NCBI GenBank assembly: GCA_937919825.1
Contig: CALFPA010000123.1
Coordinates: 1 to 61,000 of the forward strand
Length of the DNA: 61,000 nt
Source: an uncultured Spartobacteria bacterium
GTDB lineage: Bacteria; Verrucomicrobiota; Verrucomicrobiia; Chthoniobacterales; Terrimicrobiaceae
Direction: 5' to 3'
The position numbers and the translations under genes were made by a program. Positions 1 through 61,000 of this stretch are shown here, in pieces. Position 1 is the stretch's first letter, and every line of letters begins with the position of its first letter. The notes under the pieces are model-generated. The model saw only the letters and a program-made list of their open reading frames with translations, did not search any database and was not told the DNA's origin.

Positions 1-2
1 TC

Positions 3-398
3 GCGCCGGATTTGATTTTCTACGACATGTTCTCCGGAAAAACCTCCGCCTTCGCGTGGACGCTCGACGCCTTCCGCCAAATCCTCGCTCGCTGCGAGGG
101 CCGCGATGTCGAGTTGTTCACCTACACCTGCTCCACCGCCTCGCGTGTGGCCATGCTTGGCGCGGGCTTCGGAGTCGCCCGCGGGCGCAACGCCGGGGAC
201 AAAGAAGAAACCACCATCGCGTTCACCGATCTCGAAATCGCCCGACGACGCCAACGCGACATCCTCGGCGCCGACTGGCTCGCGCGGTGGAACCGCTCCG
301 CCGCGAAGTTCCCCAAGGATCTCCCCGAAGACTTTCGCGCGACCTTCGAGCAGTCCCTTCGGGCCCTCCCGCAATTTGCTTCACTCGGGGCTGATTGA
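3..398 (+). CDS. MnmC-like tRNA-modification methyltransferase, C-terminal part (cut by window edge)
   Basis: The open frame runs in from the window edge, so only about the last 130 residues are visible. They resemble the C-terminal half of the DUF752/MnmC methyltransferase family, which completes 5-methylaminomethyl-2-thiouridine at the tRNA wobble position. The visible cues are a DMFSGKTSAFAWT segment in place of the family's D-F-x-P-x-x-N-P-x-x-W-T motif, followed by a TYTCSTASRVAMLGAGF stretch typical of this Rossmann methyltransferase. The SAM-binding N-terminus lies outside the window. No oxidoreductase domain follows, so this would be a stand-alone methyltransferase. The family call is moderate because half the protein is missing. 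Confidence 0.6.
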   Translation, partial: APDLIFYDMFSGKTSAFAWTLDAFRQILARCEGRDVELFTYTCSTASRVAMLGAGFGVARGRNAGDKEETTIAFTDLEIARRRQRDILGADWLARWNRSAAKFPKDLPEDFRATFEQSLRALPQFASLGAD

Positions 399-458
399 CA
401 CCCGTCGCCCAGCCACCCATATTCCCTGCCCGTCCAAACCCGGGCGGAATTTGAATTT

Positions 459-2282
459 ATGGAAAATATTCGCAACATCGCCATCATCGCCCACGTCGAT
501 CACGGCAAGACAACGCTCGTCGATCAACTTCTCAAGCAGGCGGGAACCTTCCGTGCCAACCAGAAAACGGATGAGCGCATGATGGACTCGATGGATCTGG
601 AGAGGGAAAAAGGCATCACCATCCGCGCCAAGAACGCCGCTTTCCGCTGGAAGGATTACCATGTGAATATCGTGGATACTCCCGGCCACGCCGACTTCGG
701 CGGAGAGGTCGAACGCATCATGAAAATGGTGGACGGCGTCCTTCTCGTGGTGGATTCGCACGACGGCCCGCAGGCCCAAACGAAATTCGTTCTGCGCAAG
801 GCGATGGAAAATGGTCTCAAGCCGATTGTGGTCATCAACAAGATCGACCGCGAGAATGCCCGTCCGCACAAGGTTCTCGACATGGTGTTCGAGCTTTTCA
901 TGGAACTCGGAGCGAGCGACGAGCAGCTGGATTTCGCCCACATCTACGCCAGCGCCAAGCAGGGCTTCGCCAAAAACGAAGTCACGGATTCCAGCGACAA
1001 CATGGAGCCTCTCTACGAGGCGATTGTGAAACACATCCCGCCGCCACCGAAGCCCGATGTGGACTTTTTCCGCATGCTCGTGTCGAACCTCGACTACAGC
1101 GACTACCTCGGCCGTATCGCCTACGGACGCATCATCAGCGGCAAGGTCGCGCACGGCCAACAGATCGTTTGCATCCACAGTGGCAACCGGAAGGAAAAGG
1201 CGAAAGTCACAGCGATTTTCTCGCACGAGGGCCTGGAGAAAGTTCAGGTCCAAGAGGCCTCGGCCGGCGATATCGTGGGCATCAGCGGCTTCGAGGAAAT
1301 CTTCATCGGCGAAACGCTCGTGGACACTGAGGACCGCGAGGCCCTGCCGTTTGTCGAAATCGATCCGCCGACGATCTCCATGAAGATTTGCGTGAACGAT
1401 TCGCCATTGGCTGGCCGTGAAGGAAAGCTCCTCACCGCCCGCCAGATTCGCGACCGCCTCATCAAAGAGACACGCGGCAATGTTTCCATCATGGTCGCCG
1501 ACACCGATGTCGCGGGCCACTTCGATGTGAAGGCCCGTGGCGAGATGCAGATCGCCGTGCTCGTTGAGCAAATGCGCCGCGAGGGCTTCGAGCTACTTGT
1601 TTCCCGCCCTGAGGTCATCTTCAGGCGCGCCGAGAATGGTTCCGTGCTTGAGCCGATGGAAAGTCTCTATGTCGATGTGCCGCCGGAAAACCTCGGTGAC
1701 ATCCTACAAACCCTCGCCGGCCGCAAAGCCGAGATCATCAACATGGAGCACAATCCCCACAGCGTGCTCGTGCAGGCCACGATCCCCACTCGCGGCATCA
1801 TCGGCTTCGAGACCGATCTCGTGAACCTCACCAAGGGCCACGGCATTTGCAGCCATCTCTTCAAGGAATACGGCCCGCACAAGGGTGAGATTCCAAGCCG
1901 CAACAATGGCGTCCTCATTTCTATGGAAGGCGGCACCAGCATGGCCTACGCGCTCGACACAATCCAGGTGCGCGGACGGCTCTTCATTGGACCGCAAGAG
2001 GAAATCTACGAGGGAATGATCATCGGCGAAAACGCCCGCCCTGACGACATGCCAGTGAACCCCTGCAAGGCGAAAAAATTGACCAACATGCGAAGCCAAG
2101 GTGACGGCAAAGGCATTTCCCTCGCTCCGCCGCTTGTGATGAGCCTCGAGCGTTCGCTCGAATACATCGCGCCGGACGAGTATGTGGAGGTCACTCCCAA
2201 ATCACTCCGCCTCCGCAAAAAAATCCTCGATGCCAACGGACGCAAACGCGCCGAGAAATCGTCCGGGGTTTTCGCGGAATAA
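459..2282 (+). CDS. typA: Translational GTPase TypA/BipA
   Basis: TypA is a ribosome-associated GTPase of the EF-G family that acts in ribosome assembly and stress or cold growth. The 607-residue length is normal. The G1 motif AHVDHGKTT is near residue 11, followed by switch regions, DTPGHADFGGE (G3, about residue 72) and NKIDR (G4, about 128). The domain II, III and V order and the TypA C-terminal domain follow, with a GTSMAYALD segment near residue 490. The ATG is preceded by only a weak purine-rich stretch. It is followed by a REP-rich intergenic region. Confidence 0.96.
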   Translation: MENIRNIAIIAHVDHGKTTLVDQLLKQAGTFRANQKTDERMMDSMDLEREKGITIRAKNAAFRWKDYHVNIVDTPGHADFGGEVERIMKMVDGVLLVVDSHDGPQAQTKFVLRKAMENGLKPIVVINKIDRENARPHKVLDMVFELFMELGASDEQLDFAHIYASAKQGFAKNEVTDSSDNMEPLYEAIVKHIPPPPKPDVDFFRMLVSNLDYSDYLGRIAYGRIISGKVAHGQQIVCIHSGNRKEKAKVTAIFSHEGLEKVQVQEASAGDIVGISGFEEIFIGETLVDTEDREALPFVEIDPPTISMKICVNDSPLAGREGKLLTARQIRDRLIKETRGNVSIMVADTDVAGHFDVKARGEMQIAVLVEQMRREGFELLVSRPEVIFRRAENGSVLEPMESLYVDVPPENLGDILQTLAGRKAEIINMEHNPHSVLVQATIPTRGIIGFETDLVNLTKGHGICSHLFKEYGPHKGEIPSRNNGVLISMEGGTSMAYALDTIQVRGRLFIGPQEEIYEGMIIGENARPDDMPVNPCKAKKLTNMRSQGDGKGISLAPPLVMSLERSLEYIAPDEYVEVTPKSLRLRKKILDANGRKRAEKSSGVFAE

Positions 2283-2321
2283 TCAACCCATCGGGGGCGG
2301 CGCAAGCCGCTGCCGTTATCA

Positions 2322-2482
2322 CGCAGAGACGGCGCTTCGCGCCTGAATCTAGGGGCCGCTCGGCGAGCCGCCCCTACCTTTGGGGAACGATTCGCTCTTC
2401 TGCGCGGTTGGCGCGTCAGCGCCTGTCGAAAAATCCTGGGTAGGGATGGATGCCGAGCCGTCCTACTTGTGCGGCGCAGCCG
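2322..2482. repeat. REP-type repeat block, left of RAYT (module order M1-linker-M2)
   Basis: This block has three recognisable pieces. M1 (2322-2378) contains the near-palindrome GGGGC-C-GCTCG-G-CGAGC-C-GCCCC, which has one C:C mismatch in an otherwise paired stem. A linker follows at 2379-2411. M2 (2414-2482) starts CGTCAGCGCCTGTCG and ends in a CCGAGCCGTCC...GCGGCGCAGCCGCC segment. All three pieces recur right of the transposase at 3015-3183 in the same orientation but permuted order. Imperfect GC-rich hairpins flanking a Y1 transposase are the signature of REP elements. Confidence 0.8.
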
Positions 2483-2495
2483 CCCCCTTTTTCCC

Positions 2496-2942
2496 CTACC
2501 CTTCCGGAAAAATCGTCCATGGCCAATCCCTCCAATCTCCGATCAATCCCGCACGAACCGGATTTTCGAGAACATACTCGGTTTTCTCTTGGAAATTTTC
2601 CTCGCTGCGTAGCCGGTGCTCGAAAAAATCCCGCTGCCAATCGAATCGAAGTGCCCGCGCCGTCCATCGTTTCCAGTCGCGGATGCTTTTGCCGACATCT
2701 GCCTCTGGCGGAAATCCAAGAACCAAGTGCACATGATCCGGCATGATGGTGGCCGCATGGACCCACCAAATCCGCGAGTTCACGCGATGCAGGATCGAGT
2801 CTCTGATTCCTCGAGCGGTTTCGGGCGAGGCGAAAGGCATCAATCTCCGATCCTTCACGCAGCAAGTCATAAAAAATACGACTCCGTGAATATCCAACCA
2901 GAGCGGAAGATCGTGGGGCAAGGACTTGCGGCCGGCATTCAT
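2496..2942 (-). CDS. REP-associated tyrosine transposase (RAYT, Y1 family)
   Basis: This 148-residue Y1 single-strand transposase is of the IS200/IS605-related RAYT type, which nicks and mobilises REP hairpins. The metal-binding HxH is H70-V-H72 within MPDHVHLVLG, and the catalytic tyrosine is Y123 within TEYVLENPVRAGL. The open frame extends upstream to 3266, but that part only translates repeat DNA, so the ATG at 2942 is chosen. The gene is intact and flanked on both sides by REP modules. Its typical role is domesticated single-copy maintenance of genomic REPs rather than self-mobility. Confidence 0.88.
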   Translation of the reverse strand: MNAGRKSLPHDLPLWLDIHGVVFFMTCCVKDRRLMPFASPETARGIRDSILHRVNSRIWWVHAATIMPDHVHLVLGFPPEADVGKSIRDWKRWTARALRFDWQRDFFEHRLRSEENFQEKTEYVLENPVRAGLIGDWRDWPWTIFPEG

Positions 2943-3014
2943 GGAACAACACTCTGGAAAATCCGGGTTGGAATAAAATCCAAAAAGAGGAGGGCTGGCT
3001 GGAGACCGTCGGTG

Positions 3015-3183
3015 CGTCAGCGCCTGTCGAAAAATCCTAGGTAGGGATGGATCGCCGAGCCGTCCTACTTTTGCGGCGCAGCCGCCCTCGTCTCGCAGAG
3101 ACGGCGCTTTGCGCCTGAATCTTGGGGCCGCTCGGCGAGCCGCCCCTACCCTTGCGGGACGATTCGCGCTTCCGCGCGGTTGG
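3015..3183. repeat. REP-type repeat block, right of RAYT (module order M2-M1-linker)
   Basis: M2' (3015-3086), M1' (3094-3150) and linker' (3151-3183) match the three pieces left of the transposase with few substitutions. The order is M2-M1-linker rather than M1-linker-M2. M1' carries the same GGGGCCGCTCGGCGAGCCGC hairpin core followed by CCC. All copies point the same way. Confidence 0.8.
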
Positions 3184-3306
3184 CTGGGGAGTGGCCAATC
3201 CAAAAATCCGAGTTCCGATTGCCGATGCCCTAAAAAAACCTGCCGGGTGCCGCGCCCCACACCCATGCGACGCGAACACCCGGCACCCGTTTTGGGGGAA
3301 TTGGTT

Positions 3307-3498
3307 TTACCTGGCGAGTTGAACTCGAACGCGACGGCCGCGTCCGTTCTTTCCGCGGACTACCACCCGACCGCTATCGAACAAGTCGGCCATGGCGGCG
3401 ACGAGTTCGCGGCTGTTGCGGGCGCAGGATCCTACGACCGAGATGAGTTCACCGAGGCTGTATTTGGTTTTATTGATTTTTTTGTAGATGTTTTTCAT
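3307..3498 (-). CDS. Small hypothetical protein (63 aa), basic C-terminus
   Basis: I do not recognise a family. It is probably a real gene, because an AAGGAAAA ribosome-binding stretch lies 7-8 bases upstream of the ATG. The product is basic (MKNIYKKINKTKYSLGEL at the N-terminus, an RGKNGRGRRVRVQL tail) and has a short helical SLGELISVVG region. The composition suits a nucleic-acid-binding or winged-helix-like protein, but that is only a guess. It stands alone between the RAYT/REP region and the aroE pair. Confidence 0.5.
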   Translation of the reverse strand: MKNIYKKINKTKYSLGELISVVGSCARNSRELVAAMADLFDSGRVVVRGKNGRGRRVRVQLAR

Positions 3499-3608
3499 AG
3501 GAGTTTTCCTTTGCTGTGTTTGACAGCATCAGGAATGCCAATGTTCAAAAAAAATTGACGCACCCCTCAAGATGGGCGTCTGCGTAGGGGAACCGGCCTT
3601 TTCGAGGC

Positions 3609-3914
3609 TCAGAACAGCAGGAATGCGGCGTAAAAGTAGGCGGCAAAAATTGCTGCCGACACGATCACGCCGGTCGCGCGGGCGAGTTTTTCCGCCAAAG
3701 TTCCGCGAATCGCCTGCTCGCAGAACAACGCCGCGGCGACCCACAGCATCGGAAGAATAAATAGCCATGCGCCATCGCGCGCCATCCACACCGAAAAGGC
3801 TGGGAATGTGGCTTCCACATTTTGCGCGAAGCCGCCTGCCTTCAGCAGCACATTCACGGTGAGCAAGCCCAGCGAAACGAAAACAAATTGGGTGAGTCCG
3901 ATGGTAAGAATCAT
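3609..3914 (-). CDS. Small integral membrane protein coupled to aroE
   Basis: The product has 101 residues and about three hydrophobic segments: residues 1-25, 50-66 and 80-101, the last ending the protein in YFYAAFLLF. I recognise no family. The ATG at 3914 overlaps the aroE stop in an ATGA tetranucleotide, which fixes the start and implies translational coupling. A longer reading frame from 3971 would only translate the aroE 3' end. It may be a small inner-membrane protein with no direct tie to shikimate metabolism. Confidence 0.65.
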   Translation of the reverse strand: MILTIGLTQFVFVSLGLLTVNVLLKAGGFAQNVEATFPAFSVWMARDGAWLFILPMLWVAAALFCEQAIRGTLAEKLARATGVIVSAAIFAAYFYAAFLLF

Positions 3915-4843
3915 GGGGTGGAAAGCAGGGCGCGCCGCATGACCTCGAGCGGCGCGGGGCGGTTGAACCAAATTTCAAAGGAGAGGGCGCCTTGATGCAG
4001 TAGCATTCCAAGACCATTCGCGCAGCGAGCGCCTGCAGCGCTTGCCTCCTCGATCAACCGCGACATGCCTCCCGAATACACGGTGTCATAAACAAGCAGG
4101 TTCGGGGTCAGAAGCGATGGGGAGATCACCGGAGGATCGAGGCGGCTCATGCCGACCGAGGTCGCATTGATGAGGATGTCGGCATTTTCGAGTTCATGCC
4201 GCAGAGCCTCGTTCTCGAACGGAATCGCCACCAACCGCTCGACCGGCCCAGCCAAATGCTCGGAGTGGAAAAGCGGCGCGAGTTCTTTTTTGAGCGCTTC
4301 GATTTTTTCGAGAGAGCGGTTCACCAGCACCAACCGCTCGCAGCGTTCCCGCGCGCACTGCACGGCAATCGCCCGCCCCGCCCCGCCGCCAGCGCCGAGA
4401 AGCACGACGCGCAAGTCCCGCACATCCACGCCGAATTCCTCGCGGATCGCCCGTGAAAGACCAGGCCCGTCGGTGTTGAAGCCGTGGAGTTTCTCCCCGA
4501 CGACCACGATCGTATTCACGCTGCCCGAGGCCCGCGCGTAGTCATCGGCCACATCCACCGCTGCTAGCGCCGCCGCCTTGTGGGGAATCGTGACATTCGC
4601 CCCGAGGAAACCCGCCTTGGGCAAGGCCCGGACGGACTCGGCGAACCTCTCCGGAGGAATGTGCAGCTTCGCGTATTGGGCAGGGATACCGCAGGCCTCG
4701 AGCGCCGCGTTATGGAAAACCGGCGAGCGCGAATGAGTCACGGGATCACCGATGACGCCAAGCCGCACCGGCGGAGCGAAGGACGAAATCCGCGCAGGAT
4801 TTGAGATCAAATCCTCGGCTGAAAAAATGTCAGGCGCTTCCAT
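3911..4843 (-). CDS. aroE: Shikimate dehydrogenase (NADP+)
   Basis: AroE reduces 3-dehydroshikimate to shikimate in aromatic amino-acid biosynthesis in the cytoplasm. The substrate domain shows GDPVTHSRSPVFHN (about residues 32-45) and NVTIPHK with the catalytic lysine (about 98). GFNTDGPG carries the catalytic aspartate. The NADP Rossmann loop is LLGAGGGAGRA (about 148-158), and the C-terminal YDTVYSGGMS and HQGAL motifs are present. The protein is 310 residues long, with about 26 extra N-terminal residues compared with most AroE proteins, so a start further in is possible. Its stop overlaps the next membrane-protein start. Confidence 0.95.
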   Translation of the reverse strand: MEAPDIFSAEDLISNPARISSFAPPVRLGVIGDPVTHSRSPVFHNAALEACGIPAQYAKLHIPPERFAESVRALPKAGFLGANVTIPHKAAALAAVDVADDYARASGSVNTIVVVGEKLHGFNTDGPGLSRAIREEFGVDVRDLRVVLLGAGGGAGRAIAVQCARERCERLVLVNRSLEKIEALKKELAPLFHSEHLAGPVERLVAIPFENEALRHELENADILINATSVGMSRLDPPVISPSLLTPNLLVYDTVYSGGMSRLIEEASAAGARCANGLGMLLHQGALSFEIWFNRPAPLEVMRRALLSTP

Positions 4844-5090
4844 GTGGCTTCTTCAGAAAAGCAGGCGCTTCCCAAGCTGGCAAGGGCGGTGGATTTCTAC
4901 CCGCGAATGAATCGAATGAACCCGAATAAAATCAGCGGAGTCGGCCGTGCCCCCTTCTTTGCCTTGAAAAGTATTCATGATGTCGGGCGCGAGGCGCAAC
5001 CGACGGCACCCGAGACGGGTGCGCTCCCAGAGACCAATCGAAGCAAAGCCGGATTCGGTGAACCGTGCCCAACTTTTGATGCCTTGGGCC
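4844..5090. other. Intergenic region with one hairpin
   Basis: I see no gene here. An inverted repeat, GCACCC (5006-5011), GAGAC loop, GGGTGC (5017-5022), sits downstream of the lipoprotein gene that ends at 5091 on the minus strand. It could be a terminator or a small REP unit, but there is no T-run. Plus-strand frames here look like chance ORFs. Confidence 0.5.
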
Positions 5091-6221
5091 TCAATTATAC
5101 ATGTATCTTCTTACGCCATCCATCTTCTTGAATGACTTGTTGTAGCGGAAATTCTTATCCATGTCTTTGATGAGATCGTAATCCTTCAGAGTTTGCTTAT
5201 TATTCTTTGTGGCGATGACATTTCCCTCATCATCAAGAACGACAACGAACCAGGCTTCATACTTGTAGTATCCCGGTCCGCCATAAACCCAGTATTTATT
5301 GGTAAATGTGTCTGTCGAGTATTCAAAAGAGCGATCAGAGTGAGTTTTCCCCAAATCAAAAGATTCTTCGCCGGAATCAAATAACGCATATTCGCTGCTG
5401 TTCTTTGTGCCTTTGCCCAGCAGATAATATTGCATGTGTATGGGCCCGGTTTTGTCATTGAGATTGAGGTTTGTAACCTTGATATTGAGGTTGATCTCCT
5501 GATTCACATAGTAATCTTCTTTTTTATTAGAGCTTTTGGAAACAACATCTATGCGGATTTTCAATTTCGCGGGCTGGTTTTTCTCCTCCTCCTTTTCGGT
5601 GGAAGCATTCTCGGCGCTCTCTGGTTGGCCCTTGGGAGCTTTTTCCTCGGTTTTATTTTTGTCCTGACTCTCGCCGGTTTCGGTTGAACTAGTGGCATCG
5701 CTCGTTTCCGCAGGGTCGCTTTCTGTTTGGGGCTCCAGAGTCGTCTCCTCTGAGGTCATCTCACTCGACTGAGAAACATCTGTTTCTTGATCGACGCTTG
5801 CCTCGGAAGCCACCCTGTGGATTTCCTTGGCAACTTCGCTCACTTTTTCCAGTTTTGCCTGTTCCATGGCGTTACCCATGGACTTGAGCAGGAGCTTGAG
5901 ATAATCGTATTTGGCTTTTAAGAGCGGGTCCTCTTCTGCCGGGTCCTGGTCCACTGGGGCTTCTTCGGTGACTGGCTGTTCGGTCGAGGACAGCTCCGTT
6001 GGGAGTTGCTCAGCTGATCCCGTTTCGCTGGGGGCGACTTCGTTCGTCGCCTGCTCGGCTGGCGTAGGCTCGGTCGGGGCTTGTTCCGTTTGCTCCTGCG
6101 CGGTTGGTGCTTGTTCCGTCGGCGCTGGCTGGGTTGGGGCGGGTTTTGGTTTGGAGTCGCACGACGGGGAGATGATCGAAAGAAACAACAGGAAACCGCA
6201 TGCAATTTTTGATGTATTCAT
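5091..6221 (-). CDS. Outer-membrane lipoprotein with PTEQ-rich stalk and C-terminal beta domain
   Basis: The start is taken at the ATG giving MNTSKIACGFLLFLSIISPSC, a clear signal peptide with lipobox SPSC. After the acylated cysteine come about 70 residues of Pro/Thr/Glu/Gln/Ala repeats (units like PAPTEQ and PTEQAP), which suit an extended periplasm- or peptidoglycan-spanning stalk. A short helical segment (KAKYDYLKLLLKSMGNAMEQ) and a second acidic low-complexity stretch follow. The protein ends in a roughly 160-residue lysine- and tyrosine-rich domain that looks beta-sheet. Signal, stalk and helical parts are paralogous to the gene at 6461-8173, but the C-terminal domains differ. Function unknown. 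Confidence 0.8.
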   Translation of the reverse strand: MNTSKIACGFLLFLSIISPSCDSKPKPAPTQPAPTEQAPTAQEQTEQAPTEPTPAEQATNEVAPSETGSAEQLPTELSSTEQPVTEEAPVDQDPAEEDPLLKAKYDYLKLLLKSMGNAMEQAKLEKVSEVAKEIHRVASEASVDQETDVSQSSEMTSEETTLEPQTESDPAETSDATSSTETGESQDKNKTEEKAPKGQPESAENASTEKEEEKNQPAKLKIRIDVVSKSSNKKEDYYVNQEINLNIKVTNLNLNDKTGPIHMQYYLLGKGTKNSSEYALFDSGEESFDLGKTHSDRSFEYSTDTFTNKYWVYGGPGYYKYEAWFVVVLDDEGNVIATKNNKQTLKDYDLIKDMDKNFRYNKSFKKMDGVRRYMYN

Positions 6222-6305
6222 AACCGAGAGACGGTGATTTAAAATGGGCGCGCCTTCTGGAGTCAATATCCATGGTTGATAAATTCCGGAGGCGCTTATG
6301 TAGGT

Positions 6306-6356
6306 CAGGCGGCTTGCCTGTCATCAAAGGACTACGCTCGCGGGCGGGACGCCCGC
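6306..6356. repeat. Paired hairpins between the two lipoprotein genes
   Basis: Two perfect inverted repeats are present: CAGGC/GCCTG (6306-6310 and 6316-6320, loop GGCTT) and GCGGGCG/CGCCCGC (6340-6346 and 6350-6356, loop GGA). They lie in the 239-base gap between two same-strand genes and resemble a REP-type unit or a terminator for the upstream gene at 6461-8173. No run of T follows on either strand. Confidence 0.6.
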
Positions 6357-6460
6357 GCTACATTCCAGAAGCCCAAAGGCGATCGAATTTTGGCATAAGA
6401 TTCAAATAGAATAAGGCCGTGACTTCCGTGGCTTCCCGAAATCGCGAGGAGCTACGACGA

Positions 6461-8173
6461 CTAATAGCGGATCACCTTGACATTATCCGAACCCCAAAAA
6501 GCACCTTCAGCGATTTGCGCGTCCTTTGGAATCTCAATGGATTTTAAATTACTGTCCCGAATACTACCCTTATCAATGGATCGGACGGATTCCGGAACTT
6601 TCAGTTTTTGCATCTTAAGTTGTGAAGGAACATGAATTAATTTTGTTAATTGCTTGTCATACAAAACCCCATTGATTGATTGATAATTAGGATTAGCGGG
6701 ATCCACATTGATTTTCACCAAACTTGAGCATTTACCGATGGGCCCAATAAACTCAAGACTAGCTGGGAGATTTAGCTCTTTAATACCCGTGTAAGCAAAA
6801 GTCGCCTGATCAATTTTTTTTAATGATTGCGGTATATTAATTTTAGATAAATTGTCGCATTTAATGAAAGCCGCTGGACCAATTAGACATATTGCATCCG
6901 GCAAGACCACTTCCTTAATTGTTTTATTACTTTCAAATGCTCGATGATTAATAAAATTAACTTGTTTCCCTTGAATACTGGCGGGCACTATGACTCGCTT
7001 GGAGTTTCCAACATATTTAGTAATCGCACACCCCTCACCAGAAATCGAAACTTCAAAATCCTTCTCCGGGCATTCTTTGCCTTTGGAAGATCCACTTAAT
7101 GATTTGAAACCTATCTTGGCCACTTCGACAGGTGCGGCGTTAGCCGAGGTTTTGGCTTCCGCAATCATTTCTTTCAGCTTTGTGGCGGCATCAAGGTTGC
7201 CGGTTTGCGTTGCCTTGCGGATGAGTTGCTGGGTGGCGAGATCGAAGCGTTTTTCAGCCGGGCCGGCAGCTATGGCGGCGGCCTTGTCGCGTTGATCAAC
7301 CAACCGCACGAGTTCCTTGTCCTGCATCGTCTTTGCCTCGTCCTTGAAATCCGCTAATTCCTCGGTGTCTTCTATTAACTCTTTAAGCTTAATGGCCGCC
7401 TCGAGATTGCCGGACTGGGTGACCTTGCGGAGCAACTGCTGGGCAGCCATGTCGAAGCGTTTCTGAATCGGTGCCACGGCTTGGGCTTTCTCCTTGTTCA
7501 ATTGCTCCACCAACCGCGCAATCTCCGCTTCGTAGATGGAATTGGAGTCCGAGGTTTTCGTGGGTTCGGGCGTCGCCGCAGGCTCTGGAGTCTCTGCAGG
7601 AGCAGGCGTCTCTGCTACATTCGACTCTGCAACAACCGGATTTTCATCGGCACTCTCGGCAGGCTCGGGAGATTCCTCGTTGATTTTGGATAAATCCCCA
7701 GGCACGTTAATTTCTGCAGCGACCTTTTGTATTTCGCGGGCAAACAGCTTCGCTTTATCCAAGTCTTTCTGCTCCACGGCGGAATTGATCGAGGCTTGGA
7801 GCTCCCTCAAATACTGAAGCTTGGCGTCTTTTACGGAATCATCCCGTGGCGCTTGAGCGGCTGGGGATTCTTCCGTCGGCACAGGCTCGGCGGGCTGCTG
7901 TTCTGTCGGTGGCTCCTCGGCTGGCTCTGGGTCCGCTGGGGCTTCCTCGGTCGGTGTTTGTTCGATCGGCGCCTGTTCGCTTGGAGCAACTTCGCTGCTG
8001 GCCTGTTCGGCGGGCGCTGGTTCGGCTGGGGCTTGTTCCGTCAGCTCCTGCGCGGCGGGAGCTTGTTCCGTCGGCGCTGGCTCGATCGGGGCGGGTTTTG
8101 GTTTGGAGTCGCACGACGCCGATGTAATCGAAACCAACAATAAAAGTGCGCCGACGAGTTTGGATTTATTCAT
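6461..8173 (-). CDS. Lipoprotein with PTEQ stalk, duplicated helical motif and BspA-type leucine-rich repeats
   Basis: Residues 1-21 (MNKSKLVGALLLLVSITSASC) form a lipoprotein signal with lipobox SASC. A long Pro/Glu/Ala/Gln repeat stalk follows to about residue 110. A helical segment (about 115-160) is homologous to the one in the neighbour at 5091-6221. Two copies of a roughly 50-residue helical unit come next, each containing a KRFD-x-A-x-QQL-x-RK-x-TQ-x-GNL pattern. The last 190 residues are BspA/LRR_5-type leucine-rich repeats (LKKIDQATFAYTGIKELNLP and similar), a surface-protein repeat that often mediates binding. It probably sits on the outer membrane. The ligand is unknown. Confidence 0.85.
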   Translation of the reverse strand: MNKSKLVGALLLLVSITSASCDSKPKPAPIEPAPTEQAPAAQELTEQAPAEPAPAEQASSEVAPSEQAPIEQTPTEEAPADPEPAEEPPTEQQPAEPVPTEESPAAQAPRDDSVKDAKLQYLRELQASINSAVEQKDLDKAKLFAREIQKVAAEINVPGDLSKINEESPEPAESADENPVVAESNVAETPAPAETPEPAATPEPTKTSDSNSIYEAEIARLVEQLNKEKAQAVAPIQKRFDMAAQQLLRKVTQSGNLEAAIKLKELIEDTEELADFKDEAKTMQDKELVRLVDQRDKAAAIAAGPAEKRFDLATQQLIRKATQTGNLDAATKLKEMIAEAKTSANAAPVEVAKIGFKSLSGSSKGKECPEKDFEVSISGEGCAITKYVGNSKRVIVPASIQGKQVNFINHRAFESNKTIKEVVLPDAICLIGPAAFIKCDNLSKINIPQSLKKIDQATFAYTGIKELNLPASLEFIGPIGKCSSLVKINVDPANPNYQSINGVLYDKQLTKLIHVPSQLKMQKLKVPESVRSIDKGSIRDSNLKSIEIPKDAQIAEGAFWGSDNVKVIRY

Positions 8174-8245
8174 AGCTGCAAACTCGCATTCTAAAATGGG
8201 AGCAGTTCCCTATGTCAACCACTCTGGCGCCTGCGGGGATTCACG

Positions 8246-9139
8246 CTATTTTATATGGGTTGTTTTCGGGTTGACCCACCCTGAGAGGCGCACGCGTTCT
8301 ACCAGTGCCATGTGGGGCACAGTGAGAGCGGCCAATCCGACAAAGACGATCTGAATGATGCGCGCATCGATCGGCGTGGTTTGAAGAAAATACCAAGCGA
8401 CATAGGAAACGGCCAACACACCAAACATGGGCAACAGAGCTGACCCGAGAACAAAGAGGCGGGAAGACTTTGCAGAATAGTCGATCGTTCGGAGAATGTG
8501 TCGGGCGCTGTGCATGGCACAAAAGAAGAGGGTGAAAGATAAAAGTGGAGGGGCAACCACCGAGAGAACAGCTACCGAAAAGAGCTCAAAAGCTGTGACC
8601 CAATCCGCTCTTAATCTTTCAATAGCAGCAAACAACAAAGCAGCCAGCCAGGGCCAGGAGAGATGGTAGAGCCAAGGCATGACTAAGACAGCCGCACTTT
8701 CCCCTGCAAGGAGCGAGAAGAGGCGTGCCGTTTCGACAGAATGCAGCGCAGCGGGAAGAATGACGACAGCTCCTCCGTAGAGGGCCCGAGCGAGCCAAGG
8801 AGTTCCTTGCGCCGGGTCGCCAGAAAAGTGAAGGGCTGAGATTAACAGGAAAGCGAGGAGGAAGATGGCAGGCTGGATCAGCCATACCGCGACAACCAAA
8901 GCCGAAAGCAAAAGGTAAATTGCCCCAAAGCAAATCCATCCACGCAGGGTCTGAATACCATAAATTTGGCGGGCGAAAATGGTGTCGAGTGCACCATGGG
9001 GGACTCCAAGAACAAGAATGAGAGAAGCAACGACGAGCAATTCGATTTGTGAGCCCAGTGGACCGAGCGTTGCAGCCAAAGCAGCGAGTAGCATGGCCCC
9101 GCAGCAAAAAAACAATCCCTGTAAGCGTTGCATACTCAT
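8246..9139 (-). CDS. blh: Brp/Blh-family beta-carotene 15,15'-dioxygenase
   Basis: Blh is an integral-membrane iron dioxygenase that splits beta-carotene into two retinal molecules, the rhodopsin chromophore. The 297-residue protein is almost entirely membrane helices. It has the family histidines in LGVPHGALDT (about residue 45), ALHFSGD (about 101), CAMHSARH (about 205) and LTVPHMALVER (about 275). The ATG at 9139 overlaps the crtY stop as ATGA, so the longer frame from 9241 is rejected. It is the last gene of the rhodopsin cassette and supplies retinal to the opsin at 13779-14585. Confidence 0.93.
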   Translation of the reverse strand: MSMQRLQGLFFCCGAMLLAALAATLGPLGSQIELLVVASLILVLGVPHGALDTIFARQIYGIQTLRGWICFGAIYLLLSALVVAVWLIQPAIFLLAFLLISALHFSGDPAQGTPWLARALYGGAVVILPAALHSVETARLFSLLAGESAAVLVMPWLYHLSWPWLAALLFAAIERLRADWVTAFELFSVAVLSVVAPPLLSFTLFFCAMHSARHILRTIDYSAKSSRLFVLGSALLPMFGVLAVSYVAWYFLQTTPIDARIIQIVFVGLAALTVPHMALVERVRLSGWVNPKTTHIK

Positions 9140-10311
9140 GTGCTCAAACCTCCTGCAATTTTGTAGGAGCGCCCCAGAAGGAAATTGGGGATTTCCGCTA
9201 TGAAGGGCCATGGGGGAAGGGAAAGAGCGACTGATGCACAATCGGCCAGCGTGGATTGGTCACTCATAAAACGAATGAGACTGTGTGGATTTTTGACGCC
9301 AAAGAGTGAGAGATAGAGGTTCGGCGACAACTCGGGCCGTGAGCGGAGAACACGGAGGAATAAATTATCCATGGCTGATAGACTCCAGGAATCAGGAGTG
9401 TGGGCCACAGGACCCTCTCCAGCCAACAGGGCCTCTGCGCAGGCTTCGGCCCAACGCTGGATTCTTTGGAAAGCGAAGCCAGAGGACGGCCTTGCTCCGC
9501 CTGAGGAGACTCCCACGCGCACGGACGAAGCCTCTGCCCTGAGGGTGGGCTTTGTCAGGCCCATGGGAAGAATACCATGTTCCGTCCTTCTTACCGAATA
9601 TTTCGCTGACCCGACCTCCGCTGTAATGCCCAGTTCAAGACCTTGAGAAAGTTCATCGGGAACCAGCGGGACCGGGGAAAAGACAGTGAATTCGACAAGG
9701 GCTCGTCTTGCGGAAAATGGCAGCACATAGACGAAAGGAATGCGACCATCTTCAATTGACAGAAATTTCATGAGGGATGCGGATGTTGGGTCAAACGCAG
9801 ACGCATCACATTCGATTTCCTGGCCTAAAAAGGACTGCCAAAGCACCGCCTCACCCGCGTGGACAGGAAGACTGGGGCGCGTATCGATCAGAATCCTTCC
9901 TGAACGCTGCCCGTCGCTCGTCTCAATCCGCCAGAGGTTGCCGTCCTTCCATGGCTCGGAAGAGAGTGCTGTGCCAGTGGCAAGTTCGATGCAGGGATTT
10001 TGTGAGATTTGTTGGAGTGCGGCGGAATAAAAGGTCTCGGCAGAAATCATCTCGTAGGGTGCGGTGCGACAGTCGACCTTCACTTTGCGATCTGGCGTTT
10101 GCAGCGAAACAGATTCCCAGCGGTGCGAGACCAAGTGACGCATCTGAGCGGAATCATTTCCCCAGAAGCACCACGTTCGATCGTTGCGGTATTCGGATCG
10201 GGACTCGACGATCAGGACTTTTTTTTCCTCAGGGAACTTGGAGAGCCTCATGGCAAGGCTGAGGCCAGCGCACCCACCGCCGATGATGATAATCTCGAAA
10301 GGAGGCGTCAT
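9136..10311 (-). CDS. crtY: Lycopene beta-cyclase, CrtY type
   Basis: CrtY cyclises both ends of lycopene to give beta-carotene. The 391-residue protein begins with a dinucleotide-binding motif, IIIIGGGCAGLSLA (residues 7-20), followed by the CrtY-typical RNDRTWCFWG (about 42-51). Other family segments include FYSAALQQ and MKFLSIEDGRIPFVYVLPFS. It overlaps crtB upstream and blh downstream by four bases each (ATGA), so the three are translationally coupled. It belongs to the FAD/NAD-fold CrtY family, not the CrtYcd or CruA types. Confidence 0.93.
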   Translation of the reverse strand: MTPPFEIIIIGGGCAGLSLAMRLSKFPEEKKVLIVESRSEYRNDRTWCFWGNDSAQMRHLVSHRWESVSLQTPDRKVKVDCRTAPYEMISAETFYSAALQQISQNPCIELATGTALSSEPWKDGNLWRIETSDGQRSGRILIDTRPSLPVHAGEAVLWQSFLGQEIECDASAFDPTSASLMKFLSIEDGRIPFVYVLPFSARRALVEFTVFSPVPLVPDELSQGLELGITAEVGSAKYSVRRTEHGILPMGLTKPTLRAEASSVRVGVSSGGARPSSGFAFQRIQRWAEACAEALLAGEGPVAHTPDSWSLSAMDNLFLRVLRSRPELSPNLYLSLFGVKNPHSLIRFMSDQSTLADCASVALSLPPWPFIAEIPNFLLGRSYKIAGGLST

Positions 10312-11246
10312 GTTTTCGTTCCTGGCATGCCTCTCAAAGATTCATGCAGGCTGGAATCGTGTTTGGAGGGAGGGCGCCAGAAAAAACGCTGCAAGGGAGC
10401 GCAAAAAAGCGTGCAAGCTGTGATACGCGCTTTTTGCCTGGAGCCTACCACGACTCGCCCGCTCCAGTAGTCGCACTCTCGGCGGCGCAGACGGGAGCCA
10501 ATGGCTCGATAAACGCGAGCCGCAACCAGGATTCCAGCCCTGGCTCGAAGTGGAAGGTATGCGATGCCGCATTCCCCGCTGGCGTAGTAGCGATCGGCCA
10601 GGTCGAGGAGTTGCGAAACAGAACGCCACAAAAGAGGACGGAGATTTTCTCCGGGCAGGAGCAACTGAGGCGGCTCGATATCACCAAGGATCGTCGTGGG
10701 AAGATAACGGCGGTTCATGCCGGCATCCTCGGCGATGTCGCGACAAATATTGGTGAGTTGCATGGCAATGCCGAGGTCCATGGCATGGGGATAGGCGAGC
10801 GGGTCGTGAACATCCAGCACACCGCACATCATGATGCCCACGGTGCCGGCCACCCGATAGGAGTAGCGCAGAAGAGCGGCTTCGTCCGGGGTGCGAACAA
10901 GATCAAGATCCGAAAGGAGTCCCTGGATAAGTTCGAGAATGATTTCCGGGGAAATTCGACATTCGTGCATGAGGTCGATTCCGTCGCGGAGAGCGGGATC
11001 CGAGGTGACACCTGTTCGGATGGCATTGCTCGTTGAGAGAAGATTATCACGCGCAGATTCGGGTGATGATGACTCGTCTGCGAGGTCATCGAGGTGGCGG
11101 CAGAGAGCGTAGAGCCGAGTCGCTCTTGAGGCATGCGTCTCCCCGAGAAAATGGCGTGCCCAATAAAAACTTCGTCCATTTGCAGCCAGGGTTTCCTCTG
11201 CGCTGGACGAGACGGTTAAAGAGGGAGAAAGCGTGCCCGAGTTCAC
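10308..11246 (-). CDS. crtB: Phytoene synthase
   Basis: CrtB condenses two geranylgeranyl diphosphates into phytoene. The first Asp-rich motif is HLDDLADE. The second is within QLTNICRDIAEDAGMNRRYLP, both normal for squalene/phytoene synthases. I place the start at the GTG whose first bases overlap the crtI stop as GTGA (11243-11246), giving 312 residues. This matches the 4-base overlaps at the next two junctions. An ATG at 11294 is also in frame and would add 16 residues inside the crtI 3' end. Confidence 0.93.
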   Translation of the reverse strand: MNSGTLSPSLTVSSSAEETLAANGRSFYWARHFLGETHASRATRLYALCRHLDDLADESSSPESARDNLLSTSNAIRTGVTSDPALRDGIDLMHECRISPEIILELIQGLLSDLDLVRTPDEAALLRYSYRVAGTVGIMMCGVLDVHDPLAYPHAMDLGIAMQLTNICRDIAEDAGMNRRYLPTTILGDIEPPQLLLPGENLRPLLWRSVSQLLDLADRYYASGECGIAYLPLRARAGILVAARVYRAIGSRLRRRECDYWSGRVVVGSRQKARITACTLFCAPLQRFFWRPPSKHDSSLHESLRGMPGTKT

Positions 11247-12718
11247 AAATGGGCGGGCGTTGGGATTAATGTATCGAGCACTTTTGCCGAACAAATGACA
11301 CCGGGCAATCCCGCCCCCGGGTGCGTTCCTGCGCCCGCTAAAAAAAGGTTTTTAATTCCTTCGGCCCGGTTGTGAAAACGGAACCATGCAGATTGCCTGA
11401 ACAAAGGCGCCACAGAGAAGCCGGCGCCATGGACACTGAGGTAATCGCCTTTGAAATCCTCGGGTGTTTTAAAAAAATCCGCCGTGATACATGTGGAAAG
11501 GCTCGGCAGAATGGAGCCTTCAAGCGCCGCAACAATGCGGTCTCGAAGTCGCGGGCCCTCGACATCCCAATCAATACGGGCCTGAAGATTGGGAACTGGG
11601 CATAGCACATAAAAACTATCGCACCCCGGGGGGGCAAACGACGAATCCGTGGCCGTTGGGCGATGCAGGTAGAGCGAAAAATCCTCGGCCAGCTTCTTGT
11701 GGTGGAAGATGTCCTCGAGGAGTTCGCGATATCGGGGCCCCATCCAGATCGTGTGATGGGCTACCTCGGGATATGTCCTCGTCGTTCCAAAGTAGAGGAC
11801 GAAAAGCCCCATGGAGTAATGGGCGGCTGCAAGCTTCAGGCGCGCGGAGACCGCCTGCTCCTGGGGCGAAATCATGTGGCTGTAGAGATGGGCCGCATCG
11901 GCATTGGAAACAACCACATCCGCGCGAAGAACCTCCCCATCGGCCAGAACCGCCCCCTTGGCGACTCCGTCTTCGATGTGGACCGCGCGAACGGTTGTGT
12001 TGAGTTTGATCTGAATTCCCTGCCGCTCCATGAGAGCTCCGAGTGCCTGTGTGATCGCTCCTGTGCCACCCATGGCAAAGTGGACGCCGTGTGCGCGCTC
12101 AAGAAAGTGAATCAGGCCGTAGATACTTGTCGTGTCGAAGGGATTGCCGCCAACAAGCAGAGGTTGAATGGAGAAGGCTTGCCGAAGCTTTTCGCTCTTG
12201 AGATGACGCGACACCATTTGCCAAACGGTTTCATAATTTCGCAGACCAATCAGCGCGGGAACTTGCCGCATCATGGTCAGGAATGCATCAAACGGTTGTG
12301 CTGAAAGTTTGGTAAACCCGATTTCGTAAATCCGCTGGGAATGGGCGAGTAGCGCTCGATAGCCGTCGCAGTCGCGTGGCTCAATGCGGGCAATCTCCTG
12401 AAGGGTTTCTTCCAAAGTGCCTCCGTAGTCGAAGTGATCGCCGTCGGAAAAATGAAACCGATACCATGGCTTCAGAGGAACAAGATCAACATGGTCGGAA
12501 AAGCTCTCGCCAAAAAGGGCGAAGAGTTCCTCAAACAAAAATGGAGCGGTAATAACTGTTGGGCCGGCGTCGTGGCGGAAGCCACCTTTTTCAAAAACCT
12601 GCCCGCGGCCGCCCAAGGCTGAGCATCGATCAACAAGTGTGACCTGATATCCTTTGGCTCGAAGACGCAGGGCAGAGGCAATTCCCCCGAAGCCAGCTCC
12701 TATGACGAGGGCGTTCAT
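11243..12718 (-). CDS. crtI: Phytoene desaturase (lycopene-forming CrtI)
   Basis: CrtI is an FAD-dependent desaturase that converts phytoene to lycopene in four steps. The N-terminal Rossmann motif is VIGAGFGGIASALRLRAKG (about residues 5-23), ending in the LGGRG signature. A C-terminal motif, NLFLAGAGTHPGAGLPGV (about 460-477), is the bacterial CrtI signature. Its length of 491 residues is normal. It lies 15 bases after crtE and overlaps crtB. Confidence 0.95.
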   Translation of the reverse strand: MNALVIGAGFGGIASALRLRAKGYQVTLVDRCSALGGRGQVFEKGGFRHDAGPTVITAPFLFEELFALFGESFSDHVDLVPLKPWYRFHFSDGDHFDYGGTLEETLQEIARIEPRDCDGYRALLAHSQRIYEIGFTKLSAQPFDAFLTMMRQVPALIGLRNYETVWQMVSRHLKSEKLRQAFSIQPLLVGGNPFDTTSIYGLIHFLERAHGVHFAMGGTGAITQALGALMERQGIQIKLNTTVRAVHIEDGVAKGAVLADGEVLRADVVVSNADAAHLYSHMISPQEQAVSARLKLAAAHYSMGLFVLYFGTTRTYPEVAHHTIWMGPRYRELLEDIFHHKKLAEDFSLYLHRPTATDSSFAPPGCDSFYVLCPVPNLQARIDWDVEGPRLRDRIVAALEGSILPSLSTCITADFFKTPEDFKGDYLSVHGAGFSVAPLFRQSAWFRFHNRAEGIKNLFLAGAGTHPGAGLPGVICSAKVLDTLIPTPAHL

Positions 12719-12733
12719 GGGAGAGAGAGTCTT

Positions 12734-13633
12734 TTAGAAGCGTTGGCAAAGCGCCAGCGCAAGATTCTTTAAAAACAGGCCGGATCCATTGGGCAAGCGC
12801 TCGGCAATCTCCATGGTATTCTTCAGATGACCCAGAGCCATTTCGCGAGCAACAGTAAGGGAATTCCTGCCATGTCCGGCCGCTTGCAAAACCAGGAGAG
12901 CATTCACGGCTCGTGGTCCGCCGTCGCCTGCGGCGTCACTTTCTACATCCGCAATGTCATCCATCACTTGGTAGCTCAAACCGAATCCCTCGGCAGCTTC
13001 ACGCACTTCACCAAGCCATGCTTCTTTGCCAGCGAGTAGGAAAGCCATCTCCAGGGGAAGACTCAACAAGGCTCCGGATTTTGCGAGAGCCATTTTCTCA
13101 TAAAAAGCCATGCTCTCAACCTGGTGACCTCTCGTCGAAAGTTCGATGCATTGCCCACAGATGACCCTCACGGTGCGTTGGTGGACTAATGAGAGAAGTT
13201 TGGGTAAAAGTTGCAAATTGCTGATTTCCGAAAGTGCTGCATACGCTGCGGATAAGAGTAAATCGCCAGTGCAAACAGCCACCTCATCTCCATAGGCGGC
13301 CCAGACAGAAGGTTGTCCGCGTCGCGTTTTTTCGCGGTCGTGAAGGTCGTCGTGAACCAGAGATGCGTTGTGGAGCAGTTCAACAGCCGCAGAGATTGCC
13401 ATGGCATCGCGGGATTCCAGTCCCAGTGCTGTGCCCGCATCAAAGGCCATTCGGGCTCTGACCCTGTGTCCACCTGAGGAAATAACCTCCAATGCAGCAG
13501 AAACTGGACCACCCGGGAAGCCGGGGCCGCTTTCATCACCACGCACGAGTTGCAACATCAACTCGTTCAAATCCTCTAAAAAGTCGCTCGGGGACTTGGT
13601 TGCTGAAATAGAACCAACGGCGTGTGAAGTCAT
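12734..13633 (-). CDS. crtE: Geranylgeranyl diphosphate synthase
   Basis: CrtE is a trans-prenyl synthase that builds C20 GGPP for the carotenoid pathway. The first aspartate-rich motif is DDLHD within HNASLVHDDLHDREKTRRG (about residues 92-110). The second is DDIAD (about 215). Its 299-residue length is typical. It is the first biosynthetic gene after the rhodopsin and is separated from it by 145 bases that hold two hairpins. The crtI start follows 15 bases after its stop. Confidence 0.93.
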   Translation of the reverse strand: MTSHAVGSISATKSPSDFLEDLNELMLQLVRGDESGPGFPGGPVSAALEVISSGGHRVRARMAFDAGTALGLESRDAMAISAAVELLHNASLVHDDLHDREKTRRGQPSVWAAYGDEVAVCTGDLLLSAAYAALSEISNLQLLPKLLSLVHQRTVRVICGQCIELSTRGHQVESMAFYEKMALAKSGALLSLPLEMAFLLAGKEAWLGEVREAAEGFGLSYQVMDDIADVESDAAGDGGPRAVNALLVLQAAGHGRNSLTVAREMALGHLKNTMEIAERLPNGSGLFLKNLALALCQRF

Positions 13634-13665
13634 AATATGAACCTACAGCTCCGAGTTGTGAGAGA

Positions 13666-13756
13666 CATCTGCGACTGTTGAAATCGCAGATGCACTCGCA
13701 GATTTTTCTAAGGGGAGAACTTCGACGCTCTGGAGGAGAATCTCCCCCCCAGAGCG
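13666..13756 (-). promoter_or_regulatory. Two hairpins between rhodopsin and crtE
   Basis: First hairpin: CATCTGCGA (13666-13674), 9-nt loop, TCGCAGATG (13684-13692), a perfect 9-bp stem. Second: CGCTCTGG (13726-13733) and CCAGAGCG (13749-13756) with an inner GGAG/CTCC extension. Reading the minus-strand transcript, the second lies 22 bases after the rhodopsin stop. Neither is followed by a U-run. They could lower read-through from the opsin gene into the pathway genes or protect the opsin mRNA 3' end. Confidence 0.55.
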
Positions 13757-13778
13757 GTTGAAGTTTCTTGAGACGGCG

Positions 13779-14585
13779 TTAGCTGGCCTTTGCGCTATTT
13801 TTATCTGATTCGCTGACTGCAGCAGTCCAGATAATCACGCCGAAGGCGATTTTGTTCACAACATCGGCCAAGTTGTAGGTCACATTCAGCAAGACCATGC
13901 TGTCTTTGGGAGAACCCCCGGTGAGGTAGCCCAAGAAATACCCGATTGGATAAATAGCCCAACCGACCACCACGATCCAGCGCATGAGGTTGAAGGCGAC
14001 CTGCACGGATGGAGGCGCGGAATCCGCGTTGATTTTTCCAGCTTCGCCGGCGAAAATTTCCCAGATGATGTAGAACCATCCGAGCATTCCGATGGCAAAA
14101 CCGACCCAGACATTGAGTTTCCCGGCTTCACCGAGATAACCGCCAATCAGCATCACGAGCGTGCCAATCATCAATCTCCAAAAAACTCCACTCGGGACTT
14201 TGGTAATCGCTGAAAGGATGAGGTAGAACTCAACCATCAGCAATGGGACAGTAATAATCCAGTCGATGTAACGGAAGACTGTGGGACTGTCGCCTGTGCT
14301 CACCCAAACATCACGCATGTAGAAGTAGTGGGACGCAGCCACAAGTGTGACGAGTCCGGATACTGTCAAGGATGTCTTCCACTTGGCGGAAACACGCTGG
14401 ATTTCTAAAAAGAAAAATGCGGTTGCTGCCACGAGCGCCATTGAAATCATCCAGAAGGATACGCCAACGAGGTCGTCAGCCTTGAGGTCACCGCTTGAAG
14501 CGGCAAACACATCAGAAGGTAGCGCCAACGCCATGAATCCAAACAAGGATGCTGTTGATATTATTCTACGGGGTTTTGTGCTCAT
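13779..14585 (-). CDS. Proteorhodopsin-type light-driven proton pump
   Basis: This is a 268-residue type-1 rhodopsin with a signal-like N-terminus (to about residue 29) and seven membrane helices. The retinal Schiff-base lysine is K245 (in NLADVVNKIAFG). The proton acceptor is D108 with its partner H86. T112 and the proton donor E119 complete the D-T-E motif of outward proton pumps. D241 is the second counterion. L116 is at the spectral-tuning position (proteorhodopsin residue 105), where Leu indicates green absorption. Whole segments closely match marine gamma-proteobacterial proteorhodopsin. Base composition is about 50% GC in lines I counted, lower than most neighbours, which suits acquisition by transfer. 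Confidence 0.95.
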   Translation of the reverse strand: MSTKPRRIISTASLFGFMALALPSDVFAASSGDLKADDLVGVSFWMISMALVAATAFFFLEIQRVSAKWKTSLTVSGLVTLVAASHYFYMRDVWVSTGDSPTVFRYIDWIITVPLLMVEFYLILSAITKVPSGVFWRLMIGTLVMLIGGYLGEAGKLNVWVGFAIGMLGWFYIIWEIFAGEAGKINADSAPPSVQVAFNLMRWIVVVGWAIYPIGYFLGYLTGGSPKDSMVLLNVTYNLADVVNKIAFGVIIWTAAVSESDKNSAKAS

Positions 14586-14969
14586 TGTATTTTTTTTGGG
14601 TTTGTTTCTGCGGGTTTACTGACATCACGCAAAATGAAAAAAACGGGAGAAAACTTGGGGGGAAGACCGTTGTTCTGCTGTAGGGGTTACAAAGCATTTG
14701 GAGGTGTAACGGATTTGTTACAGGAATTTTCAGTTGGAGCAATATTTTTTCAGAAATTTCCCTGCTATCGAGGAGACGCAGACCCGCATGATTTTCCGGC
14801 ACTGCCTTTGATTTCAACTGAAGCGTCTCCGGAACGACATTCAGGCGGGGATTGGGGGATTTTGCGAGTTGATAGAATCGCGGAGACCGTTGAGATAACT
14901 GGATTCCCGCACCAAAATCTCTTGTGCAAAGGACATGACGCGGGGTCGGGGAACCTGTATAGATAGTCG
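14586..14969. other. Divergent intergenic region between rhodopsin and the DEAD-box helicase
   Basis: This region of 384 bases has no gene. It must hold the rhodopsin-cassette promoter (minus strand) and the helicase promoter (plus strand). On the minus strand an A-rich leader with no clear Shine-Dalgarno precedes the rhodopsin ATG. The main structure is the palindrome and half-site at 14686-14722. On the plus strand TATAGAT at 14958-14964 lies close to the helicase ATG but has no well-spaced -35 box that I can identify. Confidence 0.6.
14686..14722. promoter_or_regulatory. Candidate operator upstream of the rhodopsin cassette
   Basis: A perfect 18-bp palindrome, TGTAAC (14705-14710), N6, GTTACA (14717-14722), is accompanied by a further GTTACA half-site at 14686-14691. 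It lies about 100-135 bases upstream of the rhodopsin ATG. On the minus strand it overlaps a possible sigma-70-like pair (TTGCTC, then TAACAA). The symmetry and spacing suit a dimeric regulator. The bound protein is unknown. Confidence 0.55.
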
Positions 14970-16631
14970 ATGAACACATTGAATTTTGCGGACCTGGGCC
15001 TGTCGCCTGAGATTTTGAAAGCGGTGGCGGATTTGGGGTTCGAGCAGGCCTCGCCGATTCAGAGTGCCGCGATTCCGATTTTGATGGAGGGCCACGATGT
15101 GGTGGGGCAGTCGCAGACGGGCTCGGGAAAGACCGCGGCCTTTGCAATACCCGCGATTGAAATTTGTGCTGCGCAGGACCGAATGGTTCAGGTTTTGATT
15201 ATGTGCCCTACCCGCGAACTCGCCATGCAGGTCGCGGATGAGGTTCACAAACTCTCGGCCCACAAACGGGGCATCCACGCGGTGCCGATTTACGGCGGGG
15301 CGTCGTATGAACGCCAATTCCATGAGTTGAAAAAAGGCGTGCAGATCGTGATCGGCACGCCGGGGCGGATCATGGACCACATGCAGCGCGGGACCTTGCG
15401 GCTGGAAGCGGTGAAAATGGTCGTCCTCGACGAGGCGGATCGGATGCTCGACATGGGATTCCGCGAGGATATCGAACACATTTTGAAGGCGACGCCGAAG
15501 GAGAGGCAGACGGTATTTTTCTCCGCGACGGTGTCGAAACCAATCCGCGATTTGATCGAGCGTCACTCCCGCGAACCGAAGTCGGTGAAGATCGAACAAA
15601 AGACTCTGACGGTGCCTGCGATCGAGCAGTGGTATTTCGAGGTTCCGCAGCGCAACAAGCGCGAGGCGCTTCTTCGCCTTGTGGATTTTCACGGATTCAA
15701 GCTGGGCATTGTTTTTTGCAACACTCAGCGAATGGTCGATGAACTCGCGGATGATTTGGTTGCGCAGGGCATCTCGGCGGACCGGCTTCACGGCGGCTTG
15801 TCCCAGACCCAGCGCACGCGTGTGATGAACAAATTCAAGCAGGCGGAATTCGAATTTCTCGTCGCCACGGATGTTGCCGCACGCGGAATCGATGTGGACG
15901 ACCTCGAACTCGTTGTGAATTACGACCTACCCTACGACGCCGAAGACTATGTGCACCGCATCGGCCGGACGGGACGCGCTGGACGCAAGGGACTGGCCGC
16001 GACTTTTGTGACTGGGCGGGACATTTATAAAATCCAGCATCTCGAGCGATTCACCCGCACCAAAATCCAGCGCGGCAAACTGCCCACGGCCAATGAGGTC
16101 GAGGAGCGCCGCTTGGAGAGCGTGTTCGATCAAATTCGGGAAGTCCTCGAGCGCGGCGCCCTTTCCATGGCACCTGTGGACCGGCTTTTGGAGGAAGGCT
16201 ACAACTCCACCGACATCGCAGCCGCGTTGTTCGAACTTCTCACCCCTGGATCAGCCAAGACAGAGGAATCAGCCGAAACGAAACCGAACAAACGCGACAA
16301 GGAAGACCGGAGCGAAAAGCGGGAGGATTTTTCCTCACCAACCTTGCGCCCACCCTCGCGCGGGATGCGCTGGGTGATGCTGAATGTGGGCCGCGAGGAA
16401 AGAGTATCGCCTCGAGACATCATCGGGCTTCTGGAGGATTCTCTCGGATTGCCGCCACGCTCGGTGGGAATCATTGAAATCAAACCCGGCCAGTCCTTCG
16501 CCCAAGTGCCGCAGCAATTTCTCGATGTGTTGCGAGATGGCCCGCGCGAAATCGAAACAAATGCCGCCCCAGTGAAAGTTTCGCTTTTCGACATGGAGCG
16601 ACCAGAGAAGAAGAAGCGGAAGAAGGATTGA
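14970..16631 (+). CDS. DEAD-box ATP-dependent RNA helicase
   Basis: This 553-residue RNA helicase shows the motifs in order: the Q motif and GFEQASPIQ, SQTGSGKTAAFA (motif I, about residue 47), PTRELA (Ia), TPGR (Ib), DEAD (II), SAT (III), VATDVAARGIDVD (V) and HRIGRTGRAG (VI). The last 75 residues, after a charged linker, look like a DbpA-type RNA-binding domain (RGMRWVMLNVGREERVSP...). It probably acts in ribosome assembly or mRNA turnover, like DeaD/CsdA. It is transcribed away from the rhodopsin. Confidence 0.94.
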   Translation: MNTLNFADLGLSPEILKAVADLGFEQASPIQSAAIPILMEGHDVVGQSQTGSGKTAAFAIPAIEICAAQDRMVQVLIMCPTRELAMQVADEVHKLSAHKRGIHAVPIYGGASYERQFHELKKGVQIVIGTPGRIMDHMQRGTLRLEAVKMVVLDEADRMLDMGFREDIEHILKATPKERQTVFFSATVSKPIRDLIERHSREPKSVKIEQKTLTVPAIEQWYFEVPQRNKREALLRLVDFHGFKLGIVFCNTQRMVDELADDLVAQGISADRLHGGLSQTQRTRVMNKFKQAEFEFLVATDVAARGIDVDDLELVVNYDLPYDAEDYVHRIGRTGRAGRKGLAATFVTGRDIYKIQHLERFTRTKIQRGKLPTANEVEERRLESVFDQIREVLERGALSMAPVDRLLEEGYNSTDIAAALFELLTPGSAKTEESAETKPNKRDKEDRSEKREDFSSPTLRPPSRGMRWVMLNVGREERVSPRDIIGLLEDSLGLPPRSVGIIEIKPGQSFAQVPQQFLDVLRDGPREIETNAAPVKVSLFDMERPEKKKRKKD

Positions 16632-16658
16632 CCACAGAGGGCACAGAGGACACGGAGG
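16631..16658 (+). repeat. Dispersed ACCACAGAGG-type repeat, copy 1
   Basis: A 28-base run of ACCACAGAGG-GCACAGAGGA-CACGGAGG begins at the stop codon of the helicase. The same core recurs at 31647-31680, 34177-34200 and 54429-54458. It lies in the intergenic space between convergent genes. Confidence 0.75.
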
Positions 16659-16768
16659 GGGAGTTTGGAGGGCTGACCTCCGTGACGGCCCATTTTTAGG
16701 GCGAATCGGGAAAAGTTGGCGCTGACGGATCAGCGCCCTCCAAATCTTTGAATCCCTCCGTGGCTTGT

Positions 16769-16783
16769 GGCTCTGTGAGAGCC
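16769..16783 (-). terminator. Hairpin after coxB, terminator-like
   Basis: GGCTCT (16769-16774), GTG loop, AGAGCC (16778-16783) is a perfect 6-bp stem. It lies 7 bases beyond the coxB stop in the direction of transcription. No U-run follows, so termination efficiency is uncertain. It marks the 3' end of the 11-gene respiratory operon. Confidence 0.45.
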
Positions 16784-16790
16784 TTGGATT

Positions 16791-17624
16791 TTACAAACCG
16801 GCGAGGGCGGCTTTGGCGGCGGCGGATTTTTCCGCATACCACTTGTCAAACTCGGCCTGAGGAAGGATGCGGATTTTGGCCTTCATGTTGTAGTGGCCGG
16901 TGCCGCAAAGCTGACTGCAGGCGAGTTCTAGATCCGCGGGGCGAGTGGCGTTGAATTGCACCCACTTGATCGTGCGGCCTGGGACGCAATCCTGATACAG
17001 GCGGAACGATGGGACATAGAAGGAATGAATGACATCTCGGCTGCGGAGGAGAACATGCACGGTCTTGCCGAAGGGAATCACTAACTCGGTGGCAGTGAAG
17101 TCGTCCTTGGCGGCGGGGTCGTTCTGGTTCACGCCGAATTTATTATCCATCGTGAAAAGATTGGCCGCGCAGTCGCCGAGCTTGCCGTCGGCTCCGGCGT
17201 AACGGAAATCCCACCCGAATTGGTAGGAAACGATGTCCACTGTCACGGCATCGGCGGGAACAGGCGCTTGGGTGAGTTCGTTCCACACGCGGTTGCCCCA
17301 GATCGCCAGGGTTAGGAAGATCGCGGTTGGAATAATCGTCCACCAAAATTCGAGGGTGTTGTTGCCGTGGCTGTAGTGGGCCTTGTGGCCGGGGCGGCGG
17401 CGGTATTTGATGAGATAAATAATGTAAACGCCCTGTGTGGCAACGAAGACAACGAGGGTGAGCCAGAAGATGAAATTCAGGATGCCGTCGATTTTTTCAC
17501 CGCCGACGGTGATGTTTTCGGGAGCCCAGTAGAGATTGTCCACGCGTTGCTCGGCTTGGGCCCCGGGAGCGGCAAAGCCGAGGAGCAGGAGGCAAAGGGA
17601 AATGATTCGGAGAAGTAGGCTCAT
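16791..17624 (-). CDS. coxB: Cytochrome c oxidase subunit II (CuA)
   Basis: CoxB carries the dinuclear CuA centre that takes electrons from cytochrome c. An N-terminal signal (to AQA, about residue 24) is followed by two membrane helices and a periplasmic cupredoxin domain. All CuA ligands are visible: His in VIHSF, then CSQLC, GH and NM within ELACSQLCGTGHYNM. Gln replaces the usual Glu, which binds only through its backbone carbonyl. I use the ATG at 17624. A TTG at 17636 overlapping the upstream stop is the alternative. It is the last operon gene, and no coxA follows. Confidence 0.93.
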   Translation of the reverse strand: MSLLLRIISLCLLLLGFAAPGAQAEQRVDNLYWAPENITVGGEKIDGILNFIFWLTLVVFVATQGVYIIYLIKYRRRPGHKAHYSHGNNTLEFWWTIIPTAIFLTLAIWGNRVWNELTQAPVPADAVTVDIVSYQFGWDFRYAGADGKLGDCAANLFTMDNKFGVNQNDPAAKDDFTATELVIPFGKTVHVLLRSRDVIHSFYVPSFRLYQDCVPGRTIKWVQFNATRPADLELACSQLCGTGHYNMKAKIRILPQAEFDKWYAEKSAAAKAALAGL

Positions 17625-17632
17625 GGCAAAGG

Positions 17633-18349
17633 TCAAGCGGCTGGAGGCGCTGCGGGAGCGGGATTAGCCGGGGCGGCGGGGGCGGCGGCTCCGCCAGCGG
17701 AGATTGTTTCGGCCGGGATGGCTTTGAGGTCTTTCTGGGTCCAAGGTTCTTTGCGTTCCGTCGATACGGCGCGGACTTTGGCTACGAATTCCTCGGTGAT
17801 GGCGGGAGCGGTGTTGCCCCACTCGCTGCGGATGTAGGTGAGGATGCCAGCAATCTCGCTGTCTTTGAGCTGAGCCCACGGCGGCATGGCATTGTTGTAG
17901 CTCTGGCCTTTGACTTGGACCGGACCTTGCATTCCGGCGAGCAAGATTTTCACGAGGTGGTTGTCACCCACCCAGTCACCGCCGACGACCCATTCGCTGG
18001 CGACGAGCGGCGGGAATTGTCCAGCGACACCCATTCCGCTGCCTTGGTGGCAAACGGCACAATTTTGGGTGAAAAGACGCTTGCCGATGACTTTCGGATC
18101 GGGCGGAGCGGCAGGGCCAGCAGCGGCACCGGTGATTTCGGGATTGTAGACATCGGGTTTGAAGCCACCGCTGTTGCTGGCGAGGTGAAATCCACCCCAG
18201 AAAACGAGAATTCCGGCGAAAATCACGAGCCAGAACGGGAGCGGGGAGCTTTTCTCGGTGGGCTCGGAGGCTTCACGCAGAACGGGAGCGGAAACCTCGG
18301 GTGCGGGGGTTTCGCTCTGCTTGTGCGGGTCGTTCGAAGGCGTGTTCAC
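17633..18349 (-). CDS. Membrane-anchored monoheme cytochrome c (CcoP-like)
   Basis: The GTG start gives 238 residues: a charged cytoplasmic N-terminus (1-35), one membrane helix (about 38-57), then a class I cytochrome c domain. That domain has one heme motif, CAVCH (about residue 97), and the distal Met in NNAMPPWAQL. An Ala/Pro-rich tail ends the protein. The topology and GMGVAGQFPPLVASEWV resemble CcoP/FixP cytochromes, but only one heme is present instead of two. It probably relays electrons from alternative complex III or the CcoO-like protein towards CuA. Confidence 0.85.
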   Translation of the reverse strand: MNTPSNDPHKQSETPAPEVSAPVLREASEPTEKSSPLPFWLVIFAGILVFWGGFHLASNSGGFKPDVYNPEITGAAAGPAAPPDPKVIGKRLFTQNCAVCHQGSGMGVAGQFPPLVASEWVVGGDWVGDNHLVKILLAGMQGPVQVKGQSYNNAMPPWAQLKDSEIAGILTYIRSEWGNTAPAITEEFVAKVRAVSTERKEPWTQKDLKAIPAETISAGGAAAPAAPANPAPAAPPAA

Positions 18350-18355
18350 GGTGGT

Positions 18356-18988
18356 TTACTTGGCGGTTGCGACCGGGGATTCCGGCAGCGGGTAGCTTTG
18401 GTTCAAGGATAGAAGGTAGGCGACAAGGGCCTTGGCCTTCTCGGTCGGCACAACTTCGTATCCGGGCTTCGGCGCGCAGGGGCCAGTCAGTCCGGTGACG
18501 GCTTCATTCGAGGGTTGCCCTTGGATTTTCACGACATTGTAGAGGAAACAATACGACGGCATGTTCGACCACGGATTCACCGAACGCGGCTCGTAGAGGT
18601 GGCGGTGAATGGCGTTGATGTCTTCGCCAGCGCGGGCTCCGTAATTCGAGAGGTCTTGGCCGACGCGGAGTATGCCGGGAAAGGCGGTTTTTTCGCGGAG
18701 GTAATCGCGGGCGACGGTCTGGCGCTTGCCGAGTTCCTTGTCGATATCGGTGGTGAGAGGGGCAAAACGGACTTGCTGGGAGTGGCACTCCACGCAACCG
18801 TTGGCGGCGTAGACCTTATGACCAGCGACAGCGAGGCCAGAGACGGTGGGCGGAAGCACGCCGCCGGTGGCTTCATCAGGCACGGGCTGGAGGTTTCCGA
18901 GATTTTTCAGCGGATAGTTGACGAGTCCGAGCCAAGCGGAGCCAAAGATCACGAAGATGCCTACGAAAATATTAGGGAGTTTGTTCAT
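18356..18988 (-). CDS. CcoO-like monoheme cytochrome c
   Basis: This 210-residue protein has one N-terminal membrane helix and a heme motif CVECH in AANGCVECHSQQVRFAP (about residue 67). That context is characteristic of CcoO/FixO, subunit II of cbb3 oxidases. The possible heme Met is in NPWSNMPSY. Its ATG overlaps the CcoN-like stop as ATGA. In a true cbb3 enzyme CcoO docks on CcoN. Here its CcoN partner lacks heme ligands, so the cytochrome may be kept as part of the alternative complex III electron path. Confidence 0.85.
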   Translation of the reverse strand: MNKLPNIFVGIFVIFGSAWLGLVNYPLKNLGNLQPVPDEATGGVLPPTVSGLAVAGHKVYAANGCVECHSQQVRFAPLTTDIDKELGKRQTVARDYLREKTAFPGILRVGQDLSNYGARAGEDINAIHRHLYEPRSVNPWSNMPSYCFLYNVVKIQGQPSNEAVTGLTGPCAPKPGYEVVPTEKAKALVAYLLSLNQSYPLPESPVATAK

Positions 18989-20442
18989 ACCGCAACGGGC
19001 TCCTGGGAATTTTCCTCACGCTCTGCCATGAAGGCCGGGGCTTGGTTTTTATGGGTTTCGAGCAGGATGCCGATGAGAAGCAGGGCGAAGTTCACAGCCG
19101 ATGCCAAAATGAGCAGGCTGCCCAACATGGCGAAGACGCGGAACGGCCAAGCGAACTCAACCGAGCTACGGAAGGTGATGATCGTCTGGCTGAGAGCTGA
19201 CCCTTGGATCAAGCCACCCAGAATCAATCCTGAGACGATGAAACCAAATCCTGTGACTGCGAGCCAGTAGTGAAGCGAAATGAATTTGGCGCAGGGCCAT
19301 TCGTGGCCGGTCAGGCGCGGGACGATGTAGTAAATCGCGCCGAAGGCCGTCATGGCAAAGAAGCCGAAGTGGCCGAGATAGTAGAGGGCCCGGTTGATGT
19401 CCGAGAATTGCGTCATTGCGTTGACTCCGGGGATGGAATTGATCGCAACGAGAATCCAGTAGGTCACAAGGCATCCGATGCCCGTGACGATGAAACGAAG
19501 AGCCGGGCTCCAAGCGACCGGAGCGTAGTGTCCATCGAGAGTGAGGTGGAAGTTCAACCCGAGCGCGAGGGCTGGAACGATCATCATGATGCTAGCTGCC
19601 ACGCCGGCGCTGGTGATCCATGCCGGGACGGGGCCGCCGATGATTTGCGCTCCACCGGTCCAAGCTCCGAAGAGGAGAAGGGTCCAGAATCCCAAGAGGC
19701 TCAAGTTGCTGCTGGCGACAGGAAGCCCGGTGGACTTGGGAATGATGTAAAACGCGGCGGCGAGTCCGACGGGGACCAGCCAGAGGTTGAAGAATCCGCT
19801 GGAAAACCAGAGCGCGATGGCGGGTTGGGCCGGGGCGGAGACGGGGTTCCACACGAGGAGCGCGTTGGCCGTTCCGAAGAGCCATGGGAAGGCCAGGACT
19901 GCTGCGAAAACAAACCAAGCAGAGACAAACAGGCCGCCGGATTTGCGCTCGTTGAAGGTGAAGAGAACCCAGATCGCGATGAGCGCGTAGGAGACGAAGA
20001 GGATCGGGGTGGCAAAAGCCGGGAAGGAGAGAAGCGCGAACGATGTGCTGTTTCCAGCGAGAATCGAGCAGGCTCCGACGAGAATGCCGAGATTCCAAAC
20101 GATCCCGGCGCTGACAAGCATCCGGTGGTGGGAGAGCGGGACTTTGCAAAGGCGGGCGGTGAGCCAAACCGCGATGCCGATGGCGGCGGGAGTGGCGAAG
20201 CCGTAGGCCATGACGGTGGTGGCTGTTTGCACCACGCGTCCGTAGGTCAGAAAACTGATTCCATCGAGGAAACAGGGGTAGGAGAGTTGGATCGCGCCGA
20301 TGACATCGAAGAGCGAGGCGAATACGAGCCAGAACGCGGATGAGCCGAAGAACAAGAGAGCCGCTCCGCTGGTCGAGGAGTCGATCTGCGCGCGCTCGGC
20401 GGCGGTCAAGATATCCGGCTGATTGGACAAATCGTTGCTCAT
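18985..20442 (-). CDS. CcoN-like (cbb3 subunit I) membrane protein lacking all heme and copper ligands
   Basis: This 485-residue protein has about 12 membrane helices. Its helix-to-helix similarity to CcoN is clear (AFYIIPK, FGAIYYIVPRLTG, SLHYWLAVTGFGFIVSGLILGG). None of the six expected histidines is at its place. The CuB HH pair is A265-Q266 (GAWTGGAQIIGG). The CuB His of the WYGHN motif is S215. The heme b3/b pair of the GHVHSG motif is L353 and Y355. No His occurs in helix II (residues 61-95). It therefore cannot reduce oxygen as CcoN does and may serve as a structural scaffold between alternative complex III, the cytochromes and an oxidase. The alignment was made by eye. Confidence 0.85.
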   Translation of the reverse strand: MSNDLSNQPDILTAAERAQIDSSTSGAALLFFGSSAFWLVFASLFDVIGAIQLSYPCFLDGISFLTYGRVVQTATTVMAYGFATPAAIGIAVWLTARLCKVPLSHHRMLVSAGIVWNLGILVGACSILAGNSTSFALLSFPAFATPILFVSYALIAIWVLFTFNERKSGGLFVSAWFVFAAVLAFPWLFGTANALLVWNPVSAPAQPAIALWFSSGFFNLWLVPVGLAAAFYIIPKSTGLPVASSNLSLLGFWTLLLFGAWTGGAQIIGGPVPAWITSAGVAASIMMIVPALALGLNFHLTLDGHYAPVAWSPALRFIVTGIGCLVTYWILVAINSIPGVNAMTQFSDINRALYYLGHFGFFAMTAFGAIYYIVPRLTGHEWPCAKFISLHYWLAVTGFGFIVSGLILGGLIQGSALSQTIITFRSSVEFAWPFRVFAMLGSLLILASAVNFALLLIGILLETHKNQAPAFMAEREENSQEPVAV

Positions 20443-20939
20443 TGTTGCGTTTTGGATTTTTTGGTTTTGCCGGATTTGGCTTCGCTTTTATCAACCGGAG
20501 CGGCGAGGGCGTTGGCTCCAGCGTCTTTATCTTGCCCCTCGGGCAGGGCGTCCGAGGCGTCCGCACCGGCAGGCGTTGCGAGGCGGGTTGGAGGCACGGG
20601 TTGGCCGGTGTTGTCCACAACGGGGTAGGCGGGGGCTGGCTTGGTGGCGTTCAACTTCGCAAGCACAAGAGTCATGGCTTGGTTGAGAGGAATTTGGACG
20701 CTGCCCTTGGCTTGGTCCACCCAACCATAGGAATTCAGTTTCTTTTCGTTCTCGGCTTGGAGATCAGCGAGGTTTTTTACGCGTTCGACATCGCGGGCGG
20801 GATCCTCGGGATCGGTCGTGGCGGCGGTTCCTCCACGGAAGAAATTCGTTGCCAGCAGGAACAGGGCAATGAGGCCGATGCCCAGGATGAAAAACCAGGC
20901 GCCGGATTTTTTCGGAGCGTTGTGAGAGTCGGTGTGCAT
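20439..20939 (-). CDS. Single-helix membrane protein of the ACIII operon
   Basis: This 166-residue protein has one membrane helix (about residues 14-34) and a conserved-looking YGWVDQAKGSVQIPLNQAM stretch (about 71-89). I recall that stretch from small proteins accompanying alternative complex III or oxidase genes. A Pro/Ala/Lys-rich tail follows. It overlaps actF upstream by one base and the CcoN-like gene downstream by four (ATGA). It is probably a small structural subunit. No cofactor motif is visible. Confidence 0.75.
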   Translation of the reverse strand: MHTDSHNAPKKSGAWFFILGIGLIALFLLATNFFRGGTAATTDPEDPARDVERVKNLADLQAENEKKLNSYGWVDQAKGSVQIPLNQAMTLVLAKLNATKPAPAYPVVDNTGQPVPPTRLATPAGADASDALPEGQDKDAGANALAAPVDKSEAKSGKTKKSKTQQ

Positions 20940-22138
20940 CAGTTCTTCAAGGCAATCGATTTCTTGAGGCGCGGGTCACGCAGCGGCCAGAGCGGGGCGT
21001 CGCCGAGGCGTTTCAGGAAAACTGCGGCGAGGGTGCAGCCGATGGCGATGAGGCAGGCGATATCCAGCCAACTGATCGCCACGCCGGCTTTGTGCAGGGC
21101 AGGGAGCACCACGACATAGATATCGAGGAGGTGCATGGACAAAATCCAGAGCGCCATACCGCAAAGGAAAGCCGGGCTTTTCTTGCCGAAATTGAACAGC
21201 AAGAGGACGAAAGGAACAAAGAAGTGTCCGACGACAAGGGCCGTGCTCAGGATTTGCCAAGTCTCGGTGTTGCGGCGGAGGAAGTAGATCGTCTCCTCCG
21301 GGATGTTCGCATACCAGATGAGCATGTATTGGCTGAAGCCGATGTAGGCCCAGAAGATCGTGAAGGCCAGCATGAGCTTGCCCATGATGTGGTAATGCTC
21401 AAGCGAGATGACATTCTGGAAGTAACCGGCATTGCGCAGGGCGGTGATGATAAGCACCAGCACGCACATGCTGCTCAGGGCTGTTCCGGCGAAAATGTAG
21501 ACACCCCACATGGTGGAGAACCAGTGGTAGTCCAGACCCATGAGCCAATCGATCGCGGCAAAGGTGAGGGAAATGGCGAACAGAGGAAGGCTGGCGAAGG
21601 TGATCTTGCGGTTGATCAGGGTGTAACGGGCCGCACCGGTGGTGTCTTGGTGGATCGAGTTCGCCCGGAGCCAAGTGGCGGCGATGCCGAAGAAGGCGAA
21701 ATAGAAGGCCGCGCGGATCCAAAAGAATTCCTTCGTCAGGTAAGGCCATTTCGCATCGAGGAGAATATCTTGGCCTGGGAGCTTGGTCATCCAATACCAC
21801 AGCTTCGGAGCCACAAAAATGAGCGGGATGAACAAAACGCCCATCACAATCAACAGGCTGGCAATGTTTTCCATCTGACGACGGACCACGACACTCCACT
21901 CGGCATCCACGGCGTGGTGGACGAGGGTCCAGAACAGCCCGCCCATGCAGATCGTGAGGAAAAAGGTGAACGCGAAGAGGTAGGAGAAGGCGAATTGCTT
22001 CGTGTCGGTAACAGCTCCGAAGCCCACGGCGGCGAATGCCACAATGGCCAATGCGACGAGGCCGAGGAAACGACCGCCGACATGCTTGTAATCAAACATG
22101 TGGCTGCCGGGTTGGGATGGTTCGTGGCTGCTGCTCAT
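20939..22138 (-). CDS. actF: Alternative complex III subunit ActF
   Basis: This 399-residue integral membrane protein has about ten helices and is homologous to the quinone-site subunits of alternative complex III. Recognisable segments are FGKKSPAFLCGMALWILSMH and GFSQYMLIWYANIPEET, both typical of ActF. It works with ActC in quinol oxidation on the periplasmic side. Its start overlaps the actE stop as ATGA. Confidence 0.9.
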   Translation of the reverse strand: MSSSHEPSQPGSHMFDYKHVGGRFLGLVALAIVAFAAVGFGAVTDTKQFAFSYLFAFTFFLTICMGGLFWTLVHHAVDAEWSVVVRRQMENIASLLIVMGVLFIPLIFVAPKLWYWMTKLPGQDILLDAKWPYLTKEFFWIRAAFYFAFFGIAATWLRANSIHQDTTGAARYTLINRKITFASLPLFAISLTFAAIDWLMGLDYHWFSTMWGVYIFAGTALSSMCVLVLIITALRNAGYFQNVISLEHYHIMGKLMLAFTIFWAYIGFSQYMLIWYANIPEETIYFLRRNTETWQILSTALVVGHFFVPFVLLLFNFGKKSPAFLCGMALWILSMHLLDIYVVVLPALHKAGVAISWLDIACLIAIGCTLAAVFLKRLGDAPLWPLRDPRLKKSIALKN

Positions 22139-22833
22139 TGTTTCTGCGCTTCAAGTTGGGCCCGTTCGGCGGGCGGAACATCATTGATTGAGGCGCCGCC
22201 TTGCGAGAGTTGCAGCGCGCGGATGTAGGCGACGATCGCCCAGCGGTCCTGCACTTGGATGCGGTCGCCGTAGCCCATCATGGTATTTTTACCATGGGTG
22301 ATGGTGTTGAAAATCTCGCCGTCCGCCATGTCGCGGATGCGTTGTTGGTGGAGGTTCGCGATCGCGACGAGGCCGTATTTTCCAGCGATGCCATTGCCGG
22401 CGCCGGTGGCTCCATGGCAGACCGAGCAGGAGATAGTGTAGCGCTCTTGGCCGCGGGCGATGAGTTCGGGCGTGACCTCGCTCATCGGGAGGCCGGTGCC
22501 CCATTGGTTGTCGAAGCGGCCGGTATCGAAATAGGACACACCGCTGGAGAATTTCACTTGCGTGTAAGGGCTGGGCGACTCGCCGGTCGAGCCATTCACA
22601 TCCTTGTGCAGTGGCATCGCATAACCGAGAGGAACAGTTCCAGATACGGGCTCGCGGTTGCCACGGCCATCGGCGAAGAACTCGCTGGGCGATTGGGCTT
22701 TGACCTTTGGCTGGTGATCCATGTCCGGGAAAAGCTCGATCGGTGGCTTGTCGAATTTTTGGCCACGAAAGCCTGCGACTGTCACCACTAGGACGACCAC
22801 GAGAGCGAAAATGGAGAAGAAGTATTTAAGCAT
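22135..22833 (-). CDS. actE: Alternative complex III monoheme cytochrome c subunit ActE
   Basis: This 232-residue protein has an N-terminal anchor helix (4-21) and a cytochrome c domain with heme motif CSVCHG (about residue 136). The ACIII-typical segment FDKPPIELFPDMDHQPKVKAQ lies before the heme. ActE takes electrons from the ActA/ActB part of the complex and passes them to a soluble cytochrome or oxidase. It overlaps actF by four bases. Confidence 0.9.
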   Translation of the reverse strand: MLKYFFSIFALVVVLVVTVAGFRGQKFDKPPIELFPDMDHQPKVKAQSPSEFFADGRGNREPVSGTVPLGYAMPLHKDVNGSTGESPSPYTQVKFSSGVSYFDTGRFDNQWGTGLPMSEVTPELIARGQERYTISCSVCHGATGAGNGIAGKYGLVAIANLHQQRIRDMADGEIFNTITHGKNTMMGYGDRIQVQDRWAIVAYIRALQLSQGGASINDVPPAERAQLEAQKQ

Positions 22834-22839
22834 GCCCGA

Positions 22840-23400
22840 TTAGTCTCCGTGGATGGTGGTGATGTTGGTTCCGCCGAGGGATTCTAGAAAATCCTTCACC
22901 GAGCGGGTGGAGAATTTTGGGTCTTCGGACTCGATCGCGACGAAGAATTTATCCTCGGTGACTTTTTTGAAGCGCTCCCAATTGAAGAGTTGGTGGTTGA
23001 GGCGCGGCAGGCCGTTCATGATCAACATGCCAAAGACCGCCGTGAAGGCCGAAAGAAGAATGGTCAACTCGAACATCACCGGGAAAAAGGCCGGCACGGT
23101 GTAGAGGTTCGTCGGTTTGCCGGCGACGATGAGCGGATAAAGGAACGAGGAAGTTCCGAATTCCAAGCTCACAGCGGTCAAGAAGCCGGTGAGACCGCCA
23201 AAAAAGACGACTTTTCCAAGAATCGAACGCTTGAGGCCCATGGCTTCGTCCATTCCGTGAATCGGGAACGGGGAAAAGACATCCCATTTGGAGAATCCGG
23301 CTTCGCGGATTTTCTCAGCGGCATGGTAGAGGTCGCGTGCGGACTGAAATTCAGCTGCGATTCCGTAGACGGGTGCTGTGGTATTTCCAACGGCGTCCAT
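22840..23400 (-). CDS. actD: Alternative complex III subunit ActD (DUF3341)
   Basis: The 186-residue DUF3341 protein has two central membrane helices (about residues 63-85 and 110-132). Its N-terminal domain contains the ACIII motif DVFSPFPIHGMDEAMGL (about 40-56). ActD is a structural subunit without cofactors that sits against ActC. The stop lies 6 bases before actE. Confidence 0.92.
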   Translation of the reverse strand: MDAVGNTTAPVYGIAAEFQSARDLYHAAEKIREAGFSKWDVFSPFPIHGMDEAMGLKRSILGKVVFFGGLTGFLTAVSLEFGTSSFLYPLIVAGKPTNLYTVPAFFPVMFELTILLSAFTAVFGMLIMNGLPRLNHQLFNWERFKKVTEDKFFVAIESEDPKFSTRSVKDFLESLGGTNITTIHGD

Positions 23401-23401
23401 T

Positions 23402-24811
23402 TTAGTGAGCCTCCCCGTGGTGTGGGTCCGCTTCGGGCAGGACCGCTTTGACTTCGAACATACAAATCATCGGTAGGAATCGAATGAAAAGGAGGAAGAG
23501 GGTGGTGAACAAACCAAAGGTGCCGATGAAGGTGCAAACATCGACCCAGGTCGGGTGGAACATTCCCCAGGCGGACGGGGTGAAGTCGCGAGCGAGGGTC
23601 GTCGCGATGATGACGAAGCGCTCGAACCACATGCCGGCATTCGGGAATTGAACGATCACCCACACCCAGATCAGGTGCGTGCGGAAGTATTTGAACCAGA
23701 AAATTTGCGGGGCGACGACATTGCAGAACATCATCGACCAGTAGGCCCACCAGTAGGGACCGAAGGCGCGATACCAGAAGGCGGCTTTTTCGTAGGGGTT
23801 GGCGCCATACCATGCGATGAACAACTCCATCAGGTAGGCGTAACCGACAATGGAACCGGTGAGCAGGATGATTTTGCACATCTTGTCCACATGGTCGATC
23901 GTCACGAGGTCGTGCAGCGGTTTGTAAATCGCGCAAGCCGGAATCATGATGGTGAGCACCATCGCGAAACCACCGAAAATGGCGCCAGCGACAAAGTAAG
24001 GCGGGAAGATCGTGGTGTGCCAGCCGGGGATGACCGAGGTGGCGAAGTCAAAGGACACGACCGAGTGCACCGAAAGAACGAGCGGGGTGGAGAGGCCGGC
24101 CAAGATCAGGTAGGCCATCTCGTAGTGGCGCCATTGGCGGTTGCCGCCGCGCCAGCCGAGGGCGAGGACGCCATAGATGAATTTGCGGATTTTCGTGGTG
24201 CAACGATCGCGCAGGGTGGCGAGGTCGGGGATCAGACCGGTATACCAGAAGAGCACCGACACGGTGAAGTAGGTCGAGACCGCGAACACATCCCACAGGA
24301 GCGGGGAGCGGAAGTTTTGCCAGATCGCGTTGGCGTTTGGCACCGGGGCGAGGAACCACGCCATCCACACGCGGCCGACATGCAGCGCGGGGTAAATGCC
24401 GGCGCAGACCACGGCGAAAAGCGTCATCGCTTCGGCGGCGCGGTTGATCGAGGTGCGCCACTTCTGGCGGGTCAGGAAAAGAATTGCCGAAATGAGCGTG
24501 CCGGCGTGACCGATACCGATCCAGAACACGAAGTTCGTGATGTCCCATGCCCAGCCGATGGGGTGGTTATTTCCCCAAACGCCGACGCCTGTGGAGATGA
24601 GGTAACCTAACAGCGCCAAGCACATGAGCGTGAGCGGCACGGTGATGGCCATCGAGACATACCACCAGGTCGGAGTCTTGCCCTCGACGATCGAGCTGAT
24701 GTAATCGCTGATCCAGCCCATCGTGCGCTTGTTGAGCACGAGCGGTTGGCGGACGAGTTGTTTTTCGTCTTCCGTAAGGTGCTCGGGATGTTCGGCTGTG
24801 GCGTTGGACAT
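23402..24811 (-). CDS. actC: Alternative complex III subunit ActC (NrfD/PsrC-like)
   Basis: This 469-residue polytopic protein of the NrfD family has about ten helices and forms the quinol-binding membrane core next to ActB. Typical segments are [21 protein letters not shown] (quoted in part) and [20 protein letters not shown], a very conserved ActC region. It lies between actB (10-base gap) and actD (1-base gap). Confidence 0.94.
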
Positions 24812-24821
24812 TTCTTAAACC

Positions 24822-27800
24822 TTAGTGGGCGGCTGGAGCGGCGTGGGCATCGCCGTGGGGCGGTTGGGCGTTGTGGGAATCATGGGCGTCGTGGCCTTCG
24901 CCATGCGCGCCGTGGTGACCGGATCCATTGGCCATTCCGACCAAATCCGCACCAGGCATTTTGGGGTTTGGATTGCGGATGCGGGCGAGATACAGAACTC
25001 GCGGCGTGACATTGAGATACTTGAACATCTCGTAAGCGCGCTGGCTTTTGCGGGATTGGCTGACGGCGCTCTTCGGATCGGCGATGTTGCCGAAAATCAA
25101 CGAATCGTTCGGGCAAGCCTGTTGGCAGGCGACCTTGAAGGCGGCGATCGGCGTTTCGCTGGCGGGTGTCGGACCGGCTTCAACGAGGCGCGAGATTTTG
25201 GCCTCTTCGATGCGCTGGATGCAGAAAGTGCATTTTTCCATGACGCCGCGCATGCGCACGGTGACATTCGGGTTTTTCGCCATCTTGAGGCTGTCGGCCA
25301 TGCCTTTTTTGGCGAGCGGGCCCCAATAAAGTTCGTCGAGCGGGCGTTGGTTGTAATCGAAATAGTTGAAACGGCGAACTTTCCAAGGGCAGTTGTTCGC
25401 GCAGTAGCGGGTTCCGATGCAACGATTGTAGGCCATCAGGTTCAGGCCGTCTTCGCTGTGGACGGTGGCATTGACCGGGCAAACGGTTTCGCACGGGGCG
25501 TTTTCGCAATGCTGGCACATCACCGCCTGCGTGAGCATTTCCGGATCATTCGCCTCGCCGGCGAAGTAACGATCGAGACGGATCCAAGCCATATCGCGGT
25601 TTTTGCGGACTTGGTCCTTGCCGACGACAGGAACATTGTTCTCTGCCTGGCAGGCGACGACGCAGGCGTTGCAACCGGTGCAGGTGTTGAGATCCACCGT
25701 CATTCCCCACTGCTCTTTCGAGGTCAGCTCGGGGTGGGTGTAGAGCGAAATATTCGGCGGGATGTGACTATCCATGCCCATCGATTGGGCAAAGGCGTTG
25801 TCTTTGGAGTAACGCTCGATGGTGCCTTCGCGCACGAGGTCGCGGCCTTCCATGCTCTTGTGCTCTTGCGTTTGGGCGAGAGGATAATCGCGGTCGGTGA
25901 CTTTGCAGGTGACGCCGCCGACGGTGCGCATGCAGTTCGAGCGGCGGAGCGGATAGGCATCAAAACCAACGCCATCCATGAGCGCCGAGACTTCCTTGCG
26001 TCCGTAGCCGAGCGCGATCGAGAGCGAGTCGTCGGCATGGCCGGGAGCGACAATCGCGGCGGCTTCGATGGTGGTTTTGCCATCGGAAATTTCCACGATG
26101 TCGGCGAGGAGGTCGTAATTGACATCGTTCCCCATTTTTTCGGCGATGTCGCCGAGGACATTGAAATTGTTCGCCTTGATGCCGAGCTTTTTGGCGGTGG
26201 CGGGGCTAACGAGGATCGCATTGTCCCAAGTGACCTTGGTGACAAAATCCGGAGTCTCGAGGAGCCAGGAATTGTTCGCGTAGCGGCCGTCATCCACGCT
26301 GGAGCTTTGGAGGAAGACCAATTCCAAACCATCCGACTTGGTGACCGAGGTTTTGGCCAGAGCGGCGGCGGAGTCGGCATTGAGAGTGACTTGCACCGGA
26401 GCGAAGGCCGAATTTGGCTGGAAGCCATCGCGCAGGAAGGCGTTCCACGCGGCCGGGTCGGTGGTGTTGGCGACTTGCGTGAAGGTGGCTTGGACCAACG
26501 CCGGGCCGACCGGAGCGGGCGCGCCGTTGAGGGCGTTGAGAATCTCGAGTTCCGAACGACCACCCCAGAGCGGGAGGATCATCGGTTGAACGGAAGTGTA
26601 GGTACCGTCGAAAGTGCGAACATCGCCCCACGCTTCGAGGAAATGGGCAGCCGGAACATGCCAGCGGCAGGCCTTGGCGGTTTCGTCTTCGAATAAGCCG
26701 AGGTGAACGGTATCCGAAACTTTCTCCAAAAGTTTGGCGAATCCGAGTTCGGCCGGGGCATTGTGAGCGGGGTTGCCGCCGAGGATGAAGAGGGATTTGA
26801 CCTTGCCGGCCTCGATGGCCTTGGCGAGATCGCCGATGCTGGCCGAAGCGGGCGCATCGGTTTTTAACGCCGTGAGGGTCGCGCCGATATTTCCGAGGGC
26901 GCTGTTGATCGCGTTGACCAAAACCTGAATCGGCGCTGGCGTGAGCGGACCGGCGACGATAATCGAACGACTGCCGTTCTTGGCGAGGTCGGCCGCGCAT
27001 TCCTCGACCCACTTGGAATCGAAGGAGGCTTGCGAGGCTGGAACAGCATTGGCGACGGCGGCCAAACCGGCATTGCCCGAAGCTTTGGCGAGAGCCAAAC
27101 CGAGTTGACGGGCAAATTCTCCCATCTCCGAGACTTTCAACCGCAGGCGGTGATCGGCCATGCCGCCGGTGACCGTGTAGTGGTTCTCGACGACATACAG
27201 GCGGTTCATCGGCGCGCCCTTTTGGTCAGGGTTGCGGCGGGCGGCGAAGCCCTGCGCGTAGCCGATGCCGGTCTCGATGGGGTTCAGGAAATCACTATCA
27301 ATCGCGACAACGATGTCGGCGCGGCTGAAATTGGGAACGAGGCGGACATTCGGGCCGAACGAGGCGGCGGCGGCCTCTTCAGCGGGAGTTGCGGCGAGCG
27401 GATCGTATTCCGCCCAAAGCATATCGGGGAATTTTGTCGCCAAGGCCGCGCGAAGGCGGTTGCGAGTGGGCGAGCTTTGGGGTTCCGCCAAAATCGCGAG
27501 TCCCTTGCCATCACCGGCAGCGATCGAGCTAACAAACGCATCAAACGCAGCGGCGTCCGAGGCTTGGCCTTTTTCAGTGATTTCTTTCGAGCGGTGTGGA
27601 TCGTAAAGATTCAGGATTTCCGCCTGGGCGAACGAATCGGTTCCGCCGTTGGAGAAAGGATGGAGTGGGTTGCCCTCGAGTTTGGTCGGGCGTCCGTCGC
27701 TGGTCGTGGCGATCAATGGCACCGCACCGTAGCGGGCCGGCATGGAGGTCGCGTAGTAAAGGAACTTGCCGGGAATCGTGTATTCCACGCCCTTCGTGAA

Positions 27801-28043
27801 GGGGACGATGAACGAATCCGGGCGGCGGCAGCCTGTCAGACCGACACCGGCGAGCGCGATCGAGGCGCCCATGAGTTTGATGAAATCGCGCTTCGAGAGT
27901 CCGCTGTCCTGATAAAGATCAGCCCCGCGCGGAAATTCCTGCTCGAGATGCTTCTCAAACTGCGGGTCATTCTCCAACTCACGCAGGCTACGCCAAATGC
28001 GTGGGTTTTTTTCCGGTTTCGGGTGGTGGAAATTTCTCTTCAT
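24822..28043 (-). CDS. actB: Alternative complex III subunit ActB (molybdopterin-like plus iron-sulfur domains)
   Basis: This 1073-residue fusion joins a catalytically silent molybdopterin-oxidoreductase-like domain (about residues 60-740) to an NrfC-like ferredoxin domain. Cysteine sets lie at about 784 (CTGCNACVVAC), 843 (CQHCENAPCETVCP), 874 (CIGTRYCANNCP), 936 (CTFC) and 974 (CQQACP), enough for four clusters. The N-terminus has a Tat-like signal with K-R instead of R-R (LSKRDFIKLMGASIALAG) and a lipobox LTGC. The ATG at 28043 overlaps the actA stop as ATGA. Confidence 0.94.
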   Translation of the reverse strand: MKRNFHHPKPEKNPRIWRSLRELENDPQFEKHLEQEFPRGADLYQDSGLSKRDFIKLMGASIALAGVGLTGCRRPDSFIVPFTKGVEYTIPGKFLYYATSMPARYGAVPLIATTSDGRPTKLEGNPLHPFSNGGTDSFAQAEILNLYDPHRSKEITEKGQASDAAAFDAFVSSIAAGDGKGLAILAEPQSSPTRNRLRAALATKFPDMLWAEYDPLAATPAEEAAAASFGPNVRLVPNFSRADIVVAIDSDFLNPIETGIGYAQGFAARRNPDQKGAPMNRLYVVENHYTVTGGMADHRLRLKVSEMGEFARQLGLALAKASGNAGLAAVANAVPASQASFDSKWVEECAADLAKNGSRSIIVAGPLTPAPIQVLVNAINSALGNIGATLTALKTDAPASASIGDLAKAIEAGKVKSLFILGGNPAHNAPAELGFAKLLEKVSDTVHLGLFEDETAKACRWHVPAAHFLEAWGDVRTFDGTYTSVQPMILPLWGGRSELEILNALNGAPAPVGPALVQATFTQVANTTDPAAWNAFLRDGFQPNSAFAPVQVTLNADSAAALAKTSVTKSDGLELVFLQSSSVDDGRYANNSWLLETPDFVTKVTWDNAILVSPATAKKLGIKANNFNVLGDIAEKMGNDVNYDLLADIVEISDGKTTIEAAAIVAPGHADDSLSIALGYGRKEVSALMDGVGFDAYPLRRSNCMRTVGGVTCKVTDRDYPLAQTQEHKSMEGRDLVREGTIERYSKDNAFAQSMGMDSHIPPNISLYTHPELTSKEQWGMTVDLNTCTGCNACVVACQAENNVPVVGKDQVRKNRDMAWIRLDRYFAGEANDPEMLTQAVMCQHCENAPCETVCPVNATVHSEDGLNLMAYNRCIGTRYCANNCPWKVRRFNYFDYNQRPLDELYWGPLAKKGMADSLKMAKNPNVTVRMRGVMEKCTFCIQRIEEAKISRLVEAGPTPASETPIAAFKVACQQACPNDSLIFGNIADPKSAVSQSRKSQRAYEMFKYLNVTPRVLYLARIRNPNPKMPGADLVGMANGSGHHGAHGEGHDAHDSHNAQPPHGDAHAAPAAH

Positions 28044-28693
28044 CGATGGCAGCCTCCGCAGGTGACGGGCGGGTTCACTTCCCACTCCTCCTTGAACTTC
28101 ATGCCGATCTCGTGCTGGGCCTGAGCGCTGGCTGGTTTCCAGGCCATGTTGTAGACTTCCGACGGCGGGCGGAGGTGATTTTCAGGGGCGCGGTGGCAAT
28201 CCAAGCACCAGCTCATGCTTTGCGGCTCGTGCTGGTAAACGACCTTCATTTCGTTGATCGCGCCGTGGCAGCTATAGCAGCTGACGCCGCGGTTCACATG
28301 CACCGCGTGGTTGAAATAAGTGTAGTCGGGAACCTTGTGGATGCGGACCCAGTTCACGGGTTGGCCGGTCTTCCAGCTCTCGCGGACGGCTGCGAGTTTC
28401 GGGCTGTCGGCTTTGATTTGAGTGTGGCAGGACATGCAGGTCTGGGTGGTCGGCACATTCGAGTGCGAGGCGACCTCGACGAAACTGTGGCAATACCGGC
28501 AATCCATCCCGAGCTGCTGCACATGGATCACATGCGAGAAAGGCACCGGCTGGGTGGGCTCGTAGCCGACGCGGGTGTATTTGGGAGTGAAATAATAAGT
28601 AAGCCCTCCCACGATCACGGTGACGATCGCGCCCACGCAAATCACCAGCTTCAGCGGAAGCCAGTTGGTCCATTTAGGAAAAAAGTTCGCCAT
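28040..28693 (-). CDS. actA: Alternative complex III pentaheme cytochrome c ActA
   Basis: This 217-residue protein has one N-terminal membrane helix (about 14-33) and five CxxCH motifs: CRYCH, CMSCH, CYSCH, CLDCH and CGGCH, the last at the C-terminus. That is the usual ActA heme count and topology. It is the first gene of the operon and overlaps actB by four bases. It carries electrons within alternative complex III from the iron-sulfur clusters to ActE. Confidence 0.94.
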   Translation of the reverse strand: MANFFPKWTNWLPLKLVICVGAIVTVIVGGLTYYFTPKYTRVGYEPTQPVPFSHVIHVQQLGMDCRYCHSFVEVASHSNVPTTQTCMSCHTQIKADSPKLAAVRESWKTGQPVNWVRIHKVPDYTYFNHAVHVNRGVSCYSCHGAINEMKVVYQHEPQSMSWCLDCHRAPENHLRPPSEVYNMAWKPASAQAQHEIGMKFKEEWEVNPPVTCGGCHR

Positions 28694-28803
28694 GGGTCAG
28701 TGCGGAGCCGTCAGATTGTGCCTTGTCCAGCTCGCGAGAAAAGAGACGGGAAAATTGCGTGCTGGCGATGAGTCGAATACATGTTTTACGGAAAAGGTCG
28801 CGG

Positions 28804-28833
28804 TATGTCTCCAAAATCTGAGTCACCTGTCAA
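28804..28833 (-). promoter_or_regulatory. Candidate promoter of the respiratory operon
   Basis: On the minus strand a consensus -35 box TTGACA (28828-28833) is followed after 18 bases by a poor -10 box GACATA (28804-28809), upstream of actA. The leader to the ATG at 28693 would be about 100 bases. The -35 match is perfect but the -10 is weak. The segment also lies upstream of the divergent DUF192 gene. Confidence 0.35.
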
Positions 28834-28852
28834 CATTATCGAAAAAAAATAT

Positions 28853-29311
28853 ATGAAAATCTCCACGCTTGTGGGGGTCTTTCTCTTTGTTCTCATCCAA
28901 CCGCCGTGCCGCGCCCAGAGCGGCCCGCAGCCGACTCTGCCAACCACGGAACTCCGCATCGGCACAAAAAAAATCACCGCCGAAATCGCCGACGAGCATC
29001 ACGAGCGCTCCGCCGGATTGATGTTTCGGAAATCCCTCGCAACCGACTCGGGCATGCTTTTCGTGATGGATGATTCCGGTCCCGTTGGCTTCTGGATGAA
29101 AAACACCGAGGTGCCTCTCACCATCGCCTACATTGATCCGGCAGGCGTCATCAAAGAACTCCACGACCTGCAACCGCGAAACGAAAAACCCGTGCCCAGC
29201 CGCTTCCCGAATATCGCCTACGCGCTCGAAATGCCACAGGGCTGGTTTTCCAAAAACAACATCTGGCCCGGCGAGCGCCTCGACGGTCTGCCGAAAGCCC
29301 CGGGACGCTAA
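28853..29311 (+). CDS. Secreted DUF192 family protein
   Basis: The ATG at 28853 gives MKISTLVGVFLFVLIQPP, a signal peptide ending near CRAQ. The DUF192 domain follows, with the family motifs ERSAGLMFRKSL, MLFVMDDSGPVGFWMKNT and IAYALEMPQGWF. DUF192 proteins are small periplasmic beta-barrel-like proteins of uncertain function. The frame extends upstream to 28781, but that part lacks protein-like character. The gene ends against the convergent OprB gene. Confidence 0.85.
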   Translation: MKISTLVGVFLFVLIQPPCRAQSGPQPTLPTTELRIGTKKITAEIADEHHERSAGLMFRKSLATDSGMLFVMDDSGPVGFWMKNTEVPLTIAYIDPAGVIKELHDLQPRNEKPVPSRFPNIAYALEMPQGWFSKNNIWPGERLDGLPKAPGR

Positions 29312-30645
29312 TCAAAAAACCACCGACGCGCGGCAGCCAATGACAAAGGCGTTTTGCAGATCGGTCGCACCGCCGGGATTAATGATGTATGCACATCCGG
29401 CTGCATGATGAAGAACGGCGTGATCGCAGCCTGGTAAGTCACCTCGAGCGCCATCTCCGCACCGGCCGGCGTGCCTCCATCCGACGCGATTCCACCTTGC
29501 GCGCCGGAGCTGAGCTGCGCGTAGCCAAATGCCACACCCACCGTGTCGTCGTCTCGCCCGGGAACGAGGCCTTTGTAGGTGAATCCCGCGTCGAAATAGT
29601 AATCCACAAAATTGCGGTCCGACGGCGCGAATCCCATCCGCGAGAACCAACCGAGACCTTGGTCGGGCTTTGCTACCGACACGGATTCCTTGAAGTTTTT
29701 TCCCGACGAATTCTGCCCAGGCACCACCTCCGCCGATTCGCGCACGAGCATTTGGTCGATGATGAAATAGTAGCCCGAATTTCCCGCCGCCGTGGAGCCC
29801 GCCAGCACATCGGCGTATTGGCCGGTCTGAAACCACGCGCCCGCCTTGAACTGCCCCGGCAGGCCTGTCTCCTCCTCGCGCTGGTTCCAGCCGATTTGAG
29901 CCTCGTTGAAAAAAGTGAACCCCTGCTGCGCATCCAGCCGCCAACGGAATCCGTGGCGGTTCACATCCTGCGCGAAAACATTTCCCTGAAACACCGCCGA
30001 GAGAAAAGTGAACCACTCGACCGGCGTCACCGCCACTCGCACACCGGGCGCTCCCATCGGGCTTGCCGCGCCGCCGGAGGGGATGTTCATGTTGGCCAGC
30101 GCCGCCCAGCCGAAGGTGGAGTTCAGAAAAAGTCCGCCGTAATCGGAAATCAAAAACTCGGAGTCAGCCGTGAGCTGGCCGAGGCGGATCGAGACGGCAT
30201 CGTCAGCGAGGTTTTGCTGGAACCACATTTCCATCATCCGAAGCGTGTCGAAGCCTGCCGCGTTCGAGATCGTGAGAAAATTCCCCACCAAATCCTCGCT
30301 CGCATCGCGGCCGCTCAGCCATTGCCAGATCGTGCTCACGCTCGCGCCATGCCAGCCGACCGCCTTCTCCAAATCCAACTCCGCGCCAAAATCCAGCAGC
30401 CCCGTGTAAACCGCACCGGCCTTGATTCCGCCGCTCGTGTTTCCCCACACTTCGGCCAGATAGCCGCCGAAAAGTGTCACCCCACGATCGGTCAGCAGCG
30501 GATTACCAGTCACCCACTCGCCGAGGATTTGATCCCGCTCCAGCAGCGGCACAGTGGCATTTTCATCCTCCGCCCGAATGGACGGCATCATCAAAAAAAC
30601 AGCGAGCGCAAGACAGCCCAACCGCACGATATTTCGAACACCCAT
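29308..30645 (-). CDS. OprB-family carbohydrate porin with a C-terminal frameshift
   Basis: The start at 30645 gives a signal peptide (MGVRNIVRLGCLALAVFLMM...SIRA) and then an OprB-type beta-barrel with DRGVTLFGGYLAEVWGNTSGG and many alternating strands. In the current frame the protein ends SLAAARRWFFD. One base further on, the frame reads YIINPGGATDL and ends GCRASVVF, the normal OprB terminus with a final Phe. A single missing base at about 29389-29390 (after GTG-CA, in FIMQPDV) explains this. The corrected stop would be at 29312 and would no longer overlap the DUF192 stop. Either a sequencing error or a recent inactivating mutation is possible. Confidence 0.85.
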   Translation of the reverse strand: MGVRNIVRLGCLALAVFLMMPSIRAEDENATVPLLERDQILGEWVTGNPLLTDRGVTLFGGYLAEVWGNTSGGIKAGAVYTGLLDFGAELDLEKAVGWHGASVSTIWQWLSGRDASEDLVGNFLTISNAAGFDTLRMMEMWFQQNLADDAVSIRLGQLTADSEFLISDYGGLFLNSTFGWAALANMNIPSGGAASPMGAPGVRVAVTPVEWFTFLSAVFQGNVFAQDVNRHGFRWRLDAQQGFTFFNEAQIGWNQREEETGLPGQFKAGAWFQTGQYADVLAGSTAAGNSGYYFIIDQMLVRESAEVVPGQNSSGKNFKESVSVAKPDQGLGWFSRMGFAPSDRNFVDYYFDAGFTYKGLVPGRDDDTVGVAFGYAQLSSGAQGGIASDGGTPAGAEMALEVTYQAAITPFFIMQPDVHTSLIPAVRPICKTPLSLAAARRWFFD

Positions 30646-30753
30646 AGCGTGATGGAATCCCACAACAGTCCTCGCCCCGTCGATAAAATTGCAACCGCCA
30701 AGGAGGCGATCACCCGATACCGGATGAATCTGGGCTTGAATTAACATCCCGCA

Positions 30754-31644
30754 ATGACACTCGTGGAACCCGTGAAAATCGGAATCCTCGGCGCGCGCGG
30801 TTATGTCGGCACCCGGCTCTGCAAAATGGCGGCCGCCGCCGGGCACTCAATTGTTCCGTTTTCGCGCGGCGGCGCGGCGGGCTTCCGCCAAATCCTCGCC
30901 GACGAGCCACTGGATTTTTCAGGACTCGACGCGGTGGTGAATCTCTCCGGTGAGCCAATCCTCGGGCTTTGGACGAAATCCAAGAAAAACGAAATCCTCC
31001 GCAGCCGTGTGGAGACCACCCGCCGCGTCGTCGAGAGCCTCCGCCATGGCGGCCCGCGCGTGCTCGTCAACGCCTCCGCGATCGGCTTCTACGGCGACAC
31101 CGGCGAGAACGCGGTGGACGAATCCTCACCCGCCGGCAGCGGTTTCCTCGCCGAAGTCTGCCAAGCCTGGGAATCCGCCGCGCAGCCCTCCGAAAACCTC
31201 GGAGTTCGCACCGTGCTTTTGCGAATCGGCTTCGTCACCGGCCCGGGCGGCGCGATGCATTTGATCGGCCCCCTTTTCAAACTCGGCCTCGGCGGAAAGC
31301 TCGGTAACGGCCGCCAGTGGATGAGCTGCATCCATGTCGACGATGTCGCGGGAATGATCCTCTGGGCGCTGGAAAATAACTCCGTTCGCGGCCCACTCAA
31401 TGCCGTGAATCCCGAGCCGGTCCGAAACTCCGAATTCACCCAAATCCTCGCCCGCGCCCTCCACCGCCCCGCGATTCTCCCCGCGCCCGCCATCGCCCTC
31501 CGCCTCGCGCTCGGCGAGCTTTCCCGCCTGCTGCTCGACAGCGTGCGCGTGCTCCCCGCCAAGGCCCTTGCACTCGGCTTCCGCCACTGCCATCCAACTC
31601 TCGAAGACGGCCTCCGCTCCGACTCGGTGCCTCCACCTCAGTAG
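30754..31644 (+). CDS. TIGR01777-type NAD-dependent epimerase (YfcH/SDR39U1-like)
   Basis: This 296-residue atypical short-chain dehydrogenase has the nucleotide loop GILGARGYVGTRLC (about residues 9-22), NLSGEPI (about 63) and NASAIGFYGDTGE with the family Y in place of a YxxxK motif. The C-terminal DUF1731 region (RPAILPAPAIALRLALGE) is present. The substrate of this family is unknown. It is transcribed divergently from the porin gene. Confidence 0.9.
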   Translation: MTLVEPVKIGILGARGYVGTRLCKMAAAAGHSIVPFSRGGAAGFRQILADEPLDFSGLDAVVNLSGEPILGLWTKSKKNEILRSRVETTRRVVESLRHGGPRVLVNASAIGFYGDTGENAVDESSPAGSGFLAEVCQAWESAAQPSENLGVRTVLLRIGFVTGPGGAMHLIGPLFKLGLGGKLGNGRQWMSCIHVDDVAGMILWALENNSVRGPLNAVNPEPVRNSEFTQILARALHRPAILPAPAIALRLALGELSRLLLDSVRVLPAKALALGFRHCHPTLEDGLRSDSVPPPQ

Positions 31645-31646
31645 AA

Positions 31647-31680
31647 TTTCCTCTGTGCGCTCTGTGTCCTCTGTGGTCAA
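31647..31680 (-). repeat. Dispersed ACCACAGAGG-type repeat, copy 2
   Basis: Read on the minus strand this is TTGACCACAGAGGACACAGA followed by GCGCACAGAGG, the same core as at 16631, 34177 and 54429. It fills the gap between the epimerase stop and the GDP-fucose synthase start. Confidence 0.75.
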
Positions 31681-31689
31681 TTTCATGGC

Positions 31690-32625
31690 GTGACACCCGA
31701 CTCGAAAATCTTCGTCACCGGCCACCGCGGCATGGTCGGCAGCGCCATCGTGCGCGCCCTGCAAGGCCAAGGCTTCACCAACCTCCTCGTCCGCACCCGT
31801 CAGGAACTCGACCTCCTCGACCGCTCCGCCGTCCGTGCTTTTTTTGAAAAAGAACGCCCCGAATTTGTCATCGACGCCGCCGCGCGGGTGGGAGGCATCG
31901 TGGCGAACTCCGAAAAACCCGTCGAATTCCTCCTCGAGAATCTTACCATCCAGAACAACCTCATCGAAGCCGCCGCCGACTTCGGTTGCGCGAAGTTCCT
32001 CTTCCTCGGCAGCTCCTGCATCTACCCCAAACACGCCCCCCAACCCATCCGCGAAGACGCCCTCCTCACCGGCCCGCTCGAGCCCACGAACGACGCCTAC
32101 GCCCTCGCCAAGATCGCCGGCATCAAGCTCTGCCAAGCCTACGCACGCGAATACGGAAAAAACTTCCTCTCCGCCATGCCCACGAACCTCTACGGGCCGC
32201 ACGACAACTTCGATCTCCACACCTCCCATGTCCTCCCCGCGCTCATCCGCAAGGTCCACGAGGCCAAAAAATCCGGCATCCGCGAGGTTTTGGTCTGGGG
32301 AACCGGCACGCCCCGCCGCGAATTCCTCCACGCCGACGACCTCGCCGACGCCTGTGTTTTCCTGCTGAAAAACTACGACTCCCCCGAGCTCATCAACATC
32401 GGCTCTGGCGAAGACACGACCATCCGCGAACTCGCCGAACTCATCTGCGAAGTCCTCGGTTACGACGGCACCCTTGTCTTCGACCCCACCAAGCCCGACG
32501 GCACCCCGCGCAAGCTCATGGACAGCTCGCGCCTCTTCGCCCTTGGCTGGAAACCCCGCATCCCCCTCCGCGAAGGCATCACCCACGCCACCGCTTGGTT
32601 CCTCGAAAACCAACCCGCGCCCTGA
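31690..32625 (+). CDS. fcl: GDP-L-fucose synthase
   Basis: This enzyme converts GDP-4-keto-6-deoxymannose to GDP-L-fucose (epimerase/reductase) for surface polysaccharide. The GTG start gives 311 residues with the NADP loop [12 protein letters not shown] (about 9-20). [15 protein letters not shown] is the SCIYPK fucose-synthase signature with the catalytic Ser and Cys, and [11 protein letters not shown] contains the YxxxK pair. The [13 protein letters not shown] segment is also typical. I see no GDP-mannose dehydratase nearby. Confidence 0.93.
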
Positions 32626-32666
32626 TTTTCGCCCCCTCCCCTTGCGCTGGATGCGAGTCCTGATTC

Positions 32667-33125
32667 ATGCCACTCTCCGGCGCGATCATGAAAAAACAAA
32701 CCGCCAAGTCTTCCGCCAAAGCCCCCCTGCGCCTCTTGGGAAAAGCCTCCGCGCTGCCCACCGAGCCCTCGCGCCAAATCCTCGATTCATTTCCGAATAG
32801 CCACCCCGGCCGCGACTACACGATTTTTTTGGAGACCGAGGATTTCTCGTCCGTGTGCCCCGTAACCGGCCAGCCGGACTATGCGGAAATCTCGATCGAG
32901 TATGTCCCCGCCGCGCGCTGCATCGAGACGAAGTCCCTCAAATACTACCTCGCCTCGTTCCGAAACACCCCGGCCTTCAACGAGCAAATCGTGAACCGCA
33001 TCCTCGAAGACCTCATCGCCACCTGCTCCCCGAAACGCATGACTGTCCGAGGAGCCTTCGCCTCACGCGGCGGCCTTTCACTCACCGTGGAAGCCACGCA
33101 CGAAGCGCGCGGACGCAAACGCTAG
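32667..33125 (+). CDS. queF: NADPH-dependent preQ0 reductase QueF
   Basis: QueF reduces 7-cyano-7-deazaguanine to preQ1, a step in queuosine tRNA modification. The single-domain (type I) protein of 152 residues shows the catalytic Cys and Asp in SSVCPVTGQPDYA (about 65-77). The QueF motif ETKSLKYYLASFRN (about 92-105) is present. An in-frame ATG at 32688 is an alternative start and would remove seven residues. It ends four bases before the convergent S41-like gene. Confidence 0.93.
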   Translation: MPLSGAIMKKQTAKSSAKAPLRLLGKASALPTEPSRQILDSFPNSHPGRDYTIFLETEDFSSVCPVTGQPDYAEISIEYVPAARCIETKSLKYYLASFRNTPAFNEQIVNRILEDLIATCSPKRMTVRGAFASRGGLSLTVEATHEARGRKR

Positions 33126-33129
33126 GCCG

Positions 33130-34218
33130 CTATTTTTTAAAGAAACCAATCGCGGTGACGAGATCCAGCGCGCGCTGAAGCACCGTGTCGCGAAGCGTTG
33201 GCGCCTCTTTCTCGCTGGCCTCCCCGCTGATTTCGGGGTTCGTATTCGCCACGAGCGCTGCTTCGTTCAGCCGCGGCGGATCGACATCAAACGCAAATCT
33301 CCCCACGCCCTCTTTTCCGGCCTGATCAAAAATCTTGTCCCGGGTCTCGCGATCGAACCGCACGACAATATCAGGCGACACGCCCTTGGGAAAAAGCCCA
33401 CCGCTTTTCGGCGTCGACGCTTGAGATACCGCCACACGCACGGAACGCCCCCCACCGAGCGGGAAGTCCGCGAATTCCACCGCCGCGCCAGCGGTTGGAG
33501 CTCCGACCAACATCGCCTTCGCATTGTCGCGAAGCGTGGCCGCCAAAACCTCGGCCTGGCCTTGCGTGTCGGAATCGATCAGCACCACGAGAACGCCCTC
33601 AAAGACTGGCGCGCCGTCGTTCGTAACAATCCGCTCCTGTTTGGCATTCGGTTTTTGAACTGTGAAAAGAACCCCGCCCTTGGGACAAAATCTCTTCGCA
33701 AATTCCGCGCTGCCATCAAATCCCGGCTCCACCGGAATGCCCCGCAAATCCAGAATCACCGCACCCAAGGATTTCTCCCCAAAATTTTTCAGCGTCGTTT
33801 CGAATTGCGTGAGTGCGGAGGAGTCCAATTTCCCCGGCCGAATGTAGCCCGCGCGTCCATCGAGGATTTCCGCTAGAAATGGAAAACCCGCCGCCGTTTC
33901 TGGCTTGGCGTCCGTTTCAACAATCGAAACCCCCGGCCCCAACTGCAAAATCAGCCCCTGCAAAAGCGCACGCTGGCCCGCCTTTTCGAGTTGCTCGGAA
34001 GAAAGAAAATTTGCGCGCGCGGCCTCCAAGGCTTTTTGCACCTGCGCGTCATCGAGCGAGTCGACCGAATGATTCGACTCCACAGCCTGCGCCACCGAGA
34101 TCAAAAAAAGGCCCGCAATACCCAGAACAATAGCTTTGCGAAAATGGCGGGCTTTCAAAACCCTCTTAAGAAAGAACTCTGCGCCCTCTGTGGTCAATTC
34201 CTGGAGAAACCTCATCAC
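33130..34218 (-). CDS. S41 (tail-specific protease)-like protein lacking catalytic residues
   Basis: An N-terminal membrane or signal helix (about residues 28-46) is followed by a protein with the C-terminal processing protease fold. AVILDLRGIPV matches the conserved AVILDLRGNPGG segment, and VVLIDSDTQGQAEVLAATLRD and AMLVGAPTAGAA match the active-site region. The catalytic Ser of SASASE is G220 and the Lys of GEKTFGKG is P241 (counting from 34218), so proteolysis is unlikely. The GTG at 34218 overlaps the purD stop as GTGA. A TTG at 34158 behind AAGAGG would skip residues encoded by a dispersed repeat. Confidence 0.7.
   Translation of the reverse strand: MMRFLQELTTEGAEFFLKRVLKARHFRKAIVLGIAGLFLISVAQAVESNHSVDSLDDAQVQKALEAARANFLSSEQLEKAGQRALLQGLILQLGPGVSIVETDAKPETAAGFPFLAEILDGRAGYIRPGKLDSSALTQFETTLKNFGEKSLGAVILDLRGIPVEPGFDGSAEFAKRFCPKGGVLFTVQKPNAKQERIVTNDGAPVFEGVLVVLIDSDTQGQAEVLAATLRDNAKAMLVGAPTAGAAVEFADFPLGGGRSVRVAVSQASTPKSGGLFPKGVSPDIVVRFDRETRDKIFDQAGKEGVGRFAFDVDPPRLNEAALVANTNPEISGEASEKEAPTLRDTVLQRALDLVTAIGFFKK
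34177..34200 (-). repeat. Dispersed ACCACAGAGG-type repeat, copy 3 (inside the S41-like 5' end)
   Basis: Minus strand GAATTGACCACAGAGGGCGC followed by AGAG. It encodes residues of the form QELTTEGAE if the S41-like gene starts at 34218. Other copies are intergenic, which makes the true start of that gene uncertain. Confidence 0.7.
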
Positions 34219-35477
34219 GCGCCAATATCATTCCGACGCTGGATGCCGTCGAAGAAAATTCGATCGGCGGCGAGGTAGCCTTGTCGCCTGGCCTCGTCGA
34301 GATCCGCCCCCAAGGCAGTGACTCCCAGCACACGCCCGCCATTCGTGAGGATTTGGCCATCGACCGCCTTCGCACCCGCGTGAAAAATCTTCACTCCCTC
34401 TAACTCTCCAGCCGCATCGAGGCCCGAAATCACTTGGCCCTTCTCGTAGGATCCGGGATAGCCGCCAGAAGCCAGAATCACGCAGACCGCCGCGCGGGCA
34501 TCCCACTCGGGACTCACCTCGGCCAGCGCTCCATCCGCAGTCGCCTCGAGCAGTGGCAGCAAGTCGGAACTCAACCGCCGCACCAGCACCTGCGTCTCGG
34601 GATCGCCCCAGCGGCAGTTGAACTCCAGAACCTTCGGCCCCTCGGCTGTGAGCATCAACCCGGGAAACAACATCCCGCGAAAAGCAATCCCGTCCTTTTG
34701 AATCCCCGCCAAAAATGGATCCAAAATCTCCCGGCAAATCCTCGCGCGCAGGGTCTTGTCCACCGAGCCCGAGGGCGAAATCGTCCCCATGCCGCCGGTG
34801 TTCGGGCCGAGGTTTCCGTCAAAAGCCTTCTTGTGGTCGCGGCAGTCGGGCAGGAGCAAATACGACGAGCCATCCACCAGCGCGTGGATCGAGCACTCGA
34901 CTCCCTCCAAAAATTCCTCCACCACGATGCGCTTCCCGGCCGCGCCGAACGCGCCGTCCTCGAGACACATCCGCACCGCCCCCTCCGCCTCGGCGAGGTT
35001 TTGGGCAATGATCACGCCCTTGCCGAGCGCGAGCCCGTCGGCCTTCACGACCAGCGGGTATTTTGCAGAGCGACAAAAATCCAGCGCCTCCGCGCAGTCG
35101 GTGAACTCCCGGTAATCCGCTGTCGGGATTCCATGGCGACGCATGAATTCCTTCGCGAATGCCTTCGAGGATTCGAGTCGCGCGGCGGCGGCGGGTGGAC
35201 CAAAAATTTTCAGCCCCGCTTTTTGAAATGCATCCACGACTCCGGCAGCCAACGCGTCATCCGGTCCAACAATGGTGAAATCAATCCGATTCGACTTCGC
35301 AAACTCGACGAGTTTTTCCACATCCTCCGCCGCGATCGCGACATTCTCCCCGAGTTGCGCGGTGCCAGAGTTCCCTGGTGCGGCGTAAAGTTTTTCGATC
35401 TGCGGCGACTGTGAGAGTTTCCATGCCAGCGCGTGCTCGCGCCCGCCGGAACCCGTGACGAGAACCCGTTTCTTCAT
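34215..35477 (-). CDS. purD: Phosphoribosylamine-glycine ligase
   Basis: PurD joins phosphoribosylamine and glycine using ATP in purine synthesis. The ATG at 35477 gives 420 residues and overlaps the upstream lipoprotein stop as ATGA. Motifs are VTGSGGREHALAWKL (about 6-20), VVKADGLALGKGV (ATP-grasp, about 140-152), GPNTGGMGTISP (about 222-233) and EFNCRWGDPETQ (about 283-294). Longer open frames upstream translate other genes out of frame. Confidence 0.96.
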   Translation of the reverse strand: MKKRVLVTGSGGREHALAWKLSQSPQIEKLYAAPGNSGTAQLGENVAIAAEDVEKLVEFAKSNRIDFTIVGPDDALAAGVVDAFQKAGLKIFGPPAAAARLESSKAFAKEFMRRHGIPTADYREFTDCAEALDFCRSAKYPLVVKADGLALGKGVIIAQNLAEAEGAVRMCLEDGAFGAAGKRIVVEEFLEGVECSIHALVDGSSYLLLPDCRDHKKAFDGNLGPNTGGMGTISPSGSVDKTLRARICREILDPFLAGIQKDGIAFRGMLFPGLMLTAEGPKVLEFNCRWGDPETQVLVRRLSSDLLPLLEATADGALAEVSPEWDARAAVCVILASGGYPGSYEKGQVISGLDAAGELEGVKIFHAGAKAVDGQILTNGGRVLGVTALGADLDEARRQGYLAADRIFFDGIQRRNDIGA

Positions 35478-36166
35478 CGATTGAATGCAAGGGTGACCGG
35501 CTGCACAGGGAGCATTTGCCTGGAGAAAGTCACCGTGGTGCCCTGCACTCGGCGCACTTCGCCGTGCGACCAATTTCCCGCCGATCCCATCGGAATCACG
35601 ACCTTCGGCTGCAACTGCCCGAGCACCGCTTGCCTCGACTCCCCGCCGAGCGAATCCATCGGCATAAACAAAATATCCACCGATCCCATCTGCGCGAGTT
35701 GATCGGCATCGAACGGCTTCGATTGCCGGCCGAGGAAACAAAACCGCATTCCATCCATCACCCAAGTGTAGGTGAGATTCATGCCATCCACGGAAAAGAT
35801 CTGCGGGTTGCGGTAGGTCGGAATTCCTCGGATCGGAATGCCGGTGATCGTGGCCACACCAATTCCCACGCCGCCGCGCAGGATGGCGGGCTGGTTCTCG
35901 ATCGCGTTGATGTTGTTGGAATCCGGCCTCTCGGTCGTGATGAGGACGATGTCGGTCTTCAGCGGGCTGGGCAAAGTGCGGCCACCGGTTTTGGCCGCGT
36001 AGGGATTCGTGAGGATCGAGGTGCCGATCGGCGAGGTGATGCGGTAGCACTGGTTGCCGAGCCAATCGATGCGCGTGTAGCGCGGTGAGGATTTGGGAGC
36101 CTGGGTTCCCCCTCCGCATCCGGCCAAGGCAAGGACGAGGGCCAGACCAAAAACAAGGCGTCGCAT
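35474..36166 (-). CDS. Lipoprotein with a metallo-beta-lactamase-like fold but no metal ligands
   Basis: The signal peptide MRRLVFGLALVLALAGC has lipobox LAGC. The rest matches UlaG-like beta-lactamase-fold proteins in outline: YTRIDWLGNQCYRI, SILTNPY, DIVLITTERPDSNN, DGMRFCFLG, SVDILFMPMDS and PKVVIPMG. At the T-H-x-H-x-D-H site it reads T77-T-E-R-P-D-S83, so all three histidines are lost. The later His positions (HLGD and PMH in active members) are F-L-G-R and M-G. It is probably not a hydrolase. It lies 2 bases after nuoG and overlaps purD. Confidence 0.8.
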   Translation of the reverse strand: MRRLVFGLALVLALAGCGGGTQAPKSSPRYTRIDWLGNQCYRITSPIGTSILTNPYAAKTGGRTLPSPLKTDIVLITTERPDSNNINAIENQPAILRGGVGIGVATITGIPIRGIPTYRNPQIFSVDGMNLTYTWVMDGMRFCFLGRQSKPFDADQLAQMGSVDILFMPMDSLGGESRQAVLGQLQPKVVIPMGSAGNWSHGEVRRVQGTTVTFSRQMLPVQPVTLAFNR

Positions 36167-36168
36167 GA

Positions 36169-37797
36169 TCAGACGGGAAGCTGAACTCCAAGATCTCCGA
36201 TGCGGCTGATCGTGAGGCCCTGCAACGCGGGAACCTCGCTCGCCATGACCTTGAAAATCTCCTCGATCGAATAAACCCCGTTCGAGCCGCCGACGGCCTG
36301 CACGAGGTCGCGCAAAACCTCCCAGTCGTCGCGAGCCTGCCCGGGCGGTTGGATGGCTTGATTGAGGCGCTGAATGCGGCCCTTGATATTGATCATCGTG
36401 CCGCGCTTCTCGGCCCAGGCACTCGTCGGCAGAACCACCGACGCAAAGGGCGTGGTTTTGTTCGCGAGGATTCCGGCAAAAACCAGCACCTCGAGTTTCT
36501 TCAGCGCTCCCTCGGAAATTCCGCAATCCACGGCGTCCTCACCCAGCACGATCAGTGCCGTGATTTCGCCCGACTCCACACGGCGCGCGATCTCGGAGAG
36601 CTTGCCAGTGGCGAGGCCGAGCAACTTCGCTCCACTCGTGTTCGGGTTTCCATCATCGGAAATCAAAAATCCGTCGCCCTTCTGCGGACGCGGCAACACA
36701 TCGAAATTCTCGATCTTCAGCGCGGAGGCGAGGCGGCGGGCGAGAAAGAGTTCCTCGTTCGTCATCCGCGCGGAAGCGATCATAGCCGTCTTGGCCGGAT
36801 CGCGCCCTTGGAGTTGCTGCGCGGCGGCGGCGATGGCGCGAGGCCATTTCGCAGGCACCTCCTCGTCTTTCACCACGGGCGAGACGAGACGCTCATCGCT
36901 GTGCAGGTAGTGGAAATTCATGCGATGGCTGTCAGGCATCCAGCACGAGTTCACCTCGTCGTTTTCGCGAGGCGTGATGCGGTAAACGATGTTTTCGCGG
37001 CTGCCGATCACGATATTGCAACCCGTGCCACAAGAGACATCGATGGTTTGGGTTTCCTTCAAAAACCACACGCGCATCTTGAAGCGAAAATCTTTGCTCG
37101 TGAGCGCGCCCACCGGGCAGATGTCCACCGTGTTCAGAGAATAATTATTGTCGAGCCGCTTGCCGGGATAGACCGAGAGCGTCGTGTGGCTGCCGCGGTT
37201 CAAGAAGCCGAGCACATCGTCATGCGCGACCTCCTGCATGAAGCGGATGCAGCGCGAGCACATGATGCAGCGCTCATCGTCGAGCACGATCCGCTCGCCG
37301 ATGTCGACGCGCTTCGGTTTTTTCACCTTCTCCTCGCGGAAGCGGGACTCGCCCTTGCCGAACTCGACTGAAAATTCCTGTAAGCGGCACTCGCCCGCCT
37401 GGTCGCAAATCGGGCAATCGAGCGGGTGGTTGATGAGCAAAAATTCCATCACGCCCTTGCGGCACTCCTCCACGAGCGGCGAAGAGGTGCGCACGCCCAT
37501 GCCCTCGGCGACCTCGGCGGCGCAGGAGATTTCAGGCTTTGGACCCCAAGCGATTTCGGGGCGCCCATCCGCTCCCAGCACGGGCTGGCGGTCGGGCGTC
37601 ATCTTCGGGCGGCCGGTCTCGACGAGACACATGCGGCAATTTCCCGGCGTGCTGAGTTTTGGATGGTAGCAGTAGTGCGGGATGTATTTTCCGCTCTTCA
37701 TGCAAGCCTCGATCAAGCGCGTGCCTTTGGGGAATTGCTTCCATTCCCCGTCCACTTGCACATTGACCATCGCCACTGGAGTTGCCGTTTCGCTCAT
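36169..37797 (-). CDS. nuoG: NADH-quinone oxidoreductase subunit G-like protein
   Basis: This 542-residue protein has a 2Fe-2S ferredoxin domain (HYCYHP...GNCRMCLVE, about residues 41-60). The His-Cys cluster site HPLDCPICDQAGEC (about 124-137) and a 4Fe-4S site CIMCSRCIRF...CPVGAL follow. A molybdopterin-like domain with an N7-type region (CGTGCNIVIGS) and SVVLPTSAWAEKRGTMIN comes last. This is the NuoG order of complex I. No other nuo gene is nearby, so the complex must be completed from another locus or this is a related dehydrogenase subunit. The ATG at 37797 excludes a non-coding extension. Confidence 0.88.
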   Translation of the reverse strand: MSETATPVAMVNVQVDGEWKQFPKGTRLIEACMKSGKYIPHYCYHPKLSTPGNCRMCLVETGRPKMTPDRQPVLGADGRPEIAWGPKPEISCAAEVAEGMGVRTSSPLVEECRKGVMEFLLINHPLDCPICDQAGECRLQEFSVEFGKGESRFREEKVKKPKRVDIGERIVLDDERCIMCSRCIRFMQEVAHDDVLGFLNRGSHTTLSVYPGKRLDNNYSLNTVDICPVGALTSKDFRFKMRVWFLKETQTIDVSCGTGCNIVIGSRENIVYRITPRENDEVNSCWMPDSHRMNFHYLHSDERLVSPVVKDEEVPAKWPRAIAAAAQQLQGRDPAKTAMIASARMTNEELFLARRLASALKIENFDVLPRPQKGDGFLISDDGNPNTSGAKLLGLATGKLSEIARRVESGEITALIVLGEDAVDCGISEGALKKLEVLVFAGILANKTTPFASVVLPTSAWAEKRGTMINIKGRIQRLNQAIQPPGQARDDWEVLRDLVQAVGGSNGVYSIEEIFKVMASEVPALQGLTISRIGDLGVQLPV

Positions 37798-37922
37798 GTT
37801 GGAATTCGTTAAAAAACCCGCCAAGGGGTTTGAAAGCGGCAATCTATCGACAGGCCAACCCTGCGAACAAGCAAAAGAAGGGCGGGATCGCCAAGCCGGG
37901 CGGTTCGCGCTTGGATGGGAGC

Positions 37923-38753
37923 ATGAACTTGTTCCGCTGGACCCGCCAAAGCACCGAGGCCATGGAGGAGATTTGGCACCTCCGGCTGGCAACGATCGAT
38001 CCCGAGCGCGTCGTCATGCTCACCAAGCCGGGCTCGAAGGGCCTCACGATCCATGTTTTCGAGGATAAAAAAACTGCCGAGACACTGAAGAAGGACTTCG
38101 GCGGAAAGGTCACGCGGCTTTCCAAGGAAATCTGGACCGGCAATGCCCAACAACCCCGCGCCGCGATTTCCATCCGGGGGCGATTGAGGATTCATTCCGA
38201 TCTGCAATCTTTCCAAAACGACCCAGAGCCCGACCGCGCGATTCTGCTCCCGGCGGGGATGGCCTTTGGCACGGGGGACCACGCGACGACCGCGAGCTGC
38301 CTGCGTTTGCTCTGCGATATCTCCCCCACCCTGCCAGTGAAATGGACCTCACTTGATGCGGGGACGGGAACCGGGATTTTGGCCATCGCAGCGGAAAAAC
38401 TCGGAGCGACCGCCGTCGAGGCGTTCGACTTCGATCCCGTCTGCATCCGCGTGTCGAAGGAAAATGTCCACGCGAACCATTGCAAAAAAATTACCCTTTC
38501 CGTCGCCGACGCCCGACGCGCGGGGAAATTCCAAAAGGCCGATGTCGTGCTGGCGAACCTCTACAGCGAACTCCTCATCGCCTCCGCGCCGGGACTTTTA
38601 AAAAAACTCCGGCCCGTGGGCTGGTTCATTTTCTCGGGAGTTTTGAAAACGCAAATCGGCGAAGTTTGCGGCGTTCTCGAAAACCTCGGCCTCGCGAAGC
38701 CAAAGGTCGTTACGCGCGGCAAATGGTGCGCGGGCATCGCCCGAAAATCATAG
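37923..38753 (+). CDS. prmA: Ribosomal protein L11 methyltransferase
   Basis: PrmA methylates ribosomal protein L11. The ATG at 37923 follows a GGATGGGAG ribosome-binding site and gives 276 residues. Typical motifs are PAGMAFGTGDHATTASCLRL (about 109-128) and SLDAGTGTGILAIAAEKLGA (SAM motif I). VVLANLYSELL replaces the usual NILANPL-type motif IV. The N-terminal L11-recognition domain is short and divergent. The open frame continues upstream to 37782 but overlaps nuoG antisense without protein character. Confidence 0.88.
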   Translation: MNLFRWTRQSTEAMEEIWHLRLATIDPERVVMLTKPGSKGLTIHVFEDKKTAETLKKDFGGKVTRLSKEIWTGNAQQPRAAISIRGRLRIHSDLQSFQNDPEPDRAILLPAGMAFGTGDHATTASCLRLLCDISPTLPVKWTSLDAGTGTGILAIAAEKLGATAVEAFDFDPVCIRVSKENVHANHCKKITLSVADARRAGKFQKADVVLANLYSELLIASAPGLLKKLRPVGWFIFSGVLKTQIGEVCGVLENLGLAKPKVVTRGKWCAGIARKS

Positions 38754-38890
38754 GCAGCAAAATCATTCTACTCGGGGCGTGTAGCGGAATTTTGAAAAAA
38801 ATTCGAGGCGATGGGCGGTGGTGGGATACCTTTTGGTCGAAAGCCGTCCGGCTTCCGCTACGGGACAGAGGGCTCTCGGAGAGGCGAATG

Positions 38891-38947
38891 CCACGGACGA
38901 CACGGCGGTCGTCCCTCCTGGAGGGACCTGCTCCGTCAGGTCCGTGG
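38891..38947. repeat. Nested hairpin (REP-like) between convergent prmA and recG
   Basis: Outer stem CCACGGAC (38891-38898) pairs with GTCCGTGG (38940-38947). Inside it, GTCCCTCC (38911-38918), T, GGAGGGAC (38920-38927) is a perfect 8-bp stem. The surrounding 248-base gap (38754-39001) holds no gene. Its position between converging genes suits a bidirectional terminator or REP element. Its sequence differs from the REP modules near 2.4 and 3.1 kb. Confidence 0.6.
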
Positions 38948-39001
38948 GTAAAAGCCCGTCCTCACGATGGCCCAAAGCACGGAGTCTCGCTCAGACTTCT
39001 C

Positions 39002-41062
39002 TCAGCCTTCCGCCAATTCTTGTGCGACGGCGTGGCGATCGACATGCGCTCGCAGTCGGGCGTTCACGGGCTTTTTCAACTCGGGATCGGTAGCGAGGAT
39101 TTCGCGGGCGGTGCGGCGGGCCTCGGTCATGATGTCGGCATCGCGAACGAGGTCGCCCAACCCGAGCGGCGGCAGGCCAGTTTGAGCGGTTCCGAGGATG
39201 TCGCCAGGCCCGCGGAGCTTCAGGTCGGCCTCGGCGATCTCAAAGCCATCGGTGGTTTTTTCGAGAACCTGCAATTTCTCCAGCGCGGCACCGGTGGCGT
39301 CGTTTTGCAAAAGAATGCACCACGATTTTTCCGAACCGCGCCCGATGCGGCCGCGAAGTTGGTGGATTTGCGATAGGCCGAAACGCCCGGCCTCCTCGAT
39401 GAGCATGATCGTGGCATTCGCCACATCGACTCCGACCTCGATGACCGTGGTGGAAACCAGCACGCTGATTGATCCCTCGCGGAACTTCCGCATCACCGCC
39501 TCCTTCGCGTCGGCATCCATGCGGCCGTGAACGATCCCGACGCCCGCAGGCGCGAGGAGTTGCTTCCACTTTTCAAACTCCGCCGTGGCGGCCTTGAGTT
39601 CGAGTTTCTCGGATTCTTCGACGAGCGGATAAACGATGTAGGCTTGGCGTCCCGCCGCGATTTCGGCGCGGATGAATTCAATAATCGCGGGGAGTTTGGA
39701 TTCGTCGCGAAGCGCGGTGACGATGGCACCACGCCCGGCGGGACGCTCGCGGATAATGGAAACATCGAGGTCGCCGTAAAGCGTCTGCGTGATCGTCCGG
39801 GGAATTGGCGTCGCGGTCATCACGAGCACATCCGGTGCATCGGCGCGGCCGATCAGGCGCGAGCGCTGGAGGACGCCGAATTTGTGCTGCTCGTCGATCA
39901 CAACAAGGCCGAGTTTTTCAAACTCCGCACCCTCGAAGAGGAGGGCGTGCGTGCCCACGACCAGCGGCGGCACCGAGGATTTGGCCGGATTGAAAAGGTC
40001 GGCATCAGAGGAGCCCTCCTTCCGGGCGGAGGTTCGCAACACCACGGGAATCCCGAGCGGGTCGAGAATGCGGCGGAAGTTGAGGTAATGCTGTTCGGCG
40101 AGGATTTGAGTGGGGGCCATTAGCGCGGCCTGCCAACCACTTTCGTGGGCCTGAATCATCGCACGGAGGGCGACGAGCGTTTTGCCCGAACCAACATCAC
40201 CCTGCAGGAGACGATTCATGCGGTGCGGTGCAGCCATGTCAGCGGAAATCTCCGCGATCACCTCGCGCTGCGAGGGCGTGAGCTGGTATGGCAACGCGGC
40301 CTCTATTTTTTCCCAAATCCTCCCCGTGCCGGGACGCGGCACGCCGCCCGAGTTTTTCGCCAGCGTGTGGCGCGAGCAGAGGACGATCTGGATCCCGAGA
40401 AACACATCGCGCACGAGTTGCCGCCGCGCCTCCTCGCACTCGGAAAAGGTTTCGGGAAATTGCACCGCGCGCCACACATCGGGCAGAATTTTTCCCTCCC
40501 CGCGCCACAGCGCCGGAATCGCGGAGAGATCGGTGGATTCGAGCGCGCGGTGGATGAACTCCCGCAACACCCGCGCGGGAATCCCATCGCCCGCGGCGTG
40601 GATCGGAACGATGCGTTCGAAGTGGATCGAGGTGCCTTCCTCGATGACCTCGAACTCCGGATGCTCCATGGCAATTTGTTTCGAGCGCAGGCGGGGTTTT
40701 CCATAGACCACGAGCCGGTCGCCCTGGCCGACCATGTTTTTCACCCAAGGCATGTTGAACCACCGGCACATGAGCGGGCTGCTCAGTAACCCGCCGCCTT
40801 CCTCAACGAGTCGAACCTCGAAAATCGCTCGTCCACCGAAGCGACGGTAGCTGGTTTTTTCAACAACACCGCAAAGGCAAACCGCCGTGTCACTGGCCTG
40901 GTCGGGAAACCGGTCAAACCGCGTGCGGTCCTCGTAGCGGCGGGGAAAGTGCCGGAGCAAATCCTCGAGTGTAAGAAGCCCGAGGCGGCGCAGCGCGGGC
41001 TGGCGCGGACGCGGAATCCATTCGAGGGAGTCCAGCGGCGTCTCCGGCGGGAGCTGGGTCAT
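39002..41062 (-). CDS. recG: ATP-dependent DNA helicase RecG
   Basis: RecG remodels stalled replication forks and Holliday junctions. The ATG at 41062 overlaps the recJ stop as ATGA and gives 686 residues. The N-terminal wedge/OB domain is followed by LLQGDVGSGKT (Walker A, about residue 295), APTQILAEQH (Ia), VIDEQHKFGV (DExH, about 400), MTATPIPRT (III), VLVSTTVIEVGVDVANA (V) and QIHQLRGRIGRG (VI). The ORF continues to 41533 only as an out-of-frame shadow of recJ. Confidence 0.96.
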   Translation of the reverse strand: MTQLPPETPLDSLEWIPRPRQPALRRLGLLTLEDLLRHFPRRYEDRTRFDRFPDQASDTAVCLCGVVEKTSYRRFGGRAIFEVRLVEEGGGLLSSPLMCRWFNMPWVKNMVGQGDRLVVYGKPRLRSKQIAMEHPEFEVIEEGTSIHFERIVPIHAAGDGIPARVLREFIHRALESTDLSAIPALWRGEGKILPDVWRAVQFPETFSECEEARRQLVRDVFLGIQIVLCSRHTLAKNSGGVPRPGTGRIWEKIEAALPYQLTPSQREVIAEISADMAAPHRMNRLLQGDVGSGKTLVALRAMIQAHESGWQAALMAPTQILAEQHYLNFRRILDPLGIPVVLRTSARKEGSSDADLFNPAKSSVPPLVVGTHALLFEGAEFEKLGLVVIDEQHKFGVLQRSRLIGRADAPDVLVMTATPIPRTITQTLYGDLDVSIIRERPAGRGAIVTALRDESKLPAIIEFIRAEIAAGRQAYIVYPLVEESEKLELKAATAEFEKWKQLLAPAGVGIVHGRMDADAKEAVMRKFREGSISVLVSTTVIEVGVDVANATIMLIEEAGRFGLSQIHQLRGRIGRGSEKSWCILLQNDATGAALEKLQVLEKTTDGFEIAEADLKLRGPGDILGTAQTGLPPLGLGDLVRDADIMTEARRTAREILATDPELKKPVNARLRAHVDRHAVAQELAEG

Positions 41063-42747
41063 TCGGCGTGGCGGACCTCCAGCAAACGGAGTTGCGGCTC
41101 CGAACGGCCGTTCCAATGGTTCCACTCCAAAGTGTAGGCGATGTCCCACGGCGGGCGCGGGAGGTCTTCGACCGGCGCATTGAAAAACACGGCCGACATC
41201 TTCTCGCGTCCCACCGAAAACTCCACGCGCAGGTGTTTTTCCTTCATCACGCGTGGCGCCGAGGCGGGCGTGACGGCGCGGGAAAAAAGCACCGGCTGGG
41301 GGTTCGAGTTGCCAAACGGCTCGAGCAGATCTTGCGTCTCCATCAGGGCATAATCGATCTCGCGTAATTGCACCTCGCAGTCGAGGTTCAGGCGCGGAAC
41401 GAGCATTTCGTCCGTCGCCGCACCGCGCGCGGCAGACTCGAAGGCCTCGCGAAAAGCGGGGAAGGATTTTTCGTGAATCGAAATTCCCGCCGCCATTTCG
41501 TGGCCGCCAAATTTTTCCAAATGCTCGGAGCAATCGCGGAGAAGCTCCACAAGCGAGAGTCCCTCGATGCCACGCCCGCTCCCCTTCCCTGCGCCATTTT
41601 CATCGAAGCCCACCACAAAAGTCGGCCGATGGTGACGGCGCATGAGGCGCGAAGCAACGACGCCGAGCACACCGATGTGCCAATCGCGACTTCCCGCCAC
41701 AATCGAGACATCGCTGTTGGATTGAAAATTTTTGTCCACCCACTCCTCGGCTTCCTTGACGACATGACGCTCCACGCCTTGGCGCTCGCGATTGTGGGCA
41801 TCAAGTCCGGCGGCGAGGCGGTCGGCCTCGCGGAAATCCTCGGTGAGCAACAAGGCCAACGCCTCGGAGGCGGGTCCGAGCCGTCCGGCGGCGTTGATGC
41901 GCGGGCCCATGCGGAAGCCGACATCGCCCACGCGGATCGGCGATCCCACGCCCGAGACCTGCTTCAGCGCGGCCAGTCCAGCCCATCGCGTGTTTTCCAT
42001 TTGCCGCAAGCCGTGACTCACAAAAATCCGATTCTCATCCACTAACGGCACAATGTCCGCAATCGTCGCCAGCGCGACGAGGTCGAGGTATTCGCGGAGA
42101 TCCACGCCTTCGACGCGTGAGGATTTGAGAAGGGCGTGCGCGAGTTTGAACACCACACCCGCGCTGCAGAGATAGTGAAAACTCGAGCCGAGCTTGGGAT
42201 TCACCAGCGCCACGCAATCGGGGCGCTCGGGCCCGGGCTCGTGGTGGTCGAGCACCACGACATCGACGCCGCGCGAGCGCAGGCGCTCGATTTCCTTCAC
42301 CGAGGTCGTGCCGCAATCCACCGCGATGAGCAGGCTGGGGTTGTGGAGTTCGAGGCAACGATCCACCCCCGCTTCGCTCAGTCCATAGCCCTCCTCCGCG
42401 CGCAATGGCAGGAAGCTCGGCGCCTCGGCTCCGTAAGCTCTCAAAACCCGCGCGAGGATCGCGAGCGAAGTGATGCCATCGACATCGTAGTCGCCATAAA
42501 GCGCGATGCGTTCATTGTCCCGCAAGGCGGTGAGAATCCTCTCCGTCGCGGCTCCCATTTCCGGCAAATCCTCGGGTGCAGAGAGCGCGCGCAAGCGTGG
42601 GTGGAGCTGCGCCTCGGCGCTGGCGGGATCGGCAAATCCACGCCGCACGAGCATGTCGGCAATGAAACCCGGCACGCCCAGCTCGGAGCGGATTTTCGAG
42701 GCCGCCACGGGATTGGCATTCGAAGGAAAAATCCAGCGCCGTCGCAT
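41059..42747 (-). CDS. recJ: Single-stranded-DNA-specific exonuclease RecJ
   Basis: RecJ is a 5'-3' ssDNA exonuclease of the DHH family used in recombination and mismatch repair. Its 562 residues show ALYGDYDVDGITS (motif I, about residue 67), DCGTTS (II), VLDHHEPGP (DHH, III), GPRINAAGRLG (about 275) and the DHHA1 domain with KFGGHEMAAGISI. It is coupled to recG by ATGA and lies 5 bases after the GT5-like gene. Confidence 0.96.
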   Translation of the reverse strand: MRRRWIFPSNANPVAASKIRSELGVPGFIADMLVRRGFADPASAEAQLHPRLRALSAPEDLPEMGAATERILTALRDNERIALYGDYDVDGITSLAILARVLRAYGAEAPSFLPLRAEEGYGLSEAGVDRCLELHNPSLLIAVDCGTTSVKEIERLRSRGVDVVVLDHHEPGPERPDCVALVNPKLGSSFHYLCSAGVVFKLAHALLKSSRVEGVDLREYLDLVALATIADIVPLVDENRIFVSHGLRQMENTRWAGLAALKQVSGVGSPIRVGDVGFRMGPRINAAGRLGPASEALALLLTEDFREADRLAAGLDAHNRERQGVERHVVKEAEEWVDKNFQSNSDVSIVAGSRDWHIGVLGVVASRLMRRHHRPTFVVGFDENGAGKGSGRGIEGLSLVELLRDCSEHLEKFGGHEMAAGISIHEKSFPAFREAFESAARGAATDEMLVPRLNLDCEVQLREIDYALMETQDLLEPFGNSNPQPVLFSRAVTPASAPRVMKEKHLRVEFSVGREKMSAVFFNAPVEDLPRPPWDIAYTLEWNHWNGRSEPQLRLLEVRHAE

Positions 42748-42752
42748 GGCAC

Positions 42753-44141
42753 TCAGGCGGCGAGGCGGCTCGAGCCGGTGGCCAAGCGGGAGTAAAGCCG
42801 GTCTAGGGCCTTGGCGGTGGAGGTCCACGAAAAATCCAGCGCGCGGTTTCTCTCCACCAGCAGGCTTTTCGTTTCGGCGGGGAGCTGCGCGGCGCGGAGA
42901 ATCACATCGATCAGCGCCACGGCCGAGCGGCGGTAGTAAACGAGACCATTGCCCTCGCCGGTCACGGGGTCGAAATCCCTGACGAGTTCATGCAACCCCG
43001 CGCATTGTTCAACGACCGGCACGAGCCCATGTCGCAAGGCCAAGCGGAAAAAGACACAACCCGGCTCGAGCCCGCCAGGCACGATCACAAAGTCGGCGGC
43101 TTGGAAAAGGCGCTCCTGCTCGGCGGCGGTCGGCTCTGGAATATGAACCATCCCTCCCGCGCGTCGGCGCACGGCGATTTCGAGAGCTTTCCTCTGCGAC
43201 TCGGGCGCGGCTCCGACGAGCGCGACCAAAACCTCGCCCATCGGGAGATGCGACAACGCCTCGCAAAGAAGGCCAAGGCCGTCCTCGCCGGTCGATCCCG
43301 CGTGAGCCACGAAGACTGCATTCGCCGTTTTTCCCGAGGATTTGAACAGTGCCTCGCGTGCGGCGTTTTTTTCCTTTGCAGAAACCGAAGCGGTCGCAGG
43401 CAAATCCAATCCCGGCGCGATGCCCTCGAGCTTGGCCGCGTTTTGGCGTAGGACATTTTCGAGTCCGCAACCGAGCTCGGGCGATTGCATCGTGGCGAGG
43501 TTCAGCGCACCGGGGAGCACGACCGCGTTGGAGCAAGCGATCCCAGCCTTGAGGAAATTCATGCTGCCGTAGAACTCGAGCACATTGGCGAACCACTCGC
43601 CGGGCAGGTTCGTGAGCGCGAAATCATGGCTCCAGAAATGCCCCTGGTATTCGAGGCTGACCGGCGAGAGGACGGTTGGAATCGCGAGGCGTTGGTCGCG
43701 CGCGAAAACCGGCACGAGTGCGGCCTGCCAACCGAGCGCGTGGACCACATCGGGCGACTCCCGGCGGGCGAGTTCCACAACAGCCTTGGAGAAAAAAATG
43801 AACCGGGCCGCATTGTCCTGATAATCGCGACCGTCCATGCCATAGAGCCCCGTGCGGTCGAAAAATTCGTCACGCCCGATGAAAAGCAACCTCACCCCGC
43901 CGGGGCCGGACGCCTCCCAAACTTCTGCCGGCAGTTTGTTCGCACCGAGGTCGATATTCAGGCGGAGCTTGCCGCGCTTGAGCCCGGGAATACGGCCCTC
44001 GCGGATGCAACGGTAGAGGGGGAGAATGACCGTGGTTTCGTTTCCAGCAGCCGTCGCGGCGGCCAATTTCTCGACATGTGCGGCAAAATCCCCGGTCTGC
44101 GCGAAGGGGGCGAATTCGCTCGCAGCGATCAGAATTTTCAT
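42753..44141 (-). CDS. GT5 glycogen/starch-synthase-like protein with degraded active site
   Basis: The 462-residue protein has the GT5 fold: MKILIAASEFAPFAQTGDFA at the N-terminus, FFDRTGLYG, FIFFSKAVVELA, VVHALGWQAALVP and a C-terminal GT-B domain with VPGGLEPG. Key residues of active synthases are changed. The ADP-glucose lysine of KTGGL is Q15. VHAHDWH is VHALGWQ. The R-x4-QKG region reads VAHAGSTGEDG (about 278-288), lacking the Arg and Lys. Glu359 of the EPCG motif is kept. It may have lost glucosyl transfer or changed substrate. Confidence 0.8.
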   Translation of the reverse strand: MKILIAASEFAPFAQTGDFAAHVEKLAAATAAGNETTVILPLYRCIREGRIPGLKRGKLRLNIDLGANKLPAEVWEASGPGGVRLLFIGRDEFFDRTGLYGMDGRDYQDNAARFIFFSKAVVELARRESPDVVHALGWQAALVPVFARDQRLAIPTVLSPVSLEYQGHFWSHDFALTNLPGEWFANVLEFYGSMNFLKAGIACSNAVVLPGALNLATMQSPELGCGLENVLRQNAAKLEGIAPGLDLPATASVSAKEKNAAREALFKSSGKTANAVFVAHAGSTGEDGLGLLCEALSHLPMGEVLVALVGAAPESQRKALEIAVRRRAGGMVHIPEPTAAEQERLFQAADFVIVPGGLEPGCVFFRLALRHGLVPVVEQCAGLHELVRDFDPVTGEGNGLVYYRRSAVALIDVILRAAQLPAETKSLLVERNRALDFSWTSTAKALDRLYSRLATGSSRLAA

Positions 44142-44180
44142 GGGCGGATCATGATCAACGCCACACGGCGGAGTCGAACC

Positions 44181-44208
44181 AAAAGAAAAACCCCGCCGAA
44201 GCGGGGTT
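44181..44208 (-). terminator. Rho-independent terminator after acpP
   Basis: On the minus strand AACCCCGC, TTCG tetraloop, GCGGGGTT is followed by TTTTCTTTT. The stem occupies 44189-44208 and the U-tract 44181-44188. It lies 28 bases after the acpP stop. The TTCG loop and U-run make it a convincing intrinsic terminator. Confidence 0.9.
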
Positions 44209-44236
44209 TCTGTGAAAATTTGTCGAGAGAGGCGGC

Positions 44237-44482
44237 TTATTTGCCGGCCTTCTCCTCGATGTATTTGATGACATCGCCGACGCTCTGGAGCTTCTCGGCG
44301 TCCTCGTCAGGAACCTCGACTCCGAACTCCTCCTCGAAGGCCATGACGAGCTCGACGGTGTCCAACGAATCGGCACCGAGGTCCTCGATGAATGAGGCGG
44401 TGGTGGTGACTTGCTCGGCGTTCACGCCAAGTTGCTCGACAATGATATCTTTGACTTTTTCTTCGATGGATTTTTCAGACAT
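44237..44482 (-). CDS. acpP: Acyl carrier protein
   Basis: This 81-residue acidic four-helix carrier holds fatty-acid intermediates on a phosphopantetheine arm. The attachment serine is in [16 protein letters not shown] (the DSL motif, about residue 38). The N-terminus [20 protein letters not shown] is typical. The ATG at 44482 is preferred over an upstream frame to 44521. A strong terminator follows, so it is probably transcribed alone. Confidence 0.97.
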
Positions 44483-44611
44483 GAGATTTAAGGTTGGTTT
44501 TGTGACTAACGATCGCCGCACCGGTTTGCAACCAGGAATTTCTCGGGAAAAACCCGTGAGGCGGGCGGTAAATTTGCCGAAGCATCCCAGAGGTCAAGCG
44601 CAAACTTCCCA

Positions 44612-45070
44612 GTGAATCCCATCATCTACCAGCGTTCGGTGGAAATTCCCGCATCCGCAGAGGAGTTGTTCCGCTTCCACGAAAACCCCCGCAACATCTC
44701 GAAAATCGCCCCCGCTTCGCTGCGGGTCTCCTTGGTCGAGTGCGAGGATACCGCGCGGGCGGGCGGAATTTTTAAAATCCACGCCTCGCAATTCGGCCTG
44801 CCGATCCGCTGGACGGGACAGTGGGAATCGGTCGAGTCGCCCGGCCTTCTTCTCGACATCGCGCTGGCCTCGCCGTTCGCGATTTGGCGGCACAGCCATA
44901 TTTTCAATCCCTCACCCAGCGGGTGCGAAATGACCGATCGGGTTGAGTTTTTGCTGAAAGGTGGCTGGGTCGGCGGATTGGTGTCGCGGTGGGCGATGCC
45001 GGTGTTTTTCGCCGGAATGTTTCGGGCACGCCACGCAGCGACTCTGAGATTTTTCCGCCGAAAGGGTTGA
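44612..45070 (+). CDS. SRPBCC-family (START-like) protein
   Basis: The 152-residue protein from a GTG start has the lipid-binding SRPBCC fold pattern: an EIPASAEELFRFHENPRN opening, WTGQWESVESP, and a long C-terminal helix (FFAGMFRARHAATLRFF). Bacterial members bind hydrophobic ligands or act as cyclase/ligand-transfer proteins. The exact role is unknown. It lies 38 bases before rpmB on the same strand. Confidence 0.8.
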   Translation: MNPIIYQRSVEIPASAEELFRFHENPRNISKIAPASLRVSLVECEDTARAGGIFKIHASQFGLPIRWTGQWESVESPGLLLDIALASPFAIWRHSHIFNPSPSGCEMTDRVEFLLKGGWVGGLVSRWAMPVFFAGMFRARHAATLRFFRRKG

Positions 45071-45108
45071 CGCCCGATCGGATTTCCCTAATCTCTCCGG
45101 TCCATCTT

Positions 45109-45375
45109 ATGTCTAGAAAGTGCAGCATCACCGGGGCTAAGCCCGTTCGCGGATCGAAAATCCACCGTCGCGGTCTCGCCAAGAAGAAAGGCGGTATCGG
45201 CATGCATGTCACTGCCGTCACCCCTCGTTATTTCCAACCGAACCTCCAGACCAAGCGTGTCTGGGTGCCCGAGTTGAAAAAATTCGTCACCGTCAAAGCT
45301 ACGGCCCGAGCCTTCAAAACCATCTCAAAAAACGGAGCCTACAAGACGCTCGCCGCCGCCGGCCTCGTCAAGTAA
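45109..45375 (+). CDS. rpmB: 50S ribosomal protein L28
   Basis: The 88-residue basic protein begins MSRKCSITGAKPVRGSKIHR, the L28 signature, and contains RRGLAKKKGGIG and RVWVPELKKFVTVKAT. It has only one Cys, so it is the form without a zinc site. It is slightly longer than the common 78-residue form. The ATG at 45109 is preferred over a frame reaching back to 44989. A hairpin follows directly. Confidence 0.95.
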   Translation: MSRKCSITGAKPVRGSKIHRRGLAKKKGGIGMHVTAVTPRYFQPNLQTKRVWVPELKKFVTVKATARAFKTISKNGAYKTLAAAGLVK

Positions 45376-45378
45376 GCC

Positions 45379-45396
45379 AACCCGCCGGTGCGGGTT
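45379..45396 (+). terminator. Hairpin after rpmB, terminator-like
   Basis: AACCCGC (45379-45385), CGGT loop, GCGGGTT (45390-45396) is a perfect 7-bp stem four bases after the rpmB stop. No T-run follows, so it may be a weak terminator or an mRNA-stabilising stem. Confidence 0.5.
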
Positions 45397-45449
45397 CGCG
45401 CCGCTGGGATCGCAGGTGACACTCCGCAGCCGTCGTGCCATGTTCCGCC

Positions 45450-46238
45450 ATGCCCTTGCTGGAGGTTGAGAATCTTTGCACTTGGTTTCCCGTGCTGGGC
45501 GGCGTGATGCGCCGCAAGGTCGGGGACATCCGTGCGGTGGACAATGTCTCGTTCACCATCGAAGCCGGAAAAACCGTCGGCCTCGTCGGAGAAAGCGGGA
45601 GCGGCAAGACCACGGTCGGCCGCACGATCCTGAAGTTGATCCCACCCACCTCCGGCCGCGTAAAATTCGACGGCCGCGAAATCCTCCCTCTTCCCGAACG
45701 CGAGTTTCGCCCCCTGCGTCGCGAGATGCAGATGATTTTTCAGGATCCCTTTGGGTCGCTGAACCCCCGCTTCACTATTGGCGAGATTGTCGGCGAGGCG
45801 TTGGAAATTCACTTCCCAAAAATGTCACGCTCGGATCGCACAGCGCGCGTGGCGGAGTTGCTCAAACTCGTAGGCCTCCAAGCCGACATGATGCGGCGCT
45901 ACCCACATGAATTCAGCGGAGGCCAGCGCCAACGCATCGGCATCGCGCGCGCCCTCGCCGTTGAGCCGCGCTTCATCGTCTGCGACGAACCCGTCAGCGC
46001 ACTGGATGTGAGCGTGCAGGCTCAGATCGTGAACCTCCTCCAGGACATCCAAGAGCAATTCGGCATCGCCTATCTTTTCATCGCGCACGACCTCGCCGTG
46101 GTGGAGCACATCAGCGATCATGTGCTGGTGATGCATCATGGGAAAATTGTGGAGTCCGCCAGCGCGGAGGAGATTTACCACGACCCGAAAAACGACTACA
46201 CGAAAACCCTTCTCGCCGCCGTGCCGTCGATTGGCTGA
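45450..46238 (+). CDS. ABC transporter ATP-binding protein, OppF/DppF type
   Basis: The ATG at 45450 gives 262 residues with Walker [17 protein letters not shown] (about 49-64), Q-loop [14 protein letters not shown], signature [16 protein letters not shown] and Walker [15 protein letters not shown]. The H-loop follows. These are peptide/nickel-importer ATPase signatures. The usual C-terminal oligopeptide-binding tail is missing, and no permease or partner ATPase is adjacent. Its stop abuts the rodA ATG, so the two are cotranscribed. Whether it serves a transporter encoded elsewhere is unknown. Confidence 0.9.
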
Positions 46239-47339
46239 ATGCACCCGCTCCTACGAAATTTCCTAAGAATCAACTGGCCGCTCTTCGGCCTGATGGTCGG
46301 CTTGTTAGCCTTCGGCATCTACGCCATCCACAGCGCCACTTGGATGCGCGACTCGAGCTTTGCAAAATCCCAACTCACTTGGATCCTCGTTTGCACGCCG
46401 ATGTTTTTCCTCGTCTCCCTGCTGGACTACCGCTGGGTGCGCTTCGGCTCGATCCCGCTTTATCTTCTCAGCCTTGCTACTCTTGCGGCGACGATGTTCA
46501 TCGGTGAAAAACGCTACGGCGCCCGGAGCTGGCTCGACCTCGGGCCGATGAGCTTCCAGCCCTCCCAACTCGCGATCATCGCCGGCATCATGACGCTGGC
46601 CCTTTTTCTTTCGAATACCCGGGCGATGCCTGCGATCTTCCGCATCCTCTGTTGCGCGGCCATCGTCGGCGCTCCGTGGGTGATGATCCTAATCCAGCCC
46701 GACCTAGGTTCCTGCATCGTCTGGATTCCTGTTTTTCTTTCGATGCTATTCATCGGCCGCATTCCCAAGCGCTGGCTGATTTTGATGTTGGTCGTCGGCT
46801 TGATTTTCATCCCGCTCGTCGTCCATTTCGGGCTCAAACCCTACCAATACGCGCGCATCACCACTTTCCTCAACCCGGAGGCCGACCCGCTTGGAAACGG
46901 GTGGAATATCACGCAATCCCTCATCGCCATCGGCTCCGGAGGCTGGGTGGGCAAGGGCTACAAGGCGCCGGATTCGCAAAATGCCCTCGGCTTCCTGCCG
47001 CACACCATCGTCCACAACGACTTCATTTTTTCAGTGATGGGGGAACAGCACGGCTTTCTCGGAGGGCTGATTCTGATCTGCGCGTTTGCGATTTTATTTT
47101 TACTGATGTTCGGCATCGCGATGCAGGCGGAGGACGAACTCGGCCGCTTGCTAGCCACCGGCATCACCATGCTGCTTTTCACCCACACCTTCATGAATCT
47201 CGGCATGACGATTTCGCTAACGCCCATCACTGGCCTGCCGCTCCCGCTCGTGAGCTACGGCGGGTCGTTTGTGATGATCACGATGCTGAGTTTTGCGCTT
47301 CTGCAAAGCATCTGGATCTACCGCCGCACCCTGCGCTGA
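46239..47339 (+). CDS. rodA: Rod shape-determining peptidoglycan polymerase RodA (SEDS)
   Basis: RodA is the SEDS-family glycan polymerase of the elongasome. Its 366 residues form about ten helices. Family cues are ARSWLDLGPMSFQPSQLAII (about 93-112), the QPDLGS motif (about 147) and ITGLPLPLVSYGGSFVMITM (about 327-346), the SEDS signature near the C-terminus. It starts immediately after the ABC ATPase stop. Confidence 0.95.
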   Translation: MHPLLRNFLRINWPLFGLMVGLLAFGIYAIHSATWMRDSSFAKSQLTWILVCTPMFFLVSLLDYRWVRFGSIPLYLLSLATLAATMFIGEKRYGARSWLDLGPMSFQPSQLAIIAGIMTLALFLSNTRAMPAIFRILCCAAIVGAPWVMILIQPDLGSCIVWIPVFLSMLFIGRIPKRWLILMLVVGLIFIPLVVHFGLKPYQYARITTFLNPEADPLGNGWNITQSLIAIGSGGWVGKGYKAPDSQNALGFLPHTIVHNDFIFSVMGEQHGFLGGLILICAFAILFLLMFGIAMQAEDELGRLLATGITMLLFTHTFMNLGMTISLTPITGLPLPLVSYGGSFVMITMLSFALLQSIWIYRRTLR

Positions 47340-47395
47340 GTCGCGAGGGTTGAAATTGCCCGACACCACACGGTTGGTCTAGGCTTCGCACCGAT

Positions 47396-48370
47396 ATGAA
47401 AAAAATCCTGGTCACCGGAGGCGCCGGCTACATCGGCAGTATTTGCGTCGAGGAACTTCTCAACCGCGGCTTCGAAGTCGCCGTTTTCGATAATCTCAGC
47501 GAGGGCCACGGCAAAGCGATCGACCCCCGCGCGGATTTCTATCAAGGCGATCTCGCCGACCGCTCCGTGCTCCGCCACGCCTTCGAGCAGGCGAAACCCG
47601 AAGCCGTCATGCACTTTGCCGCCAACGCCCTCGTCGGCGAGTCGATGACCAATCCCTCGAAATACTTCCGCAACAATGTCGCCTCCGGCATCAACCTCCT
47701 CGACATGGCCGTCGAAGCCGGGGTCAAAAAATTCGTCTTCTCCTCCACCTGCGCGACCTTCGGCATTCCCGACCGAATGCCGCTCGACGAAAGCCTCCCT
47801 CAGCGGCCAATCAATCCCTACGGCGAGTCGAAGCTCATGTTCGAGTCGATCCTCCGCTGGTATGAAAAAATCCACGGCCTTTCGTTTGTCGCCCTCCGCT
47901 ATTTCAACGCCGCCGGCGCCTCGGAGAAATTCGGCGAAGACCACCGCATCGAGACCCACCTGATCCCCAACATCCTCAAGGTCGCACTCGGCCAGAAGGA
48001 CCATGTCGAAATCTACGGCACCGATTACGAAACGCCCGACGGCACCTGCATCCGCGACTACATCCACATCCTCGACCTCGCACAGGCCCACATCCTCGCG
48101 CTCAGCTCGCCCCAGAGCGATTTCTACAACCTCGGCACCGGCGGCGGCACCTCCGTCCGCGAAGTCATCGAGACCTGCAAACAAGTCACCGGCCGCGACA
48201 TCAAAGCCATCGAAAAACCCCGCCGCGCCGGCGATCCCCCGCGCCTCATCGCCGCGTCCGAAAAAATTCGCACCGCCCTCGGCTGGCAGCCCCAATACCA
48301 AAACATCCGCGCCATCGTCGAAAGCGCCTGGGCGTGGCATGTAAAAAATCCGAACGGCTACGGCGACTAG
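47396..48370 (+). CDS. galE: UDP-glucose 4-epimerase
   Basis: GalE interconverts UDP-glucose and UDP-galactose for surface glycans. Its 324 residues have the NAD loop VTGGAGYIGS (about 6-15), HFAANALVGES (about 73-83), SSTCATFG with the catalytic Ser/Thr, NPYGESK with the YxxxK pair, and DGTCIRDYIHILDLAQAH, all standard for GalE. It is convergent with the nucleotidyltransferase gene, with a 16-base gap. Confidence 0.94.
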   Translation: MKKILVTGGAGYIGSICVEELLNRGFEVAVFDNLSEGHGKAIDPRADFYQGDLADRSVLRHAFEQAKPEAVMHFAANALVGESMTNPSKYFRNNVASGINLLDMAVEAGVKKFVFSSTCATFGIPDRMPLDESLPQRPINPYGESKLMFESILRWYEKIHGLSFVALRYFNAAGASEKFGEDHRIETHLIPNILKVALGQKDHVEIYGTDYETPDGTCIRDYIHILDLAQAHILALSSPQSDFYNLGTGGGTSVREVIETCKQVTGRDIKAIEKPRRAGDPPRLIAASEKIRTALGWQPQYQNIRAIVESAWAWHVKNPNGYGD

Positions 48371-48386
48371 GCCGTAAAATACGAAA

Positions 48387-48941
48387 TCAGCGGCCCGCTT
48401 CGGTCACGAGTTTATCGAGACCTTTCAATCGATAGCTTCGACAAAGTTTTCGAACAGACTCCACATCCAGATCGGGATTGCGCGCCAGCAACTCGACGAT
48501 GTCGGATTTTGCCTTATGTCCCCCGGCATAAAGTTTCAGCGCGATCAGATGCGGCAACGGAACGAGCTTAAGGCGGCTTCCCGCTCGCACGGACAAGGTC
48601 GATACCCTCACCGCTTCATCAATCACGGCGGGAAATCGATCAGCAAAGCTAACGATTTGAACGAGCCCGAAAGGGCCGCGCACATCGATCACTCCACCGA
48701 GCGGATCATCCCCGTCGGGTTCGCACAACTCGACGGAATATCCCTTGGCTTTCAGAAGGTCGGCCAGCGAGCGGAGCTGGGCAATGTTCGCATTGACTCC
48801 CAGATCGAGGTCTTGGGTTTGGCGGACATAGCGGTATGCCGCTAGGGCCACTGCGCCAATCACCACAGCCTCGATTCGCTGACTCCCGAGGATTTCCAGA
48901 ACATCCTCAGCAGCATCAAAAATGGTTTTACAATTTTCCAC
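48387..48941 (-). CDS. Nucleotidyltransferase-fold protein (AbiEii/MNT-like), possible toxin
   Basis: This 184-residue protein has the minimal nucleotidyltransferase pattern: VVIGAVALAAYRYVRQTQDLDLGV (quoted here only as a family region, residues 26-49) with the T-x-D-L-D motif, then a C-terminal LPHLIALKLYAGGHKAKSDI helix region common in AbiEii-like and DUF6036-type proteins. The GTG start directly follows the stop of the 61-residue gene upstream. Such pairs often act as toxin-antitoxin or regulatory modules, but activity is not shown here. Confidence 0.75.
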   Translation of the reverse strand: MENCKTIFDAAEDVLEILGSQRIEAVVIGAVALAAYRYVRQTQDLDLGVNANIAQLRSLADLLKAKGYSVELCEPDGDDPLGGVIDVRGPFGLVQIVSFADRFPAVIDEAVRVSTLSVRAGSRLKLVPLPHLIALKLYAGGHKAKSDIVELLARNPDLDVESVRKLCRSYRLKGLDKLVTEAGR

Positions 48942-49127
48942 CTAATCCTTGGCCGAAGTCGGCTTCAGAGCGACAAAGCGGCTACCCATGGTGAGCGCTT
49001 CGGTAATCCGTTCCTCGACGGTCATCCGCGAAACACGATCGATCTCGCCGCGAAGCGAAGCATCCGCACACGCACTACGACGGCCCGACGGGAGCGTGCG
49101 CTTTGTTTTCTCGCCGGGTTTCTTCAT
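48942..49127 (-). CDS. Small partner of the nucleotidyltransferase (61 aa)
   Basis: A basic N-terminus (MKKPGEKTKRTLPSGRR) precedes a helical MTVEERITEALTMGSRF stretch. I recall similar short proteins upstream of nucleotidyltransferase genes. Its TAG stop is directly next to the GTG of the 184-residue gene, so the two are coupled. It may be an antitoxin-like partner. No family can be named with certainty. Confidence 0.6.
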   Translation of the reverse strand: MKKPGEKTKRTLPSGRRSACADASLRGEIDRVSRMTVEERITEALTMGSRFVALKPTSAKD

Positions 49128-49200
49128 GCCTCTCCCTTAGGTCGTCTTAGGAGGAGCGTCAACCCCTCGCGCCTACGCCAAGCGGGGACTCCCGTTACTC

Positions 49201-50364
49201 TCAGCGCCCGGGCATCGCCTCGAGCACCACGCCTTTGAGATATTCCGTCTCAGGCTGACCCATGACCACCGGATGGTCCAGTGGTTGGCCGATGCGGCGG
49301 ATCAACCGCATGTTGCGCCGGGCGTCATTCAACCCCTCGGCGATCGAATCCTCAAACTCGTGGGCGCGCACATGGTGCGAGCAGGAAAAGCTCACCAGCA
49401 CGCCGTTTTTGGAAAGCAGCTTCGCCGCCCGCGCATGGAGATCGCGGTAGCCGCGCAAGGCTTCGGCGATGCGTCCCCTCGCCTTCGTGAAGGACGGAGG
49501 ATCCAAAATAATCAGGTCGTATTCGGGGCGGTCGGGGCGCTTCAGAAAATCAAACACATCGTCCTGCCGAGACTCCGCCGCGACGCCGTTGCGTTGAACA
49601 TTCGCACGGAGCGCGGCGATGCTTTCGGTTCCCGACTCGACCGCGGTGACCGAAGCCGCACCGGCCTTCGCGCAAGCGAGTGCGAATCCCCCTTGATTCG
49701 AAAAACAATCCAGCACCGAGCGGCCCGATGCCATCGCCGCCACGATCCCGTAGGATTCGAGCTGGTCGAGATACAGGCCTGTCTTGTGCCCACCGAGTGG
49801 ATCGACAAGGAACTTCACACCCGCTGCCTCGACCTCGATCGCGCCAGGATTTTCTCCGACAAGAACGCCCGTTCTCATTTCCAAAACCTCGGAGGCCCGC
49901 ACTGGAGCGTCGTTGCGTTCGATCACGCAAGCCGCCCCGGTGGTTTCCGCCAAGACCTGCGCGAGGATTTGGCGGTGACGGTCCATCGCCGCCGTGTTGG
50001 TTTGAAGCACCGCCACAGGGCCGTAGCGGTCGGCGATCACGCCCGGCAGGCCATCACTCTCACTCCAGACCAGACGGCACAAATCCAGACGGCACCCCGC
50101 ATGGCGTCGATATTCGACCGCTTGCGAAATCCGGCGCTGGAAAAAATCCGCATCCAAGTCCTGCCGGTGCCGCGAAAACCTGCGGGCAACAATCTGCGAA
50201 CGGGAATTGAAAATGCCAACGCCGAGGAGTTGGTCGCGCCCATCCTTGATCGAAACGACATCCCCATCCGCAGGCGCGCCGAAAGTTTTTAAAACCTCGC
50301 TGGAGTAAACCCAATCGTGACCATGCAAAATCCGCGAACGCGGACGAACAACAATTCCACCCAT
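49201..50364 (-). CDS. Class I SAM-dependent rRNA methyltransferase, RlmI-like
   Basis: This 387-residue protein has an N-terminal PUA-like domain (about 1-70), an EEHUD-type middle region (LVWSESDGLPGVIADRYG) and a C-terminal Rossmann methyltransferase. That part has VLDCFSNQGGFALACAKAGA (motif I, about 219-238), IILDPPSFTKARG (motif IV with the DPPSF signature) and VSFSCSHHV. RlmI makes m5C in 23S rRNA. The His-rich SCSHHV end is typical. It follows the MEKHLA gene by 6 bases. Confidence 0.92.
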   Translation of the reverse strand: MGGIVVRPRSRILHGHDWVYSSEVLKTFGAPADGDVVSIKDGRDQLLGVGIFNSRSQIVARRFSRHRQDLDADFFQRRISQAVEYRRHAGCRLDLCRLVWSESDGLPGVIADRYGPVAVLQTNTAAMDRHRQILAQVLAETTGAACVIERNDAPVRASEVLEMRTGVLVGENPGAIEVEAAGVKFLVDPLGGHKTGLYLDQLESYGIVAAMASGRSVLDCFSNQGGFALACAKAGAASVTAVESGTESIAALRANVQRNGVAAESRQDDVFDFLKRPDRPEYDLIILDPPSFTKARGRIAEALRGYRDLHARAAKLLSKNGVLVSFSCSHHVRAHEFEDSIAEGLNDARRNMRLIRRIGQPLDHPVVMGQPETEYLKGVVLEAMPGR

Positions 50365-50370
50365 ATGGCG

Positions 50371-50853
50371 TCAGCTTTTATCGGACTCGAGAAATTCCCA
50401 AGAGGAAAAGGTCGCGGCCTGCCCCGCATAGGCGCCGGTGGCATCTAGCACATTCCACACGATCGCCTTCCGGATGCGAAATCTCCGCCCCGTCCGCGAA
50501 ATTCGAATGCCCGAGTAGTCGTCGATGAAACCATTCTCTCGCACACGCCGCAGAAATTCCGCCCGCTCGTCCCGGTGCATCGGCTCCGCCGTGTGGCGCG
50601 AGGGGGTTTTCACCAAAGTCTCCCAATCCATTTCCCACAAGCCGAGCGCGGTGAGGTTCGCGTAGTTCAGCATCTGGTCCGCTTCCGCACCCCCCGAGAC
50701 AACGACAAACGGAGCCTCAAAAAGGAGGCGCGCATCGAGGACTGCATCGCCAGTTGGCTCGATCAAATGCCGCCCCGTCCATCGATGAAAACTCGCCATC
50801 AGCGCCGCACCCCGCTCCACCAGCCAATCCTGTTTTTCATTCCACAAATCCAT
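50371..50853 (-). CDS. MEKHLA-domain protein
   Basis: This 160-residue protein matches the MEKHLA family, a PAS-related sensor-like domain. Recognisable stretches are HRWTGRHLIEP, LLFEAPFVVVSGGAEADQML, NYANLTALGLWEMDWETL and GIRISRTGRRFRIRKAIVWN. No effector domain is attached. It is coupled to the rRNA methyltransferase gene. The ligand and role are unknown. Confidence 0.85.
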   Translation of the reverse strand: MDLWNEKQDWLVERGAALMASFHRWTGRHLIEPTGDAVLDARLLFEAPFVVVSGGAEADQMLNYANLTALGLWEMDWETLVKTPSRHTAEPMHRDERAEFLRRVRENGFIDDYSGIRISRTGRRFRIRKAIVWNVLDATGAYAGQAATFSSWEFLESDKS

Positions 50854-50906
50854 GTCGTGCGATTTCGCGATCCGCGAGGTTTTGAGTCTGCCTCGGCTTT
50901 TAAGGT

Positions 50907-51716
50907 TTATTGTCCCAACTCGGGAGTGAGCCAGACTTCCTTGAGGATTTGGACGCGATTGTTCCAGAGGGTGTTTCCACCTTTGCGAAGCGAGACTTCG
51001 CGGACGCCCTCTTCGACATCGGTGGTGATCGGGGTGTTGCCGATGAAGTTTCCATCGATGAAGAGATCGAGGCCGTTCATGTCTGCGCCATTCGCCGTGG
51101 GCTTGATGACAACTTTGTGGCGGGGAAGCGCGGTTTCTTTGGCCAGTTCGTCAAAGGTCAGGCTTTCGAGCGTGGATTCCATCTTGGCGGCGCATTCGTC
51201 CAGAGCGCGGCGGTTGCCGTTGTTACGCTTCGAAAATTGGCGCTGGGCAAGGATGCGGCCGCTCTCGACCTCCAGTGCCTTCACCGCAATGGCGGCATCA
51301 CTCTGGCTACGGACAATGTTTTCGGTCATGCCGTATGCTGTGATGCTTTCCCGAGTTTGGGTGATCCGGTTTTTTGTGATGCTGACGACGAGAAGAACAT
51401 CGGCTCCGACCAAGCGACCCAGGCGGGCGCGGTCATTCACGATGTTGTTGTAGGCGAGGCCCTGCTCGGAGAGGAGTTTCTCAAGGTGTCTGCGGCTAAT
51501 GAGCGAAACTCCGGGAGCGCGTGAAATGCCCGACTCCGCGAGGGACTCCACCATTTCGATGCCGCCATCGCCTACTTCACCGCTGAGGTCCTCGGTAATG
51601 ACGGCAAGCGAGGGGTCTTTGGCGTGGAGAATCGCGGCGGTCAGGAGTGCGCCAATTAGCAAGCTGGCATGTTTGATCAAAGAGGGGTGCGGCATTTTGG
51701 GTTTGGCAGGATTCAT
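50907..51716 (-). CDS. Secreted CsgG-like protein with PEGA-type C-terminus
   Basis: A signal peptide (to about residue 32, LHAK) is followed by a CsgG/LpoB-like domain (LAVITEDLSG...PGVSLISRRHLEKLLSEQGL...VGADVLLVVSITKN). A C-terminal PEGA-like beta domain (LDLFIDGNFIGNTPITTDVEEG) closes the protein. CsgG-fold proteins form or regulate outer-membrane assemblies, and PEGA domains bind carbohydrate or protein at the surface. It lies in a cluster of envelope proteins. An ATG at 51695 is an alternative start. Confidence 0.8.
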   Translation of the reverse strand: MNPAKPKMPHPSLIKHASLLIGALLTAAILHAKDPSLAVITEDLSGEVGDGGIEMVESLAESGISRAPGVSLISRRHLEKLLSEQGLAYNNIVNDRARLGRLVGADVLLVVSITKNRITQTRESITAYGMTENIVRSQSDAAIAVKALEVESGRILAQRQFSKRNNGNRRALDECAAKMESTLESLTFDELAKETALPRHKVVIKPTANGADMNGLDLFIDGNFIGNTPITTDVEEGVREVSLRKGGNTLWNNRVQILKEVWLTPELGQ

Positions 51717-51734
51717 CGAGAGGCCATGCGAGGG

Positions 51735-51977
51735 TTAGTGGCGAACGGGAGTTTTTCGCGATTTTTCCCACTTCATGGAGATTCGTTTTTGCTCTCTCGC
51801 GCAATCGAGCAAATACAGGTTGATCAGATTTTGGTAGGGCACATGTGTCTCGCTCGATAGCGCCTTGAAATAGCTGATCACATCGGGCTCCAAACGGATC
51901 GTCACCGCTTTTTTGAGTCGTTTGGCATAGGGGTTCGGCTTGGCAGCCGTGAAGTCATATTCTTTTTTTGTTCTCAC
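51735..51977 (-). CDS. BrnA-like (CopG/RHH) antitoxin without a visible toxin
   Basis: The GTG at 51977 gives 80 residues starting VRTKKEYDFTAAKPNPYAK (initiator Met in vivo). LKKAVTIRLEPDVISYFKAL and PYQNLINLYLLDCA complete the BrnA-type ribbon-helix-helix repressor. BrnT toxins usually precede BrnA, but the upstream gene here is an unrelated lipoprotein, so this is unpaired. The reading frame extends to 52271 only as a shadow of that lipoprotein. Confidence 0.8.
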   Translation of the reverse strand: MRTKKEYDFTAAKPNPYAKRLKKAVTIRLEPDVISYFKALSSETHVPYQNLINLYLLDCAREQKRISMKWEKSRKTPVRH

Positions 51978-51999
51978 AAGCGCGTGCTTTTTGAGGGGA

Positions 52000-52920
52000 T
52001 CACATCTGCTGCTGGAACCGCTTCGCGTTATGCCAGACGACTTGGTTCTCGCGGATGGCATTGGCGTATTTCGAATTTGGCGACATGCCAACGAGTTGGC
52101 GGAGAACCTTGTCGGCATCGGCGTAGCGACCGGTGCCTTGATAGACGATGGCGAGGATGTATCGGGCTTCCGGATCGGCTGGCATTTCCTGGATGCCTTG
52201 TTCGGCGGCGGCAGTGGCTTCCTGCCACAGGCCGGAATTGGCGAGGCGGATGGCCTGCTTGGCGGAAACACTCTTGGTGCCTCCGATTACGCGGCGGATT
52301 TTAAGAACGCTCGGGTGCAAGCTTGCGAAGATTTGATTGGCCGCTTTGTTCCGCATGCCGGCAATCATCGGGTAGGGATCGGGAGCCGAGGGATAGCCCT
52401 CCGAGGAATAGTTGGTATCCGTGTCCGAAAACTCGATGCGGCGCCCGCCAGCGATCTGCGAAGTGGAGGTCATGACCGCGCGGTAGTTCGCGATGTAGTT
52501 GGCGATCGTTTTCGTGGTGTAGCTCCGAAATGTTTCCCCCTCTTTGTTCGTGTAGGAGCTGGAGTCGCTCTGAGCGCCGGACATTCCCTCCGCCTGCAGA
52601 TAAATAAAGGCGTCGACGCCCTTGATGCGGCCACTGGTGCGGTTTTCCACAAAGCTCATCCGCTGGAATTGGCGCTCATTGATGGAATCTCCCAAATTCG
52701 CACGATCGACGAGTTGGTAGTAACCCTGCCCGGCGAAGAGTTGGAAAAGCGCGTGAGCGAGTTCACCGCAATCCGACCCCGCTTCCGGAACGATGGAAAC
52801 CCGCGAACCGCGTCCGAGGCTAAGTTCCGCAGGTTGCGGGGCATCCACCGTGATGGTGGTGCAGGAGGTGAGTAGGGCTGCGGAGACGGCGCAGAGGGCG
52901 ATCGGGGGGAATTTTCTCAT
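52000..52920 (-). CDS. TPR-containing outer-membrane lipoprotein
   Basis: The 306-residue protein has signal peptide MRKFPPIALCAVSAALLTSC with lipobox LTSC. An N-terminal alpha/beta domain (SRVSIVPEAGSDCGELAHAL...YYQLVDRANLG) resembles CsgG/LpoB-type folds. C-terminal tetratricopeptide helices follow (SGLWQEATAAAEQGIQEMPA, ARYILAIVYQGTGRYADADK). It is probably a periplasmic, outer-membrane-anchored scaffold. It neighbours other envelope genes. Confidence 0.8.
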   Translation of the reverse strand: MRKFPPIALCAVSAALLTSCTTITVDAPQPAELSLGRGSRVSIVPEAGSDCGELAHALFQLFAGQGYYQLVDRANLGDSINERQFQRMSFVENRTSGRIKGVDAFIYLQAEGMSGAQSDSSSYTNKEGETFRSYTTKTIANYIANYRAVMTSTSQIAGGRRIEFSDTDTNYSSEGYPSAPDPYPMIAGMRNKAANQIFASLHPSVLKIRRVIGGTKSVSAKQAIRLANSGLWQEATAAAEQGIQEMPADPEARYILAIVYQGTGRYADADKVLRQLVGMSPNSKYANAIRENQVVWHNAKRFQQQM

Positions 52921-52963
52921 CTCTTACTTCCTCTCAGAATTTTTGCTCGGGAGGAAACGAAAA

Positions 52964-53401
52964 TCAGCGCGAACTCGATCCCATGTAGGAGCCATTGCGC
53001 GCATTGTAGCGGTTCACGCTGCGCTCGGTGGTGACGGCGATGACACCGCCGCTGACTTGGACCGCGCTCGGCTTGCCGCTGATCGAGATGGAGCCTTGGA
53101 AGGAGCCGTTCTGCGCGTTGTAACGCTGGACGGTGCCGTTGCCGAGAAGCACGGCAATCGTCTCGCCGTCGCACCCGACATCGAGGGCGTTGTTGACGGA
53201 GATCGAGCCTTTGTAGGAGCCGTTCGCGGCGTCGCGGCGTTCGATGGTGGAGGAGTTTTTGAGGACGGCGAGGATGCCGCCGGCGTGGAGTGGCATGGAG
53301 GATGAGAGGAGTGTGAACAATGGAACAAATCTGAAGAAAAGGCCTTTGTAAAAAGCCTTTTGGCGAATGCCAAAATTGAGATGGGTGGGATGGGTGATCA
53401 T
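52964..53401 (-). CDS. Small secreted protein with three NGSxxGS repeats
   Basis: This 145-residue protein has an N-terminal hydrophobic segment ending near PLHA (about residue 40). Three degenerate repeats of about 35 residues follow: ERRDAANGSYKGSISV, QRYNAQNGSFQGSISI and NRYNARNGSYMGSSSR. They are separated by VxVxGGxIAVT-type strands. Each repeat looks like one beta-propeller blade, but three blades are too few for a closed propeller. It may oligomerise. I recognise no family. Confidence 0.65.
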   Translation of the reverse strand: MITHPTHLNFGIRQKAFYKGLFFRFVPLFTLLSSSMPLHAGGILAVLKNSSTIERRDAANGSYKGSISVNNALDVGCDGETIAVLLGNGTVQRYNAQNGSFQGSISISGKPSAVQVSGGVIAVTTERSVNRYNARNGSYMGSSSR

Positions 53402-53428
53402 GGAATGCTGGAGTTCGTGCGCGGGTCG

Positions 53429-53839
53429 TTAATCAATCCAATATCCGCCGTCGCATGACTCGTAGCTGCGCCGAGTGACGACAGTCCTAGTATGATAATG
53501 GCGCGGTTCGGCTTGATAGACAACGGTTCTCTGAGGGGCCGGGTAAACGACATAGTCGGGTTCGCGGCGGTAGGCGGGCGGATAGCTATTTCGCCGGGTG
53601 TCTTGGGCATTGCCGAACATATTTCCAGCAATGGCGCCTAGACCGCCTCCGATGGCGGCTCCTTCCAGACCTCGTCCGCTCTGGTGCCCGACGATTCCGC
53701 CTGTCGCTGCTCCCAGGATTCCTCCGACGACCGTTCCTGCCTGGGCGTCGGGACCGGTGGCGCAACCCGTGAGCATGGCGGCTGCAAAGATGGTTGTTAG
53801 GATCAGGGATTTTTTCACAAGGGATTCCATGGTTTTCAT
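53429..53839 (-). CDS. Glycine-zipper outer-membrane lipoprotein
   Basis: This 136-residue protein has a lipoprotein signal ending LTGC (about residue 26). A glycine-zipper domain follows (GTVVGGILGAATGGIVGHQS, then GAAIGGGLGAIAGNMFG), as in YMGG/SlyB-like lipoproteins that insert in or span membranes. The C-terminus is Tyr/Pro/Arg-rich (REPDYVVYPAPQRTVVYQAE). The tail resembles that of the next upstream gene (53897-54232), suggesting related functions. Confidence 0.8.
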   Translation of the reverse strand: MKTMESLVKKSLILTTIFAAAMLTGCATGPDAQAGTVVGGILGAATGGIVGHQSGRGLEGAAIGGGLGAIAGNMFGNAQDTRRNSYPPAYRREPDYVVYPAPQRTVVYQAEPRHYHTRTVVTRRSYESCDGGYWID

Positions 53840-53896
53840 TTTTTGGATGGTTGGGTTCGTTTTTTAAATCAGATGTTTTTTGTGGTTTCGTATCGT

Positions 53897-54232
53897 TTAC
53901 CAACGCGAGCGGCAGCGGTGGTTGTGCTCGCGGATCACGACTGGCTCGGAGCGGTAAATGACGGTCTGCGGGTAGTAGGTCGGGCGCATTTGCTGGTAGG
54001 GCTGCATGTAGACGGTCTGTGGCCGGGAATAAACAACTGTGGGGCGCGAGTAGTAGACCGGGGCGGGGGCGACATACGCGGGAACGGAATAAACCGGCGC
54101 GCAAGCTTGCCTGCCTTGGTTATAGTAAAAGCCGGAGCCGTTGCCGAGTTGGAAACCCCAAGAATTGGCGTGAGCTGCGGAGCCGAGTCCGAGGGCGGTG
54201 GTGATGATGGTGAGGAGGATGAGTTTTTTCAT
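53897..54232 (-). CDS. Small secreted Tyr/Pro-rich protein
   Basis: This 111-residue protein has signal peptide MKKLILLTIITTALGLGSAAHA. The mature part is low-complexity, with repeated PVYYSRPTVVYSRPQTVYMQ and YYPQTVIYRSEPVVI units, and ends HNHRCRSRW. I know no family. It shares the RSEP/REPDYVVY style of tail with the glycine-zipper lipoprotein, so both may be envelope or matrix proteins. Confidence 0.65.
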   Translation of the reverse strand: MKKLILLTIITTALGLGSAAHANSWGFQLGNGSGFYYNQGRQACAPVYSVPAYVAPAPVYYSRPTVVYSRPQTVYMQPYQQMRPTYYPQTVIYRSEPVVIREHNHRCRSRW

Positions 54233-54643
54233 AGTTGGTGGTGGTTAAACTTTCGGGAAAATCCTACGCGAGGAGATTTGGGTCGTCAAATCGGAGGCGT
54301 TGGAAACCAATGTTTTGCAATTCATTTTCAGCCGTTCAGGGGTGGTAATTTGCCGTTCGATCCTCGAAATCGACCGCTCGCCGGGAATATGAAAATCGGT
54401 GTTTTTTGAAAGCGGAACCAGAAGGTTTAACCACAGAGGACACAGAGAACACGGAGGGAGGTAGAGTAACCGAAGGTTGGCCCGAAGGGCGAAGGAGCGG
54501 GCGCGACTGAGTCAAAGAACACGGAGGGTGAATGGATCATTTCAATGCGGGCGGGATAAGAGCAGTGGGCATGCTTTTTTTTAAAATCCATGCGGTGAAT
54601 CGAACCATTATTCGCCGCAGATTTGCGTGGAATGAGTCCGGGG
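54233..54643. other. Intergenic region with dispersed repeat
   Basis: This region of 411 bases has no supported gene. It contains the dispersed repeat copy at 54429-54458 and a partial second copy near 54512-54526 (AAAGAACACGGAGGG). Between them lies a short GC-rich segment with GGCCCGAAGGGC, a small inverted repeat. Promoter elements for the 53897-54232 gene should lie near its left end, but I cannot define them. Confidence 0.6.
54429..54458 (+). repeat. Dispersed ACCACAGAGG-type repeat, copy 4
   Basis: AACCACAGAGGACACAGAGA followed by ACACGGAGGG is the longest match to the core also seen at 16631, 31647 and 34177. It is purely intergenic here. Confidence 0.75.
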
Positions 54644-55630
54644 TTAAATTTCCTTTGAGGATAATTCTTGGCGGATTTCTGCCAGCGTGAGGCGATCGCT
54701 TTGCAATTCACGGATCCGTTGCACCCGATCCGCCGCCTCGGGTTCAAAGAGTTGATACCCCGCCTCCGTCGTGTCCGCTGGTTCCAGCAGGCCCTGCTTC
54801 ATCCAGTGCCGCAATGTGGCAAGGGTCTCGCCGGTTTTTTTGGCCAGATCCCCGATGCGAAGGAGGTCCGACGAGGCGACGGCATTCGGCTGCTCACCGC
54901 CCAGAGCTTGGAAGTAGATCGCAAACGACCGCTCCACGCTCCGGGAAATGATTTTTAAGTAGTCCTCCTTGCTCCCCCCCAGTTGGGCTTTTTCGAGGGA
55001 TTTCAAATAAGGAATCCGGTCCCTTGTCCGGATCAAGGCCGGGGGATAGCCGTTCTGAAGAAGAATCAGGTTCATCAGCAATCGCGCCGTTCGGCCATTT
55101 CCATCGATGAACGGATGGATCGTTACCAAGCGATAGTGGGCTTCGGCGGCGATTTCGACCGGGTGGCTCCCAGCCATCGCAAGCAAATCCCTGAAAAACT
55201 CGGCCATCCATGCTGACACCTTGGCCGGGTTCGGCAGGACGACTCTCGAACCCGAAATCCGGACCGGGATCGACCGATAGCGCCCCGCATTTGCATCATC
55301 GATGCCCCGAAGAATCATGGCGTGAAGGTCCAACAGAATATGCTCCCTGAGGCTCGCGACCGGCGAACGCGCGATCTCCAGCACCTTGCGTAGCGCGGCC
55401 GCATGGTTTGTGGCCTCCAGATGCTCCGCCAGCGACTTCCCGCCCACCGTCAAGCCCTTCTCCACCACCACGGCCGTCTCAAGTCGGGTCAGCGTATTGC
55501 CCTCCAAAGCATTGCTTGTATAGGTCAGTTCGATCAAAAACCACTGCTCCAGGTTTTTGAGAACTTCCGGAGGCAGGGGGCGAGATTCATCGAGCCGCCG
55601 TTTTTTCTGGGTCAGGGAATCAAGATTCAT
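54644..55630 (-). CDS. Fic-domain protein with C-terminal MerR-like DNA-binding domain
   Basis: Fic proteins usually transfer AMP to target proteins. The 328-residue protein from ATG 55630 has the catalytic motif HPFIDGNGRTAR (172-183). An N-terminal inhibitory motif S39-N-A-L-E43-G44 fits the (S/T)xxxE(G/N) rule of self-inhibited Fic proteins. Residues 257-326 form a MerR-type winged helix (RIGDLAKKTGETLATLRHWM, then GYQLFEPEAADRVQRIREL). The fusion suggests a self-regulating Fic protein that binds its own promoter, where AAACCAT repeats lie. An in-frame ATG at 55651 is possible. Confidence 0.9.
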   Translation of the reverse strand: MNLDSLTQKKRRLDESRPLPPEVLKNLEQWFLIELTYTSNALEGNTLTRLETAVVVEKGLTVGGKSLAEHLEATNHAAALRKVLEIARSPVASLREHILLDLHAMILRGIDDANAGRYRSIPVRISGSRVVLPNPAKVSAWMAEFFRDLLAMAGSHPVEIAAEAHYRLVTIHPFIDGNGRTARLLMNLILLQNGYPPALIRTRDRIPYLKSLEKAQLGGSKEDYLKIISRSVERSFAIYFQALGGEQPNAVASSDLLRIGDLAKKTGETLATLRHWMKQGLLEPADTTEAGYQLFEPEAADRVQRIRELQSDRLTLAEIRQELSSKEI

Positions 55631-55634
55631 GGAT

Positions 55635-55661
55635 AAACCATAAACCATCACCTAATGGTTT
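55635..55661. promoter_or_regulatory. Candidate operator at the Fic gene start
   Basis: Two tandem AAACCAT units (55635-55641 and 55642-55648) are followed, after six bases, by the inverted copy ATGGTTT (55655-55661). The sites end 5 bases before the Fic ATG at 55630. The mix of direct and inverted half-sites suits binding by the MerR-like domain of the Fic protein itself. Confidence 0.55.
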
Positions 55662-55701
55662 CAATCATTTTAATGAGGGGGAAGGCGCGCTGGGGGCGTT
55701 C

Positions 55702-56037
55702 TCACCACGGATTTGGAACAATCACTGTGACGGGATTACCATAGGCATCGTAGCCGGGAACCGCGGCCGGGTAGTTGTTGCCCCGCTGTCCAGAATACAT
55801 GGGCGGGATGCCTTGATTCGGCGCGCCGCCGTGATCGACCAATTCATAGGAATCGTATTCGCCATCCGGGCCGCTGGATCCACCTCCGGAGTGCCGTGGG
55901 CCAGGGTGGAAGGTGCCGGGATTGCCGAACTGCACGAACTCGCGTTGTGGTGCGCAGGCACAAACCAAAGCCGCCCCTCCGACGAGGCTGAAGATTTTCG
56001 CGGAGCGCAGAAGAAGACCAGTGTTCAAGGTTTCCAT
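55702..56037 (-). CDS. Small lipoprotein of the CAPQREFV family, copy 1
   Basis: This 111-residue protein has a hydrophobic signal and a Cys in ALVCACAPQREFVQFGN. It is closely related along its length to the gene at 60337-60735, with shared blocks CAPQREFV-x-FG, GTF-x-x-GP-x-HSG, GEYDSYELVD-x-GG, PNQGI-x-PMYSG and a C-terminal IVPNPW/IIPNPW. No function is known to me. It is probably a surface-anchored lipoprotein with a Gly/Pro/Tyr-rich flexible body. Confidence 0.75.
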   Translation of the reverse strand: METLNTGLLLRSAKIFSLVGGAALVCACAPQREFVQFGNPGTFHPGPRHSGGGSSGPDGEYDSYELVDHGGAPNQGIPPMYSGQRGNNYPAAVPGYDAYGNPVTVIVPNPW

Positions 56038-56145
56038 TCTCTCAACAATTTAAGTGAGAATGTGTGAGGTTTTGTGAGATTATCCAAGCAGTTTTTCAAT
56101 TTGCCTCTCCGCGAAAAATGACACTTGACAGTATCAATGCCGTAT

Positions 56146-56160
56146 TGCAGCTTTGCTGCA
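56146..56160. promoter_or_regulatory. Candidate operator of the AbrB/PIN module
   Basis: TGCAGC (56146-56151), TTT, GCTGCA (56155-56160) is a perfect palindrome that ends on the A of the antitoxin ATG. A TTGACA -35-like hexamer lies at 56125-56130. The position over the translation start and promoter suits autorepression by the AbrB-type antitoxin. Confidence 0.6.
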
Positions 56161-56402
56161 TGACTGCCATTCCAATTTCCAAGCGAGGCACCATCACTTT
56201 GCCGCCGGAGGTTCGGCGGGCGTTGGGGTTGGATGCCGCTGCAAATCCCATGATGTTATTGGAGTTGCGGAATGGCGGAGTTTTCTTGCAACCCGCCGAG
56301 GCCATGCCCGTGCGCGATATTCCGCTGGAGACCCTGCAACAATGGATCTCGGAGGACGAACGCGGAGCGGAGAGTTTTTGGGAAAAAGCAGGCAAGGCGT
56401 GA
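56160..56402 (+). CDS. AbrB/SpoVT-type antitoxin
   Basis: The ATG at 56160 gives 80 residues with the swapped-hairpin DNA-binding motif MTAIPISKRGTITLPPEVRR and ALGLDAAANPMMLLELRNGG, typical of AbrB/MazE-type antitoxins. The C-terminal part (LETLQQWISEDERGAESFW) would wrap the toxin. Its stop overlaps the PIN-gene GTG as GTGA. Confidence 0.85.
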   Translation: MTAIPISKRGTITLPPEVRRALGLDAAANPMMLLELRNGGVFLQPAEAMPVRDIPLETLQQWISEDERGAESFWEKAGKA

Positions 56403-56809
56403 GGGTTTTTCTCGACAGTAGCGTCATTCTCTCGGCTTGCAGGTCGGAACGATCGCTCTCCCGTCTGATCACGGTCATCGCTTCCGAGCGCAGGTGGGAA
56501 TTGGTTTCCGCGGCGTATTGTCGGGCGGAAACGATCAAAAACCTCGCCAAATTTCCGAATCAAGCCTCCGCGCACTGGCAGGATTTGCAAGCCCGCATCG
56601 AGTGGGTTCCGAATGCCCTCACCACGCAGCGCCCTCTGCTCCTGACGGCCTCTAAAGACAAACCCGTGCTGATTTCCGCGCTTGCGGCCCAGTGCCTAGA
56701 GCTTTTGACCTTGGATAGCGGGGATTTCGGCATCGTGCTGGGGACAGAAGTTTACGGCATGCGTGTCAGCACACCGAGGGATTTCCTGGTTCACGCCGGC
56801 TTGGGGTAA
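56399..56809 (+). CDS. PIN-domain ribonuclease toxin
   Basis: The GTG start (GTGA overlap with the antitoxin stop) gives 136 residues. PIN acidic residues are in VFLDSSVIL (about residue 5) and LLTLDSGDFGIVLG (about 104-110), with another possible one in CRAETIKNLA (about 46). It probably cleaves RNA and is neutralised by the AbrB-type antitoxin. The longer frame back to 56153 overlaps the antitoxin out of frame and is not used. Confidence 0.8.
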   Translation: MRVFLDSSVILSACRSERSLSRLITVIASERRWELVSAAYCRAETIKNLAKFPNQASAHWQDLQARIEWVPNALTTQRPLLLTASKDKPVLISALAAQCLELLTLDSGDFGIVLGTEVYGMRVSTPRDFLVHAGLG

Positions 56810-56811
56810 AG

Positions 56812-56835
56812 TGGCGGCGAGTTTGGTTACCGCCA
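56812..56835 (+). terminator. Terminator after the AbrB/PIN module
   Basis: TGGCGG (56812-56817) pairs with CCGCCA (56830-56835) and is followed by TTTGTTTTG. It lies just after the toxin stop. The stem is short and the loop is 12 bases, so strength is uncertain. Confidence 0.5.
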
Positions 56836-56919
56836 TTTGTTTTGAAATCGGGGGAAGAGTCTGGCGGCTCGCTGAACAGGCGAAAAATAGGTGCAGCATA
56901 AAATTTTGTTTGAGTTTGG

Positions 56920-56936
56920 CATTTGTTGTGCAAATG
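56920..56936. promoter_or_regulatory. Candidate operator of the Phd/PIN module
   Basis: CATTTG (56920-56925), TTGTG, CAAATG (56931-56936) is a palindrome 8 bases upstream of the antitoxin ATG. A further GCAAATGAT copy overlaps the start codon region at 56947-56955. This arrangement fits autoregulation by a Phd/YefM antitoxin. Confidence 0.55.
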
Positions 56937-56944
56937 ATGTGCCT

Positions 56945-57229
56945 ATGCAAATGATCGCTTCACGAGAATTGAGTTCCAAGCCAGGTGCGGTTTTGTCCAG
57001 AGTGGCCTCGGAGGGGACGATGGTTGTGACGCGGGATGGCCGGCCGATGGCGATTCTGACGCCGACCTCCCCGGAATCCTTGGTGGAGGATTTGCAGGAG
57101 ATTGCCTTTTCAAAGGCTCGGCGCGCCGTGCGAAACCTGCGTGCCGGAGCTGGCGAGGCGGGTGTTGATTCGCTTTCGGCTGAGGAGATTGAGAAAGAAA
57201 TCCAAGCGGTGCGGAATAGCGCGAAATGA
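56945..57229 (+). CDS. Phd/YefM-family antitoxin
   Basis: The ATG at 56945 gives 94 residues. MQMIASRELSSKPGAVLSRV and GTMVVTRDGRPMAILTPTSP are the Phd/YefM DNA-binding fold signature. A helical C-terminus follows (LVEDLQEIAFSKARRAVRNL). Its stop overlaps the toxin ATG as ATGA. Confidence 0.88.
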   Translation: MQMIASRELSSKPGAVLSRVASEGTMVVTRDGRPMAILTPTSPESLVEDLQEIAFSKARRAVRNLRAGAGEAGVDSLSAEEIEKEIQAVRNSAK

Positions 57230-57639
57230 TCTCTCGGCGGGATTGGGTGCTGGATACCAATGTGCTGGTCTCTGGGCTTCTCTCGGCCAAGGGGCCGCCT
57301 GGGAGGTTGATTGACGCGATCCTTGCGCAAAGGTTGGTCATCGCATTCGATGACAGAATCCTCTGCGAATACAGGGAGGTGCTTTCGCGTCCGAGGTTTT
57401 CATTCAAAGCGGCCGATGTTGCCGCGTTTTGGGAGATTCTGCCTTTTCAAACGCACCTTGTGGCGATGCCAATGGAGGGGCTGGAAGCAAGCGACGCATC
57501 GGATACCAAATTTCTCGAGGTGGCCGCTGCGACCGAGTCGAAAATCCTTGTGACTGGCAATGAGCGCCACTACCCGGAAAAAACTCGGGGAGTGGTCAGG
57601 ATTCTTTCCCCGAGAGAAGCCTTTGAGCTGCTTGTCTGA
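57226..57639 (+). CDS. PIN-family toxin (COG1569 type)
   Basis: This 137-residue PIN protein has D10 in DWVLDTNVLVSGLLS, E49/E52 in EYREVLSRPRF, D91/D94 in SDASDTKFLEVA and a final FELLV end. RRPRF-like and TGNERHYP segments are typical of the putative-toxin PIN family COG1569. It overlaps the Phd-type antitoxin gene by four bases. It directly follows another PIN module. Confidence 0.85.
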   Translation: MISRRDWVLDTNVLVSGLLSAKGPPGRLIDAILAQRLVIAFDDRILCEYREVLSRPRFSFKAADVAAFWEILPFQTHLVAMPMEGLEASDASDTKFLEVAAATESKILVTGNERHYPEKTRGVVRILSPREAFELLV

Positions 57640-57672
57640 AGCCACAATAGAACGCCCCAGCCTTCATGATCT

Positions 57673-58800
57673 TTACCACACCTTCCACCAAGGGGCGGAT
57701 TCCTCGGGCTTGGCATCGCCTTGCGCGGTTCCTGTAGCGGAATCCGGAACGGATTTCGATCCGTCAGCATTGAAGGCGAGGAGGTTTTCGGTGGAGCGGT
57801 CGAGCTTCATGCGGCCGCTGGTGGCTTTGGTGATTTCCTGTCCCAGGCCCATGTTGTCGAGGCGGGTCTCCACATCCAGCACGCTGATGCCTCGTGAATC
57901 ATACTCACGCAACCAGACGGCGCTGATTTTATCGGCTTCCGAGAGGTTTGTGCGGATTTTTTGGAAATCATCTGCAGTGATCCCCGAGAACTCCAATCGC
58001 TTCACGCTGCCGAGGTCGGTTTCGGTGACCCAGCGGGCGATAATTTTGCCAAGGATGGATGGCACTCCATCGGTTTGTTCGGGACGCAGGGCGCGTTCCA
58101 AAGCGTCATTTTCAGCATCGGGTATTTCCAAAAGAGGGCTGCCGATTTCACGCAGGCTGGCAAGCGAGTCGCTCACAACAATATCACCGGTATCCGCTCG
58201 AACCGCCCTGAGAGTGCCTCTGGTGGCAAAGACATTTTGTGGCGGATTGCCGTGCAAGGTCTGGCGGCCAGTGTGACGCAGGGAGAGAACGCCAAGAATC
58301 AAGAAATCACAGGGAGCTTCTGTCGGAACCGTCTGGATTTGCAAATCACGCGCAGCCTCTTCAAGGAGCAGGGAAGCCTGTCTTCCGGCTGGACCATCGA
58401 TTCGCACAGATAGGCGTGGGGAGTTTTTGCGGAGCAGAAGTTCTCGCATTGCGAGAGAGTTTTTGGCATTCGGCGATCCTTTCTCTACTTCGGCGGAAAG
58501 CTTCACGCGGTAGATGCCATCGGCTCCGAGACGGGAGTCCAGCACCTTGTAGGATTTCACATGGCCGAATGCAGACCCCAGCACACGATCAAACTCCAGA
58601 GTGAAATTGCTGGTGCCCGAGGATCCGAGCACATCTAGCCCTGTGCCTTGTCGCACGGCCTCGCGGAGGGCATCCGCTAGGGCGATTTCGCGAGCATTTG
58701 GCAAGTCGCCTGCGGCCCGTCCTTCGGCATCAACCGCGGCTGCTTGGATTTGACCACCGAGGACACTGAGAACACAAAGATGGAAAATAAGTTTTTTCAT
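57673..58800 (-). CDS. Secreted LPP20/FlgT-N-like protein
   Basis: Signal peptide MKKLIFHLCVLSVLGGQIQA precedes a domain with AEGRAAGDLPNAREIALADA and LREAVRQGTG, the pattern of LPP20/FlgT-N-type periplasmic proteins. A YRVKLSAEVEKG strand follows. A second alpha/beta domain (CDFLILGVLSLRHTGRQTLH, TGDIVVSDSLASLREIG) resembles CsgG-like folds, and there is a 40-residue low-complexity tail ending WWKVW. No flagellar genes are nearby. Its start overlaps the upstream ATPase stop as ATGA. Confidence 0.7.
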   Translation of the reverse strand: MKKLIFHLCVLSVLGGQIQAAAVDAEGRAAGDLPNAREIALADALREAVRQGTGLDVLGSSGTSNFTLEFDRVLGSAFGHVKSYKVLDSRLGADGIYRVKLSAEVEKGSPNAKNSLAMRELLLRKNSPRLSVRIDGPAGRQASLLLEEAARDLQIQTVPTEAPCDFLILGVLSLRHTGRQTLHGNPPQNVFATRGTLRAVRADTGDIVVSDSLASLREIGSPLLEIPDAENDALERALRPEQTDGVPSILGKIIARWVTETDLGSVKRLEFSGITADDFQKIRTNLSEADKISAVWLREYDSRGISVLDVETRLDNMGLGQEITKATSGRMKLDRSTENLLAFNADGSKSVPDSATGTAQGDAKPEESAPWWKVW

Positions 58801-60182
58801 TGATGGGGTTGGTTTGGGGACGATGACAGGCTGGGGGCGGTCTCCAGGAGTCGGAGAAATTGGCCGACGAAAGGAAGCGGCAGCGAGACGAGTTTGGACG
58901 GCGCTCCAGCGGCCTCGACGAGGGCCACCGAGGGCTTGTCGGTGTTGAATCTGAGCGCAGCGGGGGAGTTTTTTTCAGTAAGGAAGAGTTGGAGCGATTT
59001 GAGGCGTCCGGTTTTGCCAGCTTTCACCTCCACAGGGAGAATCCCGCCTCCCATTTGCACCAAAAAATCCACCTCGGCTGTGGAGTTCGGGCTCTCGCGC
59101 GTCCAGTAGAACACCTCGGGTTTTGTCCACGGATCTCCAATGTGGAGCAGGTTCTGGGCGATCGCCTGTTCACAGAGCGCGCCACGGTTGACCAAAAAGT
59201 GTTCATCCAGTTTTTCGAAGGTGTCTATCTTCAGCCCCAAGGCCCTGCTGACCAGCCCTACATCCAAGAAGAACACCTTGAAGTTCCGGTCATCCGCCTC
59301 GGCGCCGAGAGGCAGACCATTTCCATGGCAACGCCGCACTTTGTGAAACACCCTCGCCAGACACAGTAAATGCAAAGCCTCGCCGAGATTCTTCGAGCGC
59401 TCGACGGGGTCCACCTCGCTGAATTTGAACTTCCGCCCCAGCATCGCCGGCACGCGGGCGAACAAACGATCCATCCTAGGCTTCTGCACCCGCCGCGCGT
59501 ATTTTTGAAAGTCATCTTGATAGGTCGCCAGGATCGACTCCTGCACCCGCGCGCAGTCGCGGTAAGAGCCGGTTTCGGCAAAAACCGCCACCGCCTCTGG
59601 CATTCCACCCACTACGAGATATTGCCTGAAAGCGGCGATCAAGTCCTCATGGAGAGCCACCGGATAGTTTTCACCCCAACGCCATCCTGCCATCCACGAG
59701 ATCAGCCCCGCGCGGCCAGTGGCTTCCAGGAATTCCTCAAATACCAACGGCCCCAGATGCAGATACTCGATCCTCCCCACAGGCATCGAGAACGCATGGT
59801 CCTCCAAGAGCAAGTCCAGCAACGAACCCGCCGCCAGGACATGCAGCCCCGGCAATTCCTCGTGAAAATAACGCAACTTCGCGAACACCTCCGGCGCCGC
59901 TTGAATCTCGTCGAGAAAAAGCAGCGTTTTTCCCTCCACCACCGGCACGCCGTATCTGGCCTCCAGCAGTCGCACGGTTTCCTTCACCGATGCCCCGGAA
60001 AAAAGCCCCGCGAGCGAGGCATCCCGCTCAAAATTCAACTCCAAGATACCCTCAAAAGCCTCCTCCGCCAGCGCTCGGGCCAAATGCGATTTTCCCACCT
60101 GCCGCGCACCACGCAATACCAAAGGCTTGCGGCCAGATCGAGTCTTCCACTTCAGCAATTCATCAAGTGCCTTTCGTTTCAT
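58797..60182 (-). CDS. AAA-family ATPase with DUF4143 domain
   Basis: This 461-residue AAA_14 ATPase has Walker A VLRGARQVGKSHLARAL (about 22-38), Walker B TLLFLDEIQAAPE (about 86-98) and the sensor HVLAAGSLL. It ends in a DUF4143 domain carrying a PD-(D/E)xK-like site (AEVDFLVQMGGGILPVEVKAG, about 369-389, given by its ends D371 and E386-K388). These proteins are common, often mobile-looking and of unknown role. It overlaps the LPP20-like gene. Confidence 0.88.
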   Translation of the reverse strand: MKRKALDELLKWKTRSGRKPLVLRGARQVGKSHLARALAEEAFEGILELNFERDASLAGLFSGASVKETVRLLEARYGVPVVEGKTLLFLDEIQAAPEVFAKLRYFHEELPGLHVLAAGSLLDLLLEDHAFSMPVGRIEYLHLGPLVFEEFLEATGRAGLISWMAGWRWGENYPVALHEDLIAAFRQYLVVGGMPEAVAVFAETGSYRDCARVQESILATYQDDFQKYARRVQKPRMDRLFARVPAMLGRKFKFSEVDPVERSKNLGEALHLLCLARVFHKVRRCHGNGLPLGAEADDRNFKVFFLDVGLVSRALGLKIDTFEKLDEHFLVNRGALCEQAIAQNLLHIGDPWTKPEVFYWTRESPNSTAEVDFLVQMGGGILPVEVKAGKTGRLKSLQLFLTEKNSPAALRFNTDKPSVALVEAAGAPSKLVSLPLPFVGQFLRLLETAPSLSSSPNQPHQ

Positions 60183-60336
60183 TTATGCTATTTTAGCAGG
60201 CAATAATAGTCTGTATAGTGATATTTTATTGTTTTATTTTATCTCGCAGATTAGGATTTGAGCACCGAGGGTGTGAAAAATTCGGGCAATCTTCGCCGAT
60301 AATCAACCGCTGAATGATGGTTTTCAGAAAAACACC
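60183..60336. other. AT-rich intergenic stretch
   Basis: This 154-base region is clearly more AT-rich than its surroundings (long TATTTTATTGTTTTATTTTA run near 60222-60241). It contains a small TGCT-ATTTT-AGCA inverted repeat upstream of the AAA ATPase start (60186-60198). It probably holds that gene's promoter. I see no gene. Confidence 0.5.
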
Positions 60337-60735
60337 TCACCAAGGATTCGGAATAATCATCGTTTGTCGGTTGCCGTTTTGATCATAGGTATCCACGGCT
60401 CTGGGATAGCCTCCATTGTTGTATCCTCCATACCCTGGTTGCCTCGCATCATAATACATCGGGGTATCTGGAGATATTGATGGCGTGGAGTTGCGGTGCC
60501 CATACCCCCGCTGGTGCGCCCCGGAATACATCGGAGCAATGCCTTGGTTAGGGACGCCTCCGTTGTCCACGAGCTCGTAGGAGTCGTATTCGCCCTCGGG
60601 TCCGCTGAACTGGCTTCCTGAATGCTGTGGTCCGGTGCGAAATGTGCCGGCATCACCGAAAGCAACAAACTCACGCTGTGGGGCGCAGGAGCAAAGCATC
60701 AGCGAAATAGTGAATATAATAAGCGCCTGTTTCAT
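60337..60735 (-). CDS. Small lipoprotein of the CAPQREFV family, copy 2
   Basis: The ATG at 60735 gives MKQALIIFTISLMLCSC, a lipoprotein signal with lipobox LCSC, and 132 residues. It shares with copy 1 the blocks CAPQREFVAFGDAGTF, GPQHSG, GPEGEYDSYELVDNGG, PNQGIAPMYSG and the terminal IIPNPW. An extra Gly/Tyr/Asn-rich insert (GYGHRNSTPSISPD, QPGYGGYNNGGYP) lies before the end. Function unknown. The longer frame to 60792 starts before the signal and is not used. Confidence 0.78.
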   Translation of the reverse strand: MKQALIIFTISLMLCSCAPQREFVAFGDAGTFRTGPQHSGSQFSGPEGEYDSYELVDNGGVPNQGIAPMYSGAHQRGYGHRNSTPSISPDTPMYYDARQPGYGGYNNGGYPRAVDTYDQNGNRQTMIIPNPW

Positions 60736-61000
60736 TTGCTCAAAATTAGCCTTAGAAAAACTCCTGTAAAAAATCTTTTGAATCAAATTCATAAAGTTAG
60801 TGTTTGATTTTTCATTGCAAATGCTTGGAAGTGTTTTGTTATTCGAGTTGGTTCTTGTGAGATTCGTAATCCAGCGGGGATATATAGTTGGGAGTTGAGT
60901 GTAAATGCTGCTGCTCAGGATCGGACATCTGGTTGGAAGAGCCGTATCAACCGATCCTGCCCCATGGCTGCTGAGACACGATCAAACCCATCTTGGCCGA
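60736..61000. other. Terminal intergenic region
   Basis: I see no gene. A perfect 9-bp inverted repeat, CAGGATCGG (60916-60924) and CCGATCCTG (60951-60959), with a 26-base loop lies near the window end. It could be a terminator, a recombination site or the edge of an element beyond the window. Confidence 0.45.

Follow-up and report, generated by a model that had tools for sequence, protein, structure and literature searches.

A CcoN-like subunit without haem and copper ligands, encoded between alternative complex III and aa3 oxidase genes in Verrucomicrobiae

The window analysed here, a 61,000-nucleotide stretch of DNA from an uncultured Spartobacteria bacterium, encodes a protein, termed N, that is modelled with the fold of CcoN, subunit I of cbb3 oxidases. 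As judged from sequence alignment, N lacks all six histidine ligands and the catalytic tyrosine of these enzymes. Ligand loss is a repeated derived state within a family of CcoN proteins linked to alternative complex III (ACIII), and ligandless N is under purifying selection and is not a decayed copy. The findings support the proposal, made in an earlier note on this DNA, that a heme-copper oxidase fold has been reused without its chemistry: the CcoN fold is kept, all ligands are gone and the copies are under selection. The six histidines of heme-copper oxidases are regarded as near-universal, and in genome annotation a ccoN-like gene is equated with high-affinity oxygen respiration. To our knowledge, no subunit I of a heme-copper oxidase has previously been assigned a separate, non-catalytic role, and we found no prior description of a ligandless ACIII-linked CcoN in the open-access literature. 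The ACIII-cbb3 gene neighbourhood was already known; the ligand loss is new as judged against the same literature.

Results

The genes of interest lie on one strand in the order actA, actB, actC, actD, actE, actF, X, N, O, P, coxB (Table 1), with four-base overlaps at actE/actF, X/N, N/O and P/coxB. The cluster contains the components expected of ACIII, namely actABCDEF with a pentahaem ActA, ActD and an NrfD-like subunit, ActF being assigned by position only. X, which gave no family match in our family-model searches, separates actF from N in most clusters and is a possible linker akin to ActG or CcoQ. A retinal and rhodopsin cluster, recognised by Pfam matches, is located near the respiratory operon (positions 8246-14585, minus strand); it encodes a bacteriorhodopsin-like protein (13779-14585), a polyprenyl synthetase, a phytoene desaturase-like protein, a phytoene synthase, a lycopene cyclase and a beta-carotene dioxygenase.

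Table 1. Genes of the ACIII-N-O-P-coxB operon, with positions in the window.
Gene product	Position	Strand	Basis and remarks
CoxB, cytochrome c oxidase subunit II, CuA motif, no haem c	16791..17636	-	COX2 family model; 4-bp overlap with P
P, CcoP-like cytochrome c, single CxxCH	17633..18349	-	Cytochrom_C, Cytochrome_CBB3
O, CcoO/FixO-like monohaem cytochrome c	18356..18988	-	FixO 55 bits; CxxCH; 4-bp overlap with N (ATGA)
N, CcoN-like subunit, ligandless in alignment	18985..20442	-	485 aa; Pfam, 3mk7, alignment, AlphaFold
X, small, one apparent membrane helix	20439..20939	-	4-bp overlap with N; conserved position
ActF	20939..22138	-	position and size in act cluster; no Pfam match
ActE, monohaem cytochrome c	22135..22833	-	act cluster gene
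ActD	22840..23400	-	PF11821 ActD 207 bits
ActC, NrfD-like	23402..24811	-	PF03916
ActB, molybdopterin-like and FeS protein; start codon uncertain	24822..28085	-	Fer4, weak Molybdopterin matches
ActA, pentahaem cytochrome c	28040..28693	-	Cytochrome_C7; five CxxCH in most homologues

The reading frame of N is open over its 485 codons, with no internal stop. Residues 28-443 match the Pfam COX1 family (123 bits), and residues 36-449 match the sequence of Pseudomonas stutzeri CcoN (3mk7; E = 3e-25). The score against the ccoN equivalog model TIGR00780 is 119 bits, well below the cut-off of 583; ligand-complete relatives of N likewise fall below this cut-off, at about 255 bits. A single-chain AlphaFold model (AF2, run with 73 relatives) has a pLDDT of 93.3 and a pTM of 0.93 and features an intact heme-copper oxidase fold with 12 helices, nearest to CcoN. 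CcoN chains are also the best matches of the model among solved structures (3mk7: TM-score 0.86-0.90, Z 49.8, 443 residues). We therefore assign the modelled CcoN fold with confidence, in agreement with the earlier description of N as an in-frame protein that keeps its membrane helices and aligns along its length with cbb3 subunit I.

In a multiple alignment, the helix II histidine corresponds to A74, the helix VI CuB histidine to S215, the CuB His-His pair to A265-Q266, and the b3 and b histidines to L353 and Y355, respectively. Thus, none of the six histidines that ligate haem b, haem b3 and CuB is present at the aligned positions. The substitutions at 215, 265/266 and 353/355 had been read correctly from the sequence beforehand, as had the absence of a histidine from helix II; the replacement of the cross-link (active-site) tyrosine by G259 comes in addition. 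H358 and H391, which had been named as residues that might occupy the ligand sites, do not do so in this alignment, and the ligand loss stands. Neither qualifies as a replacement ligand: H358 is not conserved, and H391 is equally invariant in relatives that have all ligands.

A scan of contigs with the single N sequence matched only a sister MAG, and a profile search was used for the wider survey. The N-family profile has matches in 138 of 156 genomes of the order and, at a looser threshold that includes ordinary fused CcoNO, in 75 of 240 genomes sampled across the phylum. The genomes are mostly draft assemblies; closed genomes have the same N state. About 118 regions were retrieved for comparison. 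Almost every family member sits in an act-(X)-N-O-P cluster, frequently followed by coxB and coxA, and the order actABCDEF-X-N-O-P(-coxB-coxA) is conserved across Verrucomicrobiae, at the level of both order and class. Homologues thus regularly adjoin actABCDEF and CcoO- and CcoP-like genes, the setting in which the earlier note had proposed to look for them; its view of N as part of a coupled operon with these cytochromes is borne out by the conserved act-X-N-O-P order and by the ATGA overlap of N and O.

Among 107 copies in the act-N-O-P setting, all six histidines are kept in 28, five in 1, three in 1, two in 13, one in 31 and none in 33. By comparison, ordinary CcoN or CcoNO outgroups have the complete set in 11/11 cases. 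Whether ligand loss is conserved, as had been asked, therefore has a divided answer: the ligands are lost in many homologues, but loss is not a fixed trait of the family, given the 28 complete copies. The low-spin haem b pair alone (helix II His and last His) is kept in ten copies, mostly of family f8, in which the binuclear site is gone or almost gone. The f8 loci L063, L068-L074 and L077 have lost the CuB and haem b3 ligands and keep the two low-spin haem b histidines; this clade is a possible haem-b-only intermediate. At another locus (L046, G018:C100) there is one ligand change, from the helix VI CuB histidine to arginine, with the other ligands intact, possibly a first step of loss. Several loci of family f6 (e.g. 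L082, L085-L088, L092-L095, L099-L102) combine a ligand-deficient N with a second CcoP-like cytochrome gene after P, and at 12 loci one member of this pair has two CxxCH motifs.

We take the direction of change to be loss, because the outgroups are complete and regain of identical motifs is implausible. The tree built from ActB and ActC requires at least 15 changes between complete and lost states, or 13 if the single-His case and long rows are left out; if loss is assumed to be irreversible, there are 20 all-lost clades. A tree of N made without the ligand columns, which may be pulled by long branches, has a minimum of 6 changes; L116 and L067 branch from within groups of complete copies in this tree, with starred support. 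For the window's family, a tree of O and P gives 3 changes, with one loss in the genus to which the window belongs. The ActBC tree hints at several losses within that genus, but the O+P tree rejects the grouping on which this depends. For this reason the count is quoted as a range, from 6 on N to 15 on ActBC; about six would be the conservative reading of these trees, and the exact figure is unsettled.

Pairwise dN/dS values (Nei-Gojobori) for N in close ligandless pairs are 0.06-0.32, and 0.116 between the window and its sister; they are rough values, as dS is high in several pairs. They are comparable to the values for O, P and some act genes. Together with open reading frames in about 70 ligandless copies, these values uphold the earlier judgement that N is selected rather than decaying. 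The same note had reasoned that close homologues with intact ligands would mark this copy as a decayed gene: many homologues do keep the ligands, but the conclusion does not follow, as the ligandless pairs are under purifying selection. The evolutionary rate of ligandless N exceeds that of ActB and ActC, and constraint is therefore partly relaxed. Among the positions that are fixed in complete copies but free to vary in ligandless ones are all ligands, the tyrosine, R71 and R438; outgroup CcoN shows no variation at these two arginines. Thirty-eight positions remain conserved at ≥85% in ligandless copies. No newly conserved His, Cys or Met was seen in these copies, and the replacement residues at the ligand sites vary widely among homologues.

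The genome containing the window (99% complete) encodes two further COX1 proteins with normal ligand motifs. The coxB of the act-N-O-P operon is the only COX2 gene in this genome and in that of the sister (100% complete), and the search for a bd oxidase gave no match in these two genomes. A coxA-ctaA-ctaB-coxC-sco cluster without coxB is located on another contig; ctaA, ctaB, coxC and sco were named by reading translations rather than by family search. No subunit II was found for the second COX1 (contig C52, L002) of the window genome; it may be encoded outside this contig. In the set of 72 genomes that were checked, a ligand-deficient N is always accompanied by another COX1 (E < 1e-120). Genome G163 (1.7 Mb), which has a ligand-complete N (L111), contains no bd oxidase and no other heme-copper oxidase above the threshold of E = 1e-20, suggesting that the ligand-complete form is a working oxidase; L111 could represent a functional ACIII-cbb3 enzyme.

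Ligand loss appeared to be associated with an adjacent coxB gene in a raw Fisher test (p = 0.007), but there was no trend across 11 independent pairs with relatedness controlled, and the association is not upheld. In many Opitutus-like genomes the ligandless N has no adjoining cox genes, and some ligand-complete N do have them.

The partner cytochromes have kept their haem motifs. CxxCH is present in O in 107/107 homologues, and P in ligand-deficient loci has at least one CxxCH in 79/79 cases, with one motif in most copies. At lost loci, 53 of the 55 detected ActA copies carry five haem motifs; Cox2 from these loci has a CuA site in 52/54 and a haem c motif in 0/54. In the Flavobacterium johnsoniae supercomplex, a sixth ActA haem has been proposed as the route of electrons into the oxidase (PMC8552683), and in the Rhodothermus marinus supercomplex this role has been proposed for the haem of oxidase subunit IIc (PMC5928083). 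With five haem motifs in ActA and none in Cox2, lost-N loci have no counterpart of the bridging haem c known from the two structurally studied ACIII-oxidase supercomplexes. O and P could stand in for it.

The co-location of ACIII with a cbb3 oxidase in Methylacidiphilum has been read as fitting a high oxygen affinity (PMC6688271), and a review lists the pairing of ACIII with a C-type oxidase only in verrucomicrobial methanotrophs and Opitutaceae (PMC8498564). The ACIII-adjacent N of Methylacidiphilum strains Kam1 (G309) and SolV (G202) has S, E, S, S, H, F and V at the seven sites, so that one of six histidines is kept. These genomes contain four and three pmoA-like genes, respectively, and no other CcoN-like protein above 30 bits. 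Going by its residues, the ACIII-adjacent subunit of Kam1 and SolV should not reduce oxygen. Methylacidiphilum-type loci (L136, L159-L161) have 1/6 histidines, with coxA after P and coxB a few kb further on. The N of genome G258 (L127), which we take to be Opitutus terrae PB90-1, also keeps 1/6 histidines, and this genome carries a true CcoNO in addition.

Discussion

N is probably a CcoN without catalytic function, whose role would be to keep two monohaem cytochromes, O and P, in place between ACIII and an aa3 oxidase. The ancestral assembly would have been an ACIII-linked cbb3-type oxidase in which N was catalytic, O and P were haem c carriers and electrons from menaquinol arrived via ACIII. 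In many lineages, oxygen reduction would have passed to another heme-copper oxidase; N would subsequently have lost CuB and haem b3, and in most cases haem b as well, and would have been retained because ACIII, O and P were built around it. In the window organism, electrons would travel from menaquinol through the cofactors of ActB and ActA, and perhaps ActE, to the haem c of O and/or of P, which N would hold in place, and from there to CuA of CoxB and on to CoxA (aa3). We infer a physical supercomplex, this electron route and an N that binds neither haem nor copper; gene coupling and the haem inventory suggest that N physically joins ACIII to the oxidase. The link to aa3 is argued for the window lineage and not for the whole family, because the association of ligand loss with coxB is not significant once relatedness is controlled. 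The broader reading, that a heme-copper oxidase subunit I has been turned, repeatedly and independently, into a cofactor-free dock wiring ACIII to another oxidase via cbb3-derived cytochromes, has in our estimation somewhat better than an even chance of being correct.

A less probable alternative is that N is a passive anchor for O and P only, or a platform for ACIII assembly, and that O and P donate electrons to soluble carriers. The many Opitutus-like genomes with a ligandless N and no neighbouring cox genes would fit this explanation, as would the failure of ligand loss to follow coxB adjacency and the universal conservation of the haem motif of O. In the window lineage, however, translational coupling ties coxB to P, and no other COX2 is present, which favours a docked aa3 oxidase there.

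It is improbable that N is still redox-active or conducting, be it through a haem bound by non-His ligands or as an ion or quinone channel. The intact 12-helix fold of the AlphaFold model is compatible with such a role, and in one clade the retained ligands are precisely the low-spin haem b histidine pair, with R71 and R438 also in place; a haem-b-only state is likely for this clade on the strength of these residues. In the window and in most lost forms, however, R71 and R438 have been lost with the ligands, and no new potential ligand has become conserved. That N is a decaying relic carried in an essential operon is very improbable: its faster evolution relative to ActB and ActC and the varied residues at the ligand sites are outweighed by the low dN/dS, the open frames of about 70 retained ligandless copies, the 38 conserved positions and the presence of N in closed genomes of distant families.

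If N is indeed a non-catalytic CcoN, the chemistry of this fold has been lost repeatedly within one bacterial class while its partners have kept theirs. The natural series of complete, haem-b-only and ligandless forms would provide a model for how an enzyme becomes a structural part. The published link between ACIII-linked cbb3 and the high oxygen affinity of Methylacidiphilum is put in question, and can be tested in cultured strains.

Compared with CcoN of a cbb3 oxidase (3mk7), N has the same fold and a colinear sequence, and its operon likewise provides CcoO- and CcoP-like partners. N differs in lacking all six histidines and the tyrosine at the aligned sites, and in scoring far below the ccoN cut-off. 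Canonical CcoP has two haems, whereas P has one haem motif, and the placement of N behind actABCDEF also sets the operon apart from a canonical cbb3 operon. The supercomplexes of F. johnsoniae (aa3) and R. marinus (caa3) resemble the window locus in that ACIII genes are coupled to those of a heme-copper oxidase, and direct electron transfer has been proposed for both. At the window locus, in contrast, an N-O-P module is inserted between the two, and the extra haem c of ActA or IIc is absent; unlike in the structurally studied supercomplexes, association of ACIII with the oxidase is suggested here by gene coupling and the sole coxB. The closest parallel is the ACIII-adjacent 'cbb3 oxidase' of Methylacidiphilum and Opitutaceae (PMC8498564, PMC6688271), which is encoded in the same act-N-O-P gene arrangement, to which the window also belongs. 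The Methylacidiphilum enzyme has been published as a functional, high-affinity oxidase, whereas its N subunit in Kam1 and SolV retains a single ligand histidine.
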